From positions 216,870 to 280,869 of the forward strand of contig JAHLKT010000002.1 in NCBI GenBank assembly GCA_020444545.1: 64,000 bases of DNA, given 5' to 3'. Below the pieces are notes generated by a model. It did no database searches, was not told the DNA's origin, and saw only the letters and a program-made list of their open reading frames with translations. The position numbers and the translations under genes are program-made. Positions 1-64,000 of this stretch are shown in pieces. Each line of letters opens with the position of its first letter. Position 1 is the first letter of the stretch. The stretch comes from Desulfarculaceae bacterium. Its GTDB lineage: Bacteria; Desulfobacterota; Desulfarculia; Desulfarculales; Desulfarculaceae.

Positions 1-1
1 C

Positions 2-685
2 AAGAAGTTCGGCCTGCCCAAAAATTACTTCTTCGACAATATCAGCCCGGACACCGCCAAGGTGATAGACCAGGCCATCAAGCTGGTGGAGAAGCAGGGG
101 GGGCAGGTCAAGGAGGTGGAGGTCAAGCACATGGACCTGGTCACCTCGGCCGGGTTCAACATCGTGCTCTCGGAGGCGGTCTACCTCATGGAGGACTATT
201 TGCGCGCCTTTGACCCCAAGGCGAGCATTGACAAGTACCTGGACCAGATGGGCCCTGACGTCAAGGGCGTGCTGGGCAGCCAGAAGGGCACCCCCAAGAG
301 CAAGCCGGTGCCCGGATGGGTCTACTCCCGATCCCTACGCAAGGAGCGCGGGCTCATCATCGCCGGCATGGCCCAGGCCCTGGACGGGCTTGACGGACTG
401 CTCACCCCCACCACTCCCTTGCCGGCCGCCAAGATCGGCGAGGACGTGGACACCACGCTCAACGGCAAGAAGGTCAACACCTTCCTCACCTTCATCCGCA
501 ACTGCGACCCCATCAGCGTGGCCGGTTTCCCGGCGATTACAGTGCCGGCCGGTTTCTCGGGGAACGGATTGCCCATCGGCCTGCAAATCATTGCCCGGCC
601 TTGGGAGGAGATGAGTCTTCTGAGCCTGGGTTACGGCTTCGAGCAGGCGGCGGGGCCGCGCAAGCCGCCCCGATTAAAGGGCTGA
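2..685 (+). CDS. Amidase signature-family protein, C-terminal part (5' end outside window)
   Basis: The reading frame is already open at base 2 and ends with TGA at 683-685, so only the last 227 or so residues are visible. The C-terminal half carries the block found near the end of amidase-signature enzymes: residues reading AGFPAITVPAG, then GLPIGLQIIA. In this family (GatA, aliphatic and aryl amidases) these close the substrate pocket. The catalytic Lys-cisSer-Ser residues lie upstream, outside the window. The enzyme would hydrolyse or transfer an amide group in the cytoplasm. It could be GatA of the Glu-tRNA(Gln) amidotransferase or a stand-alone amidase; the visible part does not decide this. 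A strong hairpin terminator follows the stop. Confidence 0.85.
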   Translation, partial: KKFGLPKNYFFDNISPDTAKVIDQAIKLVEKQGGQVKEVEVKHMDLVTSAGFNIVLSEAVYLMEDYLRAFDPKASIDKYLDQMGPDVKGVLGSQKGTPKSKPVPGWVYSRSLRKERGLIIAGMAQALDGLDGLLTPTTPLPAAKIGEDVDTTLNGKKVNTFLTFIRNCDPISVAGFPAITVPAGFSGNGLPIGLQIIARPWEEMSLLSLGYGFEQAAGPRKPPRLKG

Positions 686-701
686 TACGCTTGCCAGACA
701 A

Positions 702-731
702 AAAAGGACCAGCCTTGCGGCTGGTCCTTTT
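702..731. terminator. Bidirectional intrinsic terminator
   Basis: A perfect 9-bp stem, GGACCAGCC / GGCTGGTCC, has a 4-base loop (TTGC), four A on the left and four T on the right. It therefore works as an intrinsic terminator on both strands. It ends the amidase transcript on the plus strand and the tRNA-Val/tRNA-Asp transcript on the minus strand. Confidence 0.9.
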
Positions 732-741
732 ATCTTTTGCG

Positions 742-819
<78 letters not shown>

Positions 820-891
820 GCGTAGATCTATTTTATAAGCCGTAGGCTCTGGGCTCGGGCCCACCGCCATCGCCCTCGTCAGGGGTAATGG

Positions 892-967
892 TGGTAGGCG
901 GAACAGGACTCGAACCTGTGACCCCCGGCTTGTAAGGCCGATGCTCTCCCAACTGAGCTACCCGCCC
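892..967 (-). tRNA. tRNA-Val (anticodon TAC)
   Basis: The minus strand reads GGGCGGG-TA-GCTC, then an anticodon stem TCGGC/GCCGG enclosing the loop CTTACAA, whose anticodon is TAC (Val, GUA/GUG codons). The T loop contains GGTTCGAGTCC. The acceptor 3' strand TCCGCCT is followed by discriminator A and an encoded CCA. A sigma-70-type promoter lies about 57 bases upstream. Confidence 0.96.
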
Positions 968-1023
968 AAGTCCCGGGGCCGCGCGCCTTGCGCCCGGCCC
1001 CGCACCCCATTCAAGGGGACTCT

Positions 1024-1052
1024 TATTTATCAAGCGACAGGCTAACTGTCAA
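1024..1052 (-). promoter_or_regulatory. Sigma-70-type promoter for the tRNA-Val/tRNA-Asp transcript
   Basis: On the minus strand a perfect -35 TTGACA (plus 1047-1052) is separated by 17 bases from TAAATA (plus 1024-1029). It sits between the lon stop codon and tRNA-Val. A GC-rich self-complementary stretch (about 976-1004) lies between the promoter and the tRNA. The -35 is strong and the -10 only partly matches consensus. Confidence 0.65.
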
Positions 1053-1064
1053 GCGGTTAAGTGA

Positions 1065-3461
1065 CTAATGAGCCACCATATCCGAGGATTTGTCAGCCTC
1101 GGACTCCGGAGGCAGCACATAGGGCTCCGGCTTGCACTGGAAGATGGCCTCCGGGTCGTCGCAGGCCAGGGCGTAGGTGAGGACCTCGTCCATGTGCTCC
1201 ACCGGGATCAGCTCCACCGTCTTGAGGACCTTCGCCGGTATTTCCTTGATATCCTTCTCGTTGTCCTTGGGGATCAGCACCTGGGTGATCTGGGCGCGGT
1301 GCGCGGCCAAAACCTTCTCCCTCAGGCCGCCGATGGGCAGCACCCGCCCGCGCAGGGTGATCTCCCCGGTCATGGCCACGCTGGCCTTGACCGGCATGCG
1401 GGTCAGGGCGCTCACCAGGGCCGTGGCCAGGGTGATGCCGGCAGAGGGGCCGTCCTTGGGAATGGCGCCCTCGGGCACGTGGATGTGCAAATCCACCTTG
1501 GTGTAGAAGTCGCCCGGCAGGCCCAGGGACTTGCCCCGGGAGCGCACGTAGCTAAGCGCCGCCTGGGCCGACTCCTGCATGACCTCGCCCAGCTTGCCGG
1601 TGATGGTCACCTTGCCCTTGCCGGGCAAGACGATGGCCTCGATGGTGAGCATCTCGCCGCCCACCTCGGTCCAGGCCAGGCCGTTGGCCAGGCCCACGTG
1701 GTCCTTTTCCTCGGTCAGGCCGTAGCGGAACTTGGGCACGCCCAGATAGCTCTCCACCGCGCTCACCGGCACCCGCACCTGTCCCTTGGTGTCGTTCTCG
1801 CTCACCAGGCGCTTGGCCACCTTGCGGCACACGCTGGCGATCTCGCGCTCCAGGTTGCGCACCCCTGACTCGCGGGTGTAGCGCCGCGCGATCTCCAGGA
1901 TGGCGTTGTCGCTGAGCTGCACCTGCTCGTGCGCCAGGCCGTTGGCCTTGGCCTGCTTGGGCAGAAGGAACTGGGTGGCGATGCCCAGCTTCTCCAGCTC
2001 GGTGTACCCGGGCAGGCGGATGATCTCCATGCGGTCCTGCAAGGGGGCCGGGATGGAGTAGAGGGTGTTGGCCGTGGTGATGAACATTACTTCGGACAGG
2101 TTGTAGTCCGTGTCCAGGTAATGGTCGTTGAACGCGAAGTTCTGCTCCGGGTCCAGGACCTCCAAGAGCGCGGCGCTGGGGTCGCCCCGGAAGTCGGTGG
2201 ACATCTTGTCCACCTCGTCCAGGCAGAACACCGGGTTGACGCTGCCGGCCCGGCGCATGGACTGGATGATCTTGCCGGGCAGGGCGCCGATGTAGGTGCG
2301 CCGGTGGCCGCGAATCTCGGCCTCGTCGCGCACGCCGCCCAGGGAGACGCGGATAAAGTTGCGCCCCATGGCCCGGGCGATGGAGCGGGCCAGGGAGGTC
2401 TTGCCCACGCCGGGAGGGCCCACGAAGCACAGGATGGGGCCCTTGATCTTCTTGGTGAGCGCCTGCACGGCCAAGAACTCCAGGATGCGCTCCTTAGGCT
2501 TGTCCAGGCCGTAGTGGTCCTCGTCCAGGATCTTGCGGGCCTCGTTCAGGTCCAGCATGTCCCGGGTGCGCTCGTACCAGGGGATGGCCATGAGCCAGTC
2601 CACGTAGTTGCGCACCACCGTGGCCTCGGCGCTCATGGGCGACATCATCTTGAGCTTCTTGATCTCGGCCTCGACCTTTTGGCGAGCCTCGCGGGGCATG
2701 CGCTTGTTCTTGAGCTTTTCCTCAAGGTCCTTGGCCTCGCTCTTGAGGTCGTCCTTCTCGCCCATCTCCTTCTGAATGGCGCGCATCTGCTCGTTGAGGT
2801 AGTACTCGCGCTGGGTCTTTTCCATTTGGCGCTTGACCCGGCCCTTGATGCGCCGCTCGATCTGCAAAATCTCGATCTCGCTGCGCAACAGCTCGAACAA
2901 ACGGCTCAGGCGGCGGTTGGGCTCCAGCAGCTCCAGAAGCTGCTGGCGGTCCTCCAGCTTGATGGGCAGATGGCTCACCACCGTGTCGGACAGGGCGCCG
3001 GGGTCGGTGATCGCGGCCACGGAGAGCAGCACTTCCTTGGGGATCTTCTTGTTGAACTTGGCGTACTGCTCGAAAGAAGCCACCACCGAGCGGATCAGGG
3101 CCTCGGACTCAAGGTCGGCCGGGTAGCGCTCGTCGAGCACCTCCAGCTCCACCATGAAGAAGTCCGGGTTGGTCTCGTAGCTGACGATGCGGGCGCGCTC
3201 GCGCCCCTCGATAAGGGCTTTCACCGTGCCGTCGGGCAGGCGCAGGAGCTGCAAGACCGTGGACAGGGTGCCCACCTGGTAGATGTCGCCCTCGCGGGGG
3301 TCGTCCACCTTGGCCTCGCGCTGGGTGGCCATGAAGATGGTCTTGCCGTGCTCCATGGCGTATTCCAGGGCGGCCACGGAACGGTCGCGGCCCACGAACA
3401 GGGGGGCGACCATGGAGGGGAAGACCACGACGTCTCTCAGGGGCATCAAAGGTGCGCGCAT
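1065..3461 (-). CDS. lon: ATP-dependent protease Lon
   Basis: Cytoplasmic AAA+ serine protease that unfolds and degrades misfolded and regulatory proteins as a hexamer. The 798 residues match bacterial Lon. The order is an N-terminal LON substrate-binding domain (about 3-200), a coiled-coil linker (about 200-260), an AAA+ module with Walker A GPPGVGKT at 348-355, and a C-terminal protease domain. The catalytic dyad is Ser673 (in DGPSAG) and Lys716; the 43-residue spacing equals that of E. coli Lon. The ATG start has GGAG upstream. It is downstream of clpX on the same strand but separated by 149 bases holding two inverted repeats, so it is probably controlled independently of tig-clpP-clpX. 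Confidence 0.98.
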
Positions 3462-3507
3462 ATTTACAAGACTCCGGTCAGGAGTTTAATCCTGGATTTA
3501 GAGCAAA

Positions 3508-3546
3508 AGTGCCTATCCTCTATCTACAAAATAGAGGATAAGCACT
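3508..3546. promoter_or_regulatory. Long AT-rich inverted repeat upstream of lon
   Basis: Two 16-base arms (3508-3523 and 3531-3546) flank a 7-base loop. On the minus strand the left arm is AGTGCTTATCCTCTAT. The arms are complementary apart from one G-T pair. It is strikingly AT-rich for this genome and lies 47-85 bases ahead of the lon ATG. On the minus strand the stem is followed by only TTTT, so it could be an attenuator-like hairpin or a repressor operator controlling lon. It lacks the CIRCE pattern. Confidence 0.6.
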
Positions 3547-3588
3547 GTTGGGGTCGATTGCATGAATTTTAAACGCCGTCCTTCTGGG

Positions 3589-3606
3589 GCGGCCGGGGCC
3601 GGCCGC
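3589..3606 (-). terminator. GC-rich hairpin just after clpX
   Basis: A perfect 8-bp inverted repeat, GCGGCCGG / CCGGCCGC, starts 4 bases beyond the clpX stop codon. No T-run follows on the minus strand. It is therefore a candidate for transcript 3'-end protection or factor-assisted termination, not a textbook intrinsic terminator. Confidence 0.4.
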
Positions 3607-3610
3607 GCCT

Positions 3611-4864
3611 CTAGGCGTACTCGGCCTGGTCGGAGTAGAGCAGCAATGGCTGCTGGTTCTCCGTGATCACCTCTTCGCCCACCACGCACTCGGTGACGTC
3701 CTTCGAGGAGGGCAGCTCGTACATGATGTCGAGCATGGCCGACTCCAGGATGGAGCGCAGTCCGCGGGCGCCGCTCTTGCGGGCCAAGGCCTCCTTGGCC
3801 ACGGCCAGCAGGGCCTCGTCGGTGAACTTCAGCTCCACGCCCTCCAGCTCGAAGAGCTTGTGGTACTGCTTGACCAGGGCGTTCTTGGGCTCGGTGAGGA
3901 TGCGGATGAGGGCTTCCTCGCTCAGCTCCTCCAGGGTGGCCACCACGGGCAGCCGGCCCACGAACTCGGGGATGAGCCCGAAGCGGATGAGGTCCTCGGG
4001 GCGGCAGCTCACCAAGACCTCGCCCAGAGGCACTTCCTTGGACTGCTGCTGCACGTCCGCGGTGAAGCCCATCATCTTGGCGCCCAGGCGGTTGTTGATC
4101 ACCTTATCCAGGCCCACGAAGGCGCCGCCGCAGATGAACAGGATGTTGGTGGTGTCCACCTTCACGAACTCCTGCTGCGGGTGCTTGCGGCCGCCCTTGG
4201 GGGGCACCGAAGCCTGGGTGCCTTCGATGATCTTCAAGAGAGCCTGCTGCACGCCCTCGCCCGACACGTCGCGGGTGATGGAGGGGTTCTCGCTCTTGCG
4301 GGCGATCTTGTCGATCTCGTCGATGTAGACGATGCCCCGCTGCGCCCGCTCCACGTCGTAGTCCGCGGCCTGCAAGAGGTTGAGGATGATGTTTTCCACA
4401 TCCTCGCCCACGTAGCCGGCCTCGGTCAGGGTGGTGGCGTCGGCGATGGTGAAGGGCACGTTGAGGATCTTGGCCAGGGTCTGGGCCAACAGGGTTTTGC
4501 CGCAGCCGGTGGGGCCGACCAGCAGAATGTTGGACTTCTGCAGCTCCACCCCGCCCATTTCCATCTTGGCGTCGATGCGCTTGTAGTGGTTGTGCACGGC
4601 CACGGACAAGATCTTCTTGGCCCGCTCCTGCTCAACCACGTACTCGTCCATTATCGCCTTGATTTCCACGGGCTTGGGAATGGCGATCCGGCTGGCGGAT
4701 TCTTCCTTCTGGTACTCCTCCTCGATGATCTCGTTGCACAGCTCGATGCATTCATCGCAGATGTATACCGAAGGGCCGGCGATGAGCTTCTTGACCTCAT
4801 CCTGGCTCTTGCCGCAGAAGGAACAGACCAGATCCGAACCCTTGCCGTCAGTTTTCTTGGTCAT
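3611..4864 (-). CDS. clpX: ATP-dependent Clp protease ATP-binding subunit ClpX
   Basis: AAA+ unfoldase that recognises tagged substrates, unfolds them with ATP and feeds them to ClpP. The 417 residues begin with the C4 zinc-binding dimerisation domain (Cys14, 17, 36, 39). The AAA+ domain has Walker A GPTGCGKT at 117-124 and a YIDEIDKI Walker B. The pore signature RDVSGEGVQ is present. The ClpP-docking IGF loop appears as MGF in the context KMMGFTAD. An SD of GGAGG lies 9 bases before the ATG. It follows clpP by about 40 bases, the classic tig-clpP-clpX order. Confidence 0.98.
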
Positions 4865-4906
4865 ATGAAGAAGCCTCCGTCCGCCTTAGCGAGCCTTGTG
4901 GGGCGT

Positions 4907-5503
4907 CTAGGTCTCGGTAGCGTCGCGGTGGGTGATAACCTTGTCCACGATGCCGTAATCCTTGGCTTCGGCGCCGCTCATGAAGAAGTCGCGCTCGGTG
5001 TCGGCGGTGACTTTCTTGACGCTCTGGCCGGTGTGCTGGGCCAGGATCAGATTGAGCTCTTCGCGCATGCGAAGGATTTCCTTGGCGTGGATATCGATGT
5101 CCGAAGCCTGGCCTTGGAAACCGCCCATGGGCTGGTGGATCAGGATGCGCGAGTGGGGCAGGGAAAAGCGCATGCCCGGCTCGCCGGCGGCCAAGAGGAT
5201 GGCGGCCATGCTGCTGGCCTGGCCCAGGCACAGGGTGGCCACCTTGCTCTTGATGTATTGCATGGTGTCGTAGATGGCCATGCCCGCGGTCACCTGGCCG
5301 CCGGGAGAGTTTATGTAGAGGCTGATGTCCTTGGTGGGGTCCTCGGCCTCCAGAAACAAAAACTGGGCGATGAGCACGTTGGCCACGTGGTCGTCGATGG
5401 GCTCGCCCAGAATGATGATGCGGTCCTTGAGCAACCGGGAATAGATATCATAGGAGCGTTCGCCGCGTCCGGTCTGCTCGATGACAAAAGGAATCAAGGG
5501 CAT
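4907..5503 (-). CDS. clpP: ATP-dependent Clp protease proteolytic subunit ClpP
   Basis: Serine peptidase that forms a double heptameric barrel and degrades substrates delivered by ClpX. I chose the ATG at 5503 ([10 protein letters not shown]), which has GAGG six bases upstream and gives the family's normal 198 residues. A longer in-frame reading would run into tig. The catalytic triad is Ser98 (GQASSM), His123 (LIHQP) and Asp172. The stretch [14 protein letters not shown] that lines the chamber is intact. It lies between tig (25-base gap) and clpX. Confidence 0.98.
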
Positions 5504-5528
5504 CAGGGCCTCGTTTCGTTCGCTGGAA

Positions 5529-6887
5529 TCAGCTTGCTTCGCCGTCGGCCGGCTGGGCGCTTTCCTCGCCGGATTTGGCAGCCAATTCGGCGGGATCAAC
5601 TGATTCAATAGTAGCACCGGCCTTGATGGCCTGCAACGTCTTTTCCTCGAGGATGCGTGCGGTCAACGAAGGCATGGCATTGTTTTTATTGTAGATATCC
5701 TTGAGGGCCTGGGCCGGCTGACCGGTGCGCGAGCTCATCTTTTCGAACTCCGCATCGATGTCTTCCTGCCCGCTTTCGATCTCCTCCAGGGCGGTGATCT
5801 TGCCCAGGATGATGCCTGCCTTGACCTTTTTCTCGGCCTGCTCCTTGAAATCCTCGCCCAGCTTGGCGTCGTCCAGGCCCGCCATGTCCGGGTCCATGCC
5901 CGACTGACGCAGGCGCTGCTTGAAGTCCGACACCATGGCCTCGGTCTCCTCTGCCACCAGCGACTGGGGCACCTCGAACTCGGCCAGCTCGCGCACCTTG
6001 TCCAGGATCTGCTTGCGCAGCTCCTGGTTGCGCTGCTCGGCGTACATCTCCTCCATGTCGGCGGAGATGCGGTCCTTGAGGGCCTGGAGGCTGTCGAACT
6101 CGCCGCCCAGGGAGCGGGCGAAGTCGTCGTCCAGCTCGGGCTTGACCTTCTTCTTGAGGCCCTTTACCTGCATCACGAAGCGCACGTCCTGGCCGGCCAT
6201 CTGCTTGTTGGGATGGTCGTCCTCGTAGTGCACCGTGGCCGTGGCCTCGTCGCCCACCTTGGCCTTGACCAGGGCCACTTCGATCTCCTGCTGGCTCTGG
6301 CCGCCGCCCAGGTCCACGTCCACGTTCTCGGCCGTGCCGCCTTCCAGGGGCTCGTCGCCGATGAAGGCCTGGTAGTCGATCACCACCACGTCGCCGATCT
6401 CGGCCGGACGTTCCTCCTCCAGGGGCACCAGCACCGCCTGGCGCTCTTGCAGCTGCTCCAGGCGCTGGTTCATCTCCTCCTCGGTTACCTCAAGCTTGGG
6501 CTCCTTGAGGTCGAAGCCCTGGTAGGCCTCCTTGCTCAGCTCGAACTCGGGGCGTACGTCGAACAGCAGCTTGTAGGTAAAGTCCTTGCCCGCCTCGGGG
6601 GGGTCGAAATCGAACTCGGGCTGGGCCAAGGGCTCCAGGCCGGACTCCTGGATGGCCTCATGGTAGGTGCCGCCCAGAAGCTCCTGCACCGCCTCGTTGG
6701 CCGCCTCTGCTCCGTAGTAGCGCTCCAGAACCGCGCGGGGGGCCTTGCCGGGGCGGAAGCCCTTGAGCTTGGCGCGGTTTTTAATCTGGTTAAAAACTTT
6801 GTTCAGGGTCTTATCCACGTCGCCGGCCGGCAGCTCCACAGTTACCTGGCGCCGCACCTGGCTCAGCTCTTCAACGTTGACCTTCAT
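5529..6887 (-). CDS. tig: Trigger factor, ribosome-associated chaperone and prolyl isomerase
   Basis: Binds the ribosome exit tunnel and holds nascent chains. The 452 residues show the N-terminal ribosome-binding domain with the [13 protein letters not shown] signature loop (about 43-55). A central FKBP-type PPIase domain (about 155-245, [11 protein letters not shown] onward) and an alpha-helical C-terminal chaperone domain follow. The tail is acidic and alanine-rich. AAGGA lies 9 bases before the ATG. It is the first gene of tig-clpP-clpX. The 130-base upstream gap contains an isolated TACAAT -10-like hexamer (plus 6944-6949) but no convincing -35. Confidence 0.97.
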
Positions 6888-7017
6888 GTCCGGTATTCCT
6901 TGCCCTCGGAAGGGTTGTCCTAAAAAGGGTTAACAAGCCTGAAATTGTAGAGATATAACACCAGCAACCGGCCCCCGCAACCCCAAAGGGCCGCAAAAAG
7001 GTATGAATGGGCCGCTC

Positions 7018-8085
7018 TTAGTATTCGGAAAGCTGGCGGCGCACCAGGCTGATGTCGTCCTCGATGAGGGGGAAGGGGTAGTTGCGCAGGTCCGGGCCGG
7101 GCCGTTCGTTGCCATAGGGCCGGTTGCAGGCCACCTCGCCCGAGGCCCCGGGACAGCCCGAGGTCATGAAGGGACGGCCCGAGGCGATGGCCGCCTCCAC
7201 CGCGGCCTCGTCGGCTCCGAAGCCCACGATGCGGCCCTCGCCGTCGAAGCGCATGTCCTCGGCCCGGGCCTGGTCGTGGTCGATGAGCCAGCGGGCCAGC
7301 TGGATGCGGCGGTAGCCTCCCGGCGGGGGCTGGGGGGTGTCCCTCAGCGCGCTGAAGCGCTCGGGGTAGAAGCAGAACAGATGGGTGGAGCCGCCCATGC
7401 GGCGGGCCCGGTCCATGGCCAGGGCCAGGTCCTGCTCGCGCTCGCCCAGGCCGTAGATCAGGTGTACGCCCACCATGTCCTGGCCGAAGATGCGGGCCGA
7501 TTCCTCGTAGATGTCCCAGTAGTGCTCCCAGCGGTGGGGGCCTCCGGCGGGTTTGCCCCGGAGTTGGGCAAAGAGCTCGGGCGTGGCCGCGTCAATGGCC
7601 ACCCCGATGCGGTCGGCCCCGGCTTCCTTCATGTCCTTCAGGTCCGAGGCTTTGAGCAAGGTGGGCGCGATCAACAAACTCACCGGCAGGTGAGAGCCCG
7701 CGCGCACCCGGCGGCACACCTCCAAGACGTCGGCCTTGGCCCGGGGGTGGGTGATCATGGACACGCAGACCCGCTCCACGTGGGGCGGGGCCGCCGCGCA
7801 GCGGGCCACCACCTCGTCCAGGTCATAGGCCTTCCAGGTCACCCGGATGAACTTCTGGAAGCGGGGGTCGCCCTCGGCCACCTGGCTCTCGCGGGCCAGG
7901 CCGCAGAAGGAGCAGTTGGCCTTGCACCCGCCGGGGTAGGTGAGGAGCAGGTTGATGCAGCCCAGGCGGGCGTTGCGGTAGAAGCGCCCCTCGGCAAAGC
8001 CCAGGGTCATGGCCGCGGCCAGGGACAGACGCACCTGGTCGGGGCTGGATTCGCTCAGAGGTGTTTGGGCGGCGGCCAAAGGCAT
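7018..8085 (-). CDS. Radical-SAM protein, probable LipS1/LipS2-type lipoyl synthase subunit
   Basis: A 355-residue radical-SAM enzyme with a CxxxCxxC cluster motif in GGCKANCSFCG near residue 55, which would bind the [4Fe-4S] cluster that cleaves SAM. It is the last gene of a four-gene run: lipoate ligase-like, FAD oxidoreductase, a second radical-SAM protein, then this one. That combination matches the LipS1/LipS2 pathway, in which two radical-SAM proteins insert the two sulfurs into octanoyl-protein, replacing LipA. The assignment rests on context plus general family features. I cannot say which of LipS1 or LipS2 it is. The ATG has AAGGAGA upstream. Biotin-synthase-like or methylase functions are alternatives. 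Confidence 0.7.
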   Translation of the reverse strand: MPLAAAQTPLSESSPDQVRLSLAAAMTLGFAEGRFYRNARLGCINLLLTYPGGCKANCSFCGLARESQVAEGDPRFQKFIRVTWKAYDLDEVVARCAAAPPHVERVCVSMITHPRAKADVLEVCRRVRAGSHLPVSLLIAPTLLKASDLKDMKEAGADRIGVAIDAATPELFAQLRGKPAGGPHRWEHYWDIYEESARIFGQDMVGVHLIYGLGEREQDLALAMDRARRMGGSTHLFCFYPERFSALRDTPQPPPGGYRRIQLARWLIDHDQARAEDMRFDGEGRIVGFGADEAAVEAAIASGRPFMTSGCPGASGEVACNRPYGNERPGPDLRNYPFPLIEDDISLVRRQLSEY

Positions 8086-8101
8086 AGGGTCGTCTCCTTA
8101 A

Positions 8102-9028
8102 TCAAGCCAGGGAGCAGCAGGTGTCCCGGAAGCTAACTTCTACACCCAACTCCCGGGCCTGGTCCAGGGCTCCGTCGCTGGGTATGGCCAGGGCGTTGAT
8201 CCCGGCTCTCACCGCCAGGGCGTCCAGCTCCCGGCGGTAGCGCCCCCGAGGCCGGGCGCAGCCCAGGTGCTGGCGGATGTGGGGCAGGCGCTCCCGGGCC
8301 GTGGCCAAAAACTCGGCCACCTCATTCACGCTGGGCGGCTCGGCCCCGGCCATGGGGGTGCCCTTCAGGGGCATGAGCACCACGAACACCACCCGCTTGG
8401 GCTCCAGCCCGGCCACCAGCTCCAGGGCGTGCTCCTCGCCGTGCAGATGGCCGTGGTCCAAACCCAGGATGATGTGCGGAGCCAGCTCCAGACCCGCTTC
8501 CCGGCAGGCCTCCAGGGTTTCGCTCTGCCCGGCCAGGCCGTCGGCCAGGTGTAAGACCCTTTGCGCCGTGCCCTCGGAGCCCACCACGTCCACCAAGGCC
8601 TGGCGCACCCCGGCCGCCTTGAGGGCCCGGGCGGTCTCGCGGTCGATGCGCCCCACGTGGGCGGTGAGGATCAGGTCGGTCTCGACGGCCAGCTTCTCTA
8701 TGGCCGGGAGCACCTTTCCCCAAGGCAGGCGGCCGCGCGGGTCGCTGCCCCCGGAGATGAGCATGCCTTCCTGTCCCGAGGCGGCCAGCTTTTTGCCCAG
8801 GGCGTAGAGCTTGTCCGCGTTGGTGGCCGCGCGCATGGTTTTCAGCAGATTGCCCCGGCAGTGGTCGCAGCCCAGGGCGCAGGTCTTGCCGGTGATGCTC
8901 ACCGCCGGATAGCGGCCGGTACGGCCGTAGGCGGTGAACATGCCCGGCAGAAAAATGTCCAGGCGCGCCCCGAAGGCGGCGTGGGACAGCTCCCGCGCCC
9001 GCTCCAACTTGGCTTCCAGCTCAGGCAT
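8102..9028 (-). CDS. Radical-SAM protein, second probable LipS1/LipS2-type lipoyl synthase subunit
   Basis: A 308-residue radical-SAM protein starting at the ATG at 9028, or one codon earlier at 9031. A GGGGGAG ribosome-binding site precedes it and the ATG overlaps the stop of the upstream FAD-oxidoreductase gene. The cluster motif is CALGCDHCRG, about 51 residues in. A glycine-rich SAM-contact segment, LISGGSDPRG, follows. Only 16 bases separate it from the downstream radical-SAM gene, so the two are translated as a pair, as expected for cooperating LipS1 and LipS2. Which homologue it is remains open. Confidence 0.7.
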   Translation of the reverse strand: MPELEAKLERARELSHAAFGARLDIFLPGMFTAYGRTGRYPAVSITGKTCALGCDHCRGNLLKTMRAATNADKLYALGKKLAASGQEGMLISGGSDPRGRLPWGKVLPAIEKLAVETDLILTAHVGRIDRETARALKAAGVRQALVDVVGSEGTAQRVLHLADGLAGQSETLEACREAGLELAPHIILGLDHGHLHGEEHALELVAGLEPKRVVFVVLMPLKGTPMAGAEPPSVNEVAEFLATARERLPHIRQHLGCARPRGRYRRELDALAVRAGINALAIPSDGALDQARELGVEVSFRDTCCSLA

Positions 9029-10068
9029 CATTTCTCCCCCCGCCAACCGGGCCACACCTTGGCCATGAGTCCGGCGAAATCCTCGCTCTCCCACCCGGCC
9101 TCCATCTTTTGCCGGGCCACCAGCCCGGCCAGCAGGTTGCGGCCGTAGCGGCCCAGCAGCTCATGCTGGTAGTTTTCGCCCGCCGCGCCGTCGCCCCCGG
9201 CTCGGCGCGCCGCCGCCCGGCCGGCCAGGATGCCCGAGAACACCGCCTGGGGGATGCCCGCCCCGGTGATGGGGTGGGGCAGCCCGGCCGCGTCCCCGGC
9301 CAGGATCACCCGGCCCCGGCTCAGCTTCTGGCGCACCCCGCCCACCGGGATGGCCCCCCCGGCCATGGCCAGTACGCCGGGCTTGATCATGCCGTCAGCC
9401 TCCAGCTTTTGCCTCAGCTCCTCCAAACGGCGCAAAGGCTTGGCCTCGGTGCGGCAGCCCAGGCCCAGGTTGCCCGCCGCGCCCTTGGGAAAGAGCCAGG
9501 CGTAGCCGTGCTTAAAGGCTGGGTCCAGGTAAACCCGGGTGCGCTCCATGGCCCGGGCCAGGGGCACCTGCATCTGCACCCCGGCCATGAGCGCCTGGCG
9601 CTCCCACCCGCTCAGGCGGGCCGTGGCCGAGGCCGCGCCGTCGGCGGCCACCACCGCCCCGGCGATCACCTCCACCACGCGGCCGCCGCGCTTGAGGCCC
9701 CAGATTTCGCCCTCGCGGCCGGTGAGCCGGGTGCCGGCCCAGGCCAGGGCCCCGGCCCCCACGGCCTGCATGACCAGGCCGTGGTCCCACACCTGGCGGT
9801 CCAGGATCCAGCCCGGCCCGGGCATGAAGCGCTCATCGCCTCCGATGACGCTGACCATGCCCGCCACGGGCTGGCTCTTGCCGTGGGGCGGGAACTCCAC
9901 CTCCGCGGCCAACAGGCGCGGCACGAACTCCGCGCAGTGAGGCAGGGCGCCGAAGCGGGCCTTCTGGTCTGTCAGCAAAACCTTGGCCCCTGCCACAGCC
10001 GCCTCGCGCGCGGCCAGGGCTCCGGCTGGCCCACCGCCCACCACCAATACGTCGACCCGCTCAGGCAT
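9028..10068 (-). CDS. lipT: FAD-dependent oxidoreductase of the geranylgeranyl-reductase type (LipT-like)
   Basis: A 346-residue flavoprotein starting MPERVDVLVVGGGPAGALAA. This is a Rossmann dinucleotide-binding motif at the extreme N-terminus, followed by an acidic ribose-binding position. A second FAD motif, VILAGDAAGLPHPITGAGI, lies in the last third, as in the geranylgeranyl-reductase-like family. An oxidoreductase of this kind is reported with lipS1/lipS2 genes and is called LipT, proposed to support the sulfur-insertion enzymes with electrons. Here it overlaps the ligase gene upstream by 8 bases and the radical-SAM gene downstream by a few bases. The electron-supply role is inference. 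Confidence 0.65.
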   Translation of the reverse strand: MPERVDVLVVGGGPAGALAAREAAVAGAKVLLTDQKARFGALPHCAEFVPRLLAAEVEFPPHGKSQPVAGMVSVIGGDERFMPGPGWILDRQVWDHGLVMQAVGAGALAWAGTRLTGREGEIWGLKRGGRVVEVIAGAVVAADGAASATARLSGWERQALMAGVQMQVPLARAMERTRVYLDPAFKHGYAWLFPKGAAGNLGLGCRTEAKPLRRLEELRQKLEADGMIKPGVLAMAGGAIPVGGVRQKLSRGRVILAGDAAGLPHPITGAGIPQAVFSGILAGRAAARRAGGDGAAGENYQHELLGRYGRNLLAGLVARQKMEAGWESEDFAGLMAKVWPGWRGEK

Positions 10069-11620
10069 GGCCCATGGCCCTCGCCACCCGCTCGATGAGC
10101 TGGGTGTTCATCTCGGTCTGGTTGTCGAAATGCCCGGCATAGGCGGCCATGCCCTTGCCCAGGTCGTAGCAGGTGGTGGAGTCCAGGTTGATCAACACCC
10201 CTTGGGCGCCGCTGTCCTCCATCTCCCGTTGGTGCTTGCTGTAAAAGGCCTCGCAGCACGATCCCACGAAGCGGCCGCCCCGGCTTTTGATCCAGGTCAT
10301 GGCCTCCATGAGGTGCTCGAAGGACTGCACGCTCACCGGGGTCAGGCCCAGCTCTTCGGCCAGGGCGTACATGTCCGCGAATTGGCATTCGCCGCACTGG
10401 GCGCAGTCGGGCACCTTGCGGAACTCGCAGGCCGGCGGCTTGGCGCAGTAGGGGAGCAGCAGCCATTGGGCTTGCTCGGCCAGGGCCTCGCCCGGCTCCA
10501 GGCCCACCAAAAACAACTCCGAGGCCGCTTCCTGGTCCAGGGAGCGGGCCAAGACCCGCCGCGCCCCGGCCATGGCCACCGCTTGGGCCACCTCCTCGGG
10601 GCTCAGGCCCACCAGCTCGCCGGGGCCGCCCGCGAAAAACTCACGCACCTTGGCGCGCAGCGCCTCGGGCTCGGCCTTGGCCCCCATGAGCGCGGCCTCC
10701 AGGTCAGCCACCAGGCGTTGGGGCCGCGAGAAGAAGTCGCCGCTGATCAGCGCCTTTTGCGCCCGCGCTCCCCTCCGGTCCAGCCAGAGGTGCACCCGCA
10801 GGCTGCCGCCCTCGCCCTGAAAATACGAATTGAGCCAGGCGGGCTGCCCGCTGGGGGTGGAGCTGCTGCGCAGCCACTTTTCGGAGCGGAAATAGGGCAG
10901 GCGCTCGGCCAGCCCGGCGCGCTCTCCGTCGCTAATGCCTCCGGGGGTGAGCTCCAGGCCCAGGGCCTCTGCAAAACCCTCGGCCAGGGCAGCTTTTATC
11001 TCGGCGTGCTCCACCGGCCGCCCCAACAGCTCTTCGAGGAACGCCACCCGCTCCATGAGCGACTCGATCTCGCGGCGCTTGAGCTTTTCCACCGGCACGC
11101 GCAAGGCCTTTAGGAAGCGCTCGATCTCGTTGTGCACCAGCACGGTGCCCTGGAACATGGCCCCGCCTTCCAAAACCATGCCCCCAGTGCCGGATATCTT
11201 GCGGCCATGCACCTCAATATCGTTGCGCGGCCGAAACTCGGCTTCGATGCCCAAGCGGCTCAGCCCTTGAGCGGCCGCCTGGCAGATGCGCTCCAGCACC
11301 GGGTTGAAGCCTCCGTTGAAGGGAGGCTCGCCCCAGGGCGCGATCAGCTCCCAGCCCAGGGCCGAGCTCTGGAACAGGATGGCCCCGCCCCCGGTGAGGC
11401 GGCGGCCCAGGGCGATGCCATGCTCGCGGCAATAGTCCAGGCGAAGCTCGCGCTCCATCTGCTGGTGATAGCCCACCAGGGCGGCGTCGGGCTGGAATAC
11501 GAGAAAGCGCAGGGTAGGGGGGCTTAGCCCGGCGCCGGCCCGGCGGGTGAGCACCTCGTCCAGGGCCATGTTTTCGGCCGCGCTGAGCGGTCCGGGGTCT
11601 AAAAGGCGGAAGCGGGCCAC
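10061..11620 (-). CDS. Lipoate-protein ligase A-like enzyme with C-terminal DUF116-like domain
   Basis: 519 residues from a GTG start. Residues 1-250 form an LplA/BirA-fold ligase: AENMALDEVL at the start, then RRLTGGGAILFQ, the lipoyl-adenylate binding loop, and RNDIEVHGRKISGTGG. This part would attach octanoate or lipoate to carrier-protein lysines. The last 150 residues are cysteine-rich (Cys clusters LLPYCAKPPACEF, CAQCGEC and GSCCEAFY) and resemble DUF116, a possible metal-binding domain. A linker of the LplA C-terminal type lies between. It heads the proposed lip operon. An isolated TAGAAT -10-like hexamer lies in the 75-base gap upstream (plus 11644-11649), but co-transcription with rng is equally possible. 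Confidence 0.75.
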   Translation of the reverse strand: MARFRLLDPGPLSAAENMALDEVLTRRAGAGLSPPTLRFLVFQPDAALVGYHQQMERELRLDYCREHGIALGRRLTGGGAILFQSSALGWELIAPWGEPPFNGGFNPVLERICQAAAQGLSRLGIEAEFRPRNDIEVHGRKISGTGGMVLEGGAMFQGTVLVHNEIERFLKALRVPVEKLKRREIESLMERVAFLEELLGRPVEHAEIKAALAEGFAEALGLELTPGGISDGERAGLAERLPYFRSEKWLRSSSTPSGQPAWLNSYFQGEGGSLRVHLWLDRRGARAQKALISGDFFSRPQRLVADLEAALMGAKAEPEALRAKVREFFAGGPGELVGLSPEEVAQAVAMAGARRVLARSLDQEAASELFLVGLEPGEALAEQAQWLLLPYCAKPPACEFRKVPDCAQCGECQFADMYALAEELGLTPVSVQSFEHLMEAMTWIKSRGGRFVGSCCEAFYSKHQREMEDSGAQGVLINLDSTTCYDLGKGMAAYAGHFDNQTEMNTQLIERVARAMGHA

Positions 11621-11695
11621 GGCGTCGTCACGCTTGAGGTTTCATTCTAGGGCCCAAGCCTATCTCCAGGCGCGGCGCCCGGCAAGGGACAGGGC

Positions 11696-13195
11696 TCAGG
11701 GACGCCCCGCCTCGGGGCGGAGCTGAAAATGCTCCCGGTGCAGGCTTTGGTTGGGCACCACGTGGATGGTCAGGCTGAGATTGGCCTCCAGCTCCTCCAG
11801 AGCAAAGCGCTCCTCCTGGAGCATCACCTCGGCCACCTGGGGATGCACCATCACGCTGACCACCCCGGCCACCGAGTTGCGCATCTCGCGCTCCAGGGCG
11901 CGGAAGATCTCGTAGCACACGGTGGTGGGGTCGCGCAGGCGGCCGCTGCCCTCGCAGTAGAAGCAGCTCTCGCCCAGGGACTCGCCCAAAGACTCGCGCA
12001 CCCGCTTGCGGGTCATCTCCACCAGGCCCAGGGGGCTCATGGGCAGCACGTTGGTCTTGGAGCGGTCGGCGGCCAGGGCGTCCTTGAGCGCGGCCACCAC
12101 CCGCTCGCGGTTCTCCTCGCGCTCCATGTCGATGAAGTCGATGACGATGAGCCCGCCGATGTCCCGCAGCCGAATTTGGCAGGCGATCTCCTTGACCGCC
12201 TCCAGGTTGGTCTTGAGGATCGTCTCTTCCAAGTTGTGCCCGCCCACGTAGCGTCCGGTGTTCACGTCGATGCTGGTGAGCGCCTCGGTTTTTTCGATCA
12301 CCACGTAGCCGCCGCTTTTCAGCCAGACCTTGCGCTCCAGGGCGCGGGCCAGCTCGGGCTCCACCTCAAAGGCGTCGAAGATCGGATCGCCCCGGTCGTA
12401 GAGCTCCACGCTGGGCAGCAGGCGGGGCATGAAGGTGGAGACGAACTCGATTACCTGGTCGAACTCAGCCTGATCGTCGATGATCAGGTGGTCCACTTCG
12501 CGGGTGAACAGGTCGCGCACCGCCCGCAGGCTCACCGACAAATCCTGATGGAGCAGCGAGGGCACCCCGGCGGTGCTCCGGCGCTGGCCAATGGAGTCCC
12601 ACAGGGAGCGCAGAAAGTCCATCTCCGCCGATAGCTTCTGGCGGTCGGCCCCCTCGCTCACCGTGCGGGCGATGAAGCCGATGCCGGCGGGCCGGAGGTC
12701 CTCGATCATCTCGCGCAGGCGCTGGCGCTCCTCCAGGTCCTCGATGCGCCGGCTCACCCCCACGTGGTCGATGGTGGGCATGAGCACCAAATTGCGGCCG
12801 GGCAGGGTGACGTGGCTGGTGATGCGCGCGCCCTTGTTGCCCAGGGGCTCCTTGGCCACCTGCACCATGATCTCCTGGCCCTCCCGCAGCATGTGCTCGA
12901 TGCGGCTGCCCGGGCTCTTCTGGGCCTCGGGGGGCACCTCGCCGGCGTCCCACTGCATCTCCTCGGGGGGCTCGTAAACGTCGCTTACGTAGAGGAAGGC
13001 GGCCTTGGGCAGGCCGATGTCCACGAAGGCGGCCTGCATGCCGGGCAAGACCCGGGCCACCCGGCCCAGATACACGTTGCCCGCCAGGGACATCTGCTTG
13101 TGGCGCTCCACGTAGACCTCCACGCACTGCCCGTTTTCCAGCAGCGCCACGCGGGTCTCGTAGGAGCGCGAATTTATGAGCAGAGTGGCCGCCAT
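11696..13195 (-). CDS. rng: Ribonuclease G/E family endoribonuclease
   Basis: Endonuclease that processes rRNA 5' ends and starts mRNA decay. At 499 residues it has RNase G length and lacks the long RNase E scaffold tail. The N-terminal part reads LLINSRSYETRVALLENG and an S1 RNA-binding domain follows (about 37-120, GNVYLGRVARVLPGMQAAFVDIG). The DNase I-like catalytic region contains IDVNTGRYVG and VIDFIDM, with the Mg-binding aspartates. The zinc-link cysteines are in CFYCEGSG. The upstream radical-SAM gene stops 7 bases before the ATG. A weak AGGGAAAG precedes the start. Confidence 0.94.
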   Translation of the reverse strand: MAATLLINSRSYETRVALLENGQCVEVYVERHKQMSLAGNVYLGRVARVLPGMQAAFVDIGLPKAAFLYVSDVYEPPEEMQWDAGEVPPEAQKSPGSRIEHMLREGQEIMVQVAKEPLGNKGARITSHVTLPGRNLVLMPTIDHVGVSRRIEDLEERQRLREMIEDLRPAGIGFIARTVSEGADRQKLSAEMDFLRSLWDSIGQRRSTAGVPSLLHQDLSVSLRAVRDLFTREVDHLIIDDQAEFDQVIEFVSTFMPRLLPSVELYDRGDPIFDAFEVEPELARALERKVWLKSGGYVVIEKTEALTSIDVNTGRYVGGHNLEETILKTNLEAVKEIACQIRLRDIGGLIVIDFIDMEREENRERVVAALKDALAADRSKTNVLPMSPLGLVEMTRKRVRESLGESLGESCFYCEGSGRLRDPTTVCYEIFRALEREMRNSVAGVVSVMVHPQVAEVMLQEERFALEELEANLSLTIHVVPNQSLHREHFQLRPEAGRP

Positions 13196-13202
13196 GCTTT
13201 CC

Positions 13203-15698
13203 CTAACTTTCCTGGCTCGCGGGCATCTTCAACGCCCGGCTGGCCGCGGCCTCGGCCGGGCTCAGGCCGAACACGCTGATCAGCACCTCGCCCGGTTTGG
13301 GCCTTCCCCCGGCGGAGCCCACCTCCAACAGCAGGGCCCCGTCCTCCAGCTCCATGCGCTTGATTGCCGCCTTCAGGTCGATCTCCTTGGAGCCTTTGGG
13401 GGACTGCCTAAGCATAGTCCAATCCGCGGCCTCCTGAAAAGCGTGCAGCCGCCCCGGGTCCAAGGGGACCGAGGGCTCCACCCGATAGGCGGCAATGGGC
13501 GGGTCCACCAGCTTTTCGCCCGGGCGGCCCAGGCGTCCGTCGTGCAGCGAGAGCCCGGCGGGCAAATGGGGGTTCACCCGCGCGGCCAGGTCCTCGGGGT
13601 CATAGGAGCGCGGGGTGGTGATCTCCAGCACTTCGGCCAGGCTCTCCACTCCCAGGCTCAGGGCGGCGGCGGTCTTCACCAAGGCGTGGGGATGGAAGCC
13701 TTGGGTGTAGGCCAGCTCCACGCCCCCAGCCCGGAGCCCCCGCTCGATGAGCCGGAGCATTTCCAGATGCCCCAAAAAGCGGGCGGTGCCGGTCTTGGCC
13801 AAACGAAAACGGTAGCGCAGGCGCTCGCCCTCGGGCTCGGGCGCGGGCGGCGGGGCGGGCAGGTCGGCCCCGGTGGCCAGGCGCGGCTTGATGAGCTTGT
13901 GGTCGCACACTCCGCAGTCCAGGCAGCGTCCCGTCCGGCAGTCGGCGGTGGACTCCCCGGTCAGGGCGCGTTCCCGCTCGGCCCAGAGATACTGCTTGGT
14001 GACCCCCACCTCGATGTGCTCCCAGGGCAGCACCTCGTCTTGTTCGCGGGGGCGCAAATAGTCGGCCAGTGAGAGCCCGTTGTCCTCCAGGGCCCGCAGC
14101 CAGGCGTCGTACTTCAGGTGCTCGCTCCAGCCGTCGAACACACAGCCCAGCTCCAGGGCCTTGAGAAGCACCGGGCCCAAACGGCGGTCGCCCCGGCTCA
14201 GAACCCCCTCGATCACGCTGGTGTAGGGGTCGTTCCACTTGGCCTTGACCTTGCGGTCGCCCATGCCGGACTTGGCCTGGGCCAGGCGCTCCCGGGCCTG
14301 CTCCAGGTCGAGCTGCCCTTCCCACTGAAAGGGGGTGTGCGGCTTGGGCACGAACAGGCCCAGCGAGGCGTTGACCAGGGGATTCCTGCCCCGGCCCCGG
14401 CCCAGGGCCCGGCCCTCGCCGGCCACCAGGGCGGCCAGGCGGCCGATGGCGGCCACGTCCTCATCGGTCTCGGTGGGCAGGCCCAGCATGAAGTAGAGCT
14501 TGACCAGGTTCCAGCCCAAGCCGTAGACGGTGCGGGCCGTGGCCAGGATCTGCTCCTCGCTCAGGTTCTTGTTGATCACCCGGCGCAGGCGCTCGCTGCC
14601 CGCCTCGGGCGCCAGGGTGAAGCCGGTTTTCCTTACCCGCTTGATCTGGTTGATCAGTCCCTCGCCCAGGGAATCCATGCGCAGGCTGGGCAGGCTCAGG
14701 CTGATGCGCCGGGGCTCCAGGGCGTCCATCAGCGCCCCGGCCAGGGGCTCGATGCAGGAGTAGTCGCTGGTGGAAAGCGACAACAGGGCCAGTTCCTCCA
14801 GGCCGCTGTCGTCCAGGCCCTGCAGAGCAGCGCCATAGACCTGCTCCGGTGGCCGCTCGCGCACCGGGCGGTAGATGAAGCCCGCCTGGCAGAAGCGGCA
14901 GCCCCGGGTGCAGCCCCGCGACACCTCCACCCCCAGACGGTCGTGCACCGGGGTCACCGCAGGCACGATGGGCCGGGCCGGAGGCTGGTGGGCGCCCATG
15001 TCGGGCACTATTCGCCGCCGCGCCTTGGGGTGGGCGGGGTTCAGGGCCTTTATCTCTTGCAAGCGGCCGTTCTCGTACATCGGCGCGAACATGGCTGGCG
15101 CGTAGACCCCCTCGATGGCCACGGCCTCGGCGTAAAGCCGCTCCCGGGGCCAGCTCTCCTCCTTGGCCCGGATGAACAGGTCCATGAGCGAGTCGAGCAA
15201 TTCCTCGGCCTCGCCCACCACGGCCAGGTCCAAAAAGTCGGCCAAAGGTTCGGGGTTGACCATGGCCGGGCCGCCCGCGATAACCAGGGGATGCTCCGGC
15301 CCGCGCTCCTCGCGCTTGAGCGGCACCCCGGCCAGGGAGAGCATGGCCAGGAGGTTGGTGTAGGTCAGTTCGTATTGCAGGGAAAAGCCGATCACGTCGA
15401 ACTCGCCCAGGGCGCGGCCGGTCTCCAGGGACCAGAGAGTCTCGCCTTGGGCGCGCAGCAGCTCCAAGAGGTCCACCCAGGGGCAGAACACCCGCTCGGC
15501 GGCCACGTCGGGCCGCTTGGCCAGGGACTCGTAGAGCACCTTGATGCCCAGATGGCTCATGGCGATCTCGTAGACCTCGGGAAAGGCCAAGGCGAAGTTG
15601 AGCCGCACCCGGCTCTGGTCCTTGACCACCGAGCCGGGCTCGCCGCCCAGATAGCGGGCCGGTTTCTCCACCCCGCTTATGAGTCCTCGCCGGTCCAC
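13203..15698 (-). CDS. Radical-SAM protein fused to DUF2344 domain (TIGR03960-like)
   Basis: 831 residues from a GTG placed three bases beyond the upstream stop. The N-terminal two thirds is a B12-binding-fold plus radical-SAM protein with a CTRGCRFCQ cluster motif near residue 265 and the GLPTETDEDV segment. A second cysteine group (CRTGRCLDCGVC, about 620) follows. The C-terminal 210 residues, beginning LRYRFRLAKTG and containing YTQGFHPHA, match DUF2344. The fused arrangement beside rng is common in bacteria. A tRNA or RNA modification role is often suspected, but no reaction is established. Confidence 0.85.
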   Translation of the reverse strand: MDRRGLISGVEKPARYLGGEPGSVVKDQSRVRLNFALAFPEVYEIAMSHLGIKVLYESLAKRPDVAAERVFCPWVDLLELLRAQGETLWSLETGRALGEFDVIGFSLQYELTYTNLLAMLSLAGVPLKREERGPEHPLVIAGGPAMVNPEPLADFLDLAVVGEAEELLDSLMDLFIRAKEESWPRERLYAEAVAIEGVYAPAMFAPMYENGRLQEIKALNPAHPKARRRIVPDMGAHQPPARPIVPAVTPVHDRLGVEVSRGCTRGCRFCQAGFIYRPVRERPPEQVYGAALQGLDDSGLEELALLSLSTSDYSCIEPLAGALMDALEPRRISLSLPSLRMDSLGEGLINQIKRVRKTGFTLAPEAGSERLRRVINKNLSEEQILATARTVYGLGWNLVKLYFMLGLPTETDEDVAAIGRLAALVAGEGRALGRGRGRNPLVNASLGLFVPKPHTPFQWEGQLDLEQARERLAQAKSGMGDRKVKAKWNDPYTSVIEGVLSRGDRRLGPVLLKALELGCVFDGWSEHLKYDAWLRALEDNGLSLADYLRPREQDEVLPWEHIEVGVTKQYLWAERERALTGESTADCRTGRCLDCGVCDHKLIKPRLATGADLPAPPPAPEPEGERLRYRFRLAKTGTARFLGHLEMLRLIERGLRAGGVELAYTQGFHPHALVKTAAALSLGVESLAEVLEITTPRSYDPEDLAARVNPHLPAGLSLHDGRLGRPGEKLVDPPIAAYRVEPSVPLDPGRLHAFQEAADWTMLRQSPKGSKEIDLKAAIKRMELEDGALLLEVGSAGGRPKPGEVLISVFGLSPAEAAASRALKMPASQES

Positions 15699-15701
15699 GC
15701 T

Positions 15702-17294
15702 TTAGTCGGCCTCGTTCATGAGCATGGCCTTGTCGGCCGACTTGAAGGCCCTGAGCCATATCGCGGCCTCGGCCAGGTCGGCCTGCTTGCCGCTCTCCAG
15801 ACGCGAGGCCAGCTCGGCCAGGCGGCCGCTGAGCTCGCGGGCCTGGGCGGCCAGCTCGCTGGGCTCCACCTGCACCATCTCCGGCGGGTAGGCCTTTAGC
15901 TGCATGATCTCGTTCCAGCGGGGCAGGTGGAAGCGCACCTTGTGGAACTGGCCCATGGCCACGCGCTTGAAGGCCAGGGACTGCTCCTCCTCGCCGTGGA
16001 TCAGGTTGACCACCACGCCGGGGCGGGCCAGGGGCTCCAGCCAGTGCAGCAGCTCGCTCTGATCGGCGTGGGCCGAGAAGCCGTTGATGGTGTGGACCTT
16101 GGCCCTGACCGCCACGTCCTCGCGGAAGATCTTCACCTTGTCCGCGCCCTCCACCAGCAAGCGGCCGGTGGTGCCCTTGGCCTGGAAGCCCACGATCACC
16201 ACGTGGGTGTTGGGCCGCCAGAGGTTGTGCTTCAGATGGTGCTTGATGCGCCCCGCGTTGGCCATGCCGCTGCCGGCCAGGATGATGGCCGGGCCCATGA
16301 CCCGGTTTATGCCCTGGCTCTCCTCGGTGGTGGTGGTGAACTTGAGGTTGGGCATGTCCAGGGGGGTGTGCCCCGCCTCCAGGATGGCCTTGGTCTCGTC
16401 ATCGAAAAACTCGGGGTGGTCCCTAAAGATGCGGGTGGCGTTGATGGCCAGAGGCGAATCCAAAAACACCGGCATGTCCTCGGGCAGCTCGCCCCGGCGC
16501 TGGGCCGCGGCCAGGGTGTAGATGATCTCCTGGCTGCGCTCCACCGCGAACACCGGGATAAGCACCTTGCCGCCCTCGGCATAGGCCTCTTTCACTATAC
16601 TCAACAGCTCGTCCATGCTATCGGGCAGGGACTTGTGGGCGCGGTTGCCGTAGGTGGTCTCCATGAACAGGGTGTTCACCGGCTCCATGGTCTCGGGGTC
16701 GGGCACGATGAGCTGGTTGGGCCGCCCCACGTCCCCCGAGAAGCCGATGCGGTGCTCGCCGCCGTTCTCGCTCAGGGTGAGGTGCAGGCTGGCCGCGCCC
16801 AGGATGTGTCCGGCGTCGTAGAAGCAGACGCGCACCCCGGGGATGAACTCCTCGTAGCAATGGTGCTCCACCGGGGTCAGCAGCTCGATGGCCGCCTCGG
16901 CGTCCGGGGTTTCGTAGAGCGCCTCCAGGGCGTTCCTGCCCGCCCGGCGGTTCTTCCTGCTCTGCCACTCCGCCTCCATCTCCTGGATGTGGGCCGAGTC
17001 CAGCCACAGGATCTTGAGCAATTCGCAGGTGGGCTTGGTGGCGATCACCTTGCCCTTGAAGCCCAGGCGCACCAGGCGGGGCACCAGGCCGGAGTGGTCG
17101 ATGTGGGCGTGGGTGATGAAGATGGCCTTCAGGTCGGCCGGGCGGTAGGGGGTGCCCACCCAGTTGCGCCGCTCCAGCTGCCCGCTACCCTGGAACATGC
17201 CGCAGTCCACCAGGAAACAGCGGTCGTCGTCTAGTTCTATGAGGTAAGATGATCCGGTGACGGTGCGGGCAGCGCCCAGGCAAGTGAGTTGCAT
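15702..17294 (-). CDS. Beta-CASP metallo-beta-lactamase-fold hydrolase (RNA-processing type)
   Basis: 530 residues from the ATG at 17294, chosen because GAAGGAGA lies 7 bases upstream; the open frame extends further but without a site. The protein begins MQLTCLGAARTVTGSS. The zinc motif is THAHIDHSG, followed by EFIPGVRVCFYDAGHILGA, the beta-CASP domain and the RMMBL-type ending (FSAHADQSELL). This is the CPSF-73/Ysh1-like group, predicted to cut RNA in the cytoplasm. The substrate is unknown. It is divergent from the LOG-family gene. Confidence 0.9.
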   Translation of the reverse strand: MQLTCLGAARTVTGSSYLIELDDDRCFLVDCGMFQGSGQLERRNWVGTPYRPADLKAIFITHAHIDHSGLVPRLVRLGFKGKVIATKPTCELLKILWLDSAHIQEMEAEWQSRKNRRAGRNALEALYETPDAEAAIELLTPVEHHCYEEFIPGVRVCFYDAGHILGAASLHLTLSENGGEHRIGFSGDVGRPNQLIVPDPETMEPVNTLFMETTYGNRAHKSLPDSMDELLSIVKEAYAEGGKVLIPVFAVERSQEIIYTLAAAQRRGELPEDMPVFLDSPLAINATRIFRDHPEFFDDETKAILEAGHTPLDMPNLKFTTTTEESQGINRVMGPAIILAGSGMANAGRIKHHLKHNLWRPNTHVVIVGFQAKGTTGRLLVEGADKVKIFREDVAVRAKVHTINGFSAHADQSELLHWLEPLARPGVVVNLIHGEEEQSLAFKRVAMGQFHKVRFHLPRWNEIMQLKAYPPEMVQVEPSELAAQARELSGRLAELASRLESGKQADLAEAAIWLRAFKSADKAMLMNEAD

Positions 17295-17385
17295 TCGGTG
17301 CTCTCCTTCGTGCGAGGCCGTGCCGGAGCGGCCCCCGTCTTGACAGCGGACAGGCAATCCAGTGACCATACGAAAACGTTCGGTT

Positions 17386-17394
17386 AGTATAACA
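17386..17394 (-). promoter_or_regulatory. Extended -10 element for the beta-CASP hydrolase gene
   Basis: The minus strand reads TG-T-TATACT, an extended -10 about 90 bases ahead of the ATG at 17294. No good -35 is visible, consistent with extended -10 promoters. The same bases read TATAAC on the plus strand and could serve the divergent gene weakly. Confidence 0.45.
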
Positions 17395-17450
17395 GGGCAT
17401 TTGACGGCGGTCGCCCCCCGGGGAGACCGGCCCACAACCAGGAAAGGCCC

Positions 17451-18113
17451 ATGTCGGAAAAAAGCGAGCAGCAATACGTAATAGACGCCCTAAGCGCCCG
17501 GGAATCCTGGCGCATGTTCCGCATCATCAGCGAGTTCGTGGACGGCATCGACGCCATGAGCAACATACCCAAGGGGGTGAGCATCTTCGGCTCGGCCCGG
17601 GTGGCCCCGGGCAGCCCGGAATACCTTCTGGCCGAGGAGATGGGCCGCCTTTTGGTGGAGGCCGGTTTCTCGGTGATCACCGGCGGGGGCGGCGGGGTCA
17701 TGGAGGCGGGGAACAAGGGGGCCACCGAGGCGGGGGGCCATTCGGTGGGGCTCAACATCCAACTGCCCTTTGAGCAGCGGCCCAACCCCTATGCCAACGT
17801 CCGCCTGGACTTCCGCTACTTCTTCGTGCGCAAGGTGGTGTTCGTCAAGTACTCGGTGGCCTACATCGTCATGCCCGGCGGTTTCGGCACCCTGGATGAG
17901 ATGGCCGAGGCCCTCACCCTCATCCAGACCCGCCGCATCCGGCCTTTCCCGGTGATCCTCATGGGCAGCGACTATTGGGGCGGGCTGGTAGACTGGATCA
18001 AGGAAAAGCAGCTTGGCGGAGGCATGATCAGCCCCGAGGACCTGGACTTCTTCCGGGTGATGGACGACCCGGCCGAGGTGGTCAAGCTGATCAAGCAGGT
18101 AGTTATTCTCTAG
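17451..18113 (+). CDS. LOG-family protein (TIGR00730 Rossmann-fold nucleotide phosphoribohydrolase)
   Basis: 220 residues with the family's two hallmarks: a glycine-rich GGGGGVMEAGNKGA (78-91) and the PGGFGTLDE motif (142-150) that supplies catalytic Arg/Glu and phosphate contacts. Family members remove the base from nucleoside 5'-monophosphates, classically cytokinin precursors. In most bacteria the physiological substrate is a purine or pyrimidine nucleotide. It is the first gene of a plus-strand run, divergent from the beta-CASP hydrolase, and has GGAAAGG about 5 bases before ATG. Confidence 0.9.
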   Translation: MSEKSEQQYVIDALSARESWRMFRIISEFVDGIDAMSNIPKGVSIFGSARVAPGSPEYLLAEEMGRLLVEAGFSVITGGGGGVMEAGNKGATEAGGHSVGLNIQLPFEQRPNPYANVRLDFRYFFVRKVVFVKYSVAYIVMPGGFGTLDEMAEALTLIQTRRIRPFPVILMGSDYWGGLVDWIKEKQLGGGMISPEDLDFFRVMDDPAEVVKLIKQVVIL

Positions 18114-18131
18114 CCGGCGTCCGCGCCGGGA

Positions 18132-18734
18132 ATGGCGGCCAAAATGAACTTTAGCAAAACTTTGTTGGCCATGGCGCTGACCGTGGCCCTCACTCTCACC
18201 GCCGGGGCGGCTGCCCTGGCCGCAAGGAGCAATCCCGTGGTCAAACTTGAGACCAGCAAAGGCGACATAGTAATCGAGCTCGACGAGGCCAAGGCGCCCA
18301 AGACCGTGGCCAACTTCCTGGCCTACGTGAAGGACGGCTTCTACGACGGCACCATCTTCCACCGCGTCATCGACGGCTTCATGATCCAGGGTGGCGGCTT
18401 CAAGTCCGACATGGGCATGAAGGCCACCAAGGCCCCCATCGAGAACGAGGCGGACAACGGCCTGAAGAACGACAAGTACACCCTGGCCATGGCCCGCACC
18501 ATGGACCCCAACAGCGCCACCGCCCAGTTCTTCATCAACGTGGCGGACAACGATTTCCTCAACCACACCGGCAAGAACCCCCAGGGTTGGGGCTACGCGG
18601 TGTTCGGCAAGGTGACCCAGGGCCAGGACGTGGTGGACAAGATCAAGGACGTGCCCACCACCACCAAGGGCATGCACCAGGACGTGCCCGTGGAGCCGGT
18701 GGTGATCAACAAGGCCGTGGTGATCTCGGAGTAG
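18132..18734 (+). CDS. Exported cyclophilin-type peptidyl-prolyl isomerase
   Basis: 200 residues. A hydrophobic signal peptide occupies about 1-31 ([12 protein letters not shown] then an AAALA cleavage region), so the protein should act in the periplasm. The cyclophilin domain has [13 protein letters not shown] (76-88), with the catalytic Arg in FHR, and a complete [10 protein letters not shown] core. It catalyses cis-trans isomerisation of X-Pro bonds. A second in-frame ATG at 18144 would give a cleaner signal peptide. A 6-bp hairpin (CCGGCG/CGCCGG, 18114-18129) sits directly before the first ATG and may limit its use. Confidence 0.93.
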
Positions 18735-18738
18735 ACCC

Positions 18739-19422
18739 TTGGCCAAATCCAAGGCCGATAAGAGCGTCCAGGGCTGGCAGCCTCCCGACCCCAAGCGGGT
18801 CAAGGCGGTGCTGGCGGCCCTGGACCGCCTTTATCCCAAGGCCCACTGCGCCCTGAACTATTCCACCCCCTGGGAGCTGTTGGTGGCCACCATCCTCAGT
18901 GCCCAATGCACCGACGAGCGGGTGAACCAGGTCACGCCAGAGCTGTTCAAGCAGTATCCCAAGGTAAAGGACTTCGCGGGGGCCGACCCGGGCGACCTGG
19001 AGCAGGCGGTGCGGCCCACCGGCTTTTTCCGCAACAAGGCCAAGTCCATCAAGGGCGCGGCCCAGAAGATCATGGAAGAGCACGGCGGCCAGGTGCCGGA
19101 CAACCTGGAGGCCTTGGTCAAGCTGCCCGGCGTGGGGCGCAAGACGGCCAACGTGGTCCTGGGCAACTCCTTTGGCGTGCCGGGCATCACCGTGGACACC
19201 CACGTGGGCCGGGTGTGCCTGCGCCTGGAGTTCATCGACCAGAAGGACGCGGTCAAGGCCGAGTTCCAGCTCATGGAGATCGTCCCGGAGAAGCGCTGGA
19301 CCATGTTCAGCCACCAGGTGATCTTCCACGGCCGCCAGGTTTGCCACTCCCGCAAGCCGGCCTGCGGTGACTGCGGCCTGCTCAAACACTGCCCCTTCGG
19401 GCAGCAGCATGTGAACGACTGA
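18739..19422 (+). CDS. nth: Endonuclease III, DNA glycosylase/AP lyase
   Basis: Base-excision repair enzyme removing oxidised pyrimidines. The 227 residues show the helix-hairpin-helix LPGVGRKTA (129-137) with catalytic Lys135. Catalytic Asp153 is in VDTHVGR. The [4Fe-4S] ligands have the exact spacing Cys202-X6-Cys209-X2-Cys212-X5-Cys218. The only plausible start is a TTG four bases after the cyclophilin stop, without a clear ribosome-binding site, which suggests translational coupling. The ACT-domain gene follows nine bases later. Confidence 0.96.
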   Translation: MAKSKADKSVQGWQPPDPKRVKAVLAALDRLYPKAHCALNYSTPWELLVATILSAQCTDERVNQVTPELFKQYPKVKDFAGADPGDLEQAVRPTGFFRNKAKSIKGAAQKIMEEHGGQVPDNLEALVKLPGVGRKTANVVLGNSFGVPGITVDTHVGRVCLRLEFIDQKDAVKAEFQLMEIVPEKRWTMFSHQVIFHGRQVCHSRKPACGDCGLLKHCPFGQQHVND

Positions 19423-19430
19423 GAGGGGCC

Positions 19431-19706
19431 ATGGACAAGGAACGCGTGTTCGTGGTGGTGCTGGGCAAGGACCAGAAGGGCATCATCGCCAAGGTCTCCA
19501 ACCTGTGCTTTGAGCACGGGGGCAACATCATGGACGTGCAGCAAAAGGTCATGGACGGCACTTTTGTCATGACCATGCTGGTGGACCTGACCGGCGGCAG
19601 CGATCCCGCCGTGCTGCGCAAGGCCCTGGACGGCCTGGCCGCGGAGATGGACCTCACGGTGATGTTGCAGAACGAGGCCGTGATCAAGGCCATGCACCGG
19701 GTCTAG
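19431..19706 (+). CDS. ACT-domain protein (UPF0237 family)
   Basis: 91 residues made up of an ACT ligand-binding fold: VVLGKDQKGIIAKVSNLC at the start, then IMDVQQKVMDGTFVMTMLVD, and a terminal AEMDLTVMLQNEAV strand. Such small ACT proteins are predicted to bind an amino acid or similar ligand. They are commonly encoded directly before a UPF0210/PFL gene, as here, so the two probably work together. GAGAGGGGCC precedes the ATG. No catalytic residues are expected. Confidence 0.9.
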   Translation: MDKERVFVVVLGKDQKGIIAKVSNLCFEHGGNIMDVQQKVMDGTFVMTMLVDLTGGSDPAVLRKALDGLAAEMDLTVMLQNEAVIKAMHRV

Positions 19707-19725
19707 GCCGGCCTCGCCTGCCATT

Positions 19726-19739
19726 GCCTGGCTGTGCCG
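19726..19739 (+). repeat. 14-base intergenic repeat, copy 1
   Basis: GCCTGGCTGTGCCG occurs here and again, identically, at 21166-21179. Each copy lies 20-24 bases past a stop codon and 45-48 bases before the next start. No function is known. Confidence 0.5.
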
Positions 19740-19783
19740 GGCGCGACATGACGCGAACAATTTATTCCAGCTAGGAGCTAACG

Positions 19784-21142
19784 GTGGAATTCGGGGTTGA
19801 GGAAGTCTTCGAAACCGCGGGGATGATCCTCTTCGAGCATTTCGACATCCGCGCGGTGACCCTGGGGGTGAACCTCAAGGACCTCATGGCCCGCGACCCG
19901 GAGCAGCTGGCCGAGGCGGCCCGCGAGCGCCTGACCCGCCTGGGCTCGCGCCTGGTGAGCGAGGCGGCGGCGGTCACCGAGTCCCTGGGCCTGCCCATCG
20001 TCAACAAGCGCATGTCCATCACCCCGGCGGCCTGGCTCCTGGAGCCCTGCCCGGGCGACGAGGCCCCGCTGACCCTGGCCCGCGCCCTGGACGCGGCGGC
20101 GGCCGAGGCGGGGGTGGACTTCATCGGCGGTTGGGGGGCCCTGTTGCAAAAGGGGGCCACCAACGCAGACAACCGCCTCATGGAGTCGCTGCCCCAGGTA
20201 TTGGGCAACACCCAGCGTATCTGCGGCTTCTTGAACCTGGCCTCCACCAAGGCTGGCATGAACCTGGACGCCATCGCCCGTTTGGGCCACATCCTCAAGG
20301 ACATGGCCGCGGCGGCGGACAAGGGCATCGCCTGCGCCAAGTTCGTGGCCTTTGCCAACGCGCCCGAGGACAACCCCTTCATGGCCGGGGCCTTCCACGG
20401 CGGGGGCGAGCCCGACACCGCGCTCAACGTGGGCATCAGCGGACCCGGCGTGGTCAACGCGGTGGTGGCCCAGCATCCCGACTGCGACCTCACCATGCTC
20501 TCGGAGATCATCCGGCGCACCGTGTTCAAGATCACCCGCGCCGGCGAGCTGGTGGGCCGCGAGCTGGCCCGCCGCCTGGGGGTCAACTTCGGGGTGGTGG
20601 ACATCAGCCTGGCCCCCACCACGGCCATGGGCGACAGCGTGGGCGAGATTTTAGAGGGCATGGGCCTGGAGCGGGTGGGCGCCCCCGGCACCACCGCCGC
20701 CCTGGCTTTGCTCATAGACGCGGTGAAAAAGGGCGGGGCCATGGCCTCGGGCCACGTGGGCGGGCTCTCGGGCACCTTCATCCCGGTGAGCGAGGACTCG
20801 GCCATGATCGAGGCGGTGCAGGCCGGGGCCCTCACCCTGGAGAAGCTGGAAGCCATGACCGCGGTGTGCTCCGTGGGCCTGGACATGTTCGCCGTGCCTG
20901 GCGACACCAGCCCCGCCGCCTTGGCCGCGCTCATCGCCGACGAGCTGGCCATCGGCATGGCCAACGACAAGACCACCGGGGTGCGGGTGATTCCCGCCCC
21001 GGGCATGGTGGCGGGCGACATGCTGGACTTCGGGGGCCTATTGGGCCGCGCGCCGGTCATGCCCTTGTCGCCCTTTTCGGGCGAGAAGTTCGTGGCCCGG
21101 GGGGGGCGCCTGCCCGCGCCTATCCGCTCGCTGACCAACTAG
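19784..21142 (+). CDS. PFL family protein (UPF0210/DUF711)
   Basis: 452 residues from a GTG preceded by AGGAG seven bases upstream. It is a full-length member of the family, with GGWGALLQKGATNAD (around 120), a central NVGISGPGVV segment, and the C-terminal IGMANDKTTGVRVIPAPG. Structures of the family resemble pyruvate-formate-lyase-like barrels, but no activity is established. The gene follows its usual ACT-domain partner by 77 bases. The gap holds the first copy of a 14-base repeat. Confidence 0.88.
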   Translation: MEFGVEEVFETAGMILFEHFDIRAVTLGVNLKDLMARDPEQLAEAARERLTRLGSRLVSEAAAVTESLGLPIVNKRMSITPAAWLLEPCPGDEAPLTLARALDAAAAEAGVDFIGGWGALLQKGATNADNRLMESLPQVLGNTQRICGFLNLASTKAGMNLDAIARLGHILKDMAAAADKGIACAKFVAFANAPEDNPFMAGAFHGGGEPDTALNVGISGPGVVNAVVAQHPDCDLTMLSEIIRRTVFKITRAGELVGRELARRLGVNFGVVDISLAPTTAMGDSVGEILEGMGLERVGAPGTTAALALLIDAVKKGGAMASGHVGGLSGTFIPVSEDSAMIEAVQAGALTLEKLEAMTAVCSVGLDMFAVPGDTSPAALAALIADELAIGMANDKTTGVRVIPAPGMVAGDMLDFGGLLGRAPVMPLSPFSGEKFVARGGRLPAPIRSLTN

Positions 21143-21165
21143 GCGGTTTCGGCGGACGCGGCCAC

Positions 21166-21179
21166 GCCTGGCTGTGCCG
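21166..21179 (+). repeat. 14-base intergenic repeat, copy 2
   Basis: Second exact copy of GCCTGGCTGTGCCG, between the PFL gene and the PCMT gene. Its placement relative to flanking coding ends mirrors copy 1. Confidence 0.5.
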
Positions 21180-21226
21180 CGGGTAGCGCCCCGGCGCGGC
21201 GCCTTGTACCGATGGGGAGGAACCTC

Positions 21227-21940
21227 ATGAAACGGCTGATCCTGCTGCTGGCCGCGCTGCTGTTGCTGGCCGCCTGGCCCGCCCTGGCCGACGACCCCTA
21301 CCAGGCCGCCCGCCAGCGCATGGTGGATACCCAGATTGCCGACCGGGGCATCAGCTCGCCCCTGGTGCTGGCCGCCATGCGCACCGTGCCCCGCCACCAG
21401 TTCGTGGACCCGGCCTGGCGTCCCCAGGCCTACGAGGATCACCCCTTGCCCATCGGCCAGGGCCAGACCATCTCCCAGCCCTTCATCGTGGCCTACATGA
21501 GCCAGCTGCTCCGGGTGCGCCCCGGACTCAAGGTGCTGGAGATCGGCACGGGCTCGGGCTATCAGGCGGCGGTGCTGGCGGTGATGGGCGCTCAGGTCTA
21601 CACCGTGGAGATCATCCCCGAGCTGGCCGAAAAGGCCGCCGCCACCCTCAAGGGCATGGGCTACCAGGGAGTGAAGGTAAAGCTGGCCGACGGGCACTTC
21701 GGCTGGCCCGATCAGGCGCCCTTTGACCGCATCGTGGTCACCGCCGGGGCCAAGGAGATACCGCCCGCCCTCTTGGAGCAGTTGGCTCCCGGCGGGCGCA
21801 TGGTCATCCCGGTGGGCGCGGACTCGGGCGGCGAGGAGCTCACCCTGGTGCTCAAGGACCAAAACGGCAAGATCAGCCAGCAGACCCTGTTGCCGGTGCG
21901 CTTCGTGCCTCTGGTGGGCGGCAAGCCCGGCAAAAAATAG
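21227..21940 (+). CDS. pcm: Exported protein-L-isoaspartate O-methyltransferase
   Basis: 237 residues from the ATG at 21227. An ATG five codons earlier would place the GGGGAGGAA ribosome-binding site inside the gene. A signal peptide ([21 protein letters not shown]) is followed by the PCMT fold. GQGQTISQP (77-85) binds the isoaspartyl substrate and [10 protein letters not shown] (104-113) binds SAM. The family methylates isoaspartate to repair aged proteins. A periplasmic location is unusual because SAM is cytoplasmic, although signal-peptide PCMTs are known. The stop is convergent with a permease gene, 7 bases apart. Confidence 0.9.
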
Positions 21941-21947
21941 AGGGGCG

Positions 21948-23375
21948 CTAGTCTTCCAGCTCCTCGGGATGCTTGGGCAGCCAGGAGGCCTTCTTGATGC
22001 GGTCCAGGATAAAGGGCGGGGCCGACAGGGCCACGATGCCCAGCACCAGGAAGGCCTCGAAGCCGATGAGCCCGCCGGTCTTCACGTCCACCGGCGGCAC
22101 GAACCCCACGAAAAAGGCGAAAAAGCAGGAGAACAGGCCCACCCCGCCGATGATCCACATGCCCAGCTTGCCGCCGGGCACCTGATAGGCCCGCTTGGCC
22201 TCGGGGTCGCTGTAGCGCAGGCGGATGCCCGCGCCCAGCATGAGGATGTACATGATCACCGTGAGCTGGGCGGTCAGGGCCGAGAGAATCCAGTAGAAGC
22301 TGTTGGCGTTGGGCACCAGCAGGAAAAGCAGGATGAACACGGTGCTCACCATGCCCTGGGCGATCAGGATGGACACCGGCATGTGCTTGCGGTTCACTTT
22401 CTGCAAGGAAGAGGGCAGCGAGCCGTCGCGGGCGGTGGCCAACAGGCCCTTGGAGGGGCCCACCAGCCAGGTGGATATCTGGGCGATGCCCCCGGCCGCG
22501 GCCAATACGGCCAGCACCGGCACCAGCCATTTGAGGCCGAAGGGGTCGAAAAAGCGCTCCATGGCCTGCATGAGCCCGGCCACCAGGCTGATGTCCTTGG
22601 CCGGCACCACCACCGCGATGGCCAGCGAGCCCATCATGAACACGGCCACGATGGCCACCACGGCCAGCATGATGGCCTTGGGGTAGTCCTTGCGCGGGTC
22701 GCGGGCCTCCTTGGCGTGGAAGGCGGCCATCTCGATTCCGAAGTAGCCCAGAATCACCCCGGCGAAAAAGGACATGTTGGCCCATTTCAGGTCCGGCATC
22801 ATGGCGCCCCAGGACACCTCGAACTGCACCCCGCCGCCCTTGAGAAGCCACACCACGGCCATGACGATCAGCAGGGTGCCCGGGATCAGGGTGCCGGCGA
22901 TGGTGCCCACGCTGGAGATGATGCCCGAGGCCTTCATGCCGAAGAAGTTGGCGAAGGTGGCGCCCCAGTAGACCACCAGCATCACCGTGACCATGAACAA
23001 CTTGTTCTCGTCCAGGCTGGGGTTCAGAGCGTAGGCGATGGTGGCGGCCACGAAGGAGAGCACCGTGGGGAACCACACCACGTTCTCCACCCAGTCCATC
23101 CACACCGCCAGAAAGCCGTATCTGGGGCCAAAGCCGCGCTTGACCCAGGCGTAGACCCCGCCGGACTCGGGGTAGGTGGTGGCCAGCTCGGCGGCCACCA
23201 GGGCCACGGGCACGAAAAAGGCCAGGGCGGCCACGCCGTAATAGAAAATGGAGGCCAGGCCGTAGAAGGCCATAAGCGGCAGGTTGCGCAGGGTGAGGAT
23301 GGCGGCCATGTTGATCATGGCCAGGGTGAAGATGCCCAGAGTGCGCCGCGGCCCGTTGCCCATGTTGTCCGGCAT
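21948..23375 (-). CDS. APC-family amino-acid permease/antiporter
   Basis: 475 residues with about 12 hydrophobic segments, starting LGIFTLAMINMAAILTLRNLPLMA, typical of the amino acid-polyamine-organocation superfamily. The second helix region ATTYPESGGVYAWVKRGFGPRYGF carries the family's PESGG-YxWV signature. It most resembles the glutamate/GABA-antiporter branch. The transported amino acid is not certain. It acts in the cytoplasmic membrane. GGAGAGG precedes the ATG. Upstream, a TTGACA (plus 23455-23460) with a poor TGAATT -10 could be its promoter, divergent from the MATE promoter. Confidence 0.88.
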   Translation of the reverse strand: MPDNMGNGPRRTLGIFTLAMINMAAILTLRNLPLMAFYGLASIFYYGVAALAFFVPVALVAAELATTYPESGGVYAWVKRGFGPRYGFLAVWMDWVENVVWFPTVLSFVAATIAYALNPSLDENKLFMVTVMLVVYWGATFANFFGMKASGIISSVGTIAGTLIPGTLLIVMAVVWLLKGGGVQFEVSWGAMMPDLKWANMSFFAGVILGYFGIEMAAFHAKEARDPRKDYPKAIMLAVVAIVAVFMMGSLAIAVVVPAKDISLVAGLMQAMERFFDPFGLKWLVPVLAVLAAAGGIAQISTWLVGPSKGLLATARDGSLPSSLQKVNRKHMPVSILIAQGMVSTVFILLFLLVPNANSFYWILSALTAQLTVIMYILMLGAGIRLRYSDPEAKRAYQVPGGKLGMWIIGGVGLFSCFFAFFVGFVPPVDVKTGGLIGFEAFLVLGIVALSAPPFILDRIKKASWLPKHPEELED

Positions 23376-23472
23376 GTTCGCCTCTCCCTGATATGGACGG
23401 ACCCGCGCCGCCTGGTAAAATCGTCAGTTCAAATTCAGGCATGAACAGGGGGTTTGTCAAGGCCGCTTGCCG

Positions 23473-23501
23473 TTGACACATCCGGGGCCTACCTATACAT
23501 T
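23473..23501 (+). promoter_or_regulatory. Sigma-70-type promoter for the MATE gene
   Basis: Consensus -35 TTGACA (23473-23478), a 17-base spacer and TACATT (23496-23501). An overlapping TATACA at 15-base spacing is an alternative -10. The MATE start is about 45 bases downstream. Confidence 0.65.
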
Positions 23502-23546
23502 TGTTGCGTCTGTTGCCGCCCCCAATAAGTAACCCGAGGCATCGTG

Positions 23547-24944
23547 ATGTTCAAGCGTTGGTCACAACCCAATGGCTATCGCCAGGTATTGGCCGTGGGC
23601 CTGCCCCTGGTGGTGAGCTTTGGCAGCACCTCTCTGATCCACTTCACGGACCGGGTGTTTCTGGCCAACTACTCGGTGGACGCCATCGCCGCCTCCCTGC
23701 CGGCGGGCATCGCCTCTTTCGTGGCCCTGTGTTTTTTCATGGGCGTCACCGGCTATGTCAACGTGTTCGTGGCCCAATACGTGGGGGCCGGAGCCCGGGA
23801 GCGGGTGGGCGCGGCGCTGTGGCAGGGCATCTATTTCTCCCTGGGGGCAGGCCTTTTGCTGGCCTGCCTGTGGTTCATCGCCGGGCCGCTGTTCGCCCTG
23901 GGCGGGCATCCCGAGCCGGTGCAGCGCCTGGAGGTGGTCTACTTCCGCATCCTCACCCTGGGAGCGGGGATGGTGGTAATGGCCACCACCCTGAGCTGCT
24001 TCTTCTCCGGCCGGGGGCTCACCCGCCCGGTGATGGTGATAAACCTGATCAGCGCGGGGCTCAACATCCCCCTGGACTATCTGCTCATCTACGGGGTGGG
24101 GCCTTTCCCGGAGCTGGGCATCGTGGGCGCGGCCCTGGCCACGGTGACCTCCCAGGCGGTGATGGTGCTGCTGTTCGCCTTGGCCGTGTTCCGGCCGGAG
24201 CACGACCGCCTCTTCGCGGTGTGGCGTTCCCGGGCCCTGGATCGCGCGCTTTTCGCCCGCCTGATGCGCTTCGGTCTGCCCGGCGGGGTGCAGTTCTTCA
24301 TGGACATCTTCGCCTTCACCTTCTTCGTGTTCATGGTGGGGCGCTTGGGCCGGGCGGAGCTGGCCGCCACCAACATCGTGATGGCCATCAGCACCCTGTC
24401 CTTTTTACCCATGATCGGGCTGTCCATCGCGGTGAGCACCCTGGTGGGCCAGGCCATCGGCGCGGGCCGCCCCGCCGACGGCGTGGAGGCCACCGCCTCC
24501 ACCCTGCACATCACCCTGGCCTACATGGGGCTGGTGGCCCTGAGCTTCGTGCTGCTGCCCCACTTGCTCATGAGCCCCTTCATGGACGCCCAGGCCAGCC
24601 CGGAGGCCCGGGCCCAGCTCATGACCCTGGGGGTGACCCTCTTGCGCTTCGTGGCGCTCTATACCCTGTTCGACGCCCTGGCCATCATTTACATGGGCGC
24701 GCTCAAGGGCGCGGGCGACATCTACTTCGTCATGTGGACCATGGGCCTGGCCGCCCTGAGCATCCTCATCATCCCCGCCTGGGTGGGGCTGGAGGTGTTG
24801 GGGCTGGGGTTAGATTTCCTGTGGGGCTGCGTGGTGCTCTATGTGGTGGCCATGGGTCTGAGCTTCCGCTGGCGCTTCCGGCGGGGAGCTTGGCAAAAGA
24901 TGCGGGTCATCGAGAGCCCTCCCACGCCCGAGCCTCTGCCTTGA
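23547..24944 (+). CDS. MATE-family multidrug/cation efflux transporter
   Basis: About 465 residues with 12 membrane segments in two halves, starting GYRQVLAVGLPLVVSFGSTSLIHFTDRVFLA, the usual MATE N-terminus. The second half begins ARLMRFGLPGGVQFF. Members export cationic drugs or metabolites using Na+ or H+ gradients. A GTG directly before the ATG is an alternative start. A GAGG site lies 8 bases upstream. The neighbouring PAS gene follows 59 bases later. No substrate is deducible. A polysaccharide flippase (MOP superfamily) role is less likely from this sequence. Confidence 0.88.
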   Translation: MFKRWSQPNGYRQVLAVGLPLVVSFGSTSLIHFTDRVFLANYSVDAIAASLPAGIASFVALCFFMGVTGYVNVFVAQYVGAGARERVGAALWQGIYFSLGAGLLLACLWFIAGPLFALGGHPEPVQRLEVVYFRILTLGAGMVVMATTLSCFFSGRGLTRPVMVINLISAGLNIPLDYLLIYGVGPFPELGIVGAALATVTSQAVMVLLFALAVFRPEHDRLFAVWRSRALDRALFARLMRFGLPGGVQFFMDIFAFTFFVFMVGRLGRAELAATNIVMAISTLSFLPMIGLSIAVSTLVGQAIGAGRPADGVEATASTLHITLAYMGLVALSFVLLPHLLMSPFMDAQASPEARAQLMTLGVTLLRFVALYTLFDALAIIYMGALKGAGDIYFVMWTMGLAALSILIIPAWVGLEVLGLGLDFLWGCVVLYVVAMGLSFRWRFRRGAWQKMRVIESPPTPEPLP

Positions 24945-25003
24945 CCCGGCCGCCCCGCTCCGCCTAAGCTGAAATACATCCCGCCAGTTCCGGAGACGCA
25001 CTC

Positions 25004-25363
25004 ATGGATACACAGCCTTTGCCCGCCCCTCCCGTGGAGCTTTTGGCCCAGGCCCCGGTGGCCCTCACCGTGTTGGACCGCGAGGCCCGGGTGCTCTATT
25101 ACAACCCCTACGCGGCCACCATCCTGGACCGCAAGCCATCCTATATCGGCCGCGACGTGCGCGAGCTGCACAACCCGGCCAGCAATGAGCGCATCGACGC
25201 CATCTTGGCGGCTTATGCCTCGGGCGAGCGCGGCGAGTTCAGCTGGGTCCTGGAACGGGGAGACAAGCGCTTCGCCGTCCGGGTGGCCCCATGGATGAAG
25301 GACGGGGAGTGGGCCGGGGTGCTGCACGCGGTGGTGGTGCTCCAGGGGCTGAACCACGCTTGA
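25004..25363 (+). CDS. Small single PAS-domain protein
   Basis: 119 residues consisting almost entirely of one PAS fold: LLAQAPVALTVLDREARVLYYNPYAATIL at the start, ending WAGVLHAVVVLQG. There is no kinase, cyclase or DNA-binding output domain. The sequence RELHNPASNERID resembles PAS domains associated with hemerythrin or DUF438 sensors. It may act as a stand-alone sensor binding a cofactor or partner. CCGGAG precedes the ATG. It lies at the border between the housekeeping and glycan regions; the role is unknown. Confidence 0.8.
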   Translation: MDTQPLPAPPVELLAQAPVALTVLDREARVLYYNPYAATILDRKPSYIGRDVRELHNPASNERIDAILAAYASGERGEFSWVLERGDKRFAVRVAPWMKDGEWAGVLHAVVVLQGLNHA

Positions 25364-25397
25364 TCCGCGCCTCCGGACGTCCCGTGGACCAGCCCGC

Positions 25398-25426
25398 TTG
25401 ACTTACGCTCCCAGTAGCGGGATTAT
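25398..25426 (+). promoter_or_regulatory. Sigma-70-type promoter before the GT4 gene pair
   Basis: TTGACT (25398-25403), a 17-base spacer and GATTAT (25421-25426). The roughly 60-base leader contains two inverted repeats: CCCCTCCAGGGG, and a stem CCTCCCG/CGGGAGG around 25441-25465. The first glycosyltransferase gene starts at 25492. Confidence 0.55.
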
Positions 25427-25491
25427 GCCCCTCCAGGGGTGCCTCCCGGCCATGACCGGCGGGAGGAGGGTCATACGAGGAGTTCATTACA

Positions 25492-26640
25492 TTGCCTCAC
25501 CGGATCTTGCACGCCATCACCACCACCATGGTGGGGGGGGCTGAAATACAACTGGTGCGCCTGGTCGCGGCCAGCGACCCGGAGCATTTCAGCCATACCG
25601 TGGTGGGCCTGGGCCCGGAAGGCCCCATGGCCGAGCAGATGCGCCAGGCCGGGGCCGAGGTGATCAGCCTGGGCCTGGAGCCCAAGCCCGTGGCCTTGCT
25701 CGAGGGGGTGCGCCGCCTGCGGGCTATCATGCAGGACACCCGGCCCGAGCTGGTGCAAGGATGGATGTACCACGCCAACCTCATGGCGCTCATGGCCGCG
25801 CGCCTGAGCGGCCGCGCTCCGGTGACCTGGGGGGTGTTCTGTTCCAACATGGAGCTGGCCGAGTACCGCGCCACCACCCGCGTGCTGGTAAAGGCCTGCG
25901 CGGCCGCCTCCCGCTGGCCCGTGGCCATCGTGTCCAACAGCCACGTGGGGGTGAATTTCCACGCGGCCCAGGGCTATCCCCGCAAGTCCATGCTGGTGAT
26001 CCCCAACGGTTTCGACACCGAGGGCTACCGCCCCGATCCCGCGGCCCGGGCCGAGGTGCGCGCCGAGCTGGGCCTGGGCGAGGAGCATTTGCTCATCGGC
26101 AAGGTGGCCCGTTTCGACCCCATGAAAGACCACGCCTCCTTGTTCCGGGCCTTCCGCGAGGTGCTGGAGCAGTTTCCCAACGCCCGCCTGGTCACCCTGG
26201 GCCTGAACATGGAGCCGGGCAACCCGGCCCTCAAGGAGGCCCTGGAGCCGCCCCTGGCGGGCCGGGTCATCCTGGCCGGCCGCCACACCGGCATCCCCCG
26301 CTGGCTGGAGGCCATGGACCTGCACGTCTCCTCCAGCGCCTTTGGCGAGGGCATGTCCAACGCGGTGAGCGAGGCCATGGCCTGCGGGGTGCCCAACGTG
26401 GTCACCGACGTGGGCGACAGCGGCCGCCTGGTGGGCGAAACCGGCCTGGTGGTGCCCCCCCGCGACAGCGCGGCCCTGGCCGAAGCCATTAAGCAGGTGC
26501 TGGCCATGTCCCCGGATGAGCGCCGCGCCCTGGGGCTTTCGGCTCGCCGCCGCATCAAGGAGCACTTCTCCCTGGCGGCCATGGCCCGGGCCTACGAAAA
26601 TCTCTACCACCGCTTTTTGCCTCCGCACGCCCATCACTGA
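25492..26640 (+). CDS. Glycosyltransferase family 4 protein
   Basis: 382 residues of GT-B fold. The N-terminal nucleotide-fold half starts ILHAITTTMVGGAEIQLVRL, with the GGAE motif common in GT4. The C-terminal half has IVSNSHVG, VIPNGFDTEGY, a Lys in VARFDPMKDHASL, and the E-x7-E donor-binding region SSSAFGEGMSNAVSEAMACGVP. It would transfer a sugar from a nucleotide donor to a lipid-linked or growing glycan at the inner membrane face. The TTG start has CGAGGAG nine bases upstream. It pairs with the next GT4, 11 bases on. Donor and acceptor are unknown. Confidence 0.9.
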   Translation: MPHRILHAITTTMVGGAEIQLVRLVAASDPEHFSHTVVGLGPEGPMAEQMRQAGAEVISLGLEPKPVALLEGVRRLRAIMQDTRPELVQGWMYHANLMALMAARLSGRAPVTWGVFCSNMELAEYRATTRVLVKACAAASRWPVAIVSNSHVGVNFHAAQGYPRKSMLVIPNGFDTEGYRPDPAARAEVRAELGLGEEHLLIGKVARFDPMKDHASLFRAFREVLEQFPNARLVTLGLNMEPGNPALKEALEPPLAGRVILAGRHTGIPRWLEAMDLHVSSSAFGEGMSNAVSEAMACGVPNVVTDVGDSGRLVGETGLVVPPRDSAALAEAIKQVLAMSPDERRALGLSARRRIKEHFSLAAMARAYENLYHRFLPPHAHH

Positions 26641-26651
26641 GGAAGCGGCCC

Positions 26652-27815
26652 ATGGCAAGCCTGCCCCCGCTCAAAGTCACCTTTCTCATGCGTTCCATGC
26701 TCTACGGCGGGGCCGAGCGTCAGGTGGTGATGCTGGCCGGCGAGCTGGTCCGGCGGGGGCATCGGGTCTCGGTGGTGGTGTTCTATCCCGGCGGGGCTCT
26801 GGAAAAAGAGCTCCTGGCCGCGGGCTGCCGGGTGGTGGGCATGGGCAAGGGCGGCCGCTGGGATTTGGTGGGCTTCCTGCCCCGCCTGGCCCGCACCCTG
26901 CGCGGCCTGGGCACCCAGGTGCTGGTCACCTATCTGGACGTGCCCAACCTGGTGGCCGCGGGGCTAAGGCCCCTGCTGCCCGGCGCGGCGGTGGTGTGGG
27001 GGGTGCGCGCCTCCAACACCGACTGGAGCCGCTATGGCTGGTTCGAGCGTCTGACCTTCCGCCTGGAACGGCCCATGTCCCGCCTGGCCGACCTGATCAT
27101 CTGCAACTCCCACGCCGGCCTGGAACAGGCGCGGGGTGCCGGTTTCGCGGCCGATCGCCTGGTGGTGGTGCCCAACGGCATCGACACCCGGCGCTTCGCC
27201 CCGGCGCGTGAGAAGGGTCTGGGCCTGCGCGCCGAGCTGGGCCTGACGCCGGAGCAGAACCTGGTGGGCCTGGTGGGCCGCCTGGACCCGGCCAAGGACC
27301 ACCCCGGGTTCCTAAAGGCCGCCGCCTTGGCGGCCGGGCGTTTTCCCGAGGCTCGTTTCGTTTGCGTGGGTGACGGCCCGGCCGATAGGCTGGCCCGCTT
27401 CCAGGCCTTGGGCCGCGAGCTTGGCCTGGACGGCCGGCTCTTTTGGCTGCCCGGGCGCGATGCGGTGGAGGAGGTCTACAACGGCCTGGATGTGCTGTGC
27501 AGCGCTTCGGGCTTTGGCGAGGGCTTCCCCAACGTGCTTGGCGAGGCCATGGCCTGCGGGCTGCCCTGCGTGGCCACCAGGGTGGGCGACGCCCCCGGCA
27601 TCCTGGGCGAGGCGGGCCGCGTGGTCGCGCCCGGCGACCCAACGGCCCTGGCCGGGGCCCTGTGCGAGCTGCTGGCCATGAGCCCGGCAGAGCGCCGCGC
27701 CCTGGGTCTGCGGGCTCGCCATCGGGTGAAGGAAAACTTCGGGGTGGAGCGCCTGGCCGAGCGCACCCTGGAGGCCTGGGCCCAAGGCCGGGTGGCAAAA
27801 AAGCTGGGGCTCTAG
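26652..27815 (+). CDS. Glycosyltransferase family 4 protein
   Basis: 387 residues, similar in plan to the preceding GT4 and probably its paralogue: KVTFLMRSMLYGGAERQVVMLA, IICNSHAGLEQ, VVPNGIDTRRF, GRLDPAKDHPGF and SASGFGEGFPNVLGEAMACGLP. The E-x7-E donor site is intact. The two genes form a short operon behind the promoter at 25398. GGAAG lies 6 bases before the ATG. The stop is one base from the end of a convergent membrane-protein gene. Confidence 0.9.
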   Translation: MASLPPLKVTFLMRSMLYGGAERQVVMLAGELVRRGHRVSVVVFYPGGALEKELLAAGCRVVGMGKGGRWDLVGFLPRLARTLRGLGTQVLVTYLDVPNLVAAGLRPLLPGAAVVWGVRASNTDWSRYGWFERLTFRLERPMSRLADLIICNSHAGLEQARGAGFAADRLVVVPNGIDTRRFAPAREKGLGLRAELGLTPEQNLVGLVGRLDPAKDHPGFLKAAALAAGRFPEARFVCVGDGPADRLARFQALGRELGLDGRLFWLPGRDAVEEVYNGLDVLCSASGFGEGFPNVLGEAMACGLPCVATRVGDAPGILGEAGRVVAPGDPTALAGALCELLAMSPAERRALGLRARHRVKENFGVERLAERTLEAWAQGRVAKKLGL

Positions 27816-27816
27816 C

Positions 27817-29223
27817 TCAGCTCCGGCCCGCCTTGCCCCAGCGCACCCAGCGCCACAGGGCGGCATAGGGGCGCAGGGACACCGTGGCAAGCAGGGGCAG
27901 GATGATCATGTCCCGCATCCGGTAGAGCGAGCCCAGGTTCACCACCACCAGGGCCAAGAGCCCGCCCACCCCCAAACTCCAGAACAACAGCAGCAAGGCC
28001 GCGCGGGGCCGCCGCCGCAGCAGGCGAACCAGGCCCAGCACCAGGCCGGGCAGCAGGGCGTACCAGAACAGGCTCTGGGCGCTGATTATCTTGGAGATGG
28101 CGCCTCCGCTGCTGGGCCAGCGCTGCCAAGGGTAGGGGAACAGGAACAGGTCGCGCAGCGAAGCGGCCGCCAGCCGGGCCAGGGACGAAGGGCTGTCCAC
28201 GATCAGCATGGTCTCGGGCGGGGCGCTGGCCGTGCCGTTGGCCGCGTAGAGCCAGCGCTTGCCCCAGAGATAGCGCCAGGCCTCCCGGGCGCTTTGGATG
28301 ACCGGGCCGGGCTGCTCCGTGGGGGCCGCCGCCCGCCAGGCAGGCCGCGCGGCGGGGGCAACCGGCTCGGCCAGCGAGGTTACGGGAGGAGTGTGCAGCT
28401 GCTGTTCGTGGATAAGGGCGGGGCCCAAGGCGCAACGCGTTGCCAGCCAGGAGGCGAAAAACACCGCCAGGCAGGCGGCCACCACCCCGGCGGCGGTGAG
28501 CAGCCGCCAGCGGAAGACCGCGCCGGCCAGGCCCAGGACGCCGGCCGCCCCGGCCACCACCAACCCCAGGGTGCTGAAGTCGAAGCGCACGGTCATGGCC
28601 ACCCAGGCCAGGGGCAACAGCCAGGCGGCGGCCAGCCAGGAGTCGCGGGGCCGGCGGGGCGAGGCCACGGCCACCAGGCAAAGCATGATCCCCATGAGCA
28701 GGCACAGGAACACCGAGTCCTTGATGAGCACCGCGTTGTAGGCCAGTGCCGGGGGCCACAGGGCCACCAGCAGGGCCGCCCAGGCACATGCGGCTTGCCC
28801 GCGCCCCAGGCGGACTGCCAGATAAAAGGCCAGCAGCGAGGCCAGGAACCAGGCCAGGGCGTTGAGCGCCAGGCCGGGCCACACCCCCGCCCCGGTCAGC
28901 TGGAACAGCGAGGCCAGCAGGGCGGGATAGCCCAGGTACTCCGGAGTCAGGCCGGGTTCGCAGTGCCCCAGCCGGCCGGACCAGAAGCGGTCGATGTGCA
29001 GGGCGGCCGCGTAAAAGCGCGGCGCGTCCGGGGCCAGGAGACGCTCGCTCACCTGATAGAGCTGCTCCGTGGGGGAGGGGCCGGGCGCGGTCCAATAGAG
29101 CCCCAGGCCCAGCAGCAGGCGCAAGGCGGCGATCGCCGCCAGCACGGCCAACAGCTTGCGCCCCGGCCGGGGACGGCTGGCATCTTCGGGCATGACCGTG
29201 GCCTGTTGGCTGGTGCCGGGCAC
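27817..29223 (-). CDS. Polytopic membrane protein, possible GT-C (GT39-like) glycosyltransferase
   Basis: 468 residues with about 10 hydrophobic helices. The first periplasmic loop after helix 1 contains the acidic stretch LLAPDAPRFYAAALHIDRF, and helix 3-4 has YLGYPALLASLF. This resembles GT-C enzymes that use polyprenyl-phosphate sugars, but the match is topological and a specific family is not secure. The GTG at 29223 lies just after the ankyrin stop and has GGAGAGG upstream; an ATG at 29193 lacks a site. It is the last gene of the NeuB-NeuC-ankyrin run, so a role in the same glycan is likely. Confidence 0.6.
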   Translation of the reverse strand: MPGTSQQATVMPEDASRPRPGRKLLAVLAAIAALRLLLGLGLYWTAPGPSPTEQLYQVSERLLAPDAPRFYAAALHIDRFWSGRLGHCEPGLTPEYLGYPALLASLFQLTGAGVWPGLALNALAWFLASLLAFYLAVRLGRGQAACAWAALLVALWPPALAYNAVLIKDSVFLCLLMGIMLCLVAVASPRRPRDSWLAAAWLLPLAWVAMTVRFDFSTLGLVVAGAAGVLGLAGAVFRWRLLTAAGVVAACLAVFFASWLATRCALGPALIHEQQLHTPPVTSLAEPVAPAARPAWRAAAPTEQPGPVIQSAREAWRYLWGKRWLYAANGTASAPPETMLIVDSPSSLARLAAASLRDLFLFPYPWQRWPSSGGAISKIISAQSLFWYALLPGLVLGLVRLLRRRPRAALLLLFWSLGVGGLLALVVVNLGSLYRMRDMIILPLLATVSLRPYAALWRWVRWGKAGRS

Positions 29224-29225
29224 GG

Positions 29226-29804
29226 CTAGGGCCTCTCCAGGAGATCGATCACCGGCTCGTTGCCCATGATCACCGCCAAGTCGCGGGGCGTGAGGCCCGC
29301 TTGGTCGCGGGGGTCGGGCGCGGCACCGGCGCGCAGCAAAGTGCGGCTCTGGTCGCGGGCGTAGAGGTTGGGCCAGGCGTAGGCGGCCAGGTGCAAGGGG
29401 GTCTGTCCCGCGTGGTTGCGCGCGTCGGGGTTAGCGCCGTGGGCCAGCAGCGGCTTGATCACCGCCTTGCCCACGCCGAAGGCCGCTGCGTGCAGGGGGG
29501 TGTCGCCCAGGGCGTCCCGGGCCTCGATGTCCGCCCCGTGCCTGAGTAGCAACTCCACCATGGGCGCGTTGCCCTTGAGCACCGCCAGGTGCAAGGCTGC
29601 GCGGCCCAGGCAGACCCGATTGACCGAGGCGGGGTCTTGTTGGAGCAGGGCCTCGGTCCGGGTCAGGTCGCCGTCGCCCACCGCTTTGATCAGGGGCGTG
29701 GGCGGCGGTTGCAAAGCCAGGCAGGCCAACCACAGCCCCAAGGCCGCGGCCGCCACCACCGCCCCCCGCAGGAGGGCCGGCGCGCTGGGTAGGTTCAGGG
29801 ACAT
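29226..29804 (-). CDS. Membrane-anchored ankyrin-repeat protein
   Basis: 192 residues. An N-terminal hydrophobic segment (about 13-31, GAVVAAAALGLWLACLAL) could be a signal anchor. Its LACLAL lacks a canonical lipobox. Five ankyrin repeats follow (about 36-190), three with clear TPLHLAA/TALH-like cores, for example GDTPLHAAAFGVG and GQTPLHLAAYAWP. Ankyrin repeats mediate protein contacts. The gene lies 19 bases after the NeuC-like gene and 2 bases before the membrane protein, so it is inside a sugar-biosynthesis operon, an odd place for one. The partner is unknown. Confidence 0.85.
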   Translation of the reverse strand: MSLNLPSAPALLRGAVVAAAALGLWLACLALQPPPTPLIKAVGDGDLTRTEALLQQDPASVNRVCLGRAALHLAVLKGNAPMVELLLRHGADIEARDALGDTPLHAAAFGVGKAVIKPLLAHGANPDARNHAGQTPLHLAAYAWPNLYARDQSRTLLRAGAAPDPRDQAGLTPRDLAVIMGNEPVIDLLERP

Positions 29805-29823
29805 GCGCGTGCCTGCCTTGCCT

Positions 29824-30993
29824 TTACTGGTTGAGCACGAACTTCTTCTGGATGCTTACCTCGGCCGTGGCCAGCACCTGGGCCATCTGCTTGCCCGCCG
29901 TGCCGTCGCCGTAGATGGGGGCGGAGGGGTAGGGCCCGTGGGACGCCTGCGCGCGGATGGCCGCCAGGATGGCCGCCGCGTCATGGGGCGCGTCGGCCAC
30001 GTTGGGGCCCCGGGTGCGGTCAGCCTGGCGCGAGCCGATGTTCACCACTGGCGTGCCCAAAAAAGCGCCTTCGCGGATGCCGCTGGAGGAGTTGCCCACC
30101 AGGCAGGCCGCGTTGGCGATAAGGGTCACGTAATCCTCGGGCGTGAAGTTGCGATAGAAGTGGATGGGCGCCTCGGGGTTGCGCTCGCGGAACATGCGCA
30201 GGCCCTTGGAAACCTCGTCGCTGCCCGCGTCCACGTTGGGCCACAGCCACACCGCCTGCATGCCGCTGTCGATCACCGCGCTCAAGGTATGGTTGATCTG
30301 CTCCATGCCCTGGCCGAACTCGGTGGTCACCGGGTGCTGCAACACCACCAGGTAGGGTTGGTCGGCCTGTATGTCTGGCCCTACCCCGCCGTAGCGGGCG
30401 AAGAACTCCTGGCCGATCTCCTTGGGCGCGCGGGCGGCCAGGTCGATGGCCGGGCAGCCGGTGACGAAAATGCGCGCCGGGTCCTCGCCCATGCGCTTGA
30501 GGATGCCCGCCGCCTGCTCATTGGCCGGGAAGTGCAAATGAGCCAGCTTGCTGATGGCGTGGCGGACGCTCTCGTCGATGGAGCCGCTCACCTCGCCGCC
30601 CTGGGTGTGGGCCAGGCAAATGTTCATGTAGCTGGCCGCCACGGCGGTGCCCATGGTCTCGAAGCGGTCGGCCACGGTGACCACCACGTCTGGCCGAAGG
30701 TTTTCGAACAGGGTGGCCAGCTCCTGGATGGCCAGGCCGGTGGACTTGGCCATGGTGGTGAGGTTCTCGCCCTCCACGATGGAATAGACCTTGGCGGTCA
30801 CCTGGAAGCCGTCCTTCTCGATGACCTTGACCACCTGGCCGAAACGGTAGAGCAGGCCCGAGGCGCCCACGATGAGCTGGAGCTCCAGGTCGGGATGCTC
30901 CTCCACCGCCTCCAGCAGGGACTTGATGCGCCCGTAGTTGGCCCGGCTGGCCACGATGATGCATATCTTGCGTTTCGCCAAATCAGTCCTCAA
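29824..30993 (-). CDS. neuC: Hydrolysing UDP-N-acetylhexosamine 2-epimerase (NeuC/LegG-like)
   Basis: 389 residues, the normal length for hydrolysing NDP-sugar 2-epimerases that release a free 2-epimerised sugar for a NeuB synthase. Visible family blocks are IVASRANYGRI, VTVADRFETMG, AHTQGGEVSGSIDES and GNSSSGIREGAFLGTPVVNIGSRQ. The last is characteristic of NeuC/LegG as opposed to WecB. The start overlaps the end of the NeuB gene by 11 bases. Whether it makes ManNAc (for sialic acid) or a 6-deoxy-diamino sugar (for legionaminic acid) cannot be read from the sequence. Confidence 0.88.
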   Translation of the reverse strand: MRTDLAKRKICIIVASRANYGRIKSLLEAVEEHPDLELQLIVGASGLLYRFGQVVKVIEKDGFQVTAKVYSIVEGENLTTMAKSTGLAIQELATLFENLRPDVVVTVADRFETMGTAVAASYMNICLAHTQGGEVSGSIDESVRHAISKLAHLHFPANEQAAGILKRMGEDPARIFVTGCPAIDLAARAPKEIGQEFFARYGGVGPDIQADQPYLVVLQHPVTTEFGQGMEQINHTLSAVIDSGMQAVWLWPNVDAGSDEVSKGLRMFRERNPEAPIHFYRNFTPEDYVTLIANAACLVGNSSSGIREGAFLGTPVVNIGSRQADRTRGPNVADAPHDAAAILAAIRAQASHGPYPSAPIYGDGTAGKQMAQVLATAEVSIQKKFVLNQ

Positions 30994-32032
30994 GATCCTC
31001 GGGCCGGAGCAAACGCTCGGCCGGAACGGGATGGGCCAGGCGGCGGCCCAGCAGGGAAGCGCGTTGCTCCCAGGGGATGCCGCCGCCGGGTTTTTTAAGG
31101 ATCAAATCGTCGGTCTCCAGCACGTGGCCCTCGGGCAGGTCGCGGGCCGGGGCCAGGCTGCGGCCGAACAGGGCGCGCAGCTCGGTCTTTTCATGGGCCA
31201 TGGCGTCCTTGTCCACCGGGGCGCGCATGGCCACCACCGCGTCGCGGCCCGAGCAAACCATGGCCAGTTCGGCCGGGGTGAGCGAGGCCTTGGCGTCCGG
31301 GCCGAACATGGCCTTGTCGAAAACCAGGTGCACCTCCACCAGATCCGCCCCCCGGGCCAGGGCGGCCAGGGCGGGGTAGATGGTGCCGGAGTGGTCCGAG
31401 AGCCCGGCTGGGGCTCCGAAGCGCCGTTTCATTTCGTCGATGTTGTCCAGGCCCGCCTGCTCCAAGGGAGCGGGGTAGGCGGTGGTGCACTGCATAAGGG
31501 CCAGCGGGCAGCCGCGCCCCCGGAAGAACTCCGCCACCCGGCCCAGCTCGTCCCAGCCGCTGAGGCCGGAAGAAATGATGGCCGGCTTGCCGGTGGAGGC
31601 CATGAACTCCAGCAGCGGCGCGTGGTCCAGCTCGCCGGAGGCCACCTTCCAGGCCACCATGCCCAGGCGTTCCAAGAGCTCGGCCGCCTGCACCGAAAAG
31701 GGCGAGCTTAGGAAAATTATCCCCGCCTTGGCGCAGTGCTCGGCCAGGCCGGCCCACCGCTCGGGCGTGAACTCCATGCGTTGCCAGTAGTCGTAGCGGG
31801 TGGCGTCTTCATAGGAGAAGGGCACCCGGAACTCCTCGTCGCGGGTGCTCTCGGCCGCCGCGATGTGGGTCTGGAACTTCACCGCGTCGGCCCCGGCCTG
31901 GGCCGCGGCGTCGATGTAGGAGTGGGCCAATCCCAAGGACCCGTCATGGGCCTGGGCCACCTCGGCGATGACCAGGGGCTTGGCCCCGGGGCCCAACTCC
32001 CGCTCGCCCAGCATTATCGCTTGATAATCCAT
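30983..32032 (-). CDS. neuB: NeuB-family ulosonic acid synthase with SAF domain
   Basis: 349 residues. A TIM-barrel NeuB domain (about 20-275) has IAEVAQAHDGSL, DAVKFQTHIA, KVASGELDHAPLL, QCTTAYPAP and GLSDHSG. A C-terminal SAF/antifreeze-like lid (about 295-345, RDLPEGHVLETDDL) follows. The enzyme condenses PEP with a six-carbon amino sugar to give a nine-carbon 2-keto-3-deoxy acid. It is first in a minus-strand operon with the NeuC-like epimerase, an ankyrin protein and a membrane protein. A -35/-10 pair lies about 50-75 bases upstream. The IAEVAQAHDG motif departs from the usual EIGxNHNG, so the sugar specificity may differ. Confidence 0.88.
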   Translation of the reverse strand: MDYQAIMLGERELGPGAKPLVIAEVAQAHDGSLGLAHSYIDAAAQAGADAVKFQTHIAAAESTRDEEFRVPFSYEDATRYDYWQRMEFTPERWAGLAEHCAKAGIIFLSSPFSVQAAELLERLGMVAWKVASGELDHAPLLEFMASTGKPAIISSGLSGWDELGRVAEFFRGRGCPLALMQCTTAYPAPLEQAGLDNIDEMKRRFGAPAGLSDHSGTIYPALAALARGADLVEVHLVFDKAMFGPDAKASLTPAELAMVCSGRDAVVAMRAPVDKDAMAHEKTELRALFGRSLAPARDLPEGHVLETDDLILKKPGGGIPWEQRASLLGRRLAHPVPAERLLRPEDLED

Positions 32033-32078
32033 GCTTCACCCGCCTGAATGGTCCGGCCCCTCGCCGAACCGTGAGCCC

Positions 32079-32107
32079 ATTCTAGCAAGGGGCCTGGCGC
32101 TGGTAAA
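32079..32107 (-). promoter_or_regulatory. Sigma-70-type promoter for the NeuB-NeuC operon
   Basis: On the minus strand, TTTACC (plus 32102-32107), a 17-base spacer and TAGAAT (plus 32079-32084). The predicted leader is about 40 bases before the ATG at 32032. Confidence 0.55.
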
Positions 32108-32126
32108 GCGGGCGCCCCGGCCGCGC

Positions 32127-32156
32127 TTGCCAAGGGCCGGGCCCGGGGGTCATACT
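32127..32156 (+). promoter_or_regulatory. Possible promoter for the GT4/dehydrogenase/CMP-transferase operon
   Basis: TTGCCA (32127-32132), an 18-base very GC-rich spacer and CATACT (32151-32156), about 50 bases ahead of the ATG at 32205. It is divergent from the NeuB promoter in the same 170-base gap. Confidence 0.4.
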
Positions 32157-32204
32157 GCCCCTTGACCTTGGCTGGAGCCTTTTTTCGGGAGCTTGCCGCC
32201 TTTT

Positions 32205-33323
32205 ATGCGCCTGGTATATCTCTCAGACGCCTTGCTGCCCTCGCGCATGGCCAACAGCGTGCACGTGATGAAGATGTGCGCCGCCTTCGCGGGCCTGGGC
32301 CATGAGGTCACGCTCATCGCGGTGGACAACCGCGCGGCCGAGCCCGGCGTGGGCGATCTCTTCGCGCACTACGGTGTGCCGCCCAGCTTCCGCCTGGCCG
32401 CCTTGCCCTTTCCCCGGGTCAAGGGCGGCTGGGCGCTCTACGCCTGGCGCGCCGCCCGCCTGGCTCTGGGCCTGAGGCCCGATCTGCTCTACGGCCGCTA
32501 TCTGCGCGGCCTGTACTTCGCCTCGCTCATGGGCGCGCGCCCGGCCTATGAGAGCCATCTGCCGCCCGAGGGCCTCGACCGCCTGACCCGGGCCATGTTC
32601 CGCCGCCTGGAGCGGCGGCAGGCCCTGCGCCTGCTGGTGGTGATCTCCGAGGCCCTGGCCGCTCTGGCCCGGGAGCAGGGCGCCACCACGCCCATACTGG
32701 CGGCCCATGACGGGGCCGATCTGCCGGAGGATGACGCGCCGGTGGAGGCCCTGGAGGGCGAGTTCCCGGTGGGTTACTTCGGCAACCTCTACCCCGGACG
32801 GGGCGTGGAACTGATCGTCGAGACCGCCCGCCTCACGCCCTGGGCCAGCTTCCACTTGGTGGGCGGCCAGGACCCGGCCCTGCTGGAGCGCCTGCGCCGC
32901 GAGGCTCCGGCCAACCTGATCCTGCACGGTTTCGTGCCCCCGGCGCGGGCCCTGGCCATGCAGCGGGGCTGCAAGGCCCTGCTCATGCCTTATCAGCAGC
33001 GGGTCAGCGTACCGGGACAGATCGAAACCAGCCGCTGGATGAGCCCCCTGAAGATGTTCGAGTACATGGCCAGCGGCGCGGCCATTGTTTCCTCACACCT
33101 GCCGGTGCTGGGCGAGGTGCTGGCCGATGGCGTCAACGCCCTGCTGGTCCCCCCGGCCGATGCCTCCGCCTGGAGCGCGGCCCTGTGCCGCCTGCGCGAC
33201 GAGTCAGGCCTGGCCCGGGCTCTGGCCGCTCGGGCGCGGGAGGACCTGGCCGCCAACTACACCTGGACCCGCCGGGCCCGGCGCATAATGGATGTGCTTG
33301 CCAGCGGGCCGGGCAAATCGTAA
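32205..33323 (+). CDS. Glycosyltransferase, GT4-like
   Basis: 372 residues from the ATG at 32205. A TTG four codons earlier sits on top of the CGGGAG site. It is a GT-B protein: MRLVYLSDALLPSRMANSVHVMKMCAAFAGLGH, a motif in which the acceptor half begins. The C-terminal half has YFGNLYPGRGVELIVE, LMPYQQRVSVPGQIETSRWMS and a conserved KMFEYMASGAAIVSSHLPVL donor-binding block, here lacking the full E-x7-E spacing. It is first in a three-gene operon with a D-2-hydroxyacid dehydrogenase and a CMP-sugar transferase, so the donor might be a CMP-ulosonate; that is inference. Confidence 0.85.
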   Translation: MRLVYLSDALLPSRMANSVHVMKMCAAFAGLGHEVTLIAVDNRAAEPGVGDLFAHYGVPPSFRLAALPFPRVKGGWALYAWRAARLALGLRPDLLYGRYLRGLYFASLMGARPAYESHLPPEGLDRLTRAMFRRLERRQALRLLVVISEALAALAREQGATTPILAAHDGADLPEDDAPVEALEGEFPVGYFGNLYPGRGVELIVETARLTPWASFHLVGGQDPALLERLRREAPANLILHGFVPPARALAMQRGCKALLMPYQQRVSVPGQIETSRWMSPLKMFEYMASGAAIVSSHLPVLGEVLADGVNALLVPPADASAWSAALCRLRDESGLARALAARAREDLAANYTWTRRARRIMDVLASGPGKS

Positions 33324-33332
33324 GCTGCGACT

Positions 33333-34301
33333 ATGCTGCGCATCCTGAACATAGAGCCCGAGGATTTCAGCGAGCCGGCCCACCGCCTGCTGGCCAGCCT
33401 GGGCGGGCTGGACGAAGCCGCCCTGAGCCGCGCCGAGCTGCTGGAGCGGCTGGCTGGCTACGACGTGCTCATCACCCGCCTGGGGCATCGCATCGACGCG
33501 GAGGTCCTGGACGCGGGGCCTGAGCTCAAGGCCCTGGTGACCGCGACCACCGGCCTGGACCACATCGACCTGGAGGCCGCTGCCGCGCGGGGCGTGGAGG
33601 TGCTCAGCCTACGGGGCGAGGTAGAGTTTCTGGAGTCGGTGAGCGCCACGGCCGAGCACACCTGGGGACTCTTGCTGGCCCTGGTGCGCCGCATCCTCAC
33701 GGCCCACGCCTCGGTGCTGGCCGGCGAGTGGGACCGAGACTCTTTCAAGGGCCGCGAACTCATGGGCCGCCATCTGGGCTGCGTGGGCCTGGGGCGCCTG
33801 GGGCGCAAGGTGGCGGCCTACGCCCTGGCCTTCGGGATGCAGGTCAGCGCCTATGACCCCGCCCCGCAGAAGTGGGTGCACGGCGTGGAGCGTTGCGACA
33901 GCCTGGAGATACTCCTGGCCAACAGCGAGATTCTCAGCCTGCATCCGCCATACAACGAAGACACCCACGGCATGATCGGAGCCGAGGAGCTGGCCCTGCT
34001 GCCCGAGGGCGCGGTGATCATCAACACCGCGCGGGGCGGCCTGGTGGACGAGGCGGCGCTTTTGGCCGCGCTCACCAGCGGACGCCTGGCCGGGGCGGCC
34101 CTGGACGTGTTGGCCAACGAGCCCGGCGGCGGCCAGGCCGCCAGCCCGCTCATCGCCCATGCCCGCGAGCACGGCAACCTGATCATCACCCCCCATGTGG
34201 CCGGGGCCACCACCGAGTCCATGGCCAAGACCGAGCTGTTCATGGCCCGTAAGCTGGAGGCTTTCCTGCACGGCAAGGGCCTGCTCAAGGAATGCTCATG
34301 A
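33333..34301 (+). CDS. D-isomer-specific 2-hydroxyacid dehydrogenase (NAD-dependent)
   Basis: 322 residues. The NAD-binding domain has GCVGLGRLGRKVAAYALAFG (about 149-168). The catalytic set is present: Arg in INTARGGLVDEAAL, Glu in LDVLANEPGG, and His in TPHVAGAT. The substrate-binding N-terminal half has TATTGLDHID. Family members interconvert 2-keto and D-2-hydroxy acids (phosphoglycerate, lactate and others). The gene overlaps the following CMP-transferase start by ATGA and follows a glycosyltransferase by 9 bases. The substrate is likely a sugar-derived acid; which one is unknown. Confidence 0.88.
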   Translation: MLRILNIEPEDFSEPAHRLLASLGGLDEAALSRAELLERLAGYDVLITRLGHRIDAEVLDAGPELKALVTATTGLDHIDLEAAAARGVEVLSLRGEVEFLESVSATAEHTWGLLLALVRRILTAHASVLAGEWDRDSFKGRELMGRHLGCVGLGRLGRKVAAYALAFGMQVSAYDPAPQKWVHGVERCDSLEILLANSEILSLHPPYNEDTHGMIGAEELALLPEGAVIINTARGGLVDEAALLAALTSGRLAGAALDVLANEPGGGQAASPLIAHAREHGNLIITPHVAGATTESMAKTELFMARKLEAFLHGKGLLKECS

Positions 34302-35011
34302 GCGATTCGCCCAAGGTGCTGGCCGTGATCCCCGCCCGGGGGGGCAGCAAGGGAGTGCCTCGCAAGAACATCCGAGAGGTGGGTGGCAAGCCGCTCATCG
34401 CCTGGACCATCGAGTGCGCCCTGGCCGCGCGGCATCTGTTCCACAGGGTCATCGTGAGCACCGACGACCCCGAGACCGCCGAGATAAGCCGTGGCTACGG
34501 CGCGGAGGTGCCTTTCATGCGCCCGGCCGACCTGGCCGCGGACAAGAGCCCCACTCTGCCGGTGCTCCGGCACGCGGTGGATTTCGTGGAAAACCAGGAC
34601 GGCCTAACCCTGGATTGGGTGATGCTTTTGCAACCCACCGCGCCGCTCAAGGAGCCGGCCGACCTGGAGGCCGCCCTGGAGCTGGCCCGGGCGGGCGGCT
34701 GCGATTCGGTGATCAGCGTGGTGCGGGTGTTCGACGTGCACCCGGTGCTCATGAAGCGCATCGAGGACGGCCTGCTCCAGCCCTTCTGCGTGGAGGAGGC
34801 CGAGGGCACCCGCCGCCAGGACTATTCGCCGCCGGCCTACATGCGCAACGGCGCCATCTACCTAACCCGCCGCGCGGTGCTCATGGAACAGGGCTCCATT
34901 TGGGGCCGGCGCATCCGGCCCTACGTCATGCCCGAGGAACGCTCGCTGTCCATTGACAACGAGTGGCACATCAAGATGGCCGACGTGGTCTTGTCCGAGG
35001 GAAAAGGCTAG
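34298..35011 (+). CDS. CMP-sugar transferase (acylneuraminate cytidylyltransferase-like)
   Basis: 237 residues from the ATG at 34298 in the ATGA overlap; an ATG two codons earlier is possible. The N-terminus VLAVIPARGGSKGVPRKNIREVGGKPLIAWTI contains the CTP-binding ARGGSKG-x3-KN signature of NeuA. LLQPTAPLKEP and RRQDYSPPAYMRNGAIYL further match the family. It would activate a 2-keto-3-deoxy sugar acid to its CMP form. This is one of four such transferases in the window. Its stop abuts the end of the convergent SDR gene with no gap. Confidence 0.88.
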   Translation: MSDSPKVLAVIPARGGSKGVPRKNIREVGGKPLIAWTIECALAARHLFHRVIVSTDDPETAEISRGYGAEVPFMRPADLAADKSPTLPVLRHAVDFVENQDGLTLDWVMLLQPTAPLKEPADLEAALELARAGGCDSVISVVRVFDVHPVLMKRIEDGLLQPFCVEEAEGTRRQDYSPPAYMRNGAIYLTRRAVLMEQGSIWGRRIRPYVMPEERSLSIDNEWHIKMADVVLSEGKG

Positions 35012-35860
35012 CTACCAGGCGGTCCAGCCGCCATCCACCACCAGATTGGTTCCGGTCATGTAGCGCGAGGCGTCGCTGAGCAAAAACAGCGCGGCCGCGT
35101 CGAAGTCGGTGAACTCGGCCATGCGGCCCAGGGGAGTGCGTGCGGTGTAGGCCTGCACGAAGGCCTCCTCCTGGCCGTCGAACACCCCGCCGGGCGTGAG
35201 GCAGTTCACCCGCACCCCGTCCGGCCCCCACAGGGCGGCCAGGTGGCGGCCCAGGGCGATGATGCCGCCCTTGGAGGCGGTGTAGGCGGCCGGGCAGCTA
35301 AGGGGATCGGCCCCGCCGTAGATGTTGCCCGCTGGCGAGCAGCCCTGGTAGATGCGCTGGTCCGGGGCGGCCACGCCGTACACGCTGGCCGTGAGCACCA
35401 CGCTGCCCCGCTTGGCGGGCACCATGAGCTTGCCCGCCTCGCGGCAGCAGAGGAAGGCCCCGCCCAGGTTGCCCTCGATCACTTGCCGCCAGGTGTCCCA
35501 GGAATAATCGGTAAAGGGGCGGTAGTAGCCCTCTGGCTTGGCCATGACGTTGTAGACCAGGCCGTCCAGGCGGCCCTCGTCGCGGCCCACTTTTGCGAAC
35601 AGCTCCGCCACGCCGGCCTCGTCGGTCACGTCCAGGGCCGCGCCGCTCAGCGAGCCGCCCATGTCGGCGGCGATACCGGCGGCCAGCTCCGCGCAGCGCG
35701 CCTGGTCGCGGTCGGCGATGATCACCCGGGCTCCGGCCGTGGCCAGGGCGCGGGCCATGCGCTGGCCGATGCCCCCGGCCCCGCCCGCGATCAGCACCAC
35801 CCGCCCGCTCAGGTCGAACATCTCTTGGGGCTGCTCCAGAGGGGGAAGTTGCCCGCTCAT
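35012..35860 (-). CDS. Short-chain dehydrogenase/reductase, PtmA-like
   Basis: 282 residues from the ATG at 35860, which overlaps the upstream CMP-transferase stop (ATGA) and has GGAAGG upstream; a longer open frame exists but runs through that gene. The cofactor motif is AGGAGGIG (25-32), with Ala in place of the usual Thr. The catalytic residues are Ser159, Tyr193 and Lys197. The usual NNAG is replaced by YNVMAK. The segment SVYGVAAPDQRIY and the end VVDGGWTAW are shared with the SDR at 51477 and are like PtmA of Campylobacter flagellin glycosylation. The sugar substrate is unknown. Confidence 0.85.
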   Translation of the reverse strand: MSGQLPPLEQPQEMFDLSGRVVLIAGGAGGIGQRMARALATAGARVIIADRDQARCAELAAGIAADMGGSLSGAALDVTDEAGVAELFAKVGRDEGRLDGLVYNVMAKPEGYYRPFTDYSWDTWRQVIEGNLGGAFLCCREAGKLMVPAKRGSVVLTASVYGVAAPDQRIYQGCSPAGNIYGGADPLSCPAAYTASKGGIIALGRHLAALWGPDGVRVNCLTPGGVFDGQEEAFVQAYTARTPLGRMAEFTDFDAAALFLLSDASRYMTGTNLVVDGGWTAW

Positions 35861-36567
35861 GCCTTGCCTTCCTCCTGAGCCAAGATCGCCTCCAAGAGCA
35901 AAAAGTCCAGCTCGCTGTCCAGGTCCACCGCCCGCTCGCGAGGCACCTCGTAGAGCCGGGTGCGCGCGGGCAGGCGCGAGGCCTGCTCCATGAGCGCGGC
36001 CCGCTTGTAGGCCCAAATAACCGTATTGAGGTCGTACACCGGCGGGGCGTCCTGGCGGCGGCCCACCTCGCCGGGCGTTTGGGCGAACAGCTCCACGTAG
36101 CTCCCGGCCTCGCGCACCATGTTGAAATAGGGGCTGCGGTGGGATGGCGATCCGCTGATCACCGCGTCGCAGTCCGGTTCGGCCAAAAGCTGCAAGGCCG
36201 CCTCCACATCCTCCACCCGCCGAAGGGGCGCGGTGCAGTCCAGCAGGGCCAGCACCTCCACCGTGGCTCCGAAGTGCTCTTCGCAAGCAGTGATGGCGTG
36301 CTGCATCACCGGCAGCATGGGCGCGGTGTCGCCGGCCAGCTCGGCCGGGCGCGGGAAGGGCACGGTTGCGCCATGCTCCCGGGCCACGGCGGCGATCTGC
36401 TTACTGTCGGTGCTCACCACCACCTGGTCGATGGAAGGGCAGGCCAGGCCGCAGGCGATGGCCCGCGCGATGAGCGGCTGGCCGCCAACCTCTCGGAGGT
36501 TCTTGCCCGGCACGCCCTTGCTGCCGCCCCGGGCGGGGATGAGCCCCAAGACGATTCCCTTGCTCAC
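35857..36567 (-). CDS. CMP-sugar transferase (acylneuraminate cytidylyltransferase-like)
   Basis: 236 residues. The start GLIPARGGSKGVPGKNLREVGGQPLIARAI carries the NeuA CTP-binding signature. VSTDSKQIAAVAREHGA, LLDCTAPLR and RRQDAPPVYDLNTVIWAYK match the cytidylyltransferase fold. The normal QPTSP is replaced by DCTAP. It activates a keto-deoxy acid with CTP. It overlaps both neighbours by ATGA: the Gfo/Idh/MocA gene upstream and the PtmA-like SDR downstream. The three are therefore translationally coupled and probably act on one sugar. Confidence 0.88.
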   Translation of the reverse strand: MSKGIVLGLIPARGGSKGVPGKNLREVGGQPLIARAIACGLACPSIDQVVVSTDSKQIAAVAREHGATVPFPRPAELAGDTAPMLPVMQHAITACEEHFGATVEVLALLDCTAPLRRVEDVEAALQLLAEPDCDAVISGSPSHRSPYFNMVREAGSYVELFAQTPGEVGRRQDAPPVYDLNTVIWAYKRAALMEQASRLPARTRLYEVPRERAVDLDSELDFLLLEAILAQEEGKA

Positions 36568-37556
36568 GCTTGCACCGTCCTTTGCTCCCGGGCCGCGCGT
36601 TTGGCGGCCAGGGCCAGGCGGGTGGCCGCGATGCCGTCGGCCAGGGTGGCCACGGGCTCCTCGCGCCCGGCCAGCACGGCCAGCCAGTGGGCCATCTGGT
36701 GGCGGAACATATCCTCGCGCTGCCAGCCGGGCGGGTCTTCCAGGCGCACCGGGTCTTCTCCGGGCCGCCGCAGCTCCAGCCAGCCTTCACCGTAGTCCCA
36801 CACCGCCTCGCCCTCTTCGCCGAACAGCTCCAGGCGGCGGTGATAGCCCCGCCGGATGCAGTCCACATGCACCCGGCTCAGGGCGGGCGGCTCGTGGCGG
36901 CACACGATCTCGGCCAGGTCCTCGGCGTCCATGCTCAGGGACGAGAAATTGCCCGCCGCGCAGCTCACGCTCGCGGCCGGCCCCATCAGGGCCAGGCACA
37001 GGTCCAGCTCGTGCACCAGCTCCAGGATGACCCCGCCGCCCAGCTCGGCCCGCGCGGTCTGGGAGTTGCGGTAGTCCGTGGCGGGCCGCCAGTCGGGCAG
37101 CCACTGCCCCACCGAGGCGGACAGGGACAAGGGACGGCCCAGGGCGCCATCGGCCAGCCAGGCTTGCAGCCGGGCATAGGCGGGATGATGGCGCAGTTGC
37201 AGGCCCACCAGCACGGGCAGGCTCCGGGCGGCCACCTCGGCGGCCAGATCGTCCAGGCCGTCCGCCGTGTGGCTCACCGGTTTTTCCAAGAGAAAGGGCA
37301 CCCCCGCCTCGGCCAAACGGCGCGCCGTGTCCAGGTGCAGGCTGGTGGGGTTGGCGATTACCGCGAAGTCCGGCTGCCAGGCCAGGGCCTCGTCCCAGTC
37401 GTTGATCGAGCGGCCCCCATAGGCGGCCAGCTCGGGCACTCCGGCCATGCCCAGGCCGGAGCGCAGGGCCATGACCTCAACTTCGGGAGCCAGCTCCAGG
37501 AGCAGGCGCAGATGCCGCCGCCCGGCCGAGCCCAGGCCGATGAACAGAGCCTTCAT
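36564..37556 (-). CDS. Gfo/Idh/MocA-family oxidoreductase
   Basis: 330 residues. The N-terminal Rossmann domain starts MKALFIGLGSAGRRHLRLL. The family lysine is in LLEKPVSHTADG (about 91), followed by a C-terminal sheet domain containing GGGVILELVHELDLCLALMG. These NAD(P)-dependent enzymes oxidise or reduce sugar ring carbons. In nonulosonate or polysaccharide loci they often act on NDP-sugars. Its start overlaps the stop of the GT-B gene and its end overlaps the CMP-transferase, placing it in the long minus-strand operon. Confidence 0.87.
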   Translation of the reverse strand: MKALFIGLGSAGRRHLRLLLELAPEVEVMALRSGLGMAGVPELAAYGGRSINDWDEALAWQPDFAVIANPTSLHLDTARRLAEAGVPFLLEKPVSHTADGLDDLAAEVAARSLPVLVGLQLRHHPAYARLQAWLADGALGRPLSLSASVGQWLPDWRPATDYRNSQTARAELGGGVILELVHELDLCLALMGPAASVSCAAGNFSSLSMDAEDLAEIVCRHEPPALSRVHVDCIRRGYHRRLELFGEEGEAVWDYGEGWLELRRPGEDPVRLEDPPGWQREDMFRHQMAHWLAVLAGREEPVATLADGIAATRLALAAKRAAREQRTVQA

Positions 37557-39019
37557 CGCGCCGCCTCCCGGGCCAGCCCGGCAAGATGCGCGGCGATGGC
37601 CTTGCCCGCGCGGCCCTGGTTGGGGCCCAGCTCCTCGGCCTTGACCAGGGCGCGGCCCTCGGCGCGCAGCCCGGGATGCTCCAGGGCTTGGTTGATGGCC
37701 GCGATGATATCCTCGGCGCCCTCGGCGGTGCGCTCGGCCCCGCGCGAACAGATGCGCACGATGTGCTCCAGGGTGTAGACCGAGCGGTCGGCCGCGCCCA
37801 GGTGCACGTTGTGGGCGTGCATGATCCAGTTGATGATGGGCTTGTCCACCGCGGCCGCCTCCAGCATTAGGGTGGAGTAGTAGCTTATCACCATGGCGCT
37901 GTGCCCCACCAGGGAGGCCAGCAGGGTCATTTCGCCGGCGGGCATGTCCGAGGGCAGCTTGGTGGAGAGTATGTCCGGCTCATTGAAGGCCACAAAGGGG
38001 TACTCCTCTTTGATGGCCTGGTACTGCTCCAGGATGCCCGCGAACTTGAGGCCGCCCTTGCCGCCCTGGAAATGGTTGGGGTGCAGGCGCACCAGCAGGG
38101 AGCAGGGCCGGGCCAAGCGGCCGCCCTGGATGGCCTCGGCCAGCAGGCGGATGTAGTCCGGGGTCCAGGGAAATTTGTTGGGCGTGCGGGTGCCGAAGAA
38201 GATGATGGGACGCGCGGGGTCCAGGCCGAAGCGGGCGCAAAGCTCCTCGCGGCTGGTCCAGCGCTCGGGATGGGCGTACACGTCGAAGTGGGCCACCCCG
38301 CCTACGAAGATCTTGGCCGGGTCCTGGTCGTAGTATTTGACCAGCTCGTTTTTCATGATCCCGGTCCAGGCCACCAGGTGCTCGGCCGAGGCGCCGGGCA
38401 GGCCCTTGCCGCTGGTGTTGTCCCAACTGAGGATCACCGCGCAACGCCGCGCCCCATGGCGCTTGGCCTCGCGCATGAGGTACTGGTCGTAGTCGAAGTA
38501 GCCCAGGCTGGTGGTGATCACCAGGTCCGGGCGATAGCGTTGGAACAGCTCGGCGTGGGCGCTGCCCGCGAAGAACCGCTCCTCCAGGGCCAGCAAGAGC
38601 CGCCGCGCCCAGCGCCAGCGCATCAGGGGCCTGCGCAGCAGGCGTATAAGCTGGTAACGCAGCTTGGCCTTGGGGCCCTCGGCGTCGCAGATGTTCTTGA
38701 AGGCCGCGAAACGCGCCCCCAGAGAGCCCTGGTCGTGGCGGCCGGGCATGGCGTACCAGCGCAGCTCCTGCAAGAAAATCTGCGCCCGGCTGCTCAGGAA
38801 GTAGTCCCGGCAGGCGGCGAAGTCATAGAGCTCCACCGCCGCGCCCGCGGCCTCGAACTCGCGGCGGAAGTACTCCTCGTCCGCGTTGGGGCTTAGCACC
38901 ACCACCTTGACGCCCGCCTCGATCAGGCCGGGCAGGATGTCGCTGCGCAGAAGGTAGCGCGCCCCGAAGCCGTTGTTCACCGCGATGAAGATAGTGGGCG
39001 AGTCGCTCATGCTGGTCAT
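37553..39019 (-). CDS. GT-B-fold protein related to CDP-glycerol glycerophosphotransferases
   Basis: 488 residues. The N-terminal half begins IFIAVNNGFGARYLLRSDILPGL. The centre holds VILSWDNTSGKG followed by KIFVGGVAHFDVY. The C-terminal half has LVRLHPNHF and ISYYSTLMLEAAAVDKPIIN, the donor-phosphate region of Glyphos_transf/CapE-type enzymes. A paralogue with the same landmarks lies at 61223-62674. It could transfer a sugar, glycerol phosphate or ulosonate at the cytoplasmic face. There is no membrane segment. It overlaps the upstream SGNH gene by ATGA. The exact donor is unknown. Confidence 0.7.
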   Translation of the reverse strand: MTSMSDSPTIFIAVNNGFGARYLLRSDILPGLIEAGVKVVVLSPNADEEYFRREFEAAGAAVELYDFAACRDYFLSSRAQIFLQELRWYAMPGRHDQGSLGARFAAFKNICDAEGPKAKLRYQLIRLLRRPLMRWRWARRLLLALEERFFAGSAHAELFQRYRPDLVITTSLGYFDYDQYLMREAKRHGARRCAVILSWDNTSGKGLPGASAEHLVAWTGIMKNELVKYYDQDPAKIFVGGVAHFDVYAHPERWTSREELCARFGLDPARPIIFFGTRTPNKFPWTPDYIRLLAEAIQGGRLARPCSLLVRLHPNHFQGGKGGLKFAGILEQYQAIKEEYPFVAFNEPDILSTKLPSDMPAGEMTLLASLVGHSAMVISYYSTLMLEAAAVDKPIINWIMHAHNVHLGAADRSVYTLEHIVRICSRGAERTAEGAEDIIAAINQALEHPGLRAEGRALVKAEELGPNQGRAGKAIAAHLAGLAREAAR

Positions 39020-40263
39020 TTGCTCCGGGCCAGGAGCGCCTGGAACCAGGCCTGCTTCTCGATTTGGTCGGCCAGGGCGCGGGCGAAAAGCGCGGCCCCG
39101 TCTGGGTTGTAATGGGAGAGGTCCTCGTACAGGGTCTTGCCGCCTTGGTCCGCGAAGACTTGCGAGAGGTCGTACATGGCGCGCTCTTGGGCCATGCGCG
39201 GGGAGACCAGGCCATAAAAGATGCGCCGCCGCTTGGTCTTCACGGTGGGCCGTCCCTGCTCGTCTTGCACAAAACCCAGCTCATCCTTGGTAAGCGGCTT
39301 GCCCAGGGCGGCCACCGGGCGCAGCACGCCCATGAAGTGGCCTGCTTGGTTCTCCACCGCGCCCCGGTAGTCCATCAGGGTGTTCAGCATGGTGCGGGCG
39401 GTTATGCCCAGCTCCAATGGGGTGTCCGGGCGCGGCCCCTTTTCCGGCGAATCTTGGCGCTCCAGGGCGGTGAGGGCGTTGGTGACCCAGTTGCCCGCGC
39501 CGAAGCGCTGCCCAACGCGGTCCAGCAGCTGGCCGGTGTTGGTGCGCGAGGCGTAATAGGCGATGAATTCGCCGATGCCGGGGGGAACCTTGTTTTGCTC
39601 CATCTGGTTAATGAGGTTGTCCATGGCCTGCATGTAATCGCTCTTCACCGGCTGGGACACGCCCTGGCGGCCCTGGCGGGGCGGCAGCTTGAGGTCGTTG
39701 GAGCCCACCACCGAGATGACCACGTCCGGGGAGAAGGAGCGCACATACAGCAAATAATAGGTGAACTGCTGGAAGGAGTTGTAGCCACGCACGCAGGCGT
39801 TGATCACCTTGATGTCGCGGCCGGGGTGCCGCCGCCGCAGCTCGGCTTGAAAGCGGGAGGGCACGCTCCATTCCGGCTTGCGGCAGCCGATGCCGAAGGT
39901 GGCGCTGGCCCCGGTGAAGGCCAGGCGTATCTCGCCCGGCTGCTTGTGCAGAGTGAGCTTTTCGGCGGTGGTGTTGAAGCCCCACTTGTCCAGGAGGATC
40001 AGGGTGGAGTGCTTGGAGGCGGAGGAATAGTCCACCCAGCGGAAGCCGTCTGGGGTGAAGTAGCGCCAGCCGCAGAGGCCGTCGTAATACTGGATGTGGC
40101 CTTCGTTGGACGCGGGCGAGGCCCCGGCCAGGCGCAGCACCAGGAAGCTGCCCGCCTCCACCGCAGCCAAAAGCAACAGGGCAATGGCCAGGCTCCAGAC
40201 CACCCAGCCGGGGCGGCGGCCTTTTTCGGTGGCGGGCTCTCGTTTTTGCCTTTCTACAGCCAT
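39016..40263 (-). CDS. Membrane-anchored SGNH-hydrolase-like protein, acylation partner
   Basis: 415 residues. A single hydrophobic anchor (about 22-45, VVWSLAIALLLLAAVEAGSF) puts the rest in the periplasm. SGNH blocks are visible: the nucleophile block TGASATFG (117-124, Ser120), VVGSNDL for the oxyanion Asn, and EDLSHYNPDGA near the C-terminus with the Asp-x-x-His pair. It lies 8 bases after an MBOAT gene on the same strand, the usual pairing in which the MBOAT moves an acyl group across the membrane and the SGNH protein places it on a sugar. The acceptor is unknown. Confidence 0.78.
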   Translation of the reverse strand: MAVERQKREPATEKGRRPGWVVWSLAIALLLLAAVEAGSFLVLRLAGASPASNEGHIQYYDGLCGWRYFTPDGFRWVDYSSASKHSTLILLDKWGFNTTAEKLTLHKQPGEIRLAFTGASATFGIGCRKPEWSVPSRFQAELRRRHPGRDIKVINACVRGYNSFQQFTYYLLYVRSFSPDVVISVVGSNDLKLPPRQGRQGVSQPVKSDYMQAMDNLINQMEQNKVPPGIGEFIAYYASRTNTGQLLDRVGQRFGAGNWVTNALTALERQDSPEKGPRPDTPLELGITARTMLNTLMDYRGAVENQAGHFMGVLRPVAALGKPLTKDELGFVQDEQGRPTVKTKRRRIFYGLVSPRMAQERAMYDLSQVFADQGGKTLYEDLSHYNPDGAALFARALADQIEKQAWFQALLARSK

Positions 40264-40270
40264 GGGCCTC

Positions 40271-41713
40271 TCAGAACTCGAAGTAAATGAATTGGGTGGT
40301 GCGTTCCAGGGCGCCGAAGATCAGGAGCAGGGCCATCACCCCCCAGCGCAGTCCGAAGCTCAGGGCCTTGGCCCAGGCGGCCTTGGGCCGGAGCCAGGCC
40401 TTGCGCCAGGGCCGCGCGCCCAGCCAGTGGGTGAGGTAGAGCAGGGCGCAGATGAGCAGAAAGTAGCGATAGTGCCCTTGCAACAGCTGGCCCCATCCCT
40501 CGGGCGCGGCCAACATGCGCCCCCATATCTGCCAGCCGTGGGCCACCGAATCGGCCCGGAAGAACACCCAGCCCAGGGTGACGCAGGCGAAGGTGAGCCC
40601 CACGCCCAGGGCGGCCAGCAGGGGCGAGGCGGCCAGGGGCCGGTCCTTGGGCACTCCCCGCGCGGTGCGCAGCATATCATAGGCCACGATCAACAGGCCC
40701 ATGAACAGGCCCCAGGCCACGAAATGCCAGGCCGCGCCGTGCCACAGGCCCGCGATGAGCATCACCGCCAGGATGTTAAGGTAATGGCGGGCCTTGCCGT
40801 GGCGGTTGCCTCCCAAAGGTATGTAGAGGTAGTCGCGCAGCCAGGAGGAGAGCGAGATGTGCCAGCGCCGCCAGAATTCGCGGGGGTTGGGGGCCAGGTA
40901 GGGATAGGCGAAGTTTTCGCTGAGCCGGATACCTATGAGGCTGCCGCAGCCCCGAGCCATGTCGGTGTAGGCCGAGAAGTCCAAATATATCTGGAAGGAA
41001 AAGCACAAGGTGGCCAGCCACCACACCGCGCCGTCCTGGCCGGCGGCGGGCAGCTTGTAGGCCTGGTCCACCAACACGCCCAGCCGGTCGGCGAAGACCA
41101 TCTTCTTTACCAGGCCGCGCAGAAACAAGTAGATCGCCTGCATGGTCTCGTCCGCGTCGGGCACATGCTTGCGGGCCAACTGGGGCAACACGTTGCCGCC
41201 GCGCTCGATGGGCCCGGCCACCAACTGCGGGAAGAAGCTGATGTACAGGGCGTAGGTGGGGAAGTGGCGCACCGGGGCCAGGTCGCCGCGATACACGTCC
41301 ACCACGTAGGCCACCGCCTGGAAGGTGTAGAAGCTGATGCCCACGGGCAGCAGGAACATGAGGCCTTGCTGGTCGAGCAGGGGCACCAGGCTCAGGCCGA
41401 AGAGGTTGTCCACCTGGCTCAGGGCGAAGTGGGTGTACTTGAACACGGCCAGCACCGCCAAAGGCGCGGCGATGCCCACCAGCAGCCATAGCCTGCGCCA
41501 GGGCGCACCCCCAGAGCGGGCCAGCAACAGTGCGGCGAGGTAGGTGCTCAGGCTGCAGAAGAACAGCAGGAAGATGTAGTACCAAGTGGAGCAGCCGTAG
41601 AAAAAGTAGGAAGCGACCAGCAGGAACCACAGCCCCGCCCGCCAGGGCAGCAGACGGTGGGCCAAGACCACCACCAGGATGAAGGCCAGGAATGTCCAGG
41701 TGTGAAAAAGCAT
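40271..41713 (-). CDS. MBOAT-family O-acyltransferase (AlgI-like)
   Basis: 480 residues with about 10 membrane segments. AlgI-like landmarks are LLPVGISFYTFQAVAYVVDVYRG, SFFPQLVAGPIERG, YLAPNPREFWRRWHISLSSWLRDY and the catalytic-His motif GLWHGAAWHFVAWG. It transfers acetyl or another acyl group toward the periplasm for glycan decoration. GGAAG lies 6 bases before the ATG. It is followed by its SGNH partner. A second MBOAT/SGNH set is at 56484-58995. Confidence 0.92.
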   Translation of the reverse strand: MLFHTWTFLAFILVVVLAHRLLPWRAGLWFLLVASYFFYGCSTWYYIFLLFFCSLSTYLAALLLARSGGAPWRRLWLLVGIAAPLAVLAVFKYTHFALSQVDNLFGLSLVPLLDQQGLMFLLPVGISFYTFQAVAYVVDVYRGDLAPVRHFPTYALYISFFPQLVAGPIERGGNVLPQLARKHVPDADETMQAIYLFLRGLVKKMVFADRLGVLVDQAYKLPAAGQDGAVWWLATLCFSFQIYLDFSAYTDMARGCGSLIGIRLSENFAYPYLAPNPREFWRRWHISLSSWLRDYLYIPLGGNRHGKARHYLNILAVMLIAGLWHGAAWHFVAWGLFMGLLIVAYDMLRTARGVPKDRPLAASPLLAALGVGLTFACVTLGWVFFRADSVAHGWQIWGRMLAAPEGWGQLLQGHYRYFLLICALLYLTHWLGARPWRKAWLRPKAAWAKALSFGLRWGVMALLLIFGALERTTQFIYFEF

Positions 41714-41740
41714 TCAGCTTCCGTTGGATGAAGGCCGGCT

Positions 41741-43576
41741 CTACTGACCTGCCTTGTGCTCGGCTTCCATGAGGTCTTGCTGGGCGACCATTTCCGCGAA
41801 GAGGCCGCCGCGTTGGCGCAGCTCCCGCCAGGTGCCTTGCTCAACCAGGCGGCCCTTGTGCAACACGTAGATGCGGTCCACGTTGACCAGGGTGGCCAGG
41901 CGGTGGGCGATGATGATCTGGGTCTTGTCGCGGCCCAGCTCTTCCAAGGACTGCTGTATCTCAGCCTCTGCCCGGCTGTCCAGGGAACTGGTGGCCTCGT
42001 CCAGGATAATTATCTCCGGGTCCTTGTAAAAAACCTGGGCGATCATCAGGCGCTGGCGCTCACCGCCCGAGAGGCTCGAACCCATCTCGCCCACCACCGT
42101 GTCGAAGCCTTCGGGCAGGTTCATGATGAAGCCGTGGGCATTGGCCCGGCGGGCCGCATCCACCATGCGTCGCTCGTCGCAGGTCCCACTGGACAGGCAG
42201 ATGATCTCGCGCACCGAAAGGTCGAACAGGTGCACCGTCTGGCTAACCAGGCCCATTCCCCGGCGCAAGGCCTCCAGGGATACCTCCTTGAGCGGCACGC
42301 CGTCGATGGCGATGTTGCCTTCCACGGGCTCGTAGAGGCGCAGCAAGGCATGGGCCAAGGAAGACTTGCCCGAGCCCGAGGGCCCCACGATGCCCACCCG
42401 CTCGCCCCGGCCCACCCGCAGGTTGAGGCCGCTGACCACCCGGGGCCGCTTGCGGTAGTCCAGGCGCAAATCCCGGAGCACCAGTTCCTTTTCCAGCAAG
42501 GGCCTCTTGTCCAGGCCGCCTTCGGCCTCCAGGTGCTCGGCCGGCAGGTTGTACAGGTAGTAGACGAATTCCGCGGACGGGAAAAATTGCACCGCGCTGG
42601 AGACGTTGGAGGCGAGCTTGCCCAGAGCAGGCATGAGGCCGCGCAGCACCAGCAGGAAGCTGATCACGCCGGCCACGGGAAGAGGCTCGCCGATGAACAG
42701 GCCCTTGATGCCCACCCACACCACCAGGCCCACGATGACCAGGCCCTGGGCCTGGATGAGCAGGGGCTCCAGGTGTTTTATGCGCTTTTGCTTTTGGAAG
42801 AGATGTTCCAGCTCATAGGACAGGGCCCCGAAACGTTCCACGACCCGGAGGGCCACCCCGGCCAGTTTGATCTGTTGCAGGCCGGAGACGTACTCCTTGA
42901 TCTGCCGCCAGAACAGGATGCGCCGGTCCAGGGCCTCCTGGGCCACGTGCTTCACGTAGCGGGTGTAGGCGTACTTGAAAAACAGCACCAACAGGAGAGA
43001 AGCGGCCACGAAGGCGGTGAGGGGCACGTTGAGCTGGATGAGCAAGGCCAGGATCACCGCCACGCTAAGCGAGGCTCCGGCACCCTTGAAGAACTCCAGG
43101 CAGGAGGTGCACACCGTGCGCACCTCGCGCTTGAGCATCTGGTCCAATCGCGAGATGCGGTACTCGTCCAGAAAGGTCTGGGTGGCCCGCATGTATACCC
43201 GGAACAGCCGCACGCGCAGGGCGGTGGCCGCGCGCACCAGGAAATGGGTCTCCACGACCACGATGAGGTATTCCAAGCCGCCGCGCACCAGCATGGCCGC
43301 CAGGGTGCCCATGATGGCCAGGGCGGGCAGGGAATGGTTGTCCATCCCCAGGGCGGCCACGACATCCTTGAACATGGCCGCGAAGCCGCCGTCCTCGGGG
43401 GAGATGACGGTCTGGGCGGCCACCACGGCCATTCCGTAGAGCACCCCGTCCCACAGGGCCATGCAAAGCTGCATCAGGCCCAAGAGGATCATCCAGGCCT
43501 TTTGCCCGGAGGTCATCTCCAGGATGTGGGCCATGGTCGCGCCCAGCCAACGGAGCTGTTGGGCCAGGCGACTCAT
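41741..43576 (-). CDS. ABC transporter, fused permease and ATPase (MsbA/PglK-like exporter)
   Basis: 611 residues from the ATG at 43576, which has AGGAGG eight bases upstream; the frame is open further but only into a gene relic. Six membrane helices (about 20-310) are followed by an ATPase domain with GPSGSGKSS, the LSGGERQRL signature, ILDEATSSLD Walker B and a switch His in IIAHRLATL. It would export a lipid-linked oligosaccharide or similar amphiphile. Its place between CMP-sugar genes and acylation genes suggests it flips the glycan made by this locus. Confidence 0.9.
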   Translation of the reverse strand: MSRLAQQLRWLGATMAHILEMTSGQKAWMILLGLMQLCMALWDGVLYGMAVVAAQTVISPEDGGFAAMFKDVVAALGMDNHSLPALAIMGTLAAMLVRGGLEYLIVVVETHFLVRAATALRVRLFRVYMRATQTFLDEYRISRLDQMLKREVRTVCTSCLEFFKGAGASLSVAVILALLIQLNVPLTAFVAASLLLVLFFKYAYTRYVKHVAQEALDRRILFWRQIKEYVSGLQQIKLAGVALRVVERFGALSYELEHLFQKQKRIKHLEPLLIQAQGLVIVGLVVWVGIKGLFIGEPLPVAGVISFLLVLRGLMPALGKLASNVSSAVQFFPSAEFVYYLYNLPAEHLEAEGGLDKRPLLEKELVLRDLRLDYRKRPRVVSGLNLRVGRGERVGIVGPSGSGKSSLAHALLRLYEPVEGNIAIDGVPLKEVSLEALRRGMGLVSQTVHLFDLSVREIICLSSGTCDERRMVDAARRANAHGFIMNLPEGFDTVVGEMGSSLSGGERQRLMIAQVFYKDPEIIILDEATSSLDSRAEAEIQQSLEELGRDKTQIIIAHRLATLVNVDRIYVLHKGRLVEQGTWRELRQRGGLFAEMVAQQDLMEAEHKAGQ

Positions 43577-43668
43577 GCCCGGAGCCTCCTCTCGCGTCCC
43601 AACGACTTCAGGAGCGGGCCCAAGTGGCGCTCCTGGTTGAAGGTCCTGACGACCAGCGAGGTCTCGGG
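43573..43668 (-). pseudogene. Truncated family-2 glycosyltransferase N-terminus (gene relic)
   Basis: Between the dehydrogenase stop and the ABC exporter start, one frame encodes 31 residues that include SLVVRTFNQERHLGPLLKSL. This is the first beta-strand and helix of a GT2 (GT-A) glycosyltransferase. The frame then continues as GRERRLRA and stops in an ATGA overlap with the exporter start. There is no start codon in frame near it, and the rest of the domain (DxD and beyond) is missing. It looks like the remains of a deleted GT2 gene whose junction now supplies the exporter's ribosome-binding site. Confidence 0.55.
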
Positions 43669-43675
43669 GGAACAA

Positions 43676-44626
43676 TCAGGCATCTTGGCGCAGGCTCTCC
43701 AAAAGCATCCGGAAGCTGTTCTCGTGCACCGCTTGCCAATACTTGGGCGAGCTGTTGGCGTTGTGCGGGGCCAAGAGCACGTTGTCCATGCCCCGCAGGG
43801 GAGAGCCCTGGGGCAGGGGCTCATCCTCGAAAACATCCATGGCTGCCCCGGCGATGCGCCCGGATTCCAGAGCCCGCACCAGGGCCGCCTCCTCCACCAC
43901 CGGCCCCCGCGAGGCGTTTATCAGCACCGCGGTGGGCTTCATGCGGCCAAAGGCCTCGTCGTTCATCAAGTGATGCGAAGTGGGGTTCAGGTCGGTGTGC
44001 AGGGTCACGAAGTCGGCCTCGGCGAGCAGCTGCTCTTTGCTGGTCATCTCCACCTGCTGCTCGGCCAGGAACCCGGCGTCGATCTGTTTGATGTCGTTGC
44101 CCAGGATGCGCATTCCCAGGGCCCGCGCCCGCCGGGCCACCGCCTTGCCGCAGTCGCCCACCCCGATGATGCCCAGGGTGCACTCGTTCAAGGTGCGGCC
44201 GTCGATCTTCTGCCAGCGCCCGGCCTTCATCTCCCGGTCCATGGCCACCAAATTGCGGGCAAACACCAGCATATAGCCCAGCACCGTGTCGCCCACCGGC
44301 TCGCTGAAGGCATTGGTGGTGCGGCGCACCGCGATGCCCCTGGCGGCCGCGTGCTCGGCCGCGATGGAGTCGATGCCCGTGCCCCACTTGACGATGGCCT
44401 TGAGGCGCGGGGCTGCGTCGATCACCTTGGGGGTGATGCGGTCGTCGCCGCAGATGATGCCGTGGATGTCGCCCACCAGGGGCAGAAGGTCCGCCTCTTC
44501 CAGGCGCTCCTCAACCGAGCAGCGCACCAGCTCGAGGCCCTCGGCGTTGAAGCGGGGCTCGAACTCGTCCAAAACCGGCTGCATGTAGGGGGCGGAAACC
44601 AGCACGCGATACTTGTATTGGCTCAT
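43676..44626 (-). CDS. D-isomer-specific 2-hydroxyacid dehydrogenase (SerA-like)
   Basis: 316 residues. The NAD motif is GIIGVGDCGKAVARRARALG (about 150-169). Catalytic Arg is in INASRGPVVEEAAL, Glu in MDVFEDEPLP, and His in APHNANSS. The substrate loop KWGTGIDSI resembles the 3-phosphoglycerate dehydrogenase type. There is no ACT or other regulatory tail, unlike biosynthetic SerA. It sits four bases after the KdsB-like gene, so a sugar-acid substrate is plausible. It resembles the dehydrogenase at 33333 only at family level. Confidence 0.88.
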   Translation of the reverse strand: MSQYKYRVLVSAPYMQPVLDEFEPRFNAEGLELVRCSVEERLEEADLLPLVGDIHGIICGDDRITPKVIDAAPRLKAIVKWGTGIDSIAAEHAAARGIAVRRTTNAFSEPVGDTVLGYMLVFARNLVAMDREMKAGRWQKIDGRTLNECTLGIIGVGDCGKAVARRARALGMRILGNDIKQIDAGFLAEQQVEMTSKEQLLAEADFVTLHTDLNPTSHHLMNDEAFGRMKPTAVLINASRGPVVEEAALVRALESGRIAGAAMDVFEDEPLPQGSPLRGMDNVLLAPHNANSSPKYWQAVHENSFRMLLESLRQDA

Positions 44627-44630
44627 GGCG

Positions 44631-45386
44631 TCAATCCAGGTAGCTCCTGGCCAGGGAATCGGAGGCCATCATCGCCTCCACCCGGGCCAGGTCTTGGGGG
44701 GTGTCCACCGCTTGGGTGTCGAACTGGGTCTCGATGAGGCGCACTTTGCGGCCGTGCTCCAAAAAGCGCAGCATGTCCACCGACTCGGCCACCTCCAGGG
44801 GGGTGGGCTCCAGATCGCGGTAGTCGAACAGGGCCGTCCGGGTGAAGGGGATGATGCACACCTGCTTGTACACTCGGAGCCCGGCGAAGCCCAGCTGATA
44901 GGGCGAGGGGATGGGGTTGCGCGAGAAGTACAGGGCGTCGCCCTTCAGGTCCATCACCATCTTGATGGTGTTGGGGTCGTTGTAGTCCGACTCCGCGCTC
45001 AGGCGCTTGGCCAGGTTCACGCAGGCGATGGACGGGTCGGCCAGCATGGGCTCCACCGCCTGGTCGATCATCTCCGGCATGGTCATGGGCTCGTCGCCCT
45101 GCACCAGCACCACGATCTCCGCGTCGAGCTTTTCGGCCGCCTCGGCCACCCGGTCGCTGGCCCGCTGGTGCTGGTCCGAGGTCATAATGGCCCGCGCCCC
45201 GAAGGCCTGGGCCGCGTCGAATATCTCCTGGTCGCAGGTGGCGATCACCGTCTCGCTGAGCACCTTGCTCATGGCGGTGCGGTGAAAGACGTGCTCCAGC
45301 ATGGGGCGGCCCAGGATGGGTGCCAGGGGCTTGCCGGGGAACCGGGAAGAGCCCATTCGGGCGGGGATCACGGCTGCTACTTTCAT
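44631..45386 (-). CDS. KdsB-like CMP-keto-deoxy-sugar cytidylyltransferase
   Basis: 251 residues, the KdsB length. The start VAAVIPARMGSSRFPGKPLAPILGRPMLEHV is the KdsB CTP-binding signature (PARxxSxRxPGKPL). QGDEPMTMPEMID and the RNPIPSP segment also fit. KdsB activates Kdo for lipopolysaccharide core. Within this locus it may be a paralogue for another ulosonic acid, because the canonical KdsB motif SERLAEA appears here as SDRVAEA. It lies between a cyclase-type hydrolase and a D-2-hydroxyacid dehydrogenase in one operon. Confidence 0.85.
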   Translation of the reverse strand: MKVAAVIPARMGSSRFPGKPLAPILGRPMLEHVFHRTAMSKVLSETVIATCDQEIFDAAQAFGARAIMTSDQHQRASDRVAEAAEKLDAEIVVLVQGDEPMTMPEMIDQAVEPMLADPSIACVNLAKRLSAESDYNDPNTIKMVMDLKGDALYFSRNPIPSPYQLGFAGLRVYKQVCIIPFTRTALFDYRDLEPTPLEVAESVDMLRFLEHGRKVRLIETQFDTQAVDTPQDLARVEAMMASDSLARSYLD

Positions 45387-45392
45387 GGCGGG

Positions 45393-46019
45393 CTATTCCT
45401 CCCAGAGTACGGCGCGGGCCGGGGCTCCCTCGCATCCGGCCAGCTTCAGAGGCAAACAGGCCAAAAAATACACCCCCGGCGATACCGGGGCCAGGTTGAG
45501 GCCCTCTAAAATCACCACCCCCGCCTCCAGCAAGATGCGGTGGGTGTCGTCGGTGGGGTCGTCGAAGAGCTGCACGGAGAGATAATCCGCGCCCACCAGG
45601 CGCACCCCCTGGGCCACCAGATGGGCCGCCGCCTCAACGGTGAGGGCCGCGAAATCCTCGCGAAAGGCTTGGCTTTCTTGAGACCAGAGGGCCGAGTTGC
45701 GGCTCTTGATGAGCACCCGCTCCGTGCCGGGGGGCAAAGCCAGGCGCTGGGGAGTTATGCGCCGCTCCGGTCCCACGTCGATCACCAGGGCAGGGCCCAC
45801 CAGATCTGGCAGGGCGAGCTGGTCGGCCATGGCTCCCTGGGGCAGAAAATGCCCCGGCGCGTCCACATGGGTGCCCGCGTGCGCCCCGCAGCAGAGCTTG
45901 CTCACCGTGGCCGGGTCGCCGGCGGCCAGATCTTGGACCCGGCTGATCTCCAAGGACGGGTCGCCGGGCCATACGGGCATACCGGGCTGCATGGTGAGGC
46001 TGATGTCTATGATTTTCAT
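45393..46019 (-). CDS. Cyclase-family metal-dependent hydrolase (kynurenine-formamidase-like fold)
   Basis: 208 residues from the ATG at 46019, which has GAGGTG 8 bases upstream. DISLTMQPGMPVWPGDP and the metal motif GAHAGTHVDAPGHF (HxGTHxDxPxHF) are hallmarks of the cyclase/KynB family. The C-terminus VYFLACLPLKLAGCEGAPARAVL closes the fold. Members hydrolyse formamides or lactone-like rings. Here, beside KdsB- and dehydrogenase-type genes, it might open a sugar lactone or remove an N-formyl group; both are inference. It is the first gene of the long minus-strand run. Confidence 0.82.
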   Translation of the reverse strand: MKIIDISLTMQPGMPVWPGDPSLEISRVQDLAAGDPATVSKLCCGAHAGTHVDAPGHFLPQGAMADQLALPDLVGPALVIDVGPERRITPQRLALPPGTERVLIKSRNSALWSQESQAFREDFAALTVEAAAHLVAQGVRLVGADYLSVQLFDDPTDDTHRILLEAGVVILEGLNLAPVSPGVYFLACLPLKLAGCEGAPARAVLWEE

Positions 46020-46085
46020 GGCTTTCACCTCGGCGGCCGCCCGCCGCCGCAAGGCCTGATCATTTGGCGGGATAATGATGACACC

Positions 46086-46098
46086 CCAATTTAATTGG
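46086..46098. promoter_or_regulatory. 13-base palindrome, possible operator
   Basis: CCAATTTAATTGG is a perfect palindrome around a central T, inside the AT-rich stretch 67-79 bases before the cyclase start. It is a plausible dimeric-repressor site for the divergent glycan operons, but no cognate regulator is encoded in the window. Confidence 0.35.
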
Positions 46099-46274
46099 CA
46101 TTATGGGGGGTTGCCAGTCAAGGAAATAAATGGGCGCGCTCTGGGGGCGTAGGAAAGGCTGTAGGTGAGCCCTTGACCTTAACCATGCGTTATGAGAAAA
46201 GAAGTCCCACCCCGGTGCCCCGGGGTAGGCCGGAGCGGCGGCCAAGCGGGCATTATGCCTCAACGCCGCGCTTT

Positions 46275-46283
46275 TGATATGAT
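46275..46283 (+). promoter_or_regulatory. Extended -10 element for the plus-strand glycan operon
   Basis: TG-A-TATGAT, an extended -10 with a 5/6 match to TATAAT, ends 36 bases before the ATG at 46320. No convincing -35 is seen. Confidence 0.5.
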
Positions 46284-46319
46284 TGCTTGCCAACAGAGCT
46301 TCCCTCACTGGAATGGTGC

Positions 46320-47594
46320 ATGGCCGCCAAACCCAAAATAGTTTTCCTGATCCGTGCCTACAACGACATCGACCACATCACCCCTTTGGTGTACAAGCTG
46401 GCGGCCGACGGCTCGGCCCAATGCCGGGTGTTCTGTTCCAACCCCACCTTTGATCTGGACGGCGACTTTCGCATAGAATTTTTACGGCGCCAAATGAAGG
46501 TGCCGGTGAGCTACCTCTACCAGGCCCACCGGCCCACGCCGCTGCATCTGGCCATGGACCAGATCATCTGCGGGACCAAGGCGGGGCGGGGCAGCTTGTG
46601 GCGTAGCCAGGCGGCGGTGGCCTGGTTACAGGAGCGGGCCCGCCACAGGCTCTACTCCCAGGCCTGGTGCCGGGGTTTCCTGCAAAAAGAGCGGCCCGAC
46701 GTATTGGTGGTGGACTGGCAGCGTCCCAAGTTTTTCAACACCTTGTATTTGCTGCGCGCCGCCCGCGAGCTGGGCATACCCATGGTCTCGGTGCCCCACG
46801 GCATGAACCTGGCCACCACCACTCTGTGCACCACCAAGGACCTGGAGAACGGCCACGACCAGGACTATGGCCATGACTGGCGCTTTTTCGACTACAACCT
46901 GGTGCAGTTCGAGTTCTTCCGCCAGCGGGTGATCAACGGCGGCCTGCCACCGGAAAAGGTGGTGGTCTTGGGCAGCGCCCGCTTCTGCCCCCAGTGGCGC
47001 GAGGTGTACAAGCGCATCCTGCCCCCGGACCGCGACCTGGCCGGGCGGGGCGCGGACAAACTGCGCGTTGTGTACATGGACCACCACCACCGGATGCGGA
47101 TGCAGACCGAGCAGGTTAACCAGATGATCGCCATGATGCTGGCCCGGCCGGAGATCGAGCTTCTGGTCAAGCCTTCCACCCGCGCGGTGGGCCAGGCCCT
47201 CAGCGATCCCGCCTGGGCCGCCTCCTCGGAGTACGTGCGCAATCTGGACTGCCTGGCCACGGATCACCAGAGCCTCAACCTGATCCTGTGGTCCCAGGTG
47301 ACCATCAACGCGGCCTCGAGCATCTGCCTGGAGGCGCTGTGGGAGGGGCAGGCCTTCGTCTATCCCAAGTATTTGCATGAGAACGACATGCTTTTCGAGG
47401 ATTTCGGGGCCTGCTGGCAGGTGAACGACCACCAGGAGCTGGCCGACGCCATGGCCCGGCTGGCCGCGGAGCCGGATTACCGGCCTTACACCCGCGAGGC
47501 GGCGCGGGCTTTCCTGGCCGAGGCGGCCCAAGGCGGCGACCCGGAGCGCGACGTGCTCCAGGCCTACGCCGATTTCATGCTCTCCCTGGCCTGA
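46320..47594 (+). CDS. Uncharacterised GT-B-like surface-polysaccharide protein
   Basis: 424 residues from the ATG at 46320; a TTG eleven codons earlier lacks a site. The start IVFLIRAYNDIDHITPLVYKL suggests a nucleotide-fold N-terminal half. Later blocks are VLVVDWQRP, SVPHGMNLATTT, KVVVLGSARFCPQW and INAASSICLEALWEGQAFVYPKY. The last is like the donor site of capsular and CDP-glycerol-type GT-B enzymes. I do not recognise a named family. It is soluble. It is first in a plus-strand run of GT-like, GT-like and sulfotransferase genes, so a role in glycan assembly is likely. Confidence 0.65.
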   Translation: MAAKPKIVFLIRAYNDIDHITPLVYKLAADGSAQCRVFCSNPTFDLDGDFRIEFLRRQMKVPVSYLYQAHRPTPLHLAMDQIICGTKAGRGSLWRSQAAVAWLQERARHRLYSQAWCRGFLQKERPDVLVVDWQRPKFFNTLYLLRAARELGIPMVSVPHGMNLATTTLCTTKDLENGHDQDYGHDWRFFDYNLVQFEFFRQRVINGGLPPEKVVVLGSARFCPQWREVYKRILPPDRDLAGRGADKLRVVYMDHHHRMRMQTEQVNQMIAMMLARPEIELLVKPSTRAVGQALSDPAWAASSEYVRNLDCLATDHQSLNLILWSQVTINAASSICLEALWEGQAFVYPKYLHENDMLFEDFGACWQVNDHQELADAMARLAAEPDYRPYTREAARAFLAEAAQGGDPERDVLQAYADFMLSLA

Positions 47595-47653
47595 GGCGGG
47601 GACGGAAGGAAAAGGCCATCAGCAAAGAGACGCCAAACCTGGCCCCGCCCAGC

Positions 47654-49135
47654 GTGGCCCTGATCGTGAACAACCCGGTGCGCGATCTGTGGACCATGGT
47701 GCTCTTGGCCTACGGCCTGTGCCAGGAAGGGGCGCGCTGCCACCTCTTGCCTCTGGCCACCCGTTCACGGGAGCTGTGGGCCCTGGCCCCGGACGCGGTG
47801 CTGCTTCCCACCTTCCAGGACCTGTTCATCCCCTGGATCGAGCCCCTGCACCGGGCGGGCACGGCCATCGTATTGCACGACGGCGAGGGCAGCCCGGCCA
47901 CGGGCATCGACAAGTACGCCGCTTCCTGCATCGCCGACCCGGTGCTGCGCTCCCGGGTGGATCTGGTCACCGTGTGGGGCAGCGAGATGGCCGCGCACGT
48001 GGAACGCGAGCAGGTCTACCCCAACGCCCGGCTGGAAGAGACCGGCGCGCCGCGCTACGACTTCTACGCCCCCCAGTGGCAGCAGGCCATCGAGCTGGGC
48101 ACCCAGTCCCTGGACCGCTTCCCCAAGCCCCTGGTGATGATCAACACCCACTATCCCCGGGGCAACCCGGGGCCGGGCTTTCAGAGCTTCCAGCGCATCC
48201 ACGAGATGCTCATGGAGCGGGGCTACAGCGCCCAAGGCGCGGACGCCTACATTGCCGAGTCCAAAGAGGCGGTGCTAAAGATCGCCGAGCTGGCCAACCA
48301 GTTGGCCCGCCGCTTCCCCCAGGCCACCTTCATCTTTCGGCCCCATCCCTACGAGGAGCTGGCCGCCTATGATGAGCTGCTGGAGGAGCTGCCCAACCTG
48401 CACCTGGTGCGCGAGGGGGCGATCTACGGCTGGATGGTGCGGGCCAGCGCGGTGATCCACACCGGCTGCCTCACCGGGGTGGAGGCCGCCTTCCGGGGCT
48501 TGCCCAGCCTAATGCCCCGCTGGTTCGCGGGCGGCCTGGGCAACGACGAGTCCAAGGACATGGCCGAGGGCTTCGACTCTCCCGAGGAGCTGGCCTCGGC
48601 CCTGGGCCGCGTGTTGGAGGGCGGCTACCAGCGCCCCCCCGAGGTGGAGCGGGTGCTGGCCGACTACATCCCGCGCCGCTTCCACTCCACCGACGGCCGG
48701 GCCTGGGAGCGCAACACCCGGGCCATTATGGAGCTGATCGCCTCGCGTCCCGCGCGGCCGGACCAGCAGTGGTGCCGCGATTTCCTTTACGGCCTGGAGG
48801 GGGCCAACCAGGCCAGAGGCCTGAGCCGCCTGGTGGCCCGGGCCAAGCGCAAATGGCAAATGCCGCCCCAGTGGAGCTATCGCCAACGCGAGATCGTCTT
48901 GGACCCCATGCCCGCGCGCAAGGTCTACGGCCTGGAGGAGGCCCGCGAGGCGGCGGCGGCCATCCACGCCAGCCATTCGGCCCAGCACCCCGAGGCCCGG
49001 CCCCTGAGCCTGCGGCCCTGCTCCTATGTGCAGGGGGATTACGTTTGCCCCTACTGGGGATGGGGGCTGAGCGTGGAGGCGCTTCCGGCAGCGGAGCGGG
49101 AAGGCGCGGAGCTTAGCGGGCAGGGGGGATGCTGA
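47654..49135 (+). CDS. Surface-carbohydrate biosynthesis GT-B-like protein
   Basis: 493 residues from a GTG. The N-terminal half has VALIVNNPVRDLWTMVLLAYGL, IVLHDGEGSPATGIDKY and VWGSEMAAHVE. The C-terminal half has TFIFRPHPYEEL and VIHTGCLTGVEAAFRGLPSLMP, as in proteins annotated surface carbohydrate biosynthesis. The GTG has no ribosome-binding site. Twelve codons upstream in frame an ATC at 47618, 3-4 bases after GGAAGGAAAAGG, begins a natural-looking leader (SKETPNLAPPS). Either translation starts at a rare ATC or an ATG has mutated. A tail of about 110 residues follows the GT-like part and is unrecognised. Confidence 0.65.
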   Translation: MALIVNNPVRDLWTMVLLAYGLCQEGARCHLLPLATRSRELWALAPDAVLLPTFQDLFIPWIEPLHRAGTAIVLHDGEGSPATGIDKYAASCIADPVLRSRVDLVTVWGSEMAAHVEREQVYPNARLEETGAPRYDFYAPQWQQAIELGTQSLDRFPKPLVMINTHYPRGNPGPGFQSFQRIHEMLMERGYSAQGADAYIAESKEAVLKIAELANQLARRFPQATFIFRPHPYEELAAYDELLEELPNLHLVREGAIYGWMVRASAVIHTGCLTGVEAAFRGLPSLMPRWFAGGLGNDESKDMAEGFDSPEELASALGRVLEGGYQRPPEVERVLADYIPRRFHSTDGRAWERNTRAIMELIASRPARPDQQWCRDFLYGLEGANQARGLSRLVARAKRKWQMPPQWSYRQREIVLDPMPARKVYGLEEAREAAAAIHASHSAQHPEARPLSLRPCSYVQGDYVCPYWGWGLSVEALPAAEREGAELSGQGGC

Positions 49136-49280
49136 GGCACCGGGGGGCGCTACACAATTGTGACAAAGGCCGGGGAATTGGTTACACTGGGGCACCGGAG
49201 GCGCCCGGGGGTCATGGGTGCAGCCTGTTTCCGGAGCCAGGCGCCTTGCGTGCCGAAAATGGGGGAGTAGGAGTCGAGGC

Positions 49281-50375
49281 ATGAAACAGCTTTGGGGCCG
49301 CCTTCAGTGGCAGAGCCGCACCCGAGGCATGTCTCCCCAGGAGATCAAGCAATTCAAGCGGGCCCGGATCATCGCCGACGCCATGGAGGGCAAGACCGCC
49401 TGCCCCGAGGAGTTGCCCGCCCGGATGCTGGCCACCTACCGCCCGGTGCGCGAGCCGCTGTATCTCATCTCCCAGGTGCAGCGCTCCGGCGGGTCACTGC
49501 TCGCCCAGCTCTTCGACGGCCACCCGGAGTGCCACAGCCATCCTTACGAGATAAAGATCGGCAAGCCGGACAAGACGGTGTGGCCCGAGTTCTCGCCCGG
49601 CGAGGCCCCGGAAGAGGCCTTTGCCAAGCTGTTTGAGCACGATTGCATTTCATTCCACCGCAACGGCTACCGCAAGCCGGGGAGAGGCTCCAAGGCCAAG
49701 GGTCAGGACGAGACCTTTCCCTTTTTCTTTCTGGTCCGGGCGCAGCGCGACATCTTTCTGCACTACCTGGCCGGGGTGCCCCAGCCAAGGCCCCGCGACT
49801 ATCTGGACGCCTACTGGACCTCCTATTTCAACGCCTGGGTGAACAACCAGAACCTGAGCGGCGAGAAGAAGTGCGTGCTGGGCTTCACCCCCATGCTGGC
49901 CGCGCGGCCCGAGAGCGTGGAGGGCTACTTCGCGGCCTACCCGGAGGGCAAGCTGGTTTCCCTGATCCGCGATCCCCTGCGCTGGCTGGCTTCGGCCCGG
50001 CGGCACCAGGAGAAATACCGCCAGACCGAGCAGGCCATGGAATATTGGACCGTCTCCACCCAAGCGGCCATCGCCAACGCCGGGAAATGGCCGGACCGGG
50101 TGCGCCTCTACGCCTTTGAGCGGCTCATCACCGACACCCCGGCGGTGATGCGCGACATGTGCGCCTTCCTGGGGCTCCGTTACCGCGATTCCCTGTTGGA
50201 CCCCACCTTCAACCGGTCCCTGATAGCGCCCAACAGCTCCTTCCGGGTGGACGGCAAGGGCATAATAAAGGATGTGGTGGCGCGGCCTCTTGACCTGGAG
50301 CCCGAGGCAATGGCCTATGTGGAGGAGCACTGCCGCGAGCTGCACACCCGGGCCCTGGCCCTGGCCGGCGCCTGA
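49281..50375 (+). CDS. PAPS-dependent sulfotransferase
   Basis: 364 residues from the ATG at 49281 (GTAGGAGTCGAGG upstream). The 5'-phosphosulfate-binding loop is QRSGGSLL (67-74), and the 3'-phosphate motif is LIRDPLRWLASAR with Arg230 and Ser238. These are the two PAPS contacts of the sulfotransferase fold. There is no signal or membrane segment, so it acts in the cytoplasm on a nucleotide- or lipid-linked acceptor. It lies between GT-B-like genes and the NeuB cassette, so the likely acceptor is the glycan of this locus. No PAPS synthesis genes are in the window. Confidence 0.82.
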   Translation: MKQLWGRLQWQSRTRGMSPQEIKQFKRARIIADAMEGKTACPEELPARMLATYRPVREPLYLISQVQRSGGSLLAQLFDGHPECHSHPYEIKIGKPDKTVWPEFSPGEAPEEAFAKLFEHDCISFHRNGYRKPGRGSKAKGQDETFPFFFLVRAQRDIFLHYLAGVPQPRPRDYLDAYWTSYFNAWVNNQNLSGEKKCVLGFTPMLAARPESVEGYFAAYPEGKLVSLIRDPLRWLASARRHQEKYRQTEQAMEYWTVSTQAAIANAGKWPDRVRLYAFERLITDTPAVMRDMCAFLGLRYRDSLLDPTFNRSLIAPNSSFRVDGKGIIKDVVARPLDLEPEAMAYVEEHCRELHTRALALAGA

Positions 50376-50421
50376 ACCCCGCTGGGGGCCTGAAAATAAA
50401 CGATAGGAAAGCGAAGGATGC

Positions 50422-51480
50422 ATGGCGCGTTCCCTGCTCATTAACGACCGCTTGATTGACGACGAGCATGATTGCTTTGTGATCGCCGAGATCGGCCACA
50501 ACCACCAGGGCGACATGGAGCAGGCTTATAAGCTCATCGCGGCGGCGGCCGAGTGCGGGGCCGACGCGGTGAAGATACAGAAGCGCCACAACAAGAGCCT
50601 GTTCACCCCGCAGATCTACGACGCACCCTATGAGAACGAGAACAGCTTCGGCAGCACTTATGGTCAGCACCGCGACTATCTGGAACTGGAGCCGGAGCAG
50701 ATCGCCGAGCTGATGGCCTATGCCCGCGAAAAGGGCCTGATCATGTTCTCCACGGTGTTCGATTTCATCAGCGCCGACCAGATGGCCGCCCTGGACGCGC
50801 CGGCCTACAAGATGGCCTCGGGCGATTTGTTCAACACCCCGCTGCTTAAGCACGTGGCCGCCCTGGGCAAGCCCATGATCATGAGCACCGGCGGGGCCAC
50901 CATGGACGACGTGCGCCGGGCGGTGGACACGGTGGGGGCCATCAACCCGGATTTCGCCTTGCTGCAATGCACGGCGGGATACCCGCCCGCCTTCAATGAA
51001 CTGAACCTCCGGGTGCTCACCACTTTCCGCGACGAGTTCCCGGACACGGTGGTGGGGCTTTCCTCCCACGTGAGCGGTATCGCCATGGACCTGGCCGCCT
51101 ACATGCTGGGGGCGCGCATCGTGGAGAAGCACTTCACTCTGAACCGGGCGGCCAAGGGCACGGATCACGCCTTTTCCCTGGAGCGGCCCGGCCTGCGCAA
51201 GCTGGTGCGCGACTTTCGGCGGGCTCGGGTGGCCATGGGCGACGGGGTCAAGCGCTCCTATGAGAGCGAGGCCAAGCCGCTGTACAAGATGGCCAAGAAG
51301 CTGGTGGCCGCATCGGATCTGGCGGAGGGCACGGTGCTGGCCCAGGAGCATGTGGCCATCAAGAGCCCCAACGACGGCCTGCCGCCCTACGAGCTGGATA
51401 ATGTCCTGGGCCGGCGGCTGAAGCGGGCCCTCAAGGCCGACGAGAACCTGGCCTGGGAAGACCTGGAGGAGAAGGGGTGA
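50422..51480 (+). CDS. NeuB-family ulosonic acid synthase with SAF domain
   Basis: 352 residues. The barrel has VIAEIGHNHQGDMEQAYKLI (the canonical EIGxNHxG), DAVKIQKRHNKSLFT, YKMASGDLFNTPLL, QCTAGYPPAF, GLSSHVSGIAMDLAAY and the metal-ligand region ARIVEKHFTL. The SAF lid (about 300-350) starts DLAEGTVLAQEHV. It condenses PEP with an aldose. It differs from the NeuB at 30983 in motif details, so the two are not recent duplicates. Its stop overlaps the SDR start (GTGA). It heads the five-gene cassette SDR, ALDH, CMP-transferase, transketolase. GCGAAGGAT precedes the ATG. Confidence 0.9.
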   Translation: MARSLLINDRLIDDEHDCFVIAEIGHNHQGDMEQAYKLIAAAAECGADAVKIQKRHNKSLFTPQIYDAPYENENSFGSTYGQHRDYLELEPEQIAELMAYAREKGLIMFSTVFDFISADQMAALDAPAYKMASGDLFNTPLLKHVAALGKPMIMSTGGATMDDVRRAVDTVGAINPDFALLQCTAGYPPAFNELNLRVLTTFRDEFPDTVVGLSSHVSGIAMDLAAYMLGARIVEKHFTLNRAAKGTDHAFSLERPGLRKLVRDFRRARVAMGDGVKRSYESEAKPLYKMAKKLVAASDLAEGTVLAQEHVAIKSPNDGLPPYELDNVLGRRLKRALKADENLAWEDLEEKG

Positions 51481-52295
51481 GCGGCTCCCTGACCGATCTG
51501 GCTGGGCGCGTGGTGGTGGTCACCGGCGGCCTGGGGCAGCTGGGGCGGCAGTACGCCCAGACCCTGGCCGCGGCCGGGGCCCGGGTGGGAGTGCTGGATT
51601 TGCACGCGGACCAGGCCGCCCTGGAAGAGACCTTTGGCGAGCTGGCCGGACAGGGGAGCCTGTTGCCCTTGGCGGCGGACGTGACCTCGCGCGAGTCGTT
51701 GGTGGAGGCCTTGGCCCGGGTGGAAGAGGCCTGGGAAACGCCGTTCGGGCTGATCAACAACGCGGCCCTGGACTCGCCGCCCAACGCGCCCAGCGAGGAA
51801 AACGGGCCTTTTGAGACCTATCCCGAGGCGTCCTTTGACCAGGTGATGGCGGTCAACGTGAAGGGGGTGTTCTTGGCCTGCCAGGTGCTGGGCGGGGCCA
51901 TGGCCCAGGCGGGGCGCGGCTCCATCATCAACATATGCTCCACCTACGGCGTGGTCTCGCCGGATCAGCGGCTCTACGAGTACCGCCGCCAGCGGGGCGA
52001 GCAGTTTTTCAAGCCCGTGGCCTACAGCGTTTCCAAGAGCGCCTTGCTCAACCTGACCCGCTACCTGGCCACCTACTGGGGGCCCAAGGGGGTGCGGGTG
52101 AACACCATGACCCTGGGCGGGGTGTTCAACAACCAGGACCCCGAGTTCTTGGCGGGCTACGAGGCGCGGGCCCCGCTGGGGCGCATGGCCCAGGAGAGCG
52201 ACTATAACGGGGCGGTGGTCTACCTCATGTCCGACGCCTCGTCATATGTGACCGGGGCCAACCTGGTGATCGACGGCGGCTGGACCGCCTGGTGA
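51477..52295 (+). CDS. Short-chain dehydrogenase/reductase, PtmA-like
   Basis: 272 residues from a GTG overlapping the NeuB stop. The NAD(P) motif is TGGLGQLGR (16-24) and the catalytic residues are Ser155, Tyr183 and Lys187. The INNAALD segment replaces NNAG. NICSTYGVVSPDQRLYEYRR and KPVAYSVSKSALLNLTRYL are close to what I recall of Campylobacter PtmA (flagellin modification). The end VIDGGWTAW is shared with the SDR at 35012. PtmA-type proteins act upstream of legionaminic or related nonulosonic acids, though their precise reaction is not firmly known. Confidence 0.87.
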   Translation: MSGSLTDLAGRVVVVTGGLGQLGRQYAQTLAAAGARVGVLDLHADQAALEETFGELAGQGSLLPLAADVTSRESLVEALARVEEAWETPFGLINNAALDSPPNAPSEENGPFETYPEASFDQVMAVNVKGVFLACQVLGGAMAQAGRGSIINICSTYGVVSPDQRLYEYRRQRGEQFFKPVAYSVSKSALLNLTRYLATYWGPKGVRVNTMTLGGVFNNQDPEFLAGYEARAPLGRMAQESDYNGAVVYLMSDASSYVTGANLVIDGGWTAW

Positions 52296-52306
52296 GGAGC
52301 GAAGCC

Positions 52307-53791
52307 ATGGACAACCCCATACCCGGCGAGGTGCTCAACTGGATCGGGGGCAAAGAGACTCCCGCGGCTGACGGCCGTTTGCTGGACAAGCTCTCGCCGC
52401 ATAACGGGCGGCGACTTTGCCGAATCGCCCGCTCGGGCTGGCCGGAAGTGGAGGCCGCCGTGGCCGTGGCGCGCGCGGCCCAGCCCGCCTGGGCGGCCAC
52501 CCCGCCGGTGCAGCGGGGCCACATCCTGCACCAGGTCTGCAACCTCATGGAGGCGCGGGCCGAGGAGATCGCCAGGATCGTGGCCCTGGAGACCGGCAAG
52601 TCCTTGGCCGAGGCCAGGGGCGAGACCGGCGGGGCCATCGCCCTGGGGCGCTTCTACGCGGGCGAGGGCCAGCGCCTCTACGGCCGCACCACCACCAGCG
52701 GCACGGCCAACAAGTACGCCATGACCCTGCGTATGCCATGCGGCGTGGCCGGGCTGATCATCGCGGCCAACACGCCCATCGCCAACGTGGCCTGGAAGGT
52801 GTTCCCGGCCCTGATCTGCGGCAACGGCGTGGTGCTCAAGTGCGCCGAGGACACCCCGGCCACGGGATGGATCGTGGCCAAGCTCGCCGAGGAGGCGGGC
52901 CTGCCGCCGGGCGTGCTCAACGTGATCCAGGGCCTGGGCATCGAGGCGGGCGCGCCCCTGGCCGAGCAGGCCGAGATCGACGTGCTCTCCTTCACCGGCT
53001 CCAGCAAGGTGGGCCGCCAGCTGGCCGAGGCTGCCGGACGGCGGCTGCTAAAGGTCTCCATGGAGCTGGGCGGCAAAAACCCCCTGGTGGTGTGCGACGA
53101 CGCGGACCTGGAGCACGCGGTGAAGTGGGCCTCGCTGTCGGCTTTTTCCAACGCGGGCCAGCGCTGCGCCGCCGCCAGCCGGTTCATCGTCTTTGAGTCG
53201 GTGTACGACAAGTTCAGAGACATGCTGGTGGCCAAGGCCGAGAGCCTGAAGCTGGGCCCCGAGGACGGCGACGACCTGGGCCCGGTGATCAACCAGCGCC
53301 AGATGGAGAACATGCTGGGCGCGGTGGAGCAGGCGGTGCACGGTGGGGCCAAGCTGCTCTGCGGCGGCCGCCGCTCGGGCGCGGCTTATCTTACCGACGG
53401 CTATTACGTGCTGCCCACCCTGCTGGAAAACGTAGGCCCCGACGACCCCATCTCCACCACCGAACTGTTCGGCCCCATCGCCTGCATGTATCCGGTGCCG
53501 GACTTCCCGGCCGCCCTGGAGCTGGCCAACCGCTCGCCTTACGGCCTCACCGCCTGCATCCACACCACGAGCTTCGACCGGGCCATGGAGTTCACCCACA
53601 AGGTGCGGGCCGGGGTGGCGGTGGTGAACATGGGCACCTACGGCTCGGAGCCCCACATGCCCTTCGGCGGGGTGGGGGTGTCGGGCAACGGCACCCGCGA
53701 GCCAGGCACCGAGGCCCTGGACATCTACTCCGAGCTCAAGGACGTGTACCTCGGCGTGAACCCGCAGGTGGGCGGGGGGACGCGGCCGTGA
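52307..53791 (+). CDS. NAD(P)-dependent aldehyde dehydrogenase
   Basis: 494 residues from the ATG at 52307 with GAGGAGC upstream; a GTG five codons earlier overlaps the SDR stop. Catalytic Cys287 is in NAGQRCAAA, general-base Glu253 in SMELGGKNP, and cofactor residues in FTGSSKVGRQLA (229-240). The C-terminal NMGTYGSEPHMPFGGVGVSGNG is typical. It oxidises an aldehyde, plausibly a sugar or short aldose, to the acid. It is flanked by SDR and CMP-transferase genes with GTGA overlap. ALDHs are not part of known sialic or legionaminic routes. Confidence 0.93.
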   Translation: MDNPIPGEVLNWIGGKETPAADGRLLDKLSPHNGRRLCRIARSGWPEVEAAVAVARAAQPAWAATPPVQRGHILHQVCNLMEARAEEIARIVALETGKSLAEARGETGGAIALGRFYAGEGQRLYGRTTTSGTANKYAMTLRMPCGVAGLIIAANTPIANVAWKVFPALICGNGVVLKCAEDTPATGWIVAKLAEEAGLPPGVLNVIQGLGIEAGAPLAEQAEIDVLSFTGSSKVGRQLAEAAGRRLLKVSMELGGKNPLVVCDDADLEHAVKWASLSAFSNAGQRCAAASRFIVFESVYDKFRDMLVAKAESLKLGPEDGDDLGPVINQRQMENMLGAVEQAVHGGAKLLCGGRRSGAAYLTDGYYVLPTLLENVGPDDPISTTELFGPIACMYPVPDFPAALELANRSPYGLTACIHTTSFDRAMEFTHKVRAGVAVVNMGTYGSEPHMPFGGVGVSGNGTREPGTEALDIYSELKDVYLGVNPQVGGGTRP

Positions 53792-54543
53792 GCGCGCCCA
53801 GCCTGGTGGGGCTGATCCCGGCGAGGGCGGGCAGCCAGCGCATCAAGGACAAGAACGTGGTGCGCCTGGCCGGGCACCCGCTTCTGGCCTACAGCATCCG
53901 CGCGGCGCTCGACAGCGGGGTGTGCGACGCGGTGGTGGTCTCCACCGACAGCGAGGACTACGCGGCCATCGCCCGGCACTACGGGGCCGAGACGCCGTTC
54001 ATCCGTCCCGTGGAGATGGCCGGGGCCAAGTCAATGGACATCGAGTGGGTGCAATTCACCCTGCAAAAGCTGGCCGAGGCGGGGCGCGAGTACGATTGCT
54101 TCTCCATCCTGCGGCCCACCAGCCCCTTCCGTCTGCCCACCACCATCCAGCGCGCCTGGGCCGAGTTCCGGGCAGAAGAGGGGGTGGACTCCCTGCGCGC
54201 GGTGGAGCTGGTCAAGCAGCACCCGGGCAAGATGTGGGTGGTGCGCGATAAGCGCATGACCCCGCTGTTGCCCCTGACCCCGGCGGAGCGCCCCTGGCAC
54301 TCCTGCCAGTACGCGGACCTGCCCCGGGTGTACGCCCAGAACGCCTCCCTGGAGATCGCCTGGACCCGGGTGGCCCTGGAAGGCGGCACCATCGCTGGGC
54401 AGGTGATCATGCCCTTCCTCACCACCGGCAGCGAGGGCTGGGACATCAACCACCCCGAGGACGTGTGGATCGCCGAGCGCCTGCTGGCCGAGGGGCAAGC
54501 CACGCTGCCCAACATAGACATCGAACCCTGGCCCGGCGCCTAA
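53788..54543 (+). CDS. CMP-sugar transferase (acylneuraminate cytidylyltransferase-like)
   Basis: 251 residues from a GTG overlapping the ALDH stop. GLIPARAGSQRIKDKNVVRLAGHPLLAYSI is a NeuA/LegF/PseF CTP-binding motif with Ala-Gly-Ser-Gln-Arg in place of Gly-Gly-Ser-Lys-Gly, so it belongs to a different subgroup from the transferases at 34298 and 35857. ILRPTSPFRLP and YAQNASLEIAWT follow. It probably activates the product of the NeuB encoded four genes upstream. The transketolase gene follows 27 bases later. Confidence 0.9.
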   Translation: MSAPSLVGLIPARAGSQRIKDKNVVRLAGHPLLAYSIRAALDSGVCDAVVVSTDSEDYAAIARHYGAETPFIRPVEMAGAKSMDIEWVQFTLQKLAEAGREYDCFSILRPTSPFRLPTTIQRAWAEFRAEEGVDSLRAVELVKQHPGKMWVVRDKRMTPLLPLTPAERPWHSCQYADLPRVYAQNASLEIAWTRVALEGGTIAGQVIMPFLTTGSEGWDINHPEDVWIAERLLAEGQATLPNIDIEPWPGA

Positions 54544-54570
54544 AGCCCGGCCGCCTCCCGGAGCCTTGCC

Positions 54571-56487
54571 TTGAGCCTGAGCATCAATCTGATCCCCCGC
54601 GAAGAGATCGCCCGCATCTGGAACAGCGCCCTGCCCGAAAAGGAGCGCCTGGCCCTGGTGGCCGACGCCTGCCGGGCCAACGCCCTGGCCGCGGTGAAGC
54701 TGGCGGGCAGCGGGCATCTGGGGTCCTCCTTCAGCGCCATGGACATCGTGGTGTGGCTCTACTACGGGGAGATGAACACCCTGGAGGCGGGCCTGGACTC
54801 GCCGGAGCGTGACGTCTACTTCTCTTCCAAGGGCCACGACGTGCCGGGCCTCTACGCGGTGCTCTACTCCCTGGGCGTGATCAGCGAGGACAAACTCCTG
54901 AACCTGCGCCGACTGGGCGGGCTGGACGGGCACCCGGACATCAATATTCCAGGCGTGGAGGCCAACAGCGGCTCCCTGGGCATGGGCATCTCCAAGGGGC
55001 GGGGCATGGCCTGGGCCCAGCGCAGTCGGGGCGTTGACGTGCGCACCTTCGTACTCACCGGTGACGGCGAGCTCCAGGAGGGGCAGAACTACGAGGGGCT
55101 GCAAAACGCGGCCCACCAGGGCGCGCCCAATTTGGTGGTGATCGTGGATCACAACAAGGTGCAGTCCGACAAGCCGGTGGCCGAGATCTCCGGCCTGGGC
55201 GAGCTGCCCGAGAAGCTGGGCTCCTTCGGCTGGCAGGTGCTCTCCTGCGACGGCCACGACTTCGCCCAGCTGGCCGCCATGCTGGACGAGGCGCGCCAGG
55301 ACTCCCGTCCCAGCATCATCATCGCGCATACTCTGAAGGGGCGCGGCGTGTCCTTCATGGAGCACCCCCGCGCCCTGGCCGAAAACGCGGGCTGCTATCC
55401 CTGGCACGCGGGCGCTCCGGCCGACGAGCCCTTTGCCCAGGCCCACGCCGAGCTGGTGGGGCGGGTGAACGCGGCCCTGGAAGCGGCGGGCCTGGAGGCG
55501 CTGTCCCTGAGGGACGTGACCCCGCCGCCCAAGGCGGCCAGCGGGGTGAGCCCCGAGAAGGTGGCTGCGTCCTATGGCCAGGCGCTGCTGGAGCTGGCCC
55601 CGTTGCACCCCGAGCTGGTGGTGCTGGACGCGGACCTGGCCGTGGACTGCCAGGTGCGGGCCTTCGAGGAGGCCTATCCCCAGCGCTTCATCGAGTGCGG
55701 CATAGCCGAGCAGGACATGGTGTCCATGGCCGGGGGCCTGGCCCGGCAAGGGATGCTGCCCGTGGCCAACAGCTTCGCCTGCTTCCTGGCCAGCCGGGCC
55801 AACGAGAACATCTACAACAACGCCAGCGAACAGGGCCGCATCATTTATGCCCTGCACTACGCCGGGCTAATCCCGGCCGGGCCGGGCAAAAGCCACCAGA
55901 GCCTCAGGGACATCTCCCTGCTGGGCGCGCTGCCGGGCCTGGACATCATGCAGCCCTGCAACGGGGCCGAGACCAAGCAGATGGTGGAGTGGGCCGTGGA
56001 GGACGCGGCTGGGAGCGTTGCTCTCCGCCTGGCCATCGGCCCTTCGCCGCGGATCATCGAGCTGCCCGCGCATTACCAGCTCACGCCCGGCCGAGGCGTG
56101 GCCGTGAGCGAGGGCGGGGACGCGACCCTGGTGGCCTATGGCCCGGTGATGCTGCATGAGGCGCTTGTCGCGGCCGAGCTTTTGGCCAAGCAGGGCGTGG
56201 GGCTCAGGGTGGTGAACCAGCCTTGGCTCAACCGCTTCGAGGAATCGTGGCTGGAGGAGTTGGCCACCGGCGGCGGCCCCCTGGTGGTGCTGGAGGATCA
56301 CTCGCCCGTGGGCGGCCTTGGCGACCGGCTGCGCGCCGCGCTCATGGATCATGGCCTGCTGGGCGGAAAGGCCTTCGCCGTATTGGGGGTGGAGGGCTGG
56401 CCGGCTTGCGGCACGCCGGGCGAGGCCCTGGCTGCCCACCGCCTGGACGGCGCCTCCCTGGCCCAGCGCCTGGCCGCGCTGCTCTAG
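54571..56487 (+). CDS. Transketolase (full-length, single chain)
   Basis: 638 residues from a TTG; CCCGGAG lies upstream. Residues 1-310 are the diphosphate-binding domain, with GSGHLGSS (47-54), KGHD (87-90) and the TPP motif GDGELQEGQ (164-172) to DHNK (193-196). Residues from about 330 form the pyrimidine-binding domain with the activating Glu in ECGIAEQDM. The C-terminal domain follows. It transfers two-carbon ketol units between sugars. Being inside the NeuB/ALDH/CMP-transferase cassette, it is likely dedicated to making an unusual sugar precursor. Its stop overlaps the end of the convergent SGNH gene by four bases. Confidence 0.93.
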   Translation: MSLSINLIPREEIARIWNSALPEKERLALVADACRANALAAVKLAGSGHLGSSFSAMDIVVWLYYGEMNTLEAGLDSPERDVYFSSKGHDVPGLYAVLYSLGVISEDKLLNLRRLGGLDGHPDINIPGVEANSGSLGMGISKGRGMAWAQRSRGVDVRTFVLTGDGELQEGQNYEGLQNAAHQGAPNLVVIVDHNKVQSDKPVAEISGLGELPEKLGSFGWQVLSCDGHDFAQLAAMLDEARQDSRPSIIIAHTLKGRGVSFMEHPRALAENAGCYPWHAGAPADEPFAQAHAELVGRVNAALEAAGLEALSLRDVTPPPKAASGVSPEKVAASYGQALLELAPLHPELVVLDADLAVDCQVRAFEEAYPQRFIECGIAEQDMVSMAGGLARQGMLPVANSFACFLASRANENIYNNASEQGRIIYALHYAGLIPAGPGKSHQSLRDISLLGALPGLDIMQPCNGAETKQMVEWAVEDAAGSVALRLAIGPSPRIIELPAHYQLTPGRGVAVSEGGDATLVAYGPVMLHEALVAAELLAKQGVGLRVVNQPWLNRFEESWLEELATGGGPLVVLEDHSPVGGLGDRLRAALMDHGLLGGKAFAVLGVEGWPACGTPGEALAAHRLDGASLAQRLAALL

Positions 56488-57518
56488 GGCCGCTTGGCGG
56501 GGGCGAGGGCCTGGGGGCCCAGCACCCGCTTCAGCTCGCGGCACAGAATCTTCCCGTACAATCTGGTGCCCTGCCAGTTCAGGTGCATGATGTCCGCCCA
56601 GAAGGGCCGGGGCCACAGCTCGGCCCGGGTGTCGATGACCACGACGCCGGGCAAGGCCCGCTCCAGGGGCGCGGGGTCCAGCTCGATATAGCGGTTGGCC
56701 CGGCTCGGGGCCAGGTTTAGCACCAGGCGCTTGCCCTGGTCCTTGGCCAAGGCGGCCAGGGCGGCCAAGTAACGCAGCACGCCAGGGTCCATGGGTTTGT
56801 TGCGATAGTCGAGGATTTTTTCAGGTGGGTCAAAGCCCTTTTGGTCCGCGAAAACCTGGCCGTCGCCGTTGTTGAACAGCACCACCAAGCGGTCCTGATC
56901 CCCTCGGATGTAGTTCACCTCCCGGCTGTCATCGCCGGGGTCGTAGCCGTACTTTTGTTTGAGTAGGGTTCTCCAGCGGGCCTGATTGGGCAGGCTGCGC
57001 TCGCGGCGCTCCAAATAGCGGTCCAGCCGATTCATGGCCAGGGAGCGCAGGAACAAGGGCAGGCCCAGGTCGCCCAGCAGCTTGGGATCGTGGCGCAGGA
57101 AGAAGATGATTTCGCCCATGGTGAGCCAGCGGGGCTTTTGCATGGGCTCGAACAGGCGCATGGGGTCCAGGCTGAGCACCACCACCCCGCCGGTCCGGCA
57201 GGCGGCCTGGTTCAGGGAGAAGACCTGCTCGTTGATCAGGTTGCCCGGCAGGCCCAGGTTGAAGGCGTCGATGCCGCAGCGGGCCAAGAGAGCGGTGTCC
57301 ACGTGGTTTTGGGTCTGGGAGGAGCCCACGAAGATCACGGGGTAGCAACGCTTCTGGACCTGGAGCAGGGCGGTCTTGGAGAGCTTGCCCTCGTACCATA
57401 TCCCTTGGCTGGCCTGCCAACGCAGGTACAGCTTGAAGCCCAGGTTATAGGCGGTCAGCGACAAAAGGCTGAGCGCCAGCACCCCGAAGAAGAATATTTT
57501 TGCCCGCGTCTTATTCAT
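56484..57518 (-). CDS. Membrane-anchored SGNH-like protein, acylation partner
   Basis: 344 residues. An N-terminal anchor (about 8-27, IFFFGVLALSLLSLTAYNLG) is followed by a periplasmic domain with VIFVGSSQTQNHVD (possible nucleophile Ser in GSSQ), NLGLPGNLINEQ and a C-terminal DIMHLNWQGTRLYG carrying the Asp-x-x-His pair. It resembles the acetyl-transfer partner proteins of alginate and wall polymers more than true GDSL lipases. It starts four bases after the MBOAT stop on the same strand, forming the second MBOAT/SGNH pair of the window. Confidence 0.72.
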   Translation of the reverse strand: MNKTRAKIFFFGVLALSLLSLTAYNLGFKLYLRWQASQGIWYEGKLSKTALLQVQKRCYPVIFVGSSQTQNHVDTALLARCGIDAFNLGLPGNLINEQVFSLNQAACRTGGVVVLSLDPMRLFEPMQKPRWLTMGEIIFFLRHDPKLLGDLGLPLFLRSLAMNRLDRYLERRERSLPNQARWRTLLKQKYGYDPGDDSREVNYIRGDQDRLVVLFNNGDGQVFADQKGFDPPEKILDYRNKPMDPGVLRYLAALAALAKDQGKRLVLNLAPSRANRYIELDPAPLERALPGVVVIDTRAELWPRPFWADIMHLNWQGTRLYGKILCRELKRVLGPQALAPAKRP

Positions 57519-57522
57519 AAAC

Positions 57523-58995
57523 CTAGAAGTTGAAGTAGATGAATTCGCTGGGCGCCATGGAGGCCAGCTTGATCAGCGAAAGGCAGCCCAGGGCCGAGGC
57601 CCCCAGGGTGGCGGCGGCCAGGCGGGGCCGGGTGGCCAGGTAGCCCTCCAGGCGCGAGGCCCATTGCATGCTGTTGGGCAAGGCCAGGCAAACAAAGGCA
57701 AATATCACGAGATAGGCTAAGGTGTGCAGGTTAACCACCGCGTGGCTCCAGGCCGGGGCCGCGCTTTGGCCCAGCATGGCCAGGAACATGTGCCAGGCCT
57801 TGGTGATGGACTCGGCCCGGAAAAGCACCCAGGCGAAGTTTACGAACAGGAACGTCACCAGCCAGCCCAGGGGGCGGGGCAGGCGATAGCCCCCCAGCTT
57901 CCACAGGCGGCTGATGATCAAGGCCAAGGCGTGCAGCACCCCCCACAGGGCGAAGGTCCAGTTGGCCCCGTGCCAGATGCCGCCCAGCAAAAAGGTGATG
58001 AACACGAACAGTAGCGACTTGGGCACGCCCTTGCGGTTGCCGCCCAGGGGTATGTAGATGTAGTCGCGCAGCCAGCGGGACAGGGTCATGTGCCAGCGCC
58101 GCCAGAAGTCCTGGATGTCGCCCGCCTTGTAGGGCGAGTCGAAGTTAAGGGGCAAGATGATGTTGAACATCAGGGCGCTGCCCAGGGCGATGTCGCAGTA
58201 GCCCGAGAAATCGAAATAGATCTGGAAGGTGTATGAGAGGCTGGTGCCCCAGGAGTCCAGCAGGGACAGGGGATGGCCGGCCGCGAAGCCCTTGTTCACC
58301 CACACGGCAAAGGTGTCGGCCACGAAGACCTTCTTGAATAACCCGATGACGATGAGGCACAGGCCGGTGGCCCGGTTGCCCCAGTCGGCCCGGAACAACT
58401 CCGGCCGCTTGAACTGGGGCATCATCTCCCGGTGGTGCACGATGGGCCCGGCCACCAACTGGGGGAAGAAGGACACGAACAGGGCGTAGTCCAAAAGGCG
58501 GTACTGGTCGCAGATGCCTTTCCTCACGTCGGCCAAATAGGCGATCTGCTGAAAGGTATAGAAGCTGATGCCCAGGGGGATGAGCATTTCGAGCAGGGGC
58601 GGGTCGTCCACGCCCATGACCCAGGCCGCGTTGATGGAGATGAAGTCGAAATATTTGAAGAAACCCAGCAGCCCCAGGTTGAAGGCCACGCCCAGCACCA
58701 GCAGGGCGCGGGGGCCCAGGGCGGTGGCCAGGCGGGCGGCCCACCAGGGCGGGCGGCCGGAGGGCCCGGCCCCGGCCGGGGCCAGATAGGCCAGCAGGCT
58801 GCCGAAGGCAAAGTTGACCAGGATGGAGACCAGAAGGATGGGCAGATAGACCGGCTTCCAGGAGCCGTAGAACACCAGGCTGGCCAGGATGAGCAGGGAC
58901 TTGGCCAGGGAGGGCCAGCGGCGGCCCAGGAGGTGGAAGCAGACGGCCACGATGGGGAGGAACAGGAAAAGGTATGGGAAGGAGTTGAAGAGCAA
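57523..58995 (-). CDS. MBOAT-family O-acyltransferase (AlgI-like)
   Basis: 490 residues from a TTG at 58995, read MLFNSFPYLFLFLPI, the standard AlgI-like beginning. GGGAG lies 8 bases before it; upstream in-frame starts lack a site. About 10 membrane segments. Signatures are LIPLGISFYTFQQIAYLADV, SFFPQLVAGPIVHH, DIQDFWRRWHMTLSRWLRDYIY and the catalytic-His motif GIWHGANWTFALWG. It is the partner of the SGNH-like protein that follows. The promoter is at 59063-59091. It would add an acyl group to an exported glycan. Confidence 0.92.
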   Translation of the reverse strand: MLFNSFPYLFLFLPIVAVCFHLLGRRWPSLAKSLLILASLVFYGSWKPVYLPILLVSILVNFAFGSLLAYLAPAGAGPSGRPPWWAARLATALGPRALLVLGVAFNLGLLGFFKYFDFISINAAWVMGVDDPPLLEMLIPLGISFYTFQQIAYLADVRKGICDQYRLLDYALFVSFFPQLVAGPIVHHREMMPQFKRPELFRADWGNRATGLCLIVIGLFKKVFVADTFAVWVNKGFAAGHPLSLLDSWGTSLSYTFQIYFDFSGYCDIALGSALMFNIILPLNFDSPYKAGDIQDFWRRWHMTLSRWLRDYIYIPLGGNRKGVPKSLLFVFITFLLGGIWHGANWTFALWGVLHALALIISRLWKLGGYRLPRPLGWLVTFLFVNFAWVLFRAESITKAWHMFLAMLGQSAAPAWSHAVVNLHTLAYLVIFAFVCLALPNSMQWASRLEGYLATRPRLAAATLGASALGCLSLIKLASMAPSEFIYFNF

Positions 58996-59062
58996 GCAGC
59001 GAACTCCCCGTGGACAGGTCAGGGCCGGTGCTAAGGAAAACGGCCGGTTGACACCGCGACCA

Positions 59063-59091
59063 AGTATGCCCCAAGGCGAGGGATATGACAA
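59063..59091 (-). promoter_or_regulatory. Sigma-70-type promoter for the second MBOAT/SGNH operon
   Basis: On the minus strand TTGTCA (plus 59086-59091), a 17-base spacer and CATACT (plus 59063-59068), about 60 bases ahead of the TTG start. The gap is shared with the divergent deacetylase-sulfotransferase gene. Confidence 0.55.
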
Positions 59092-59217
59092 CCAGCCGGT
59101 CCCGGCCCGTCAATCCCGTCTGGCATTCGCTACGCGCCTGGACTATGCTGGCAGAGGCTGCCACCCGGGGGGACGGGGCGGCGCTGCATTGATTTTACAA
59201 TCGCCCGACAGGACCCA

Positions 59218-61176
59218 ATGGCTGCAAAGCTCAGCAAATTTCGCCTGATCGACCGCGCGTTGCCCGGCCTCTCCGAGCTGGGCTACCGCTTGCTTTTCGG
59301 AGCCCACTCCCAGGCCGGCCCCCAGGATCGCGGACGGCTGGTGGCGGACTACCTGCGCCGCACCCGCGACCTCGAGGTTTTGCAGCGGGTGCTGGCCGTG
59401 GGCAACCTGCCCAAGGCGGCGGCGCCCCAGCTGGTCCCCGCTCCCTCGGGACGCCGCTTACTGGTACTGGCTCCCCATCAGGACGACGAGATAATCGGCT
59501 GCGGCGGCATGCTCTTGCAGGCCATGGCACAGGGCTGCGCGGTGCGCGTGGTCTACCTTACGGACGGCGTGGGGGCCAGGCTCAAGGGCGCGGAAGCCCG
59601 GGCCTATGGCCAACAGAGGCGGCAAGAGGCGCTGGAGGTTTGGGGCGATCTGCCCGCCGGCGAGCCGGTGTTCCTGGACCTGCCGGGCAAGGCCATGCCC
59701 CTGGACCAGGCAGCGGTGCGGGCCGTGGGCCAGGCGGTCGAGGATTTCGCGCCGGATATGGTGCTGCTGCCCTTTTTCCTGGAGCCGCCAGAAGACCACC
59801 GCAAGTGCGCCCGTCTGTTCTGCCTGGCCGCCCGGGAGCGGGGCCTGGCCGTGCCCGAGGTCTGGAGCTACCAGGTCTACGGCAGCCTGGCGGCCAACCT
59901 GGCGGTGGACATCAGCGCGGTGGCCCCGGAAAAGGCCCGGCTCATGGGCCTGTGGCGTTCCCAGAACCAGGTCTACGATTGGGCCTCCTATGCCATGGGA
60001 CTGGCCTCAGTGAACTCCTGGCAGGTGAAGAATCAACTCCCTAGGGGACAGGCCGAGCCCCGGGTCGAGCTGTTCCTCTCTTTGCCCCTGGGCGAGTACC
60101 TGGCCTTGGCGGGCGGGTTTTTTGGGGGCGCGCCACAACGCGAGGCGTATCCCGGCCCGCGGCCCGAGGCGGGCGGGGGCGAGCAAGACGCGGCCGCCAA
60201 GCTGAAGCAGCGCTGGATAACCGCCAAAAGCCAAGCCAAGATGGGCCTGCGCCGTTTGGAGGTGCTGGCCCGGCCCGGCGAGTATTACGCGGAGCAGGGG
60301 CCGGACTTTTTGGTGGTGGGCTTGCAGAAATGCGGCACCTACTGGCTGACCAACCTGCTGATGAATCACCCGGAGGCCTCCTGCCAGCCCACCCAGCCCG
60401 AGGGCGAGGACCGGGTCAAGGAAGGACATTTCTTTGACGCGGTGGGCGCCCTGGACAGCGACCCCGAGTTTTTTAGACGGCGGATGCTCTACAAGCATCA
60501 CGGCTTTTTCGCGGACCTGGCCCAGCCCACCCTGCGGGCCGGAACCGCCGGACGTGGGGCCGCCTTGGCCAAGCTGTGCCGCCGCTACAACGCCTTCGTG
60601 CGCCGCAACGCCCGGCCCGGCGCCCGCCTGGTGGGCGAGAAGACCGCCGAGTACATCTTCCATCACCAGCTCATCGGACAGCTATATCCCCAGACCAAGC
60701 TGGTCTGCGTGATGCGCCATCCCCGCGACCGCATCGTGAGCTTCCATCACCACCAGATCCGCAAGGGCCGCTGGGACCACGCGGAGATCGAGGATTGGGA
60801 GGTGGCGCAGTACTGCGACAGGGTGGCCTGGGAATACGCCTGCCTGTTAGAGTGCCAGCAGGCGCTGCACCTGATCACCTACGAGGAGTTGACCCGCCGG
60901 GGCCCGGAGACCGTGGCCGGCCTCTGCCGCTTCCTGGGCCTGGACGCTTCTGCGGAGGTGGTGCAAAAGATGCTGGACCAGGCGCGCTTCGACCGCCTGG
61001 CCAAAAAGAACCCCGGCGCGGGCAACCCGCACCAGCACTTCCGCCAGGGCAAGGTGGGCGAGGGCAAGCAGCGCCTGAGCCCGGCCCAGCAGGCCATGAT
61101 CCAGGAGCGCCTGGGAGAGCTCACCCGCCGGGTGGCCGAGCGCTATGGCCTGGACCTGGGGGAATACCTGGAATAG
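59218..61176 (+). CDS. Bifunctional PIG-L deacetylase / sulfotransferase fusion
   Basis: 652 residues in one uninterrupted frame. Residues about 78-300 are a PIG-L/LmbE deacetylase: APHQDDEIIGCGG (85-97) with metal and catalytic His87, Asp89 and Asp90, and the second metal region PPEDH (190-194, His194). Residues about 361-650 are a sulfotransferase: PAPS loop QKCGTYWL (370-377), GEKTAEYI (473-480) and RHPRDRIVSF with Arg500 and Ser508. A charged linker (about 310-360) joins them. Predicted action: remove an N-acetyl group from a sugar, then sulfate the freed amine, like animal NDST but with different folds for deacetylation. There is no signal peptide, so it is cytoplasmic. The N-sulfation step is inference. 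Confidence 0.88.
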   Translation: MAAKLSKFRLIDRALPGLSELGYRLLFGAHSQAGPQDRGRLVADYLRRTRDLEVLQRVLAVGNLPKAAAPQLVPAPSGRRLLVLAPHQDDEIIGCGGMLLQAMAQGCAVRVVYLTDGVGARLKGAEARAYGQQRRQEALEVWGDLPAGEPVFLDLPGKAMPLDQAAVRAVGQAVEDFAPDMVLLPFFLEPPEDHRKCARLFCLAARERGLAVPEVWSYQVYGSLAANLAVDISAVAPEKARLMGLWRSQNQVYDWASYAMGLASVNSWQVKNQLPRGQAEPRVELFLSLPLGEYLALAGGFFGGAPQREAYPGPRPEAGGGEQDAAAKLKQRWITAKSQAKMGLRRLEVLARPGEYYAEQGPDFLVVGLQKCGTYWLTNLLMNHPEASCQPTQPEGEDRVKEGHFFDAVGALDSDPEFFRRRMLYKHHGFFADLAQPTLRAGTAGRGAALAKLCRRYNAFVRRNARPGARLVGEKTAEYIFHHQLIGQLYPQTKLVCVMRHPRDRIVSFHHHQIRKGRWDHAEIEDWEVAQYCDRVAWEYACLLECQQALHLITYEELTRRGPETVAGLCRFLGLDASAEVVQKMLDQARFDRLAKKNPGAGNPHQHFRQGKVGEGKQRLSPAQQAMIQERLGELTRRVAERYGLDLGEYLE

Positions 61177-61186
61177 GGCCCCGTCG

Positions 61187-61204
61187 GCCGCCGGACCCGG
61201 CGGC
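61187..61204. terminator. GC-rich hairpin between convergent genes
   Basis: A perfect 8-base inverted repeat, GCCGCCGG / CCGGCGGC, with a two-base centre lies in the 46-base gap between the convergent fusion gene and the GT-B gene. There is no T-run, so it is a weak terminator candidate for either strand. Confidence 0.4.
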
Positions 61205-61222
61205 TGGTCTCCAACTCGATAT

Positions 61223-62674
61223 TTAAGCGGACAAGGACAGGATGCGCTGAGCCACGGCCCGTCCCGCGCGGCCCCGGTTCACGGGCACCATGGTCTGGGC
61301 CAGGGCGGCCCGGTTTTGCCCATCCAGGGCGGGGTCGGCCAGATAGCGGGCTATGTAATGGTCCAGCTCCTCAAGGGAGTAAGCATTGCGGCAGGCCCCG
61401 CTGTCCAAGACCACCTTGAGGTGCATGTAGTTCTCGAAGTGCTTGGCCGGCAGGTTGGTGTCCCAGAAGCGGAAGGTAGCCACGTTGACGATGGGGGTGT
61501 CCACCAGGGCGGCCTCGATGATCAGGGTGGAGTACTCGGTGAGTAGCAGATCGGCCTGGCGCAGGGTCTCGGCCAGGCCCAGCAAATCCTCGCGGGGCAT
61601 GTTCAGCCCGGCCTCCAAGGTCTGGATGTCCGGATGGGCGAACTTGATTAGCGAACCGTAGCGTTGTTCCAGGGAGGCGATGCGCCCGTCAAAGGCGTCC
61701 ACCGTGATGCGGCCGCCTTTTTGCTGGCGGAAGTAGGAGGGATGCAGGCGCACCAGGAGCTGGGCGGGCCGGCCATAGGCGTCCCGCGCGATGGCCTCCA
61801 TGATGGACTCAATGGCGTCAAAGGTGTTGGGGAACATCTTGGCCGCCGAGGTGCCGTAGAAGATCAGCTTGCGGGCGGGGTCCAGGCCCAGGGAGGCGCA
61901 GAACTCCTCCCGCGAGCGCAGGGGCCGGGGCGGGTCGAAGTAGTGGTCCCAGTGGGCCACGCCCTCCACGAAGACGCGCTGCTTGGGGATGTCCTGGAAC
62001 ACCTCTAGCTCATCGGCCATGACCTGGTTCCAGGCGATGGCCGCGTCGGGGTCGGCCCCGCGATAGCCCTTGGTGGTGGGGTTGTCCCAGGAGTGCACCA
62101 CCGAGACCACCGGGCATCCGTGCCGCCGGGCGGCGCGCATGAACAGCACGTCATGGCCGTAGCCCACCGAGGAGGTGACCAGGGCCCGGGGCCGGTACTT
62201 GGCGAAGTAGGGGTCGTAGAGCTTGCCTGGGGCCAGGGCGCTCTCCAGGGCCACCAGCCCGTGGCGCAGGAGGCGCGTTCGGCTGCCCAGAGCGGCCGCG
62301 CCGGTGACGATCTTGGCCAGGGCGCGGGCGCGGAGGCTGTCAGCCGTGGAAAAGCCGTACAGCTCCACCCAGGTCTGGTCCGTGGTGTTGCTGAGCCCGC
62401 CCCGGCGGCCGGACATGAAGCGCCGCACCCGCTGGAGCTGCTGGTTCAGGCGTCCCGTGGCCAGCGCCTTTTTGGCGGCAACGGTCTTAATGGGTTCGAA
62501 GATGATATTCTCGCCGCCTAATAGGTCCTGGTAATAGCTCAGGTCCTGGTCCTTGACGAAAAAGACCAGCCGCGCCCCGGACTCGCGCAGCCCGGCCAGC
62601 ACCTCGGAGTGCAGAAAGTAGCGCACCGAGGGGTTGCGCCAGATGGATATGAACAGGGTGGTGGGGGGCGTCAA
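61223..62674 (-). CDS. GT-B-fold protein related to CDP-glycerol glycerophosphotransferases
   Basis: 483 residues from a TTG with AAAGGAA six bases upstream. It is a clear paralogue of the protein at 37553: VVHSWDNPTTKG, RVFVEGVAHWDHY, LVRLHPSYF and LTEYSTLIIEAALVDTPIVN correspond one to one. The N-terminal half (FISIWRNPSVRYFLHSEVL) differs more, so the acceptor may differ while the donor half is kept. It is soluble and has no membrane segment. It is convergent with the deacetylase-sulfotransferase gene and divergent from the CBS-nucleotidyltransferase gene. Confidence 0.7.
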   Translation of the reverse strand: MTPPTTLFISIWRNPSVRYFLHSEVLAGLRESGARLVFFVKDQDLSYYQDLLGGENIIFEPIKTVAAKKALATGRLNQQLQRVRRFMSGRRGGLSNTTDQTWVELYGFSTADSLRARALAKIVTGAAALGSRTRLLRHGLVALESALAPGKLYDPYFAKYRPRALVTSSVGYGHDVLFMRAARRHGCPVVSVVHSWDNPTTKGYRGADPDAAIAWNQVMADELEVFQDIPKQRVFVEGVAHWDHYFDPPRPLRSREEFCASLGLDPARKLIFYGTSAAKMFPNTFDAIESIMEAIARDAYGRPAQLLVRLHPSYFRQQKGGRITVDAFDGRIASLEQRYGSLIKFAHPDIQTLEAGLNMPREDLLGLAETLRQADLLLTEYSTLIIEAALVDTPIVNVATFRFWDTNLPAKHFENYMHLKVVLDSGACRNAYSLEELDHYIARYLADPALDGQNRAALAQTMVPVNRGRAGRAVAQRILSLSA

Positions 62675-62849
62675 GTCGTTTCCTTTGTTACCGGGCTACG
62701 GGGGCAGGTTGCCCCGTGATTCTACCGCATGGGGCGGGCAAAGCGAAGCGGCCGGGCGCTCCGGGCCGTTGCTTGGCTGAATATCGCTCATTTCCCGGAT
62801 AGTTCATGCTTTCGCCGGGTTCCCCACCCACCGCCGGGCCAATTACTCC

Positions 62850-62878
62850 TTGAACTGGCCCAGGCGCTCGGATAAATT
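62850..62878 (+). promoter_or_regulatory. Sigma-70-type promoter for the CBS-nucleotidyltransferase operon
   Basis: TTGAAC (62850-62855), a 17-base spacer and TAAATT (62873-62878). This predicts a leader of about 90 bases before the ATG at 62977. Confidence 0.5.
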
Positions 62879-62943
62879 GACGGGGTGGCCGGCGACACCG
62901 GCCGGGCGGCGGCGGGGTCCGCGCCTCCTCCCCATCCTTGCAC

Positions 62944-62957
62944 AGGCCTTCGGGCCT
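62944..62957 (+). promoter_or_regulatory. UUCG-tetraloop hairpin in the mRNA leader
   Basis: AGGCC-TTCG-GGCCT gives a very stable RNA hairpin ending four bases before the GGAG ribosome-binding site. It may protect the 5' end or limit ribosome access. Confidence 0.45.
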
Positions 62958-62976
62958 TCCGGAGCGGCATACCGGC

Positions 62977-64000
62977 ATGACCCAGGATAATCCCCTTTGC
63001 ATTGCCCAAGGCGCCACGGTGCGCCAGGTGATGAAGGCCATCGACGGCAACAAGCAGGGCATCGTGCTCGTGGTCGATGCCGAGGGCAAGCTGCTGGGCA
63101 CCATCACCGATGGTGACGTGCGCCGCTTTTTGCTCACCGCCGGGGGCCTGGACGAGCCCGCCGACCCCCTGGTGTGGCGGCATCCGGTCACCGCTCCCCA
63201 GGAGGCCACCCGGGCCGAGCTGCTGGAGCTGTTGGCCGCCCACAAGCTTAGGAACATCCCCCTGTTGGACCCCGAGGGGCGGCCCAGCGGGGTGTTCAGC
63301 CTGCGCGACGCCCTGGAGGGCGGCAGCGCCGGGCCGGTGGCGGCGGTATTGGCCGGGGGCGAGGGCAAGCGCCTGCGCCCCCTGACCAACGACCTGCCCA
63401 AGCCCATGCTGCCCGTGGGCGACACCCCCCTGTTGCAGCTCATCGTGGAAAACCTGGTTTCCTCGGGCTTCAAGCAGATCCACATCTCGGTGAACTACAA
63501 GGCCGAGCTGATTGAGGAGCACTTCGGCGACGGCGCGGCTTTCGGGGCCGAGATAAGCTATCTGCGCGAAGAGACCAAGCTGGGCACCGCCGGGCCCCTG
63601 GGCCTGCTGCCCCCGCTCAGCGGGCCGCTGTTGGTGATCAACGGCGACGTGTTCACCGCCGCCAATCTGGACCGGCTCTACGAGTTCCATCTGGCCCAGC
63701 GCTGCGTGATGACCGTGGCCGCCACCGAGTACCGGGTCAAGGTGCCCTATGGGGTGCTCAAGCTGGCCGGGCACCTCATGCTGGGCATGGAGGAGAAGCC
63801 GGAGCAGAGCTTCTATTGCAACGGCGGCATCTACGTGATCAATCCCGAGGTGCTGCGCTTCGTGCCCAAGGGCGAGCCCCTGGGCATGAACGACCTCCTG
63901 GCGCGGGTCTTGGCCGCGGGCCTGCCGGTGGCCGCTTTCCCCATCCACGAGTCTTGGGTGGACGTGGGGCAGGCGGCCGACCTGGAGCGGGCCTGCCGCC
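62977..64000 (+). CDS. CBS-domain sugar-1-phosphate nucleotidyltransferase, PtmE-like (3' end outside window)
   Basis: The frame is open from the ATG at 62977 to the window edge, 341 codons. Residues about 10-112 form a CBS pair (VRQVMKAID, GTITDGDVRRFLL, RNIPLLDPEG). From 121 an NTP-transferase domain has AVLAGGEGKRLRPLT (123-137), PKPMLPVG (141-148) and VINGDVF. The order CBS then nucleotidyltransferase is that of PtmE of the Campylobacter legionaminic pathway, a GTP:glucosamine-1-phosphate guanylyltransferase. GTP versus other NTP use is not readable here. It suggests that further NDP-sugar genes follow to the right. Confidence 0.88.
   Translation, partial: MTQDNPLCIAQGATVRQVMKAIDGNKQGIVLVVDAEGKLLGTITDGDVRRFLLTAGGLDEPADPLVWRHPVTAPQEATRAELLELLAAHKLRNIPLLDPEGRPSGVFSLRDALEGGSAGPVAAVLAGGEGKRLRPLTNDLPKPMLPVGDTPLLQLIVENLVSSGFKQIHISVNYKAELIEEHFGDGAAFGAEISYLREETKLGTAGPLGLLPPLSGPLLVINGDVFTAANLDRLYEFHLAQRCVMTVAATEYRVKVPYGVLKLAGHLMLGMEEKPEQSFYCNGGIYVINPEVLRFVPKGEPLGMNDLLARVLAAGLPVAAFPIHESWVDVGQAADLERACR

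Follow-up and report, generated by a model that had tools for sequence, protein, structure and literature searches.

Fusion gene and its glycan locus

The window, a 64,000-nucleotide stretch of the genome of a Desulfarculaceae bacterium, is a large glycan locus. It contains a gene in which a PIG-L deacetylase and a sulfotransferase are joined (protein P0001; Table 1). The open reading frame has 652 codons, an ATG start and no internal stop, and both Pfam domains were detected far above chance, which confirms the first-pass annotation that both enzymes share one 652-residue frame. GC content at the three codon positions (73/45/87%) is alike in both halves, indicating a real high-GC gene and no obvious chimera. 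A chimera or assembly artefact is also unlikely given the length of the contig (839 kb, in an assembly of 11 contigs scored 100% complete) and the colinear relative described below.

P0001 is the sole PIG-L protein of its genome. Two matches to APS kinase were found in the genome, and PAPS can therefore be made. Hydropathy analysis revealed no strong transmembrane segment (best 19-residue mean 1.37), which fits the use of cytosolic PAPS, and the protein is apparently soluble.

Table 1. Genes, domains and predicted functional residues in the window.
Feature	Coordinates	Strand	Basis
Second, unfused sulfotransferase upstream of NeuB	49218..50375	+	PF13469 E 3.2e-11
NeuB-type nonulosonate synthase with SAF domain	50422..51480	+	PF03102 E 2.9e-75; below NCBIfam cut-offs of Neu and Pse synthases
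SDR oxidoreductase, NeuB operon	51477..52295	+	PF13561 E 2.6e-44
Aldehyde dehydrogenase, NeuB operon	52292..53791	+	PF00171 E 5.7e-148
PseF/NeuA-like CMP-sugar cytidylyltransferase	53788..54543	+	PF02348 E 8.2e-20; TIGR03584 117.9 bits, below cut-off
Transketolase-like protein	54571..56487	+	Pfam
SGNH-like partner of MBOAT, by resemblance	56484..57518	-	no Pfam match; local BLASTP E 3e-05 to L143 MBOAT neighbour
MBOAT O-acyltransferase, divergent neighbour of fusion	57523..59091	-	PF03062 E 5.6e-37
AGGA, possible ribosome-binding site, 4 nt before ATG of P0001	59210..59213	+	sequence
Fused PIG-L deacetylase/sulfotransferase gene (P0001, 652 aa)	59218..61176	+	single ORF; two Pfam domains
PIG-L domain core, residues 82-201	59461..59820	+	PF02585 E 2.9e-20; AlphaFold2; Foldseek
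HQDDE, residues 87-91; H87/D90 metal ligands and D89 catalytic base by family analogy	59476..59490	+	invariant in six subfamily members
H194, third metal ligand by family analogy	59797..59799	+	invariant in six subfamily members
Inter-domain linker, residues 304-354	60127..60279	+	pLDDT under 50; TGA of L002 in equivalent region
Sulfotransferase domain, residues 362-635	60301..61122	+	PF00685 E 5.1e-20; PF13469 E 1.6e-18; Foldseek
5'-PAPS P-loop GLQKCGTYW, residues 368-376 (K371)	60319..60345	+	sequence and alignment
E402 in VKEGHFFD, putative catalytic base	60421..60423	+	Glu in 11/11 aligned sulfotransferases
R500...S508, predicted 3'-phosphate site of PAPS	60715..60741	+	invariant in 11 aligned sulfotransferases
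BFO_1060-like glycosyltransferase, convergent neighbour of fusion	61223..62674	-	NF046086 E 1.6e-10, below cut-off

The surroundings had been described as a sugar-acid locus with two acylation systems, and both NeuB-type genes and two MBOAT systems are indeed present. The second MBOAT gene, accompanied by a GDSL-type partner, lies at 39016-41713 and represents a further acylation system. NeuB-type genes number three in about 55 kb, within and just beyond the window, and the two additional synthases are each located beside or near a NeuC-type 2-epimerase (30983-32032 with 29824-30993 in the window; 2700-3737 with 4664-5854 in L103). An ankyrin-repeat protein is also encoded inside the locus (29226-29804). 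The unfused sulfotransferase upstream of NeuB has weak similarity to the sulfotransferase domain of P0001, and paralogy between the two was rejected.

Deacetylase and sulfotransferase domains

PF02585 matched P0001 with 73.5 bits against the curated Pfam cut-off of 28.2, placing it in the PIG-L family. The AlphaFold2 model of this part is confident (pLDDT mostly 80-96 over residues 70-300). Its best Foldseek match was N,N'-diacetylchitobiose deacetylase (E 3.9e-11), and other matches included BshB, further LmbE-fold enzymes and the hydratase GalB; the solved folds close to the model are mostly N-deacetylases. The HxDD motif and the distal histidine characteristic of these enzymes are represented by H87, D89, D90 and H194. 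The HxDDE motif assigned earlier to residues 87-91 was found as H87-Q-D89-D90-E91, that is, HQDDE in place of the usual HPDDE, and PEDH likewise takes the place of the usual HPDH.

The sulfotransferase domain scored 72.4 bits with Sulfotransfer_1 (PF00685, cut-off 22) and 68.2 bits with PF13469 (cut-off 27), well within both families. Its PAPS-binding motifs, expected at residues 370-377 and at Arg500/Ser508, are 370-QKCGTYWL-377, R500 and S508, so that the site includes K371, G373 and T374 of the P-loop together with R500 and S508 for the 3'-phosphate. E402 occupies the position of the conserved acidic residue and is the putative catalytic base; it and H194 are functional residues missing from the first-pass list, and both are present in P0001. 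Loss of catalytic residues in homologues, which had been named as evidence against a working enzyme, was not seen: all six subfamily members share the same PIG-L residues, and the 11 aligned sulfotransferases all retain E402, K475, R500 and S508. As read from the sequence, both active sites of P0001 are intact.

The sulfotransferase half was modelled poorly by AlphaFold2 (mean pLDDT 59.5) because its alignment was shallow, and no viral sequences that could deepen it were found. All top 50 Foldseek matches of this model were PAPS sulfotransferases. NDST and 3-OST enzymes were not the closest ones: in sequence profile comparisons 3rnl, retinol dehydratase and SULTs ranked above NDST1 (1nst, E 5.6e-4), and by fold, with the low-confidence model, 3rnl, TPST and SULT matched while NDST1 appeared at rank 23. 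The domain is generic, and its resemblance to NDST does not exceed that to SULT or TPST.

Relatives and recurrent pairing with sulfotransferases

When 84,980 species genomes were scanned for exact peptide patterns, the only sampling that most other phyla received, one close full-length relative was found: L002, from Acidobacteria bacterium AH-259-G07, with 39% identity to P0001. Its two domains are colinear with those of P0001 and share a reading frame, which a single TGA (8832-8834) interrupts between the halves; the sulfotransferase runs off the contig. Fission of the gene, a nonsense change or an error in sequencing could each explain the TGA, which was read as a residue in the joint alignment with P0001. 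The fusion may have had a single origin and later been split in L002, or adjacent genes may have become joined. Both halves are the nearest to those of P0001, at 202 bits for PIG-L (next best sequence found, 108 bits) and 195 bits for the sulfotransferase (next best, 70 bits). Genes of thiamine-type transketolases or E1 components occur in both loci (54571-56487 in the window and 835-2936 in L002).

The first-pass annotation had proposed searching for the domain architecture and inspecting its gene neighbourhood. The search yielded no second intact fusion in at least about 1,280 distinct genomes (1,994 with repeats) plus plasmids, phages and viral contigs, covering the phylum and class of the window, Acidobacteriota, Bacteroidota, the phylum of L003 and IMG/VR; the neighbourhood part did bear out, with PIG-L found beside a sulfotransferase in Bacteroidota nonulosonate loci. 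Proteins with PIG-L and further in-frame sequence were frequent (L017, L021, L023, L024, L026, L028, L029, L064, L067, L068 and L072). Long-frame PIG-L proteins of Acidobacteriota were considered as further fusions and rejected, since the four tested combine PIG-L with GT2 and not with a sulfotransferase; those of the phylum of the window resemble them by eye. The literature, mostly that outside subscription journals, yielded no account of a PIG-L–sulfotransferase fusion and none that places PIG-L in a nonulosonate pathway.

In four Bacteroidota loci (L004, L005, L141 and L143), a PIG-L of the P0001 subfamily is located next to NeuA/B/C-type genes, i.e. nonulosonic-acid (sialic-acid-like) genes. 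A sulfotransferase gene immediately precedes PIG-L in three of the four (L141, L004 and L005), while in the nonulosonate locus L143 an MBOAT cluster is present and no sulfotransferase was found. The BFO_1060-like glycosyltransferase next to the fusion is related (25% identity, E 3e-31) to the product of the gene directly upstream of the L141 pair, and relatives also occur in L005 and L143. Among 40 PIG-L loci, a sulfotransferase was fused or within 2.5 kb in five, NeuB was within 10 kb in five, and both were present in four. This co-occurrence gave a Fisher exact p of 2.7e-4 in a small sample, where two of the four double-positive loci belong to the same genus and L004 and L005 were retrieved by a search with P0001.

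The six PIG-L sequences group in a single, weakly supported clade (82/47). In the sulfotransferase tree P0001 and L002 are sisters (100/98), and L141, L004 and L005 form a separate clade (98/99). The gene order is also opposite, the sulfotransferase preceding PIG-L in these three loci and following it in P0001. The different clade and the opposite order argue that related PIG-Ls recruited a sulfotransferase on two occasions, and judging from these sequences the pairing appears to have originated twice or more. Of the evidence obtained here, the two recruitments argue most strongly for both activities belonging to one pathway.

Proposed function and relation to NDST

We propose that P0001 has two activities on a glycan containing nonulosonic acid, from which it would remove an N-acyl group before sulfation; N-sulfation is the likeliest outcome, at slightly less than an even chance. 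It would work in the cytoplasm as a soluble glycan-modifying enzyme. The PIG-L domain, with its predicted metal site H87/D90/H194 and base D89, would take N-acetyl or another N-acyl group off an amino sugar that is part of a surface glycan with nonulosonic acid, or of the nucleotide-sugar or lipid-linked precursor of that glycan. The sulfotransferase domain, using the P-loop K371, the base E402 and R500/S508, would then transfer sulfuryl from PAPS to that sugar, the acceptor most likely being the freed amine. We infer both activities, the shared substrate and nitrogen as the acceptor; N-deacetylation followed by N-sulfation is the simplest reading because the deacetylase exposes an amine and a sulfotransferase follows, as in NDST.

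Both domains might instead act on the same glycan with the sulfate going to a hydroxyl of the same or a neighbouring residue, and the amine staying cationic or being re-acylated, for example by one of the MBOAT systems; an MBOAT adjoins the fusion. We regard this as possible, if on balance improbable. O-sulfation is the activity of most Sulfotransfer_1/3 enzymes, and none of the solved structures nearest to the domain (3rnl, SULTs and TPSTs) is a glycan N-sulfotransferase. The L143 locus, in which the PIG-L subfamily is paired with MBOAT and no sulfotransferase was found, indicates that the exposed amine can remain unmodified or be processed differently. Most of the same facts would also be accounted for by O-sulfation in which the amine is left free or is re-acylated; however, it leaves the fusion itself, and coupling twice with sulfotransferases from different clades, without an explanation.

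The frequent joining of PIG-L to other glycan enzymes, such as GT2 in Acidobacteriota and in the phylum of the window, and the single case of an intact fusion would fit a chance fusion of two unlinked activities within a polysaccharide locus, PIG-L and the sulfotransferase serving different precursors. This is unlikely in view of the colinear relative in another phylum and of the independent adjacency in Bacteroidota nonulosonate loci. Still less probable, and in our view hardly to be expected, is that one of the domains is inactive or that PIG-L is not a deacetylase but, for instance, a hydratase or an amidase of another substrate. The hydratase GalB does fall within the PIG-L fold, and the HQDDE and PEDH variants depart from the usual motifs, but none of the six subfamily members has lost the metal ligands or the base, and most of the close solved folds are N-deacetylases.

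The N-deacetylation and N-sulfation proposed for P0001 resemble those of animal heparan sulfate NDST1-4, in which one chain likewise combines, in the same order, a metal-dependent N-deacetylase at the N-terminus with a PAPS sulfotransferase at the C-terminus. In NDST1 the deacetylase adopts an Agd3-like (beta/alpha)7 barrel, has a His-His-Asp triad and is accompanied by an additional N-terminal domain; NDST resides in the Golgi as a type-II membrane protein (PMC10864358). P0001, by contrast, is a bacterial and apparently soluble protein with a PIG-L deacetylase. The earlier statement that the two deacetylase folds are unrelated is thus correct, the PIG-L/LmbE fold standing against the (beta/alpha)7 barrel (PMC10864358). 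Pfam revealed only PIG-L and sulfotransferase domains in P0001 and no NDST-type (HSNSD/Agd3-like) deacetylase. Membership of P0001 in the NDST family is ruled out by the deacetylase fold and the ranking of the sulfotransferase, and a convergent solution is plausible.

In fold, HxDD(E) motif and distal histidine, P0001 is similar to the PIG-L/LmbE deacetylases BshB, MshB and diacetylchitobiose deacetylase, its nearest solved folds, but these enzymes stand alone, while P0001 has an N-terminal extension and a sulfotransferase in addition. The PIG-L and GT2 fusions, common in our searches, also join a bacterial PIG-L to a glycan-modifying domain, the partner being a glycosyltransferase instead of a sulfotransferase. 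Artificial fusions of a deacetylase with an N-sulfotransferase domain produced N-sulfated heparosan; they were built with NDST, CE4 and CE18 deacetylases, with no mention of PIG-L (PMC13353177). Those proteins are designed, whereas P0001 is natural.

A broader interpretation, which we consider doubtful but possible, is that P0001 represents a natural bacterial counterpart of NDST with a PIG-L fold, making an N-sulfated amino sugar (a sulfamate) that could be a nonulosonic acid, and that coupled N-deacetylation and N-sulfation has arisen repeatedly in bacteria, this PIG-L subfamily having acquired sulfotransferase partners on two or more occasions. No report of an N-sulfated nonulosonic acid was found in the literature. 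In a Pontiella polymer, 75-80% N-sulfation was estimated by dye binding and nitrous acid, and glycosaminoglycan sulfotransferases were stated not to be known in prokaryotes (PMC7356697). The same methods revealed more N-linked than O-linked sulfate in granular sludges, alongside nonulosonic acids, and the dominant genera there had few sulfotransferase matches (PMC10483923). Animals carry out deacetylation and N-sulfation with an unrelated enzyme when making heparan sulfate, and active expression of NDST in bacteria is described as a bottleneck for heparin making (PMC13353177). P0001 and its subfamily are a specific candidate enzyme for the N-sulfated bacterial polymers reported without a known enzyme and, if active, P0001 would be a soluble bacterial alternative to NDST for heparin making.
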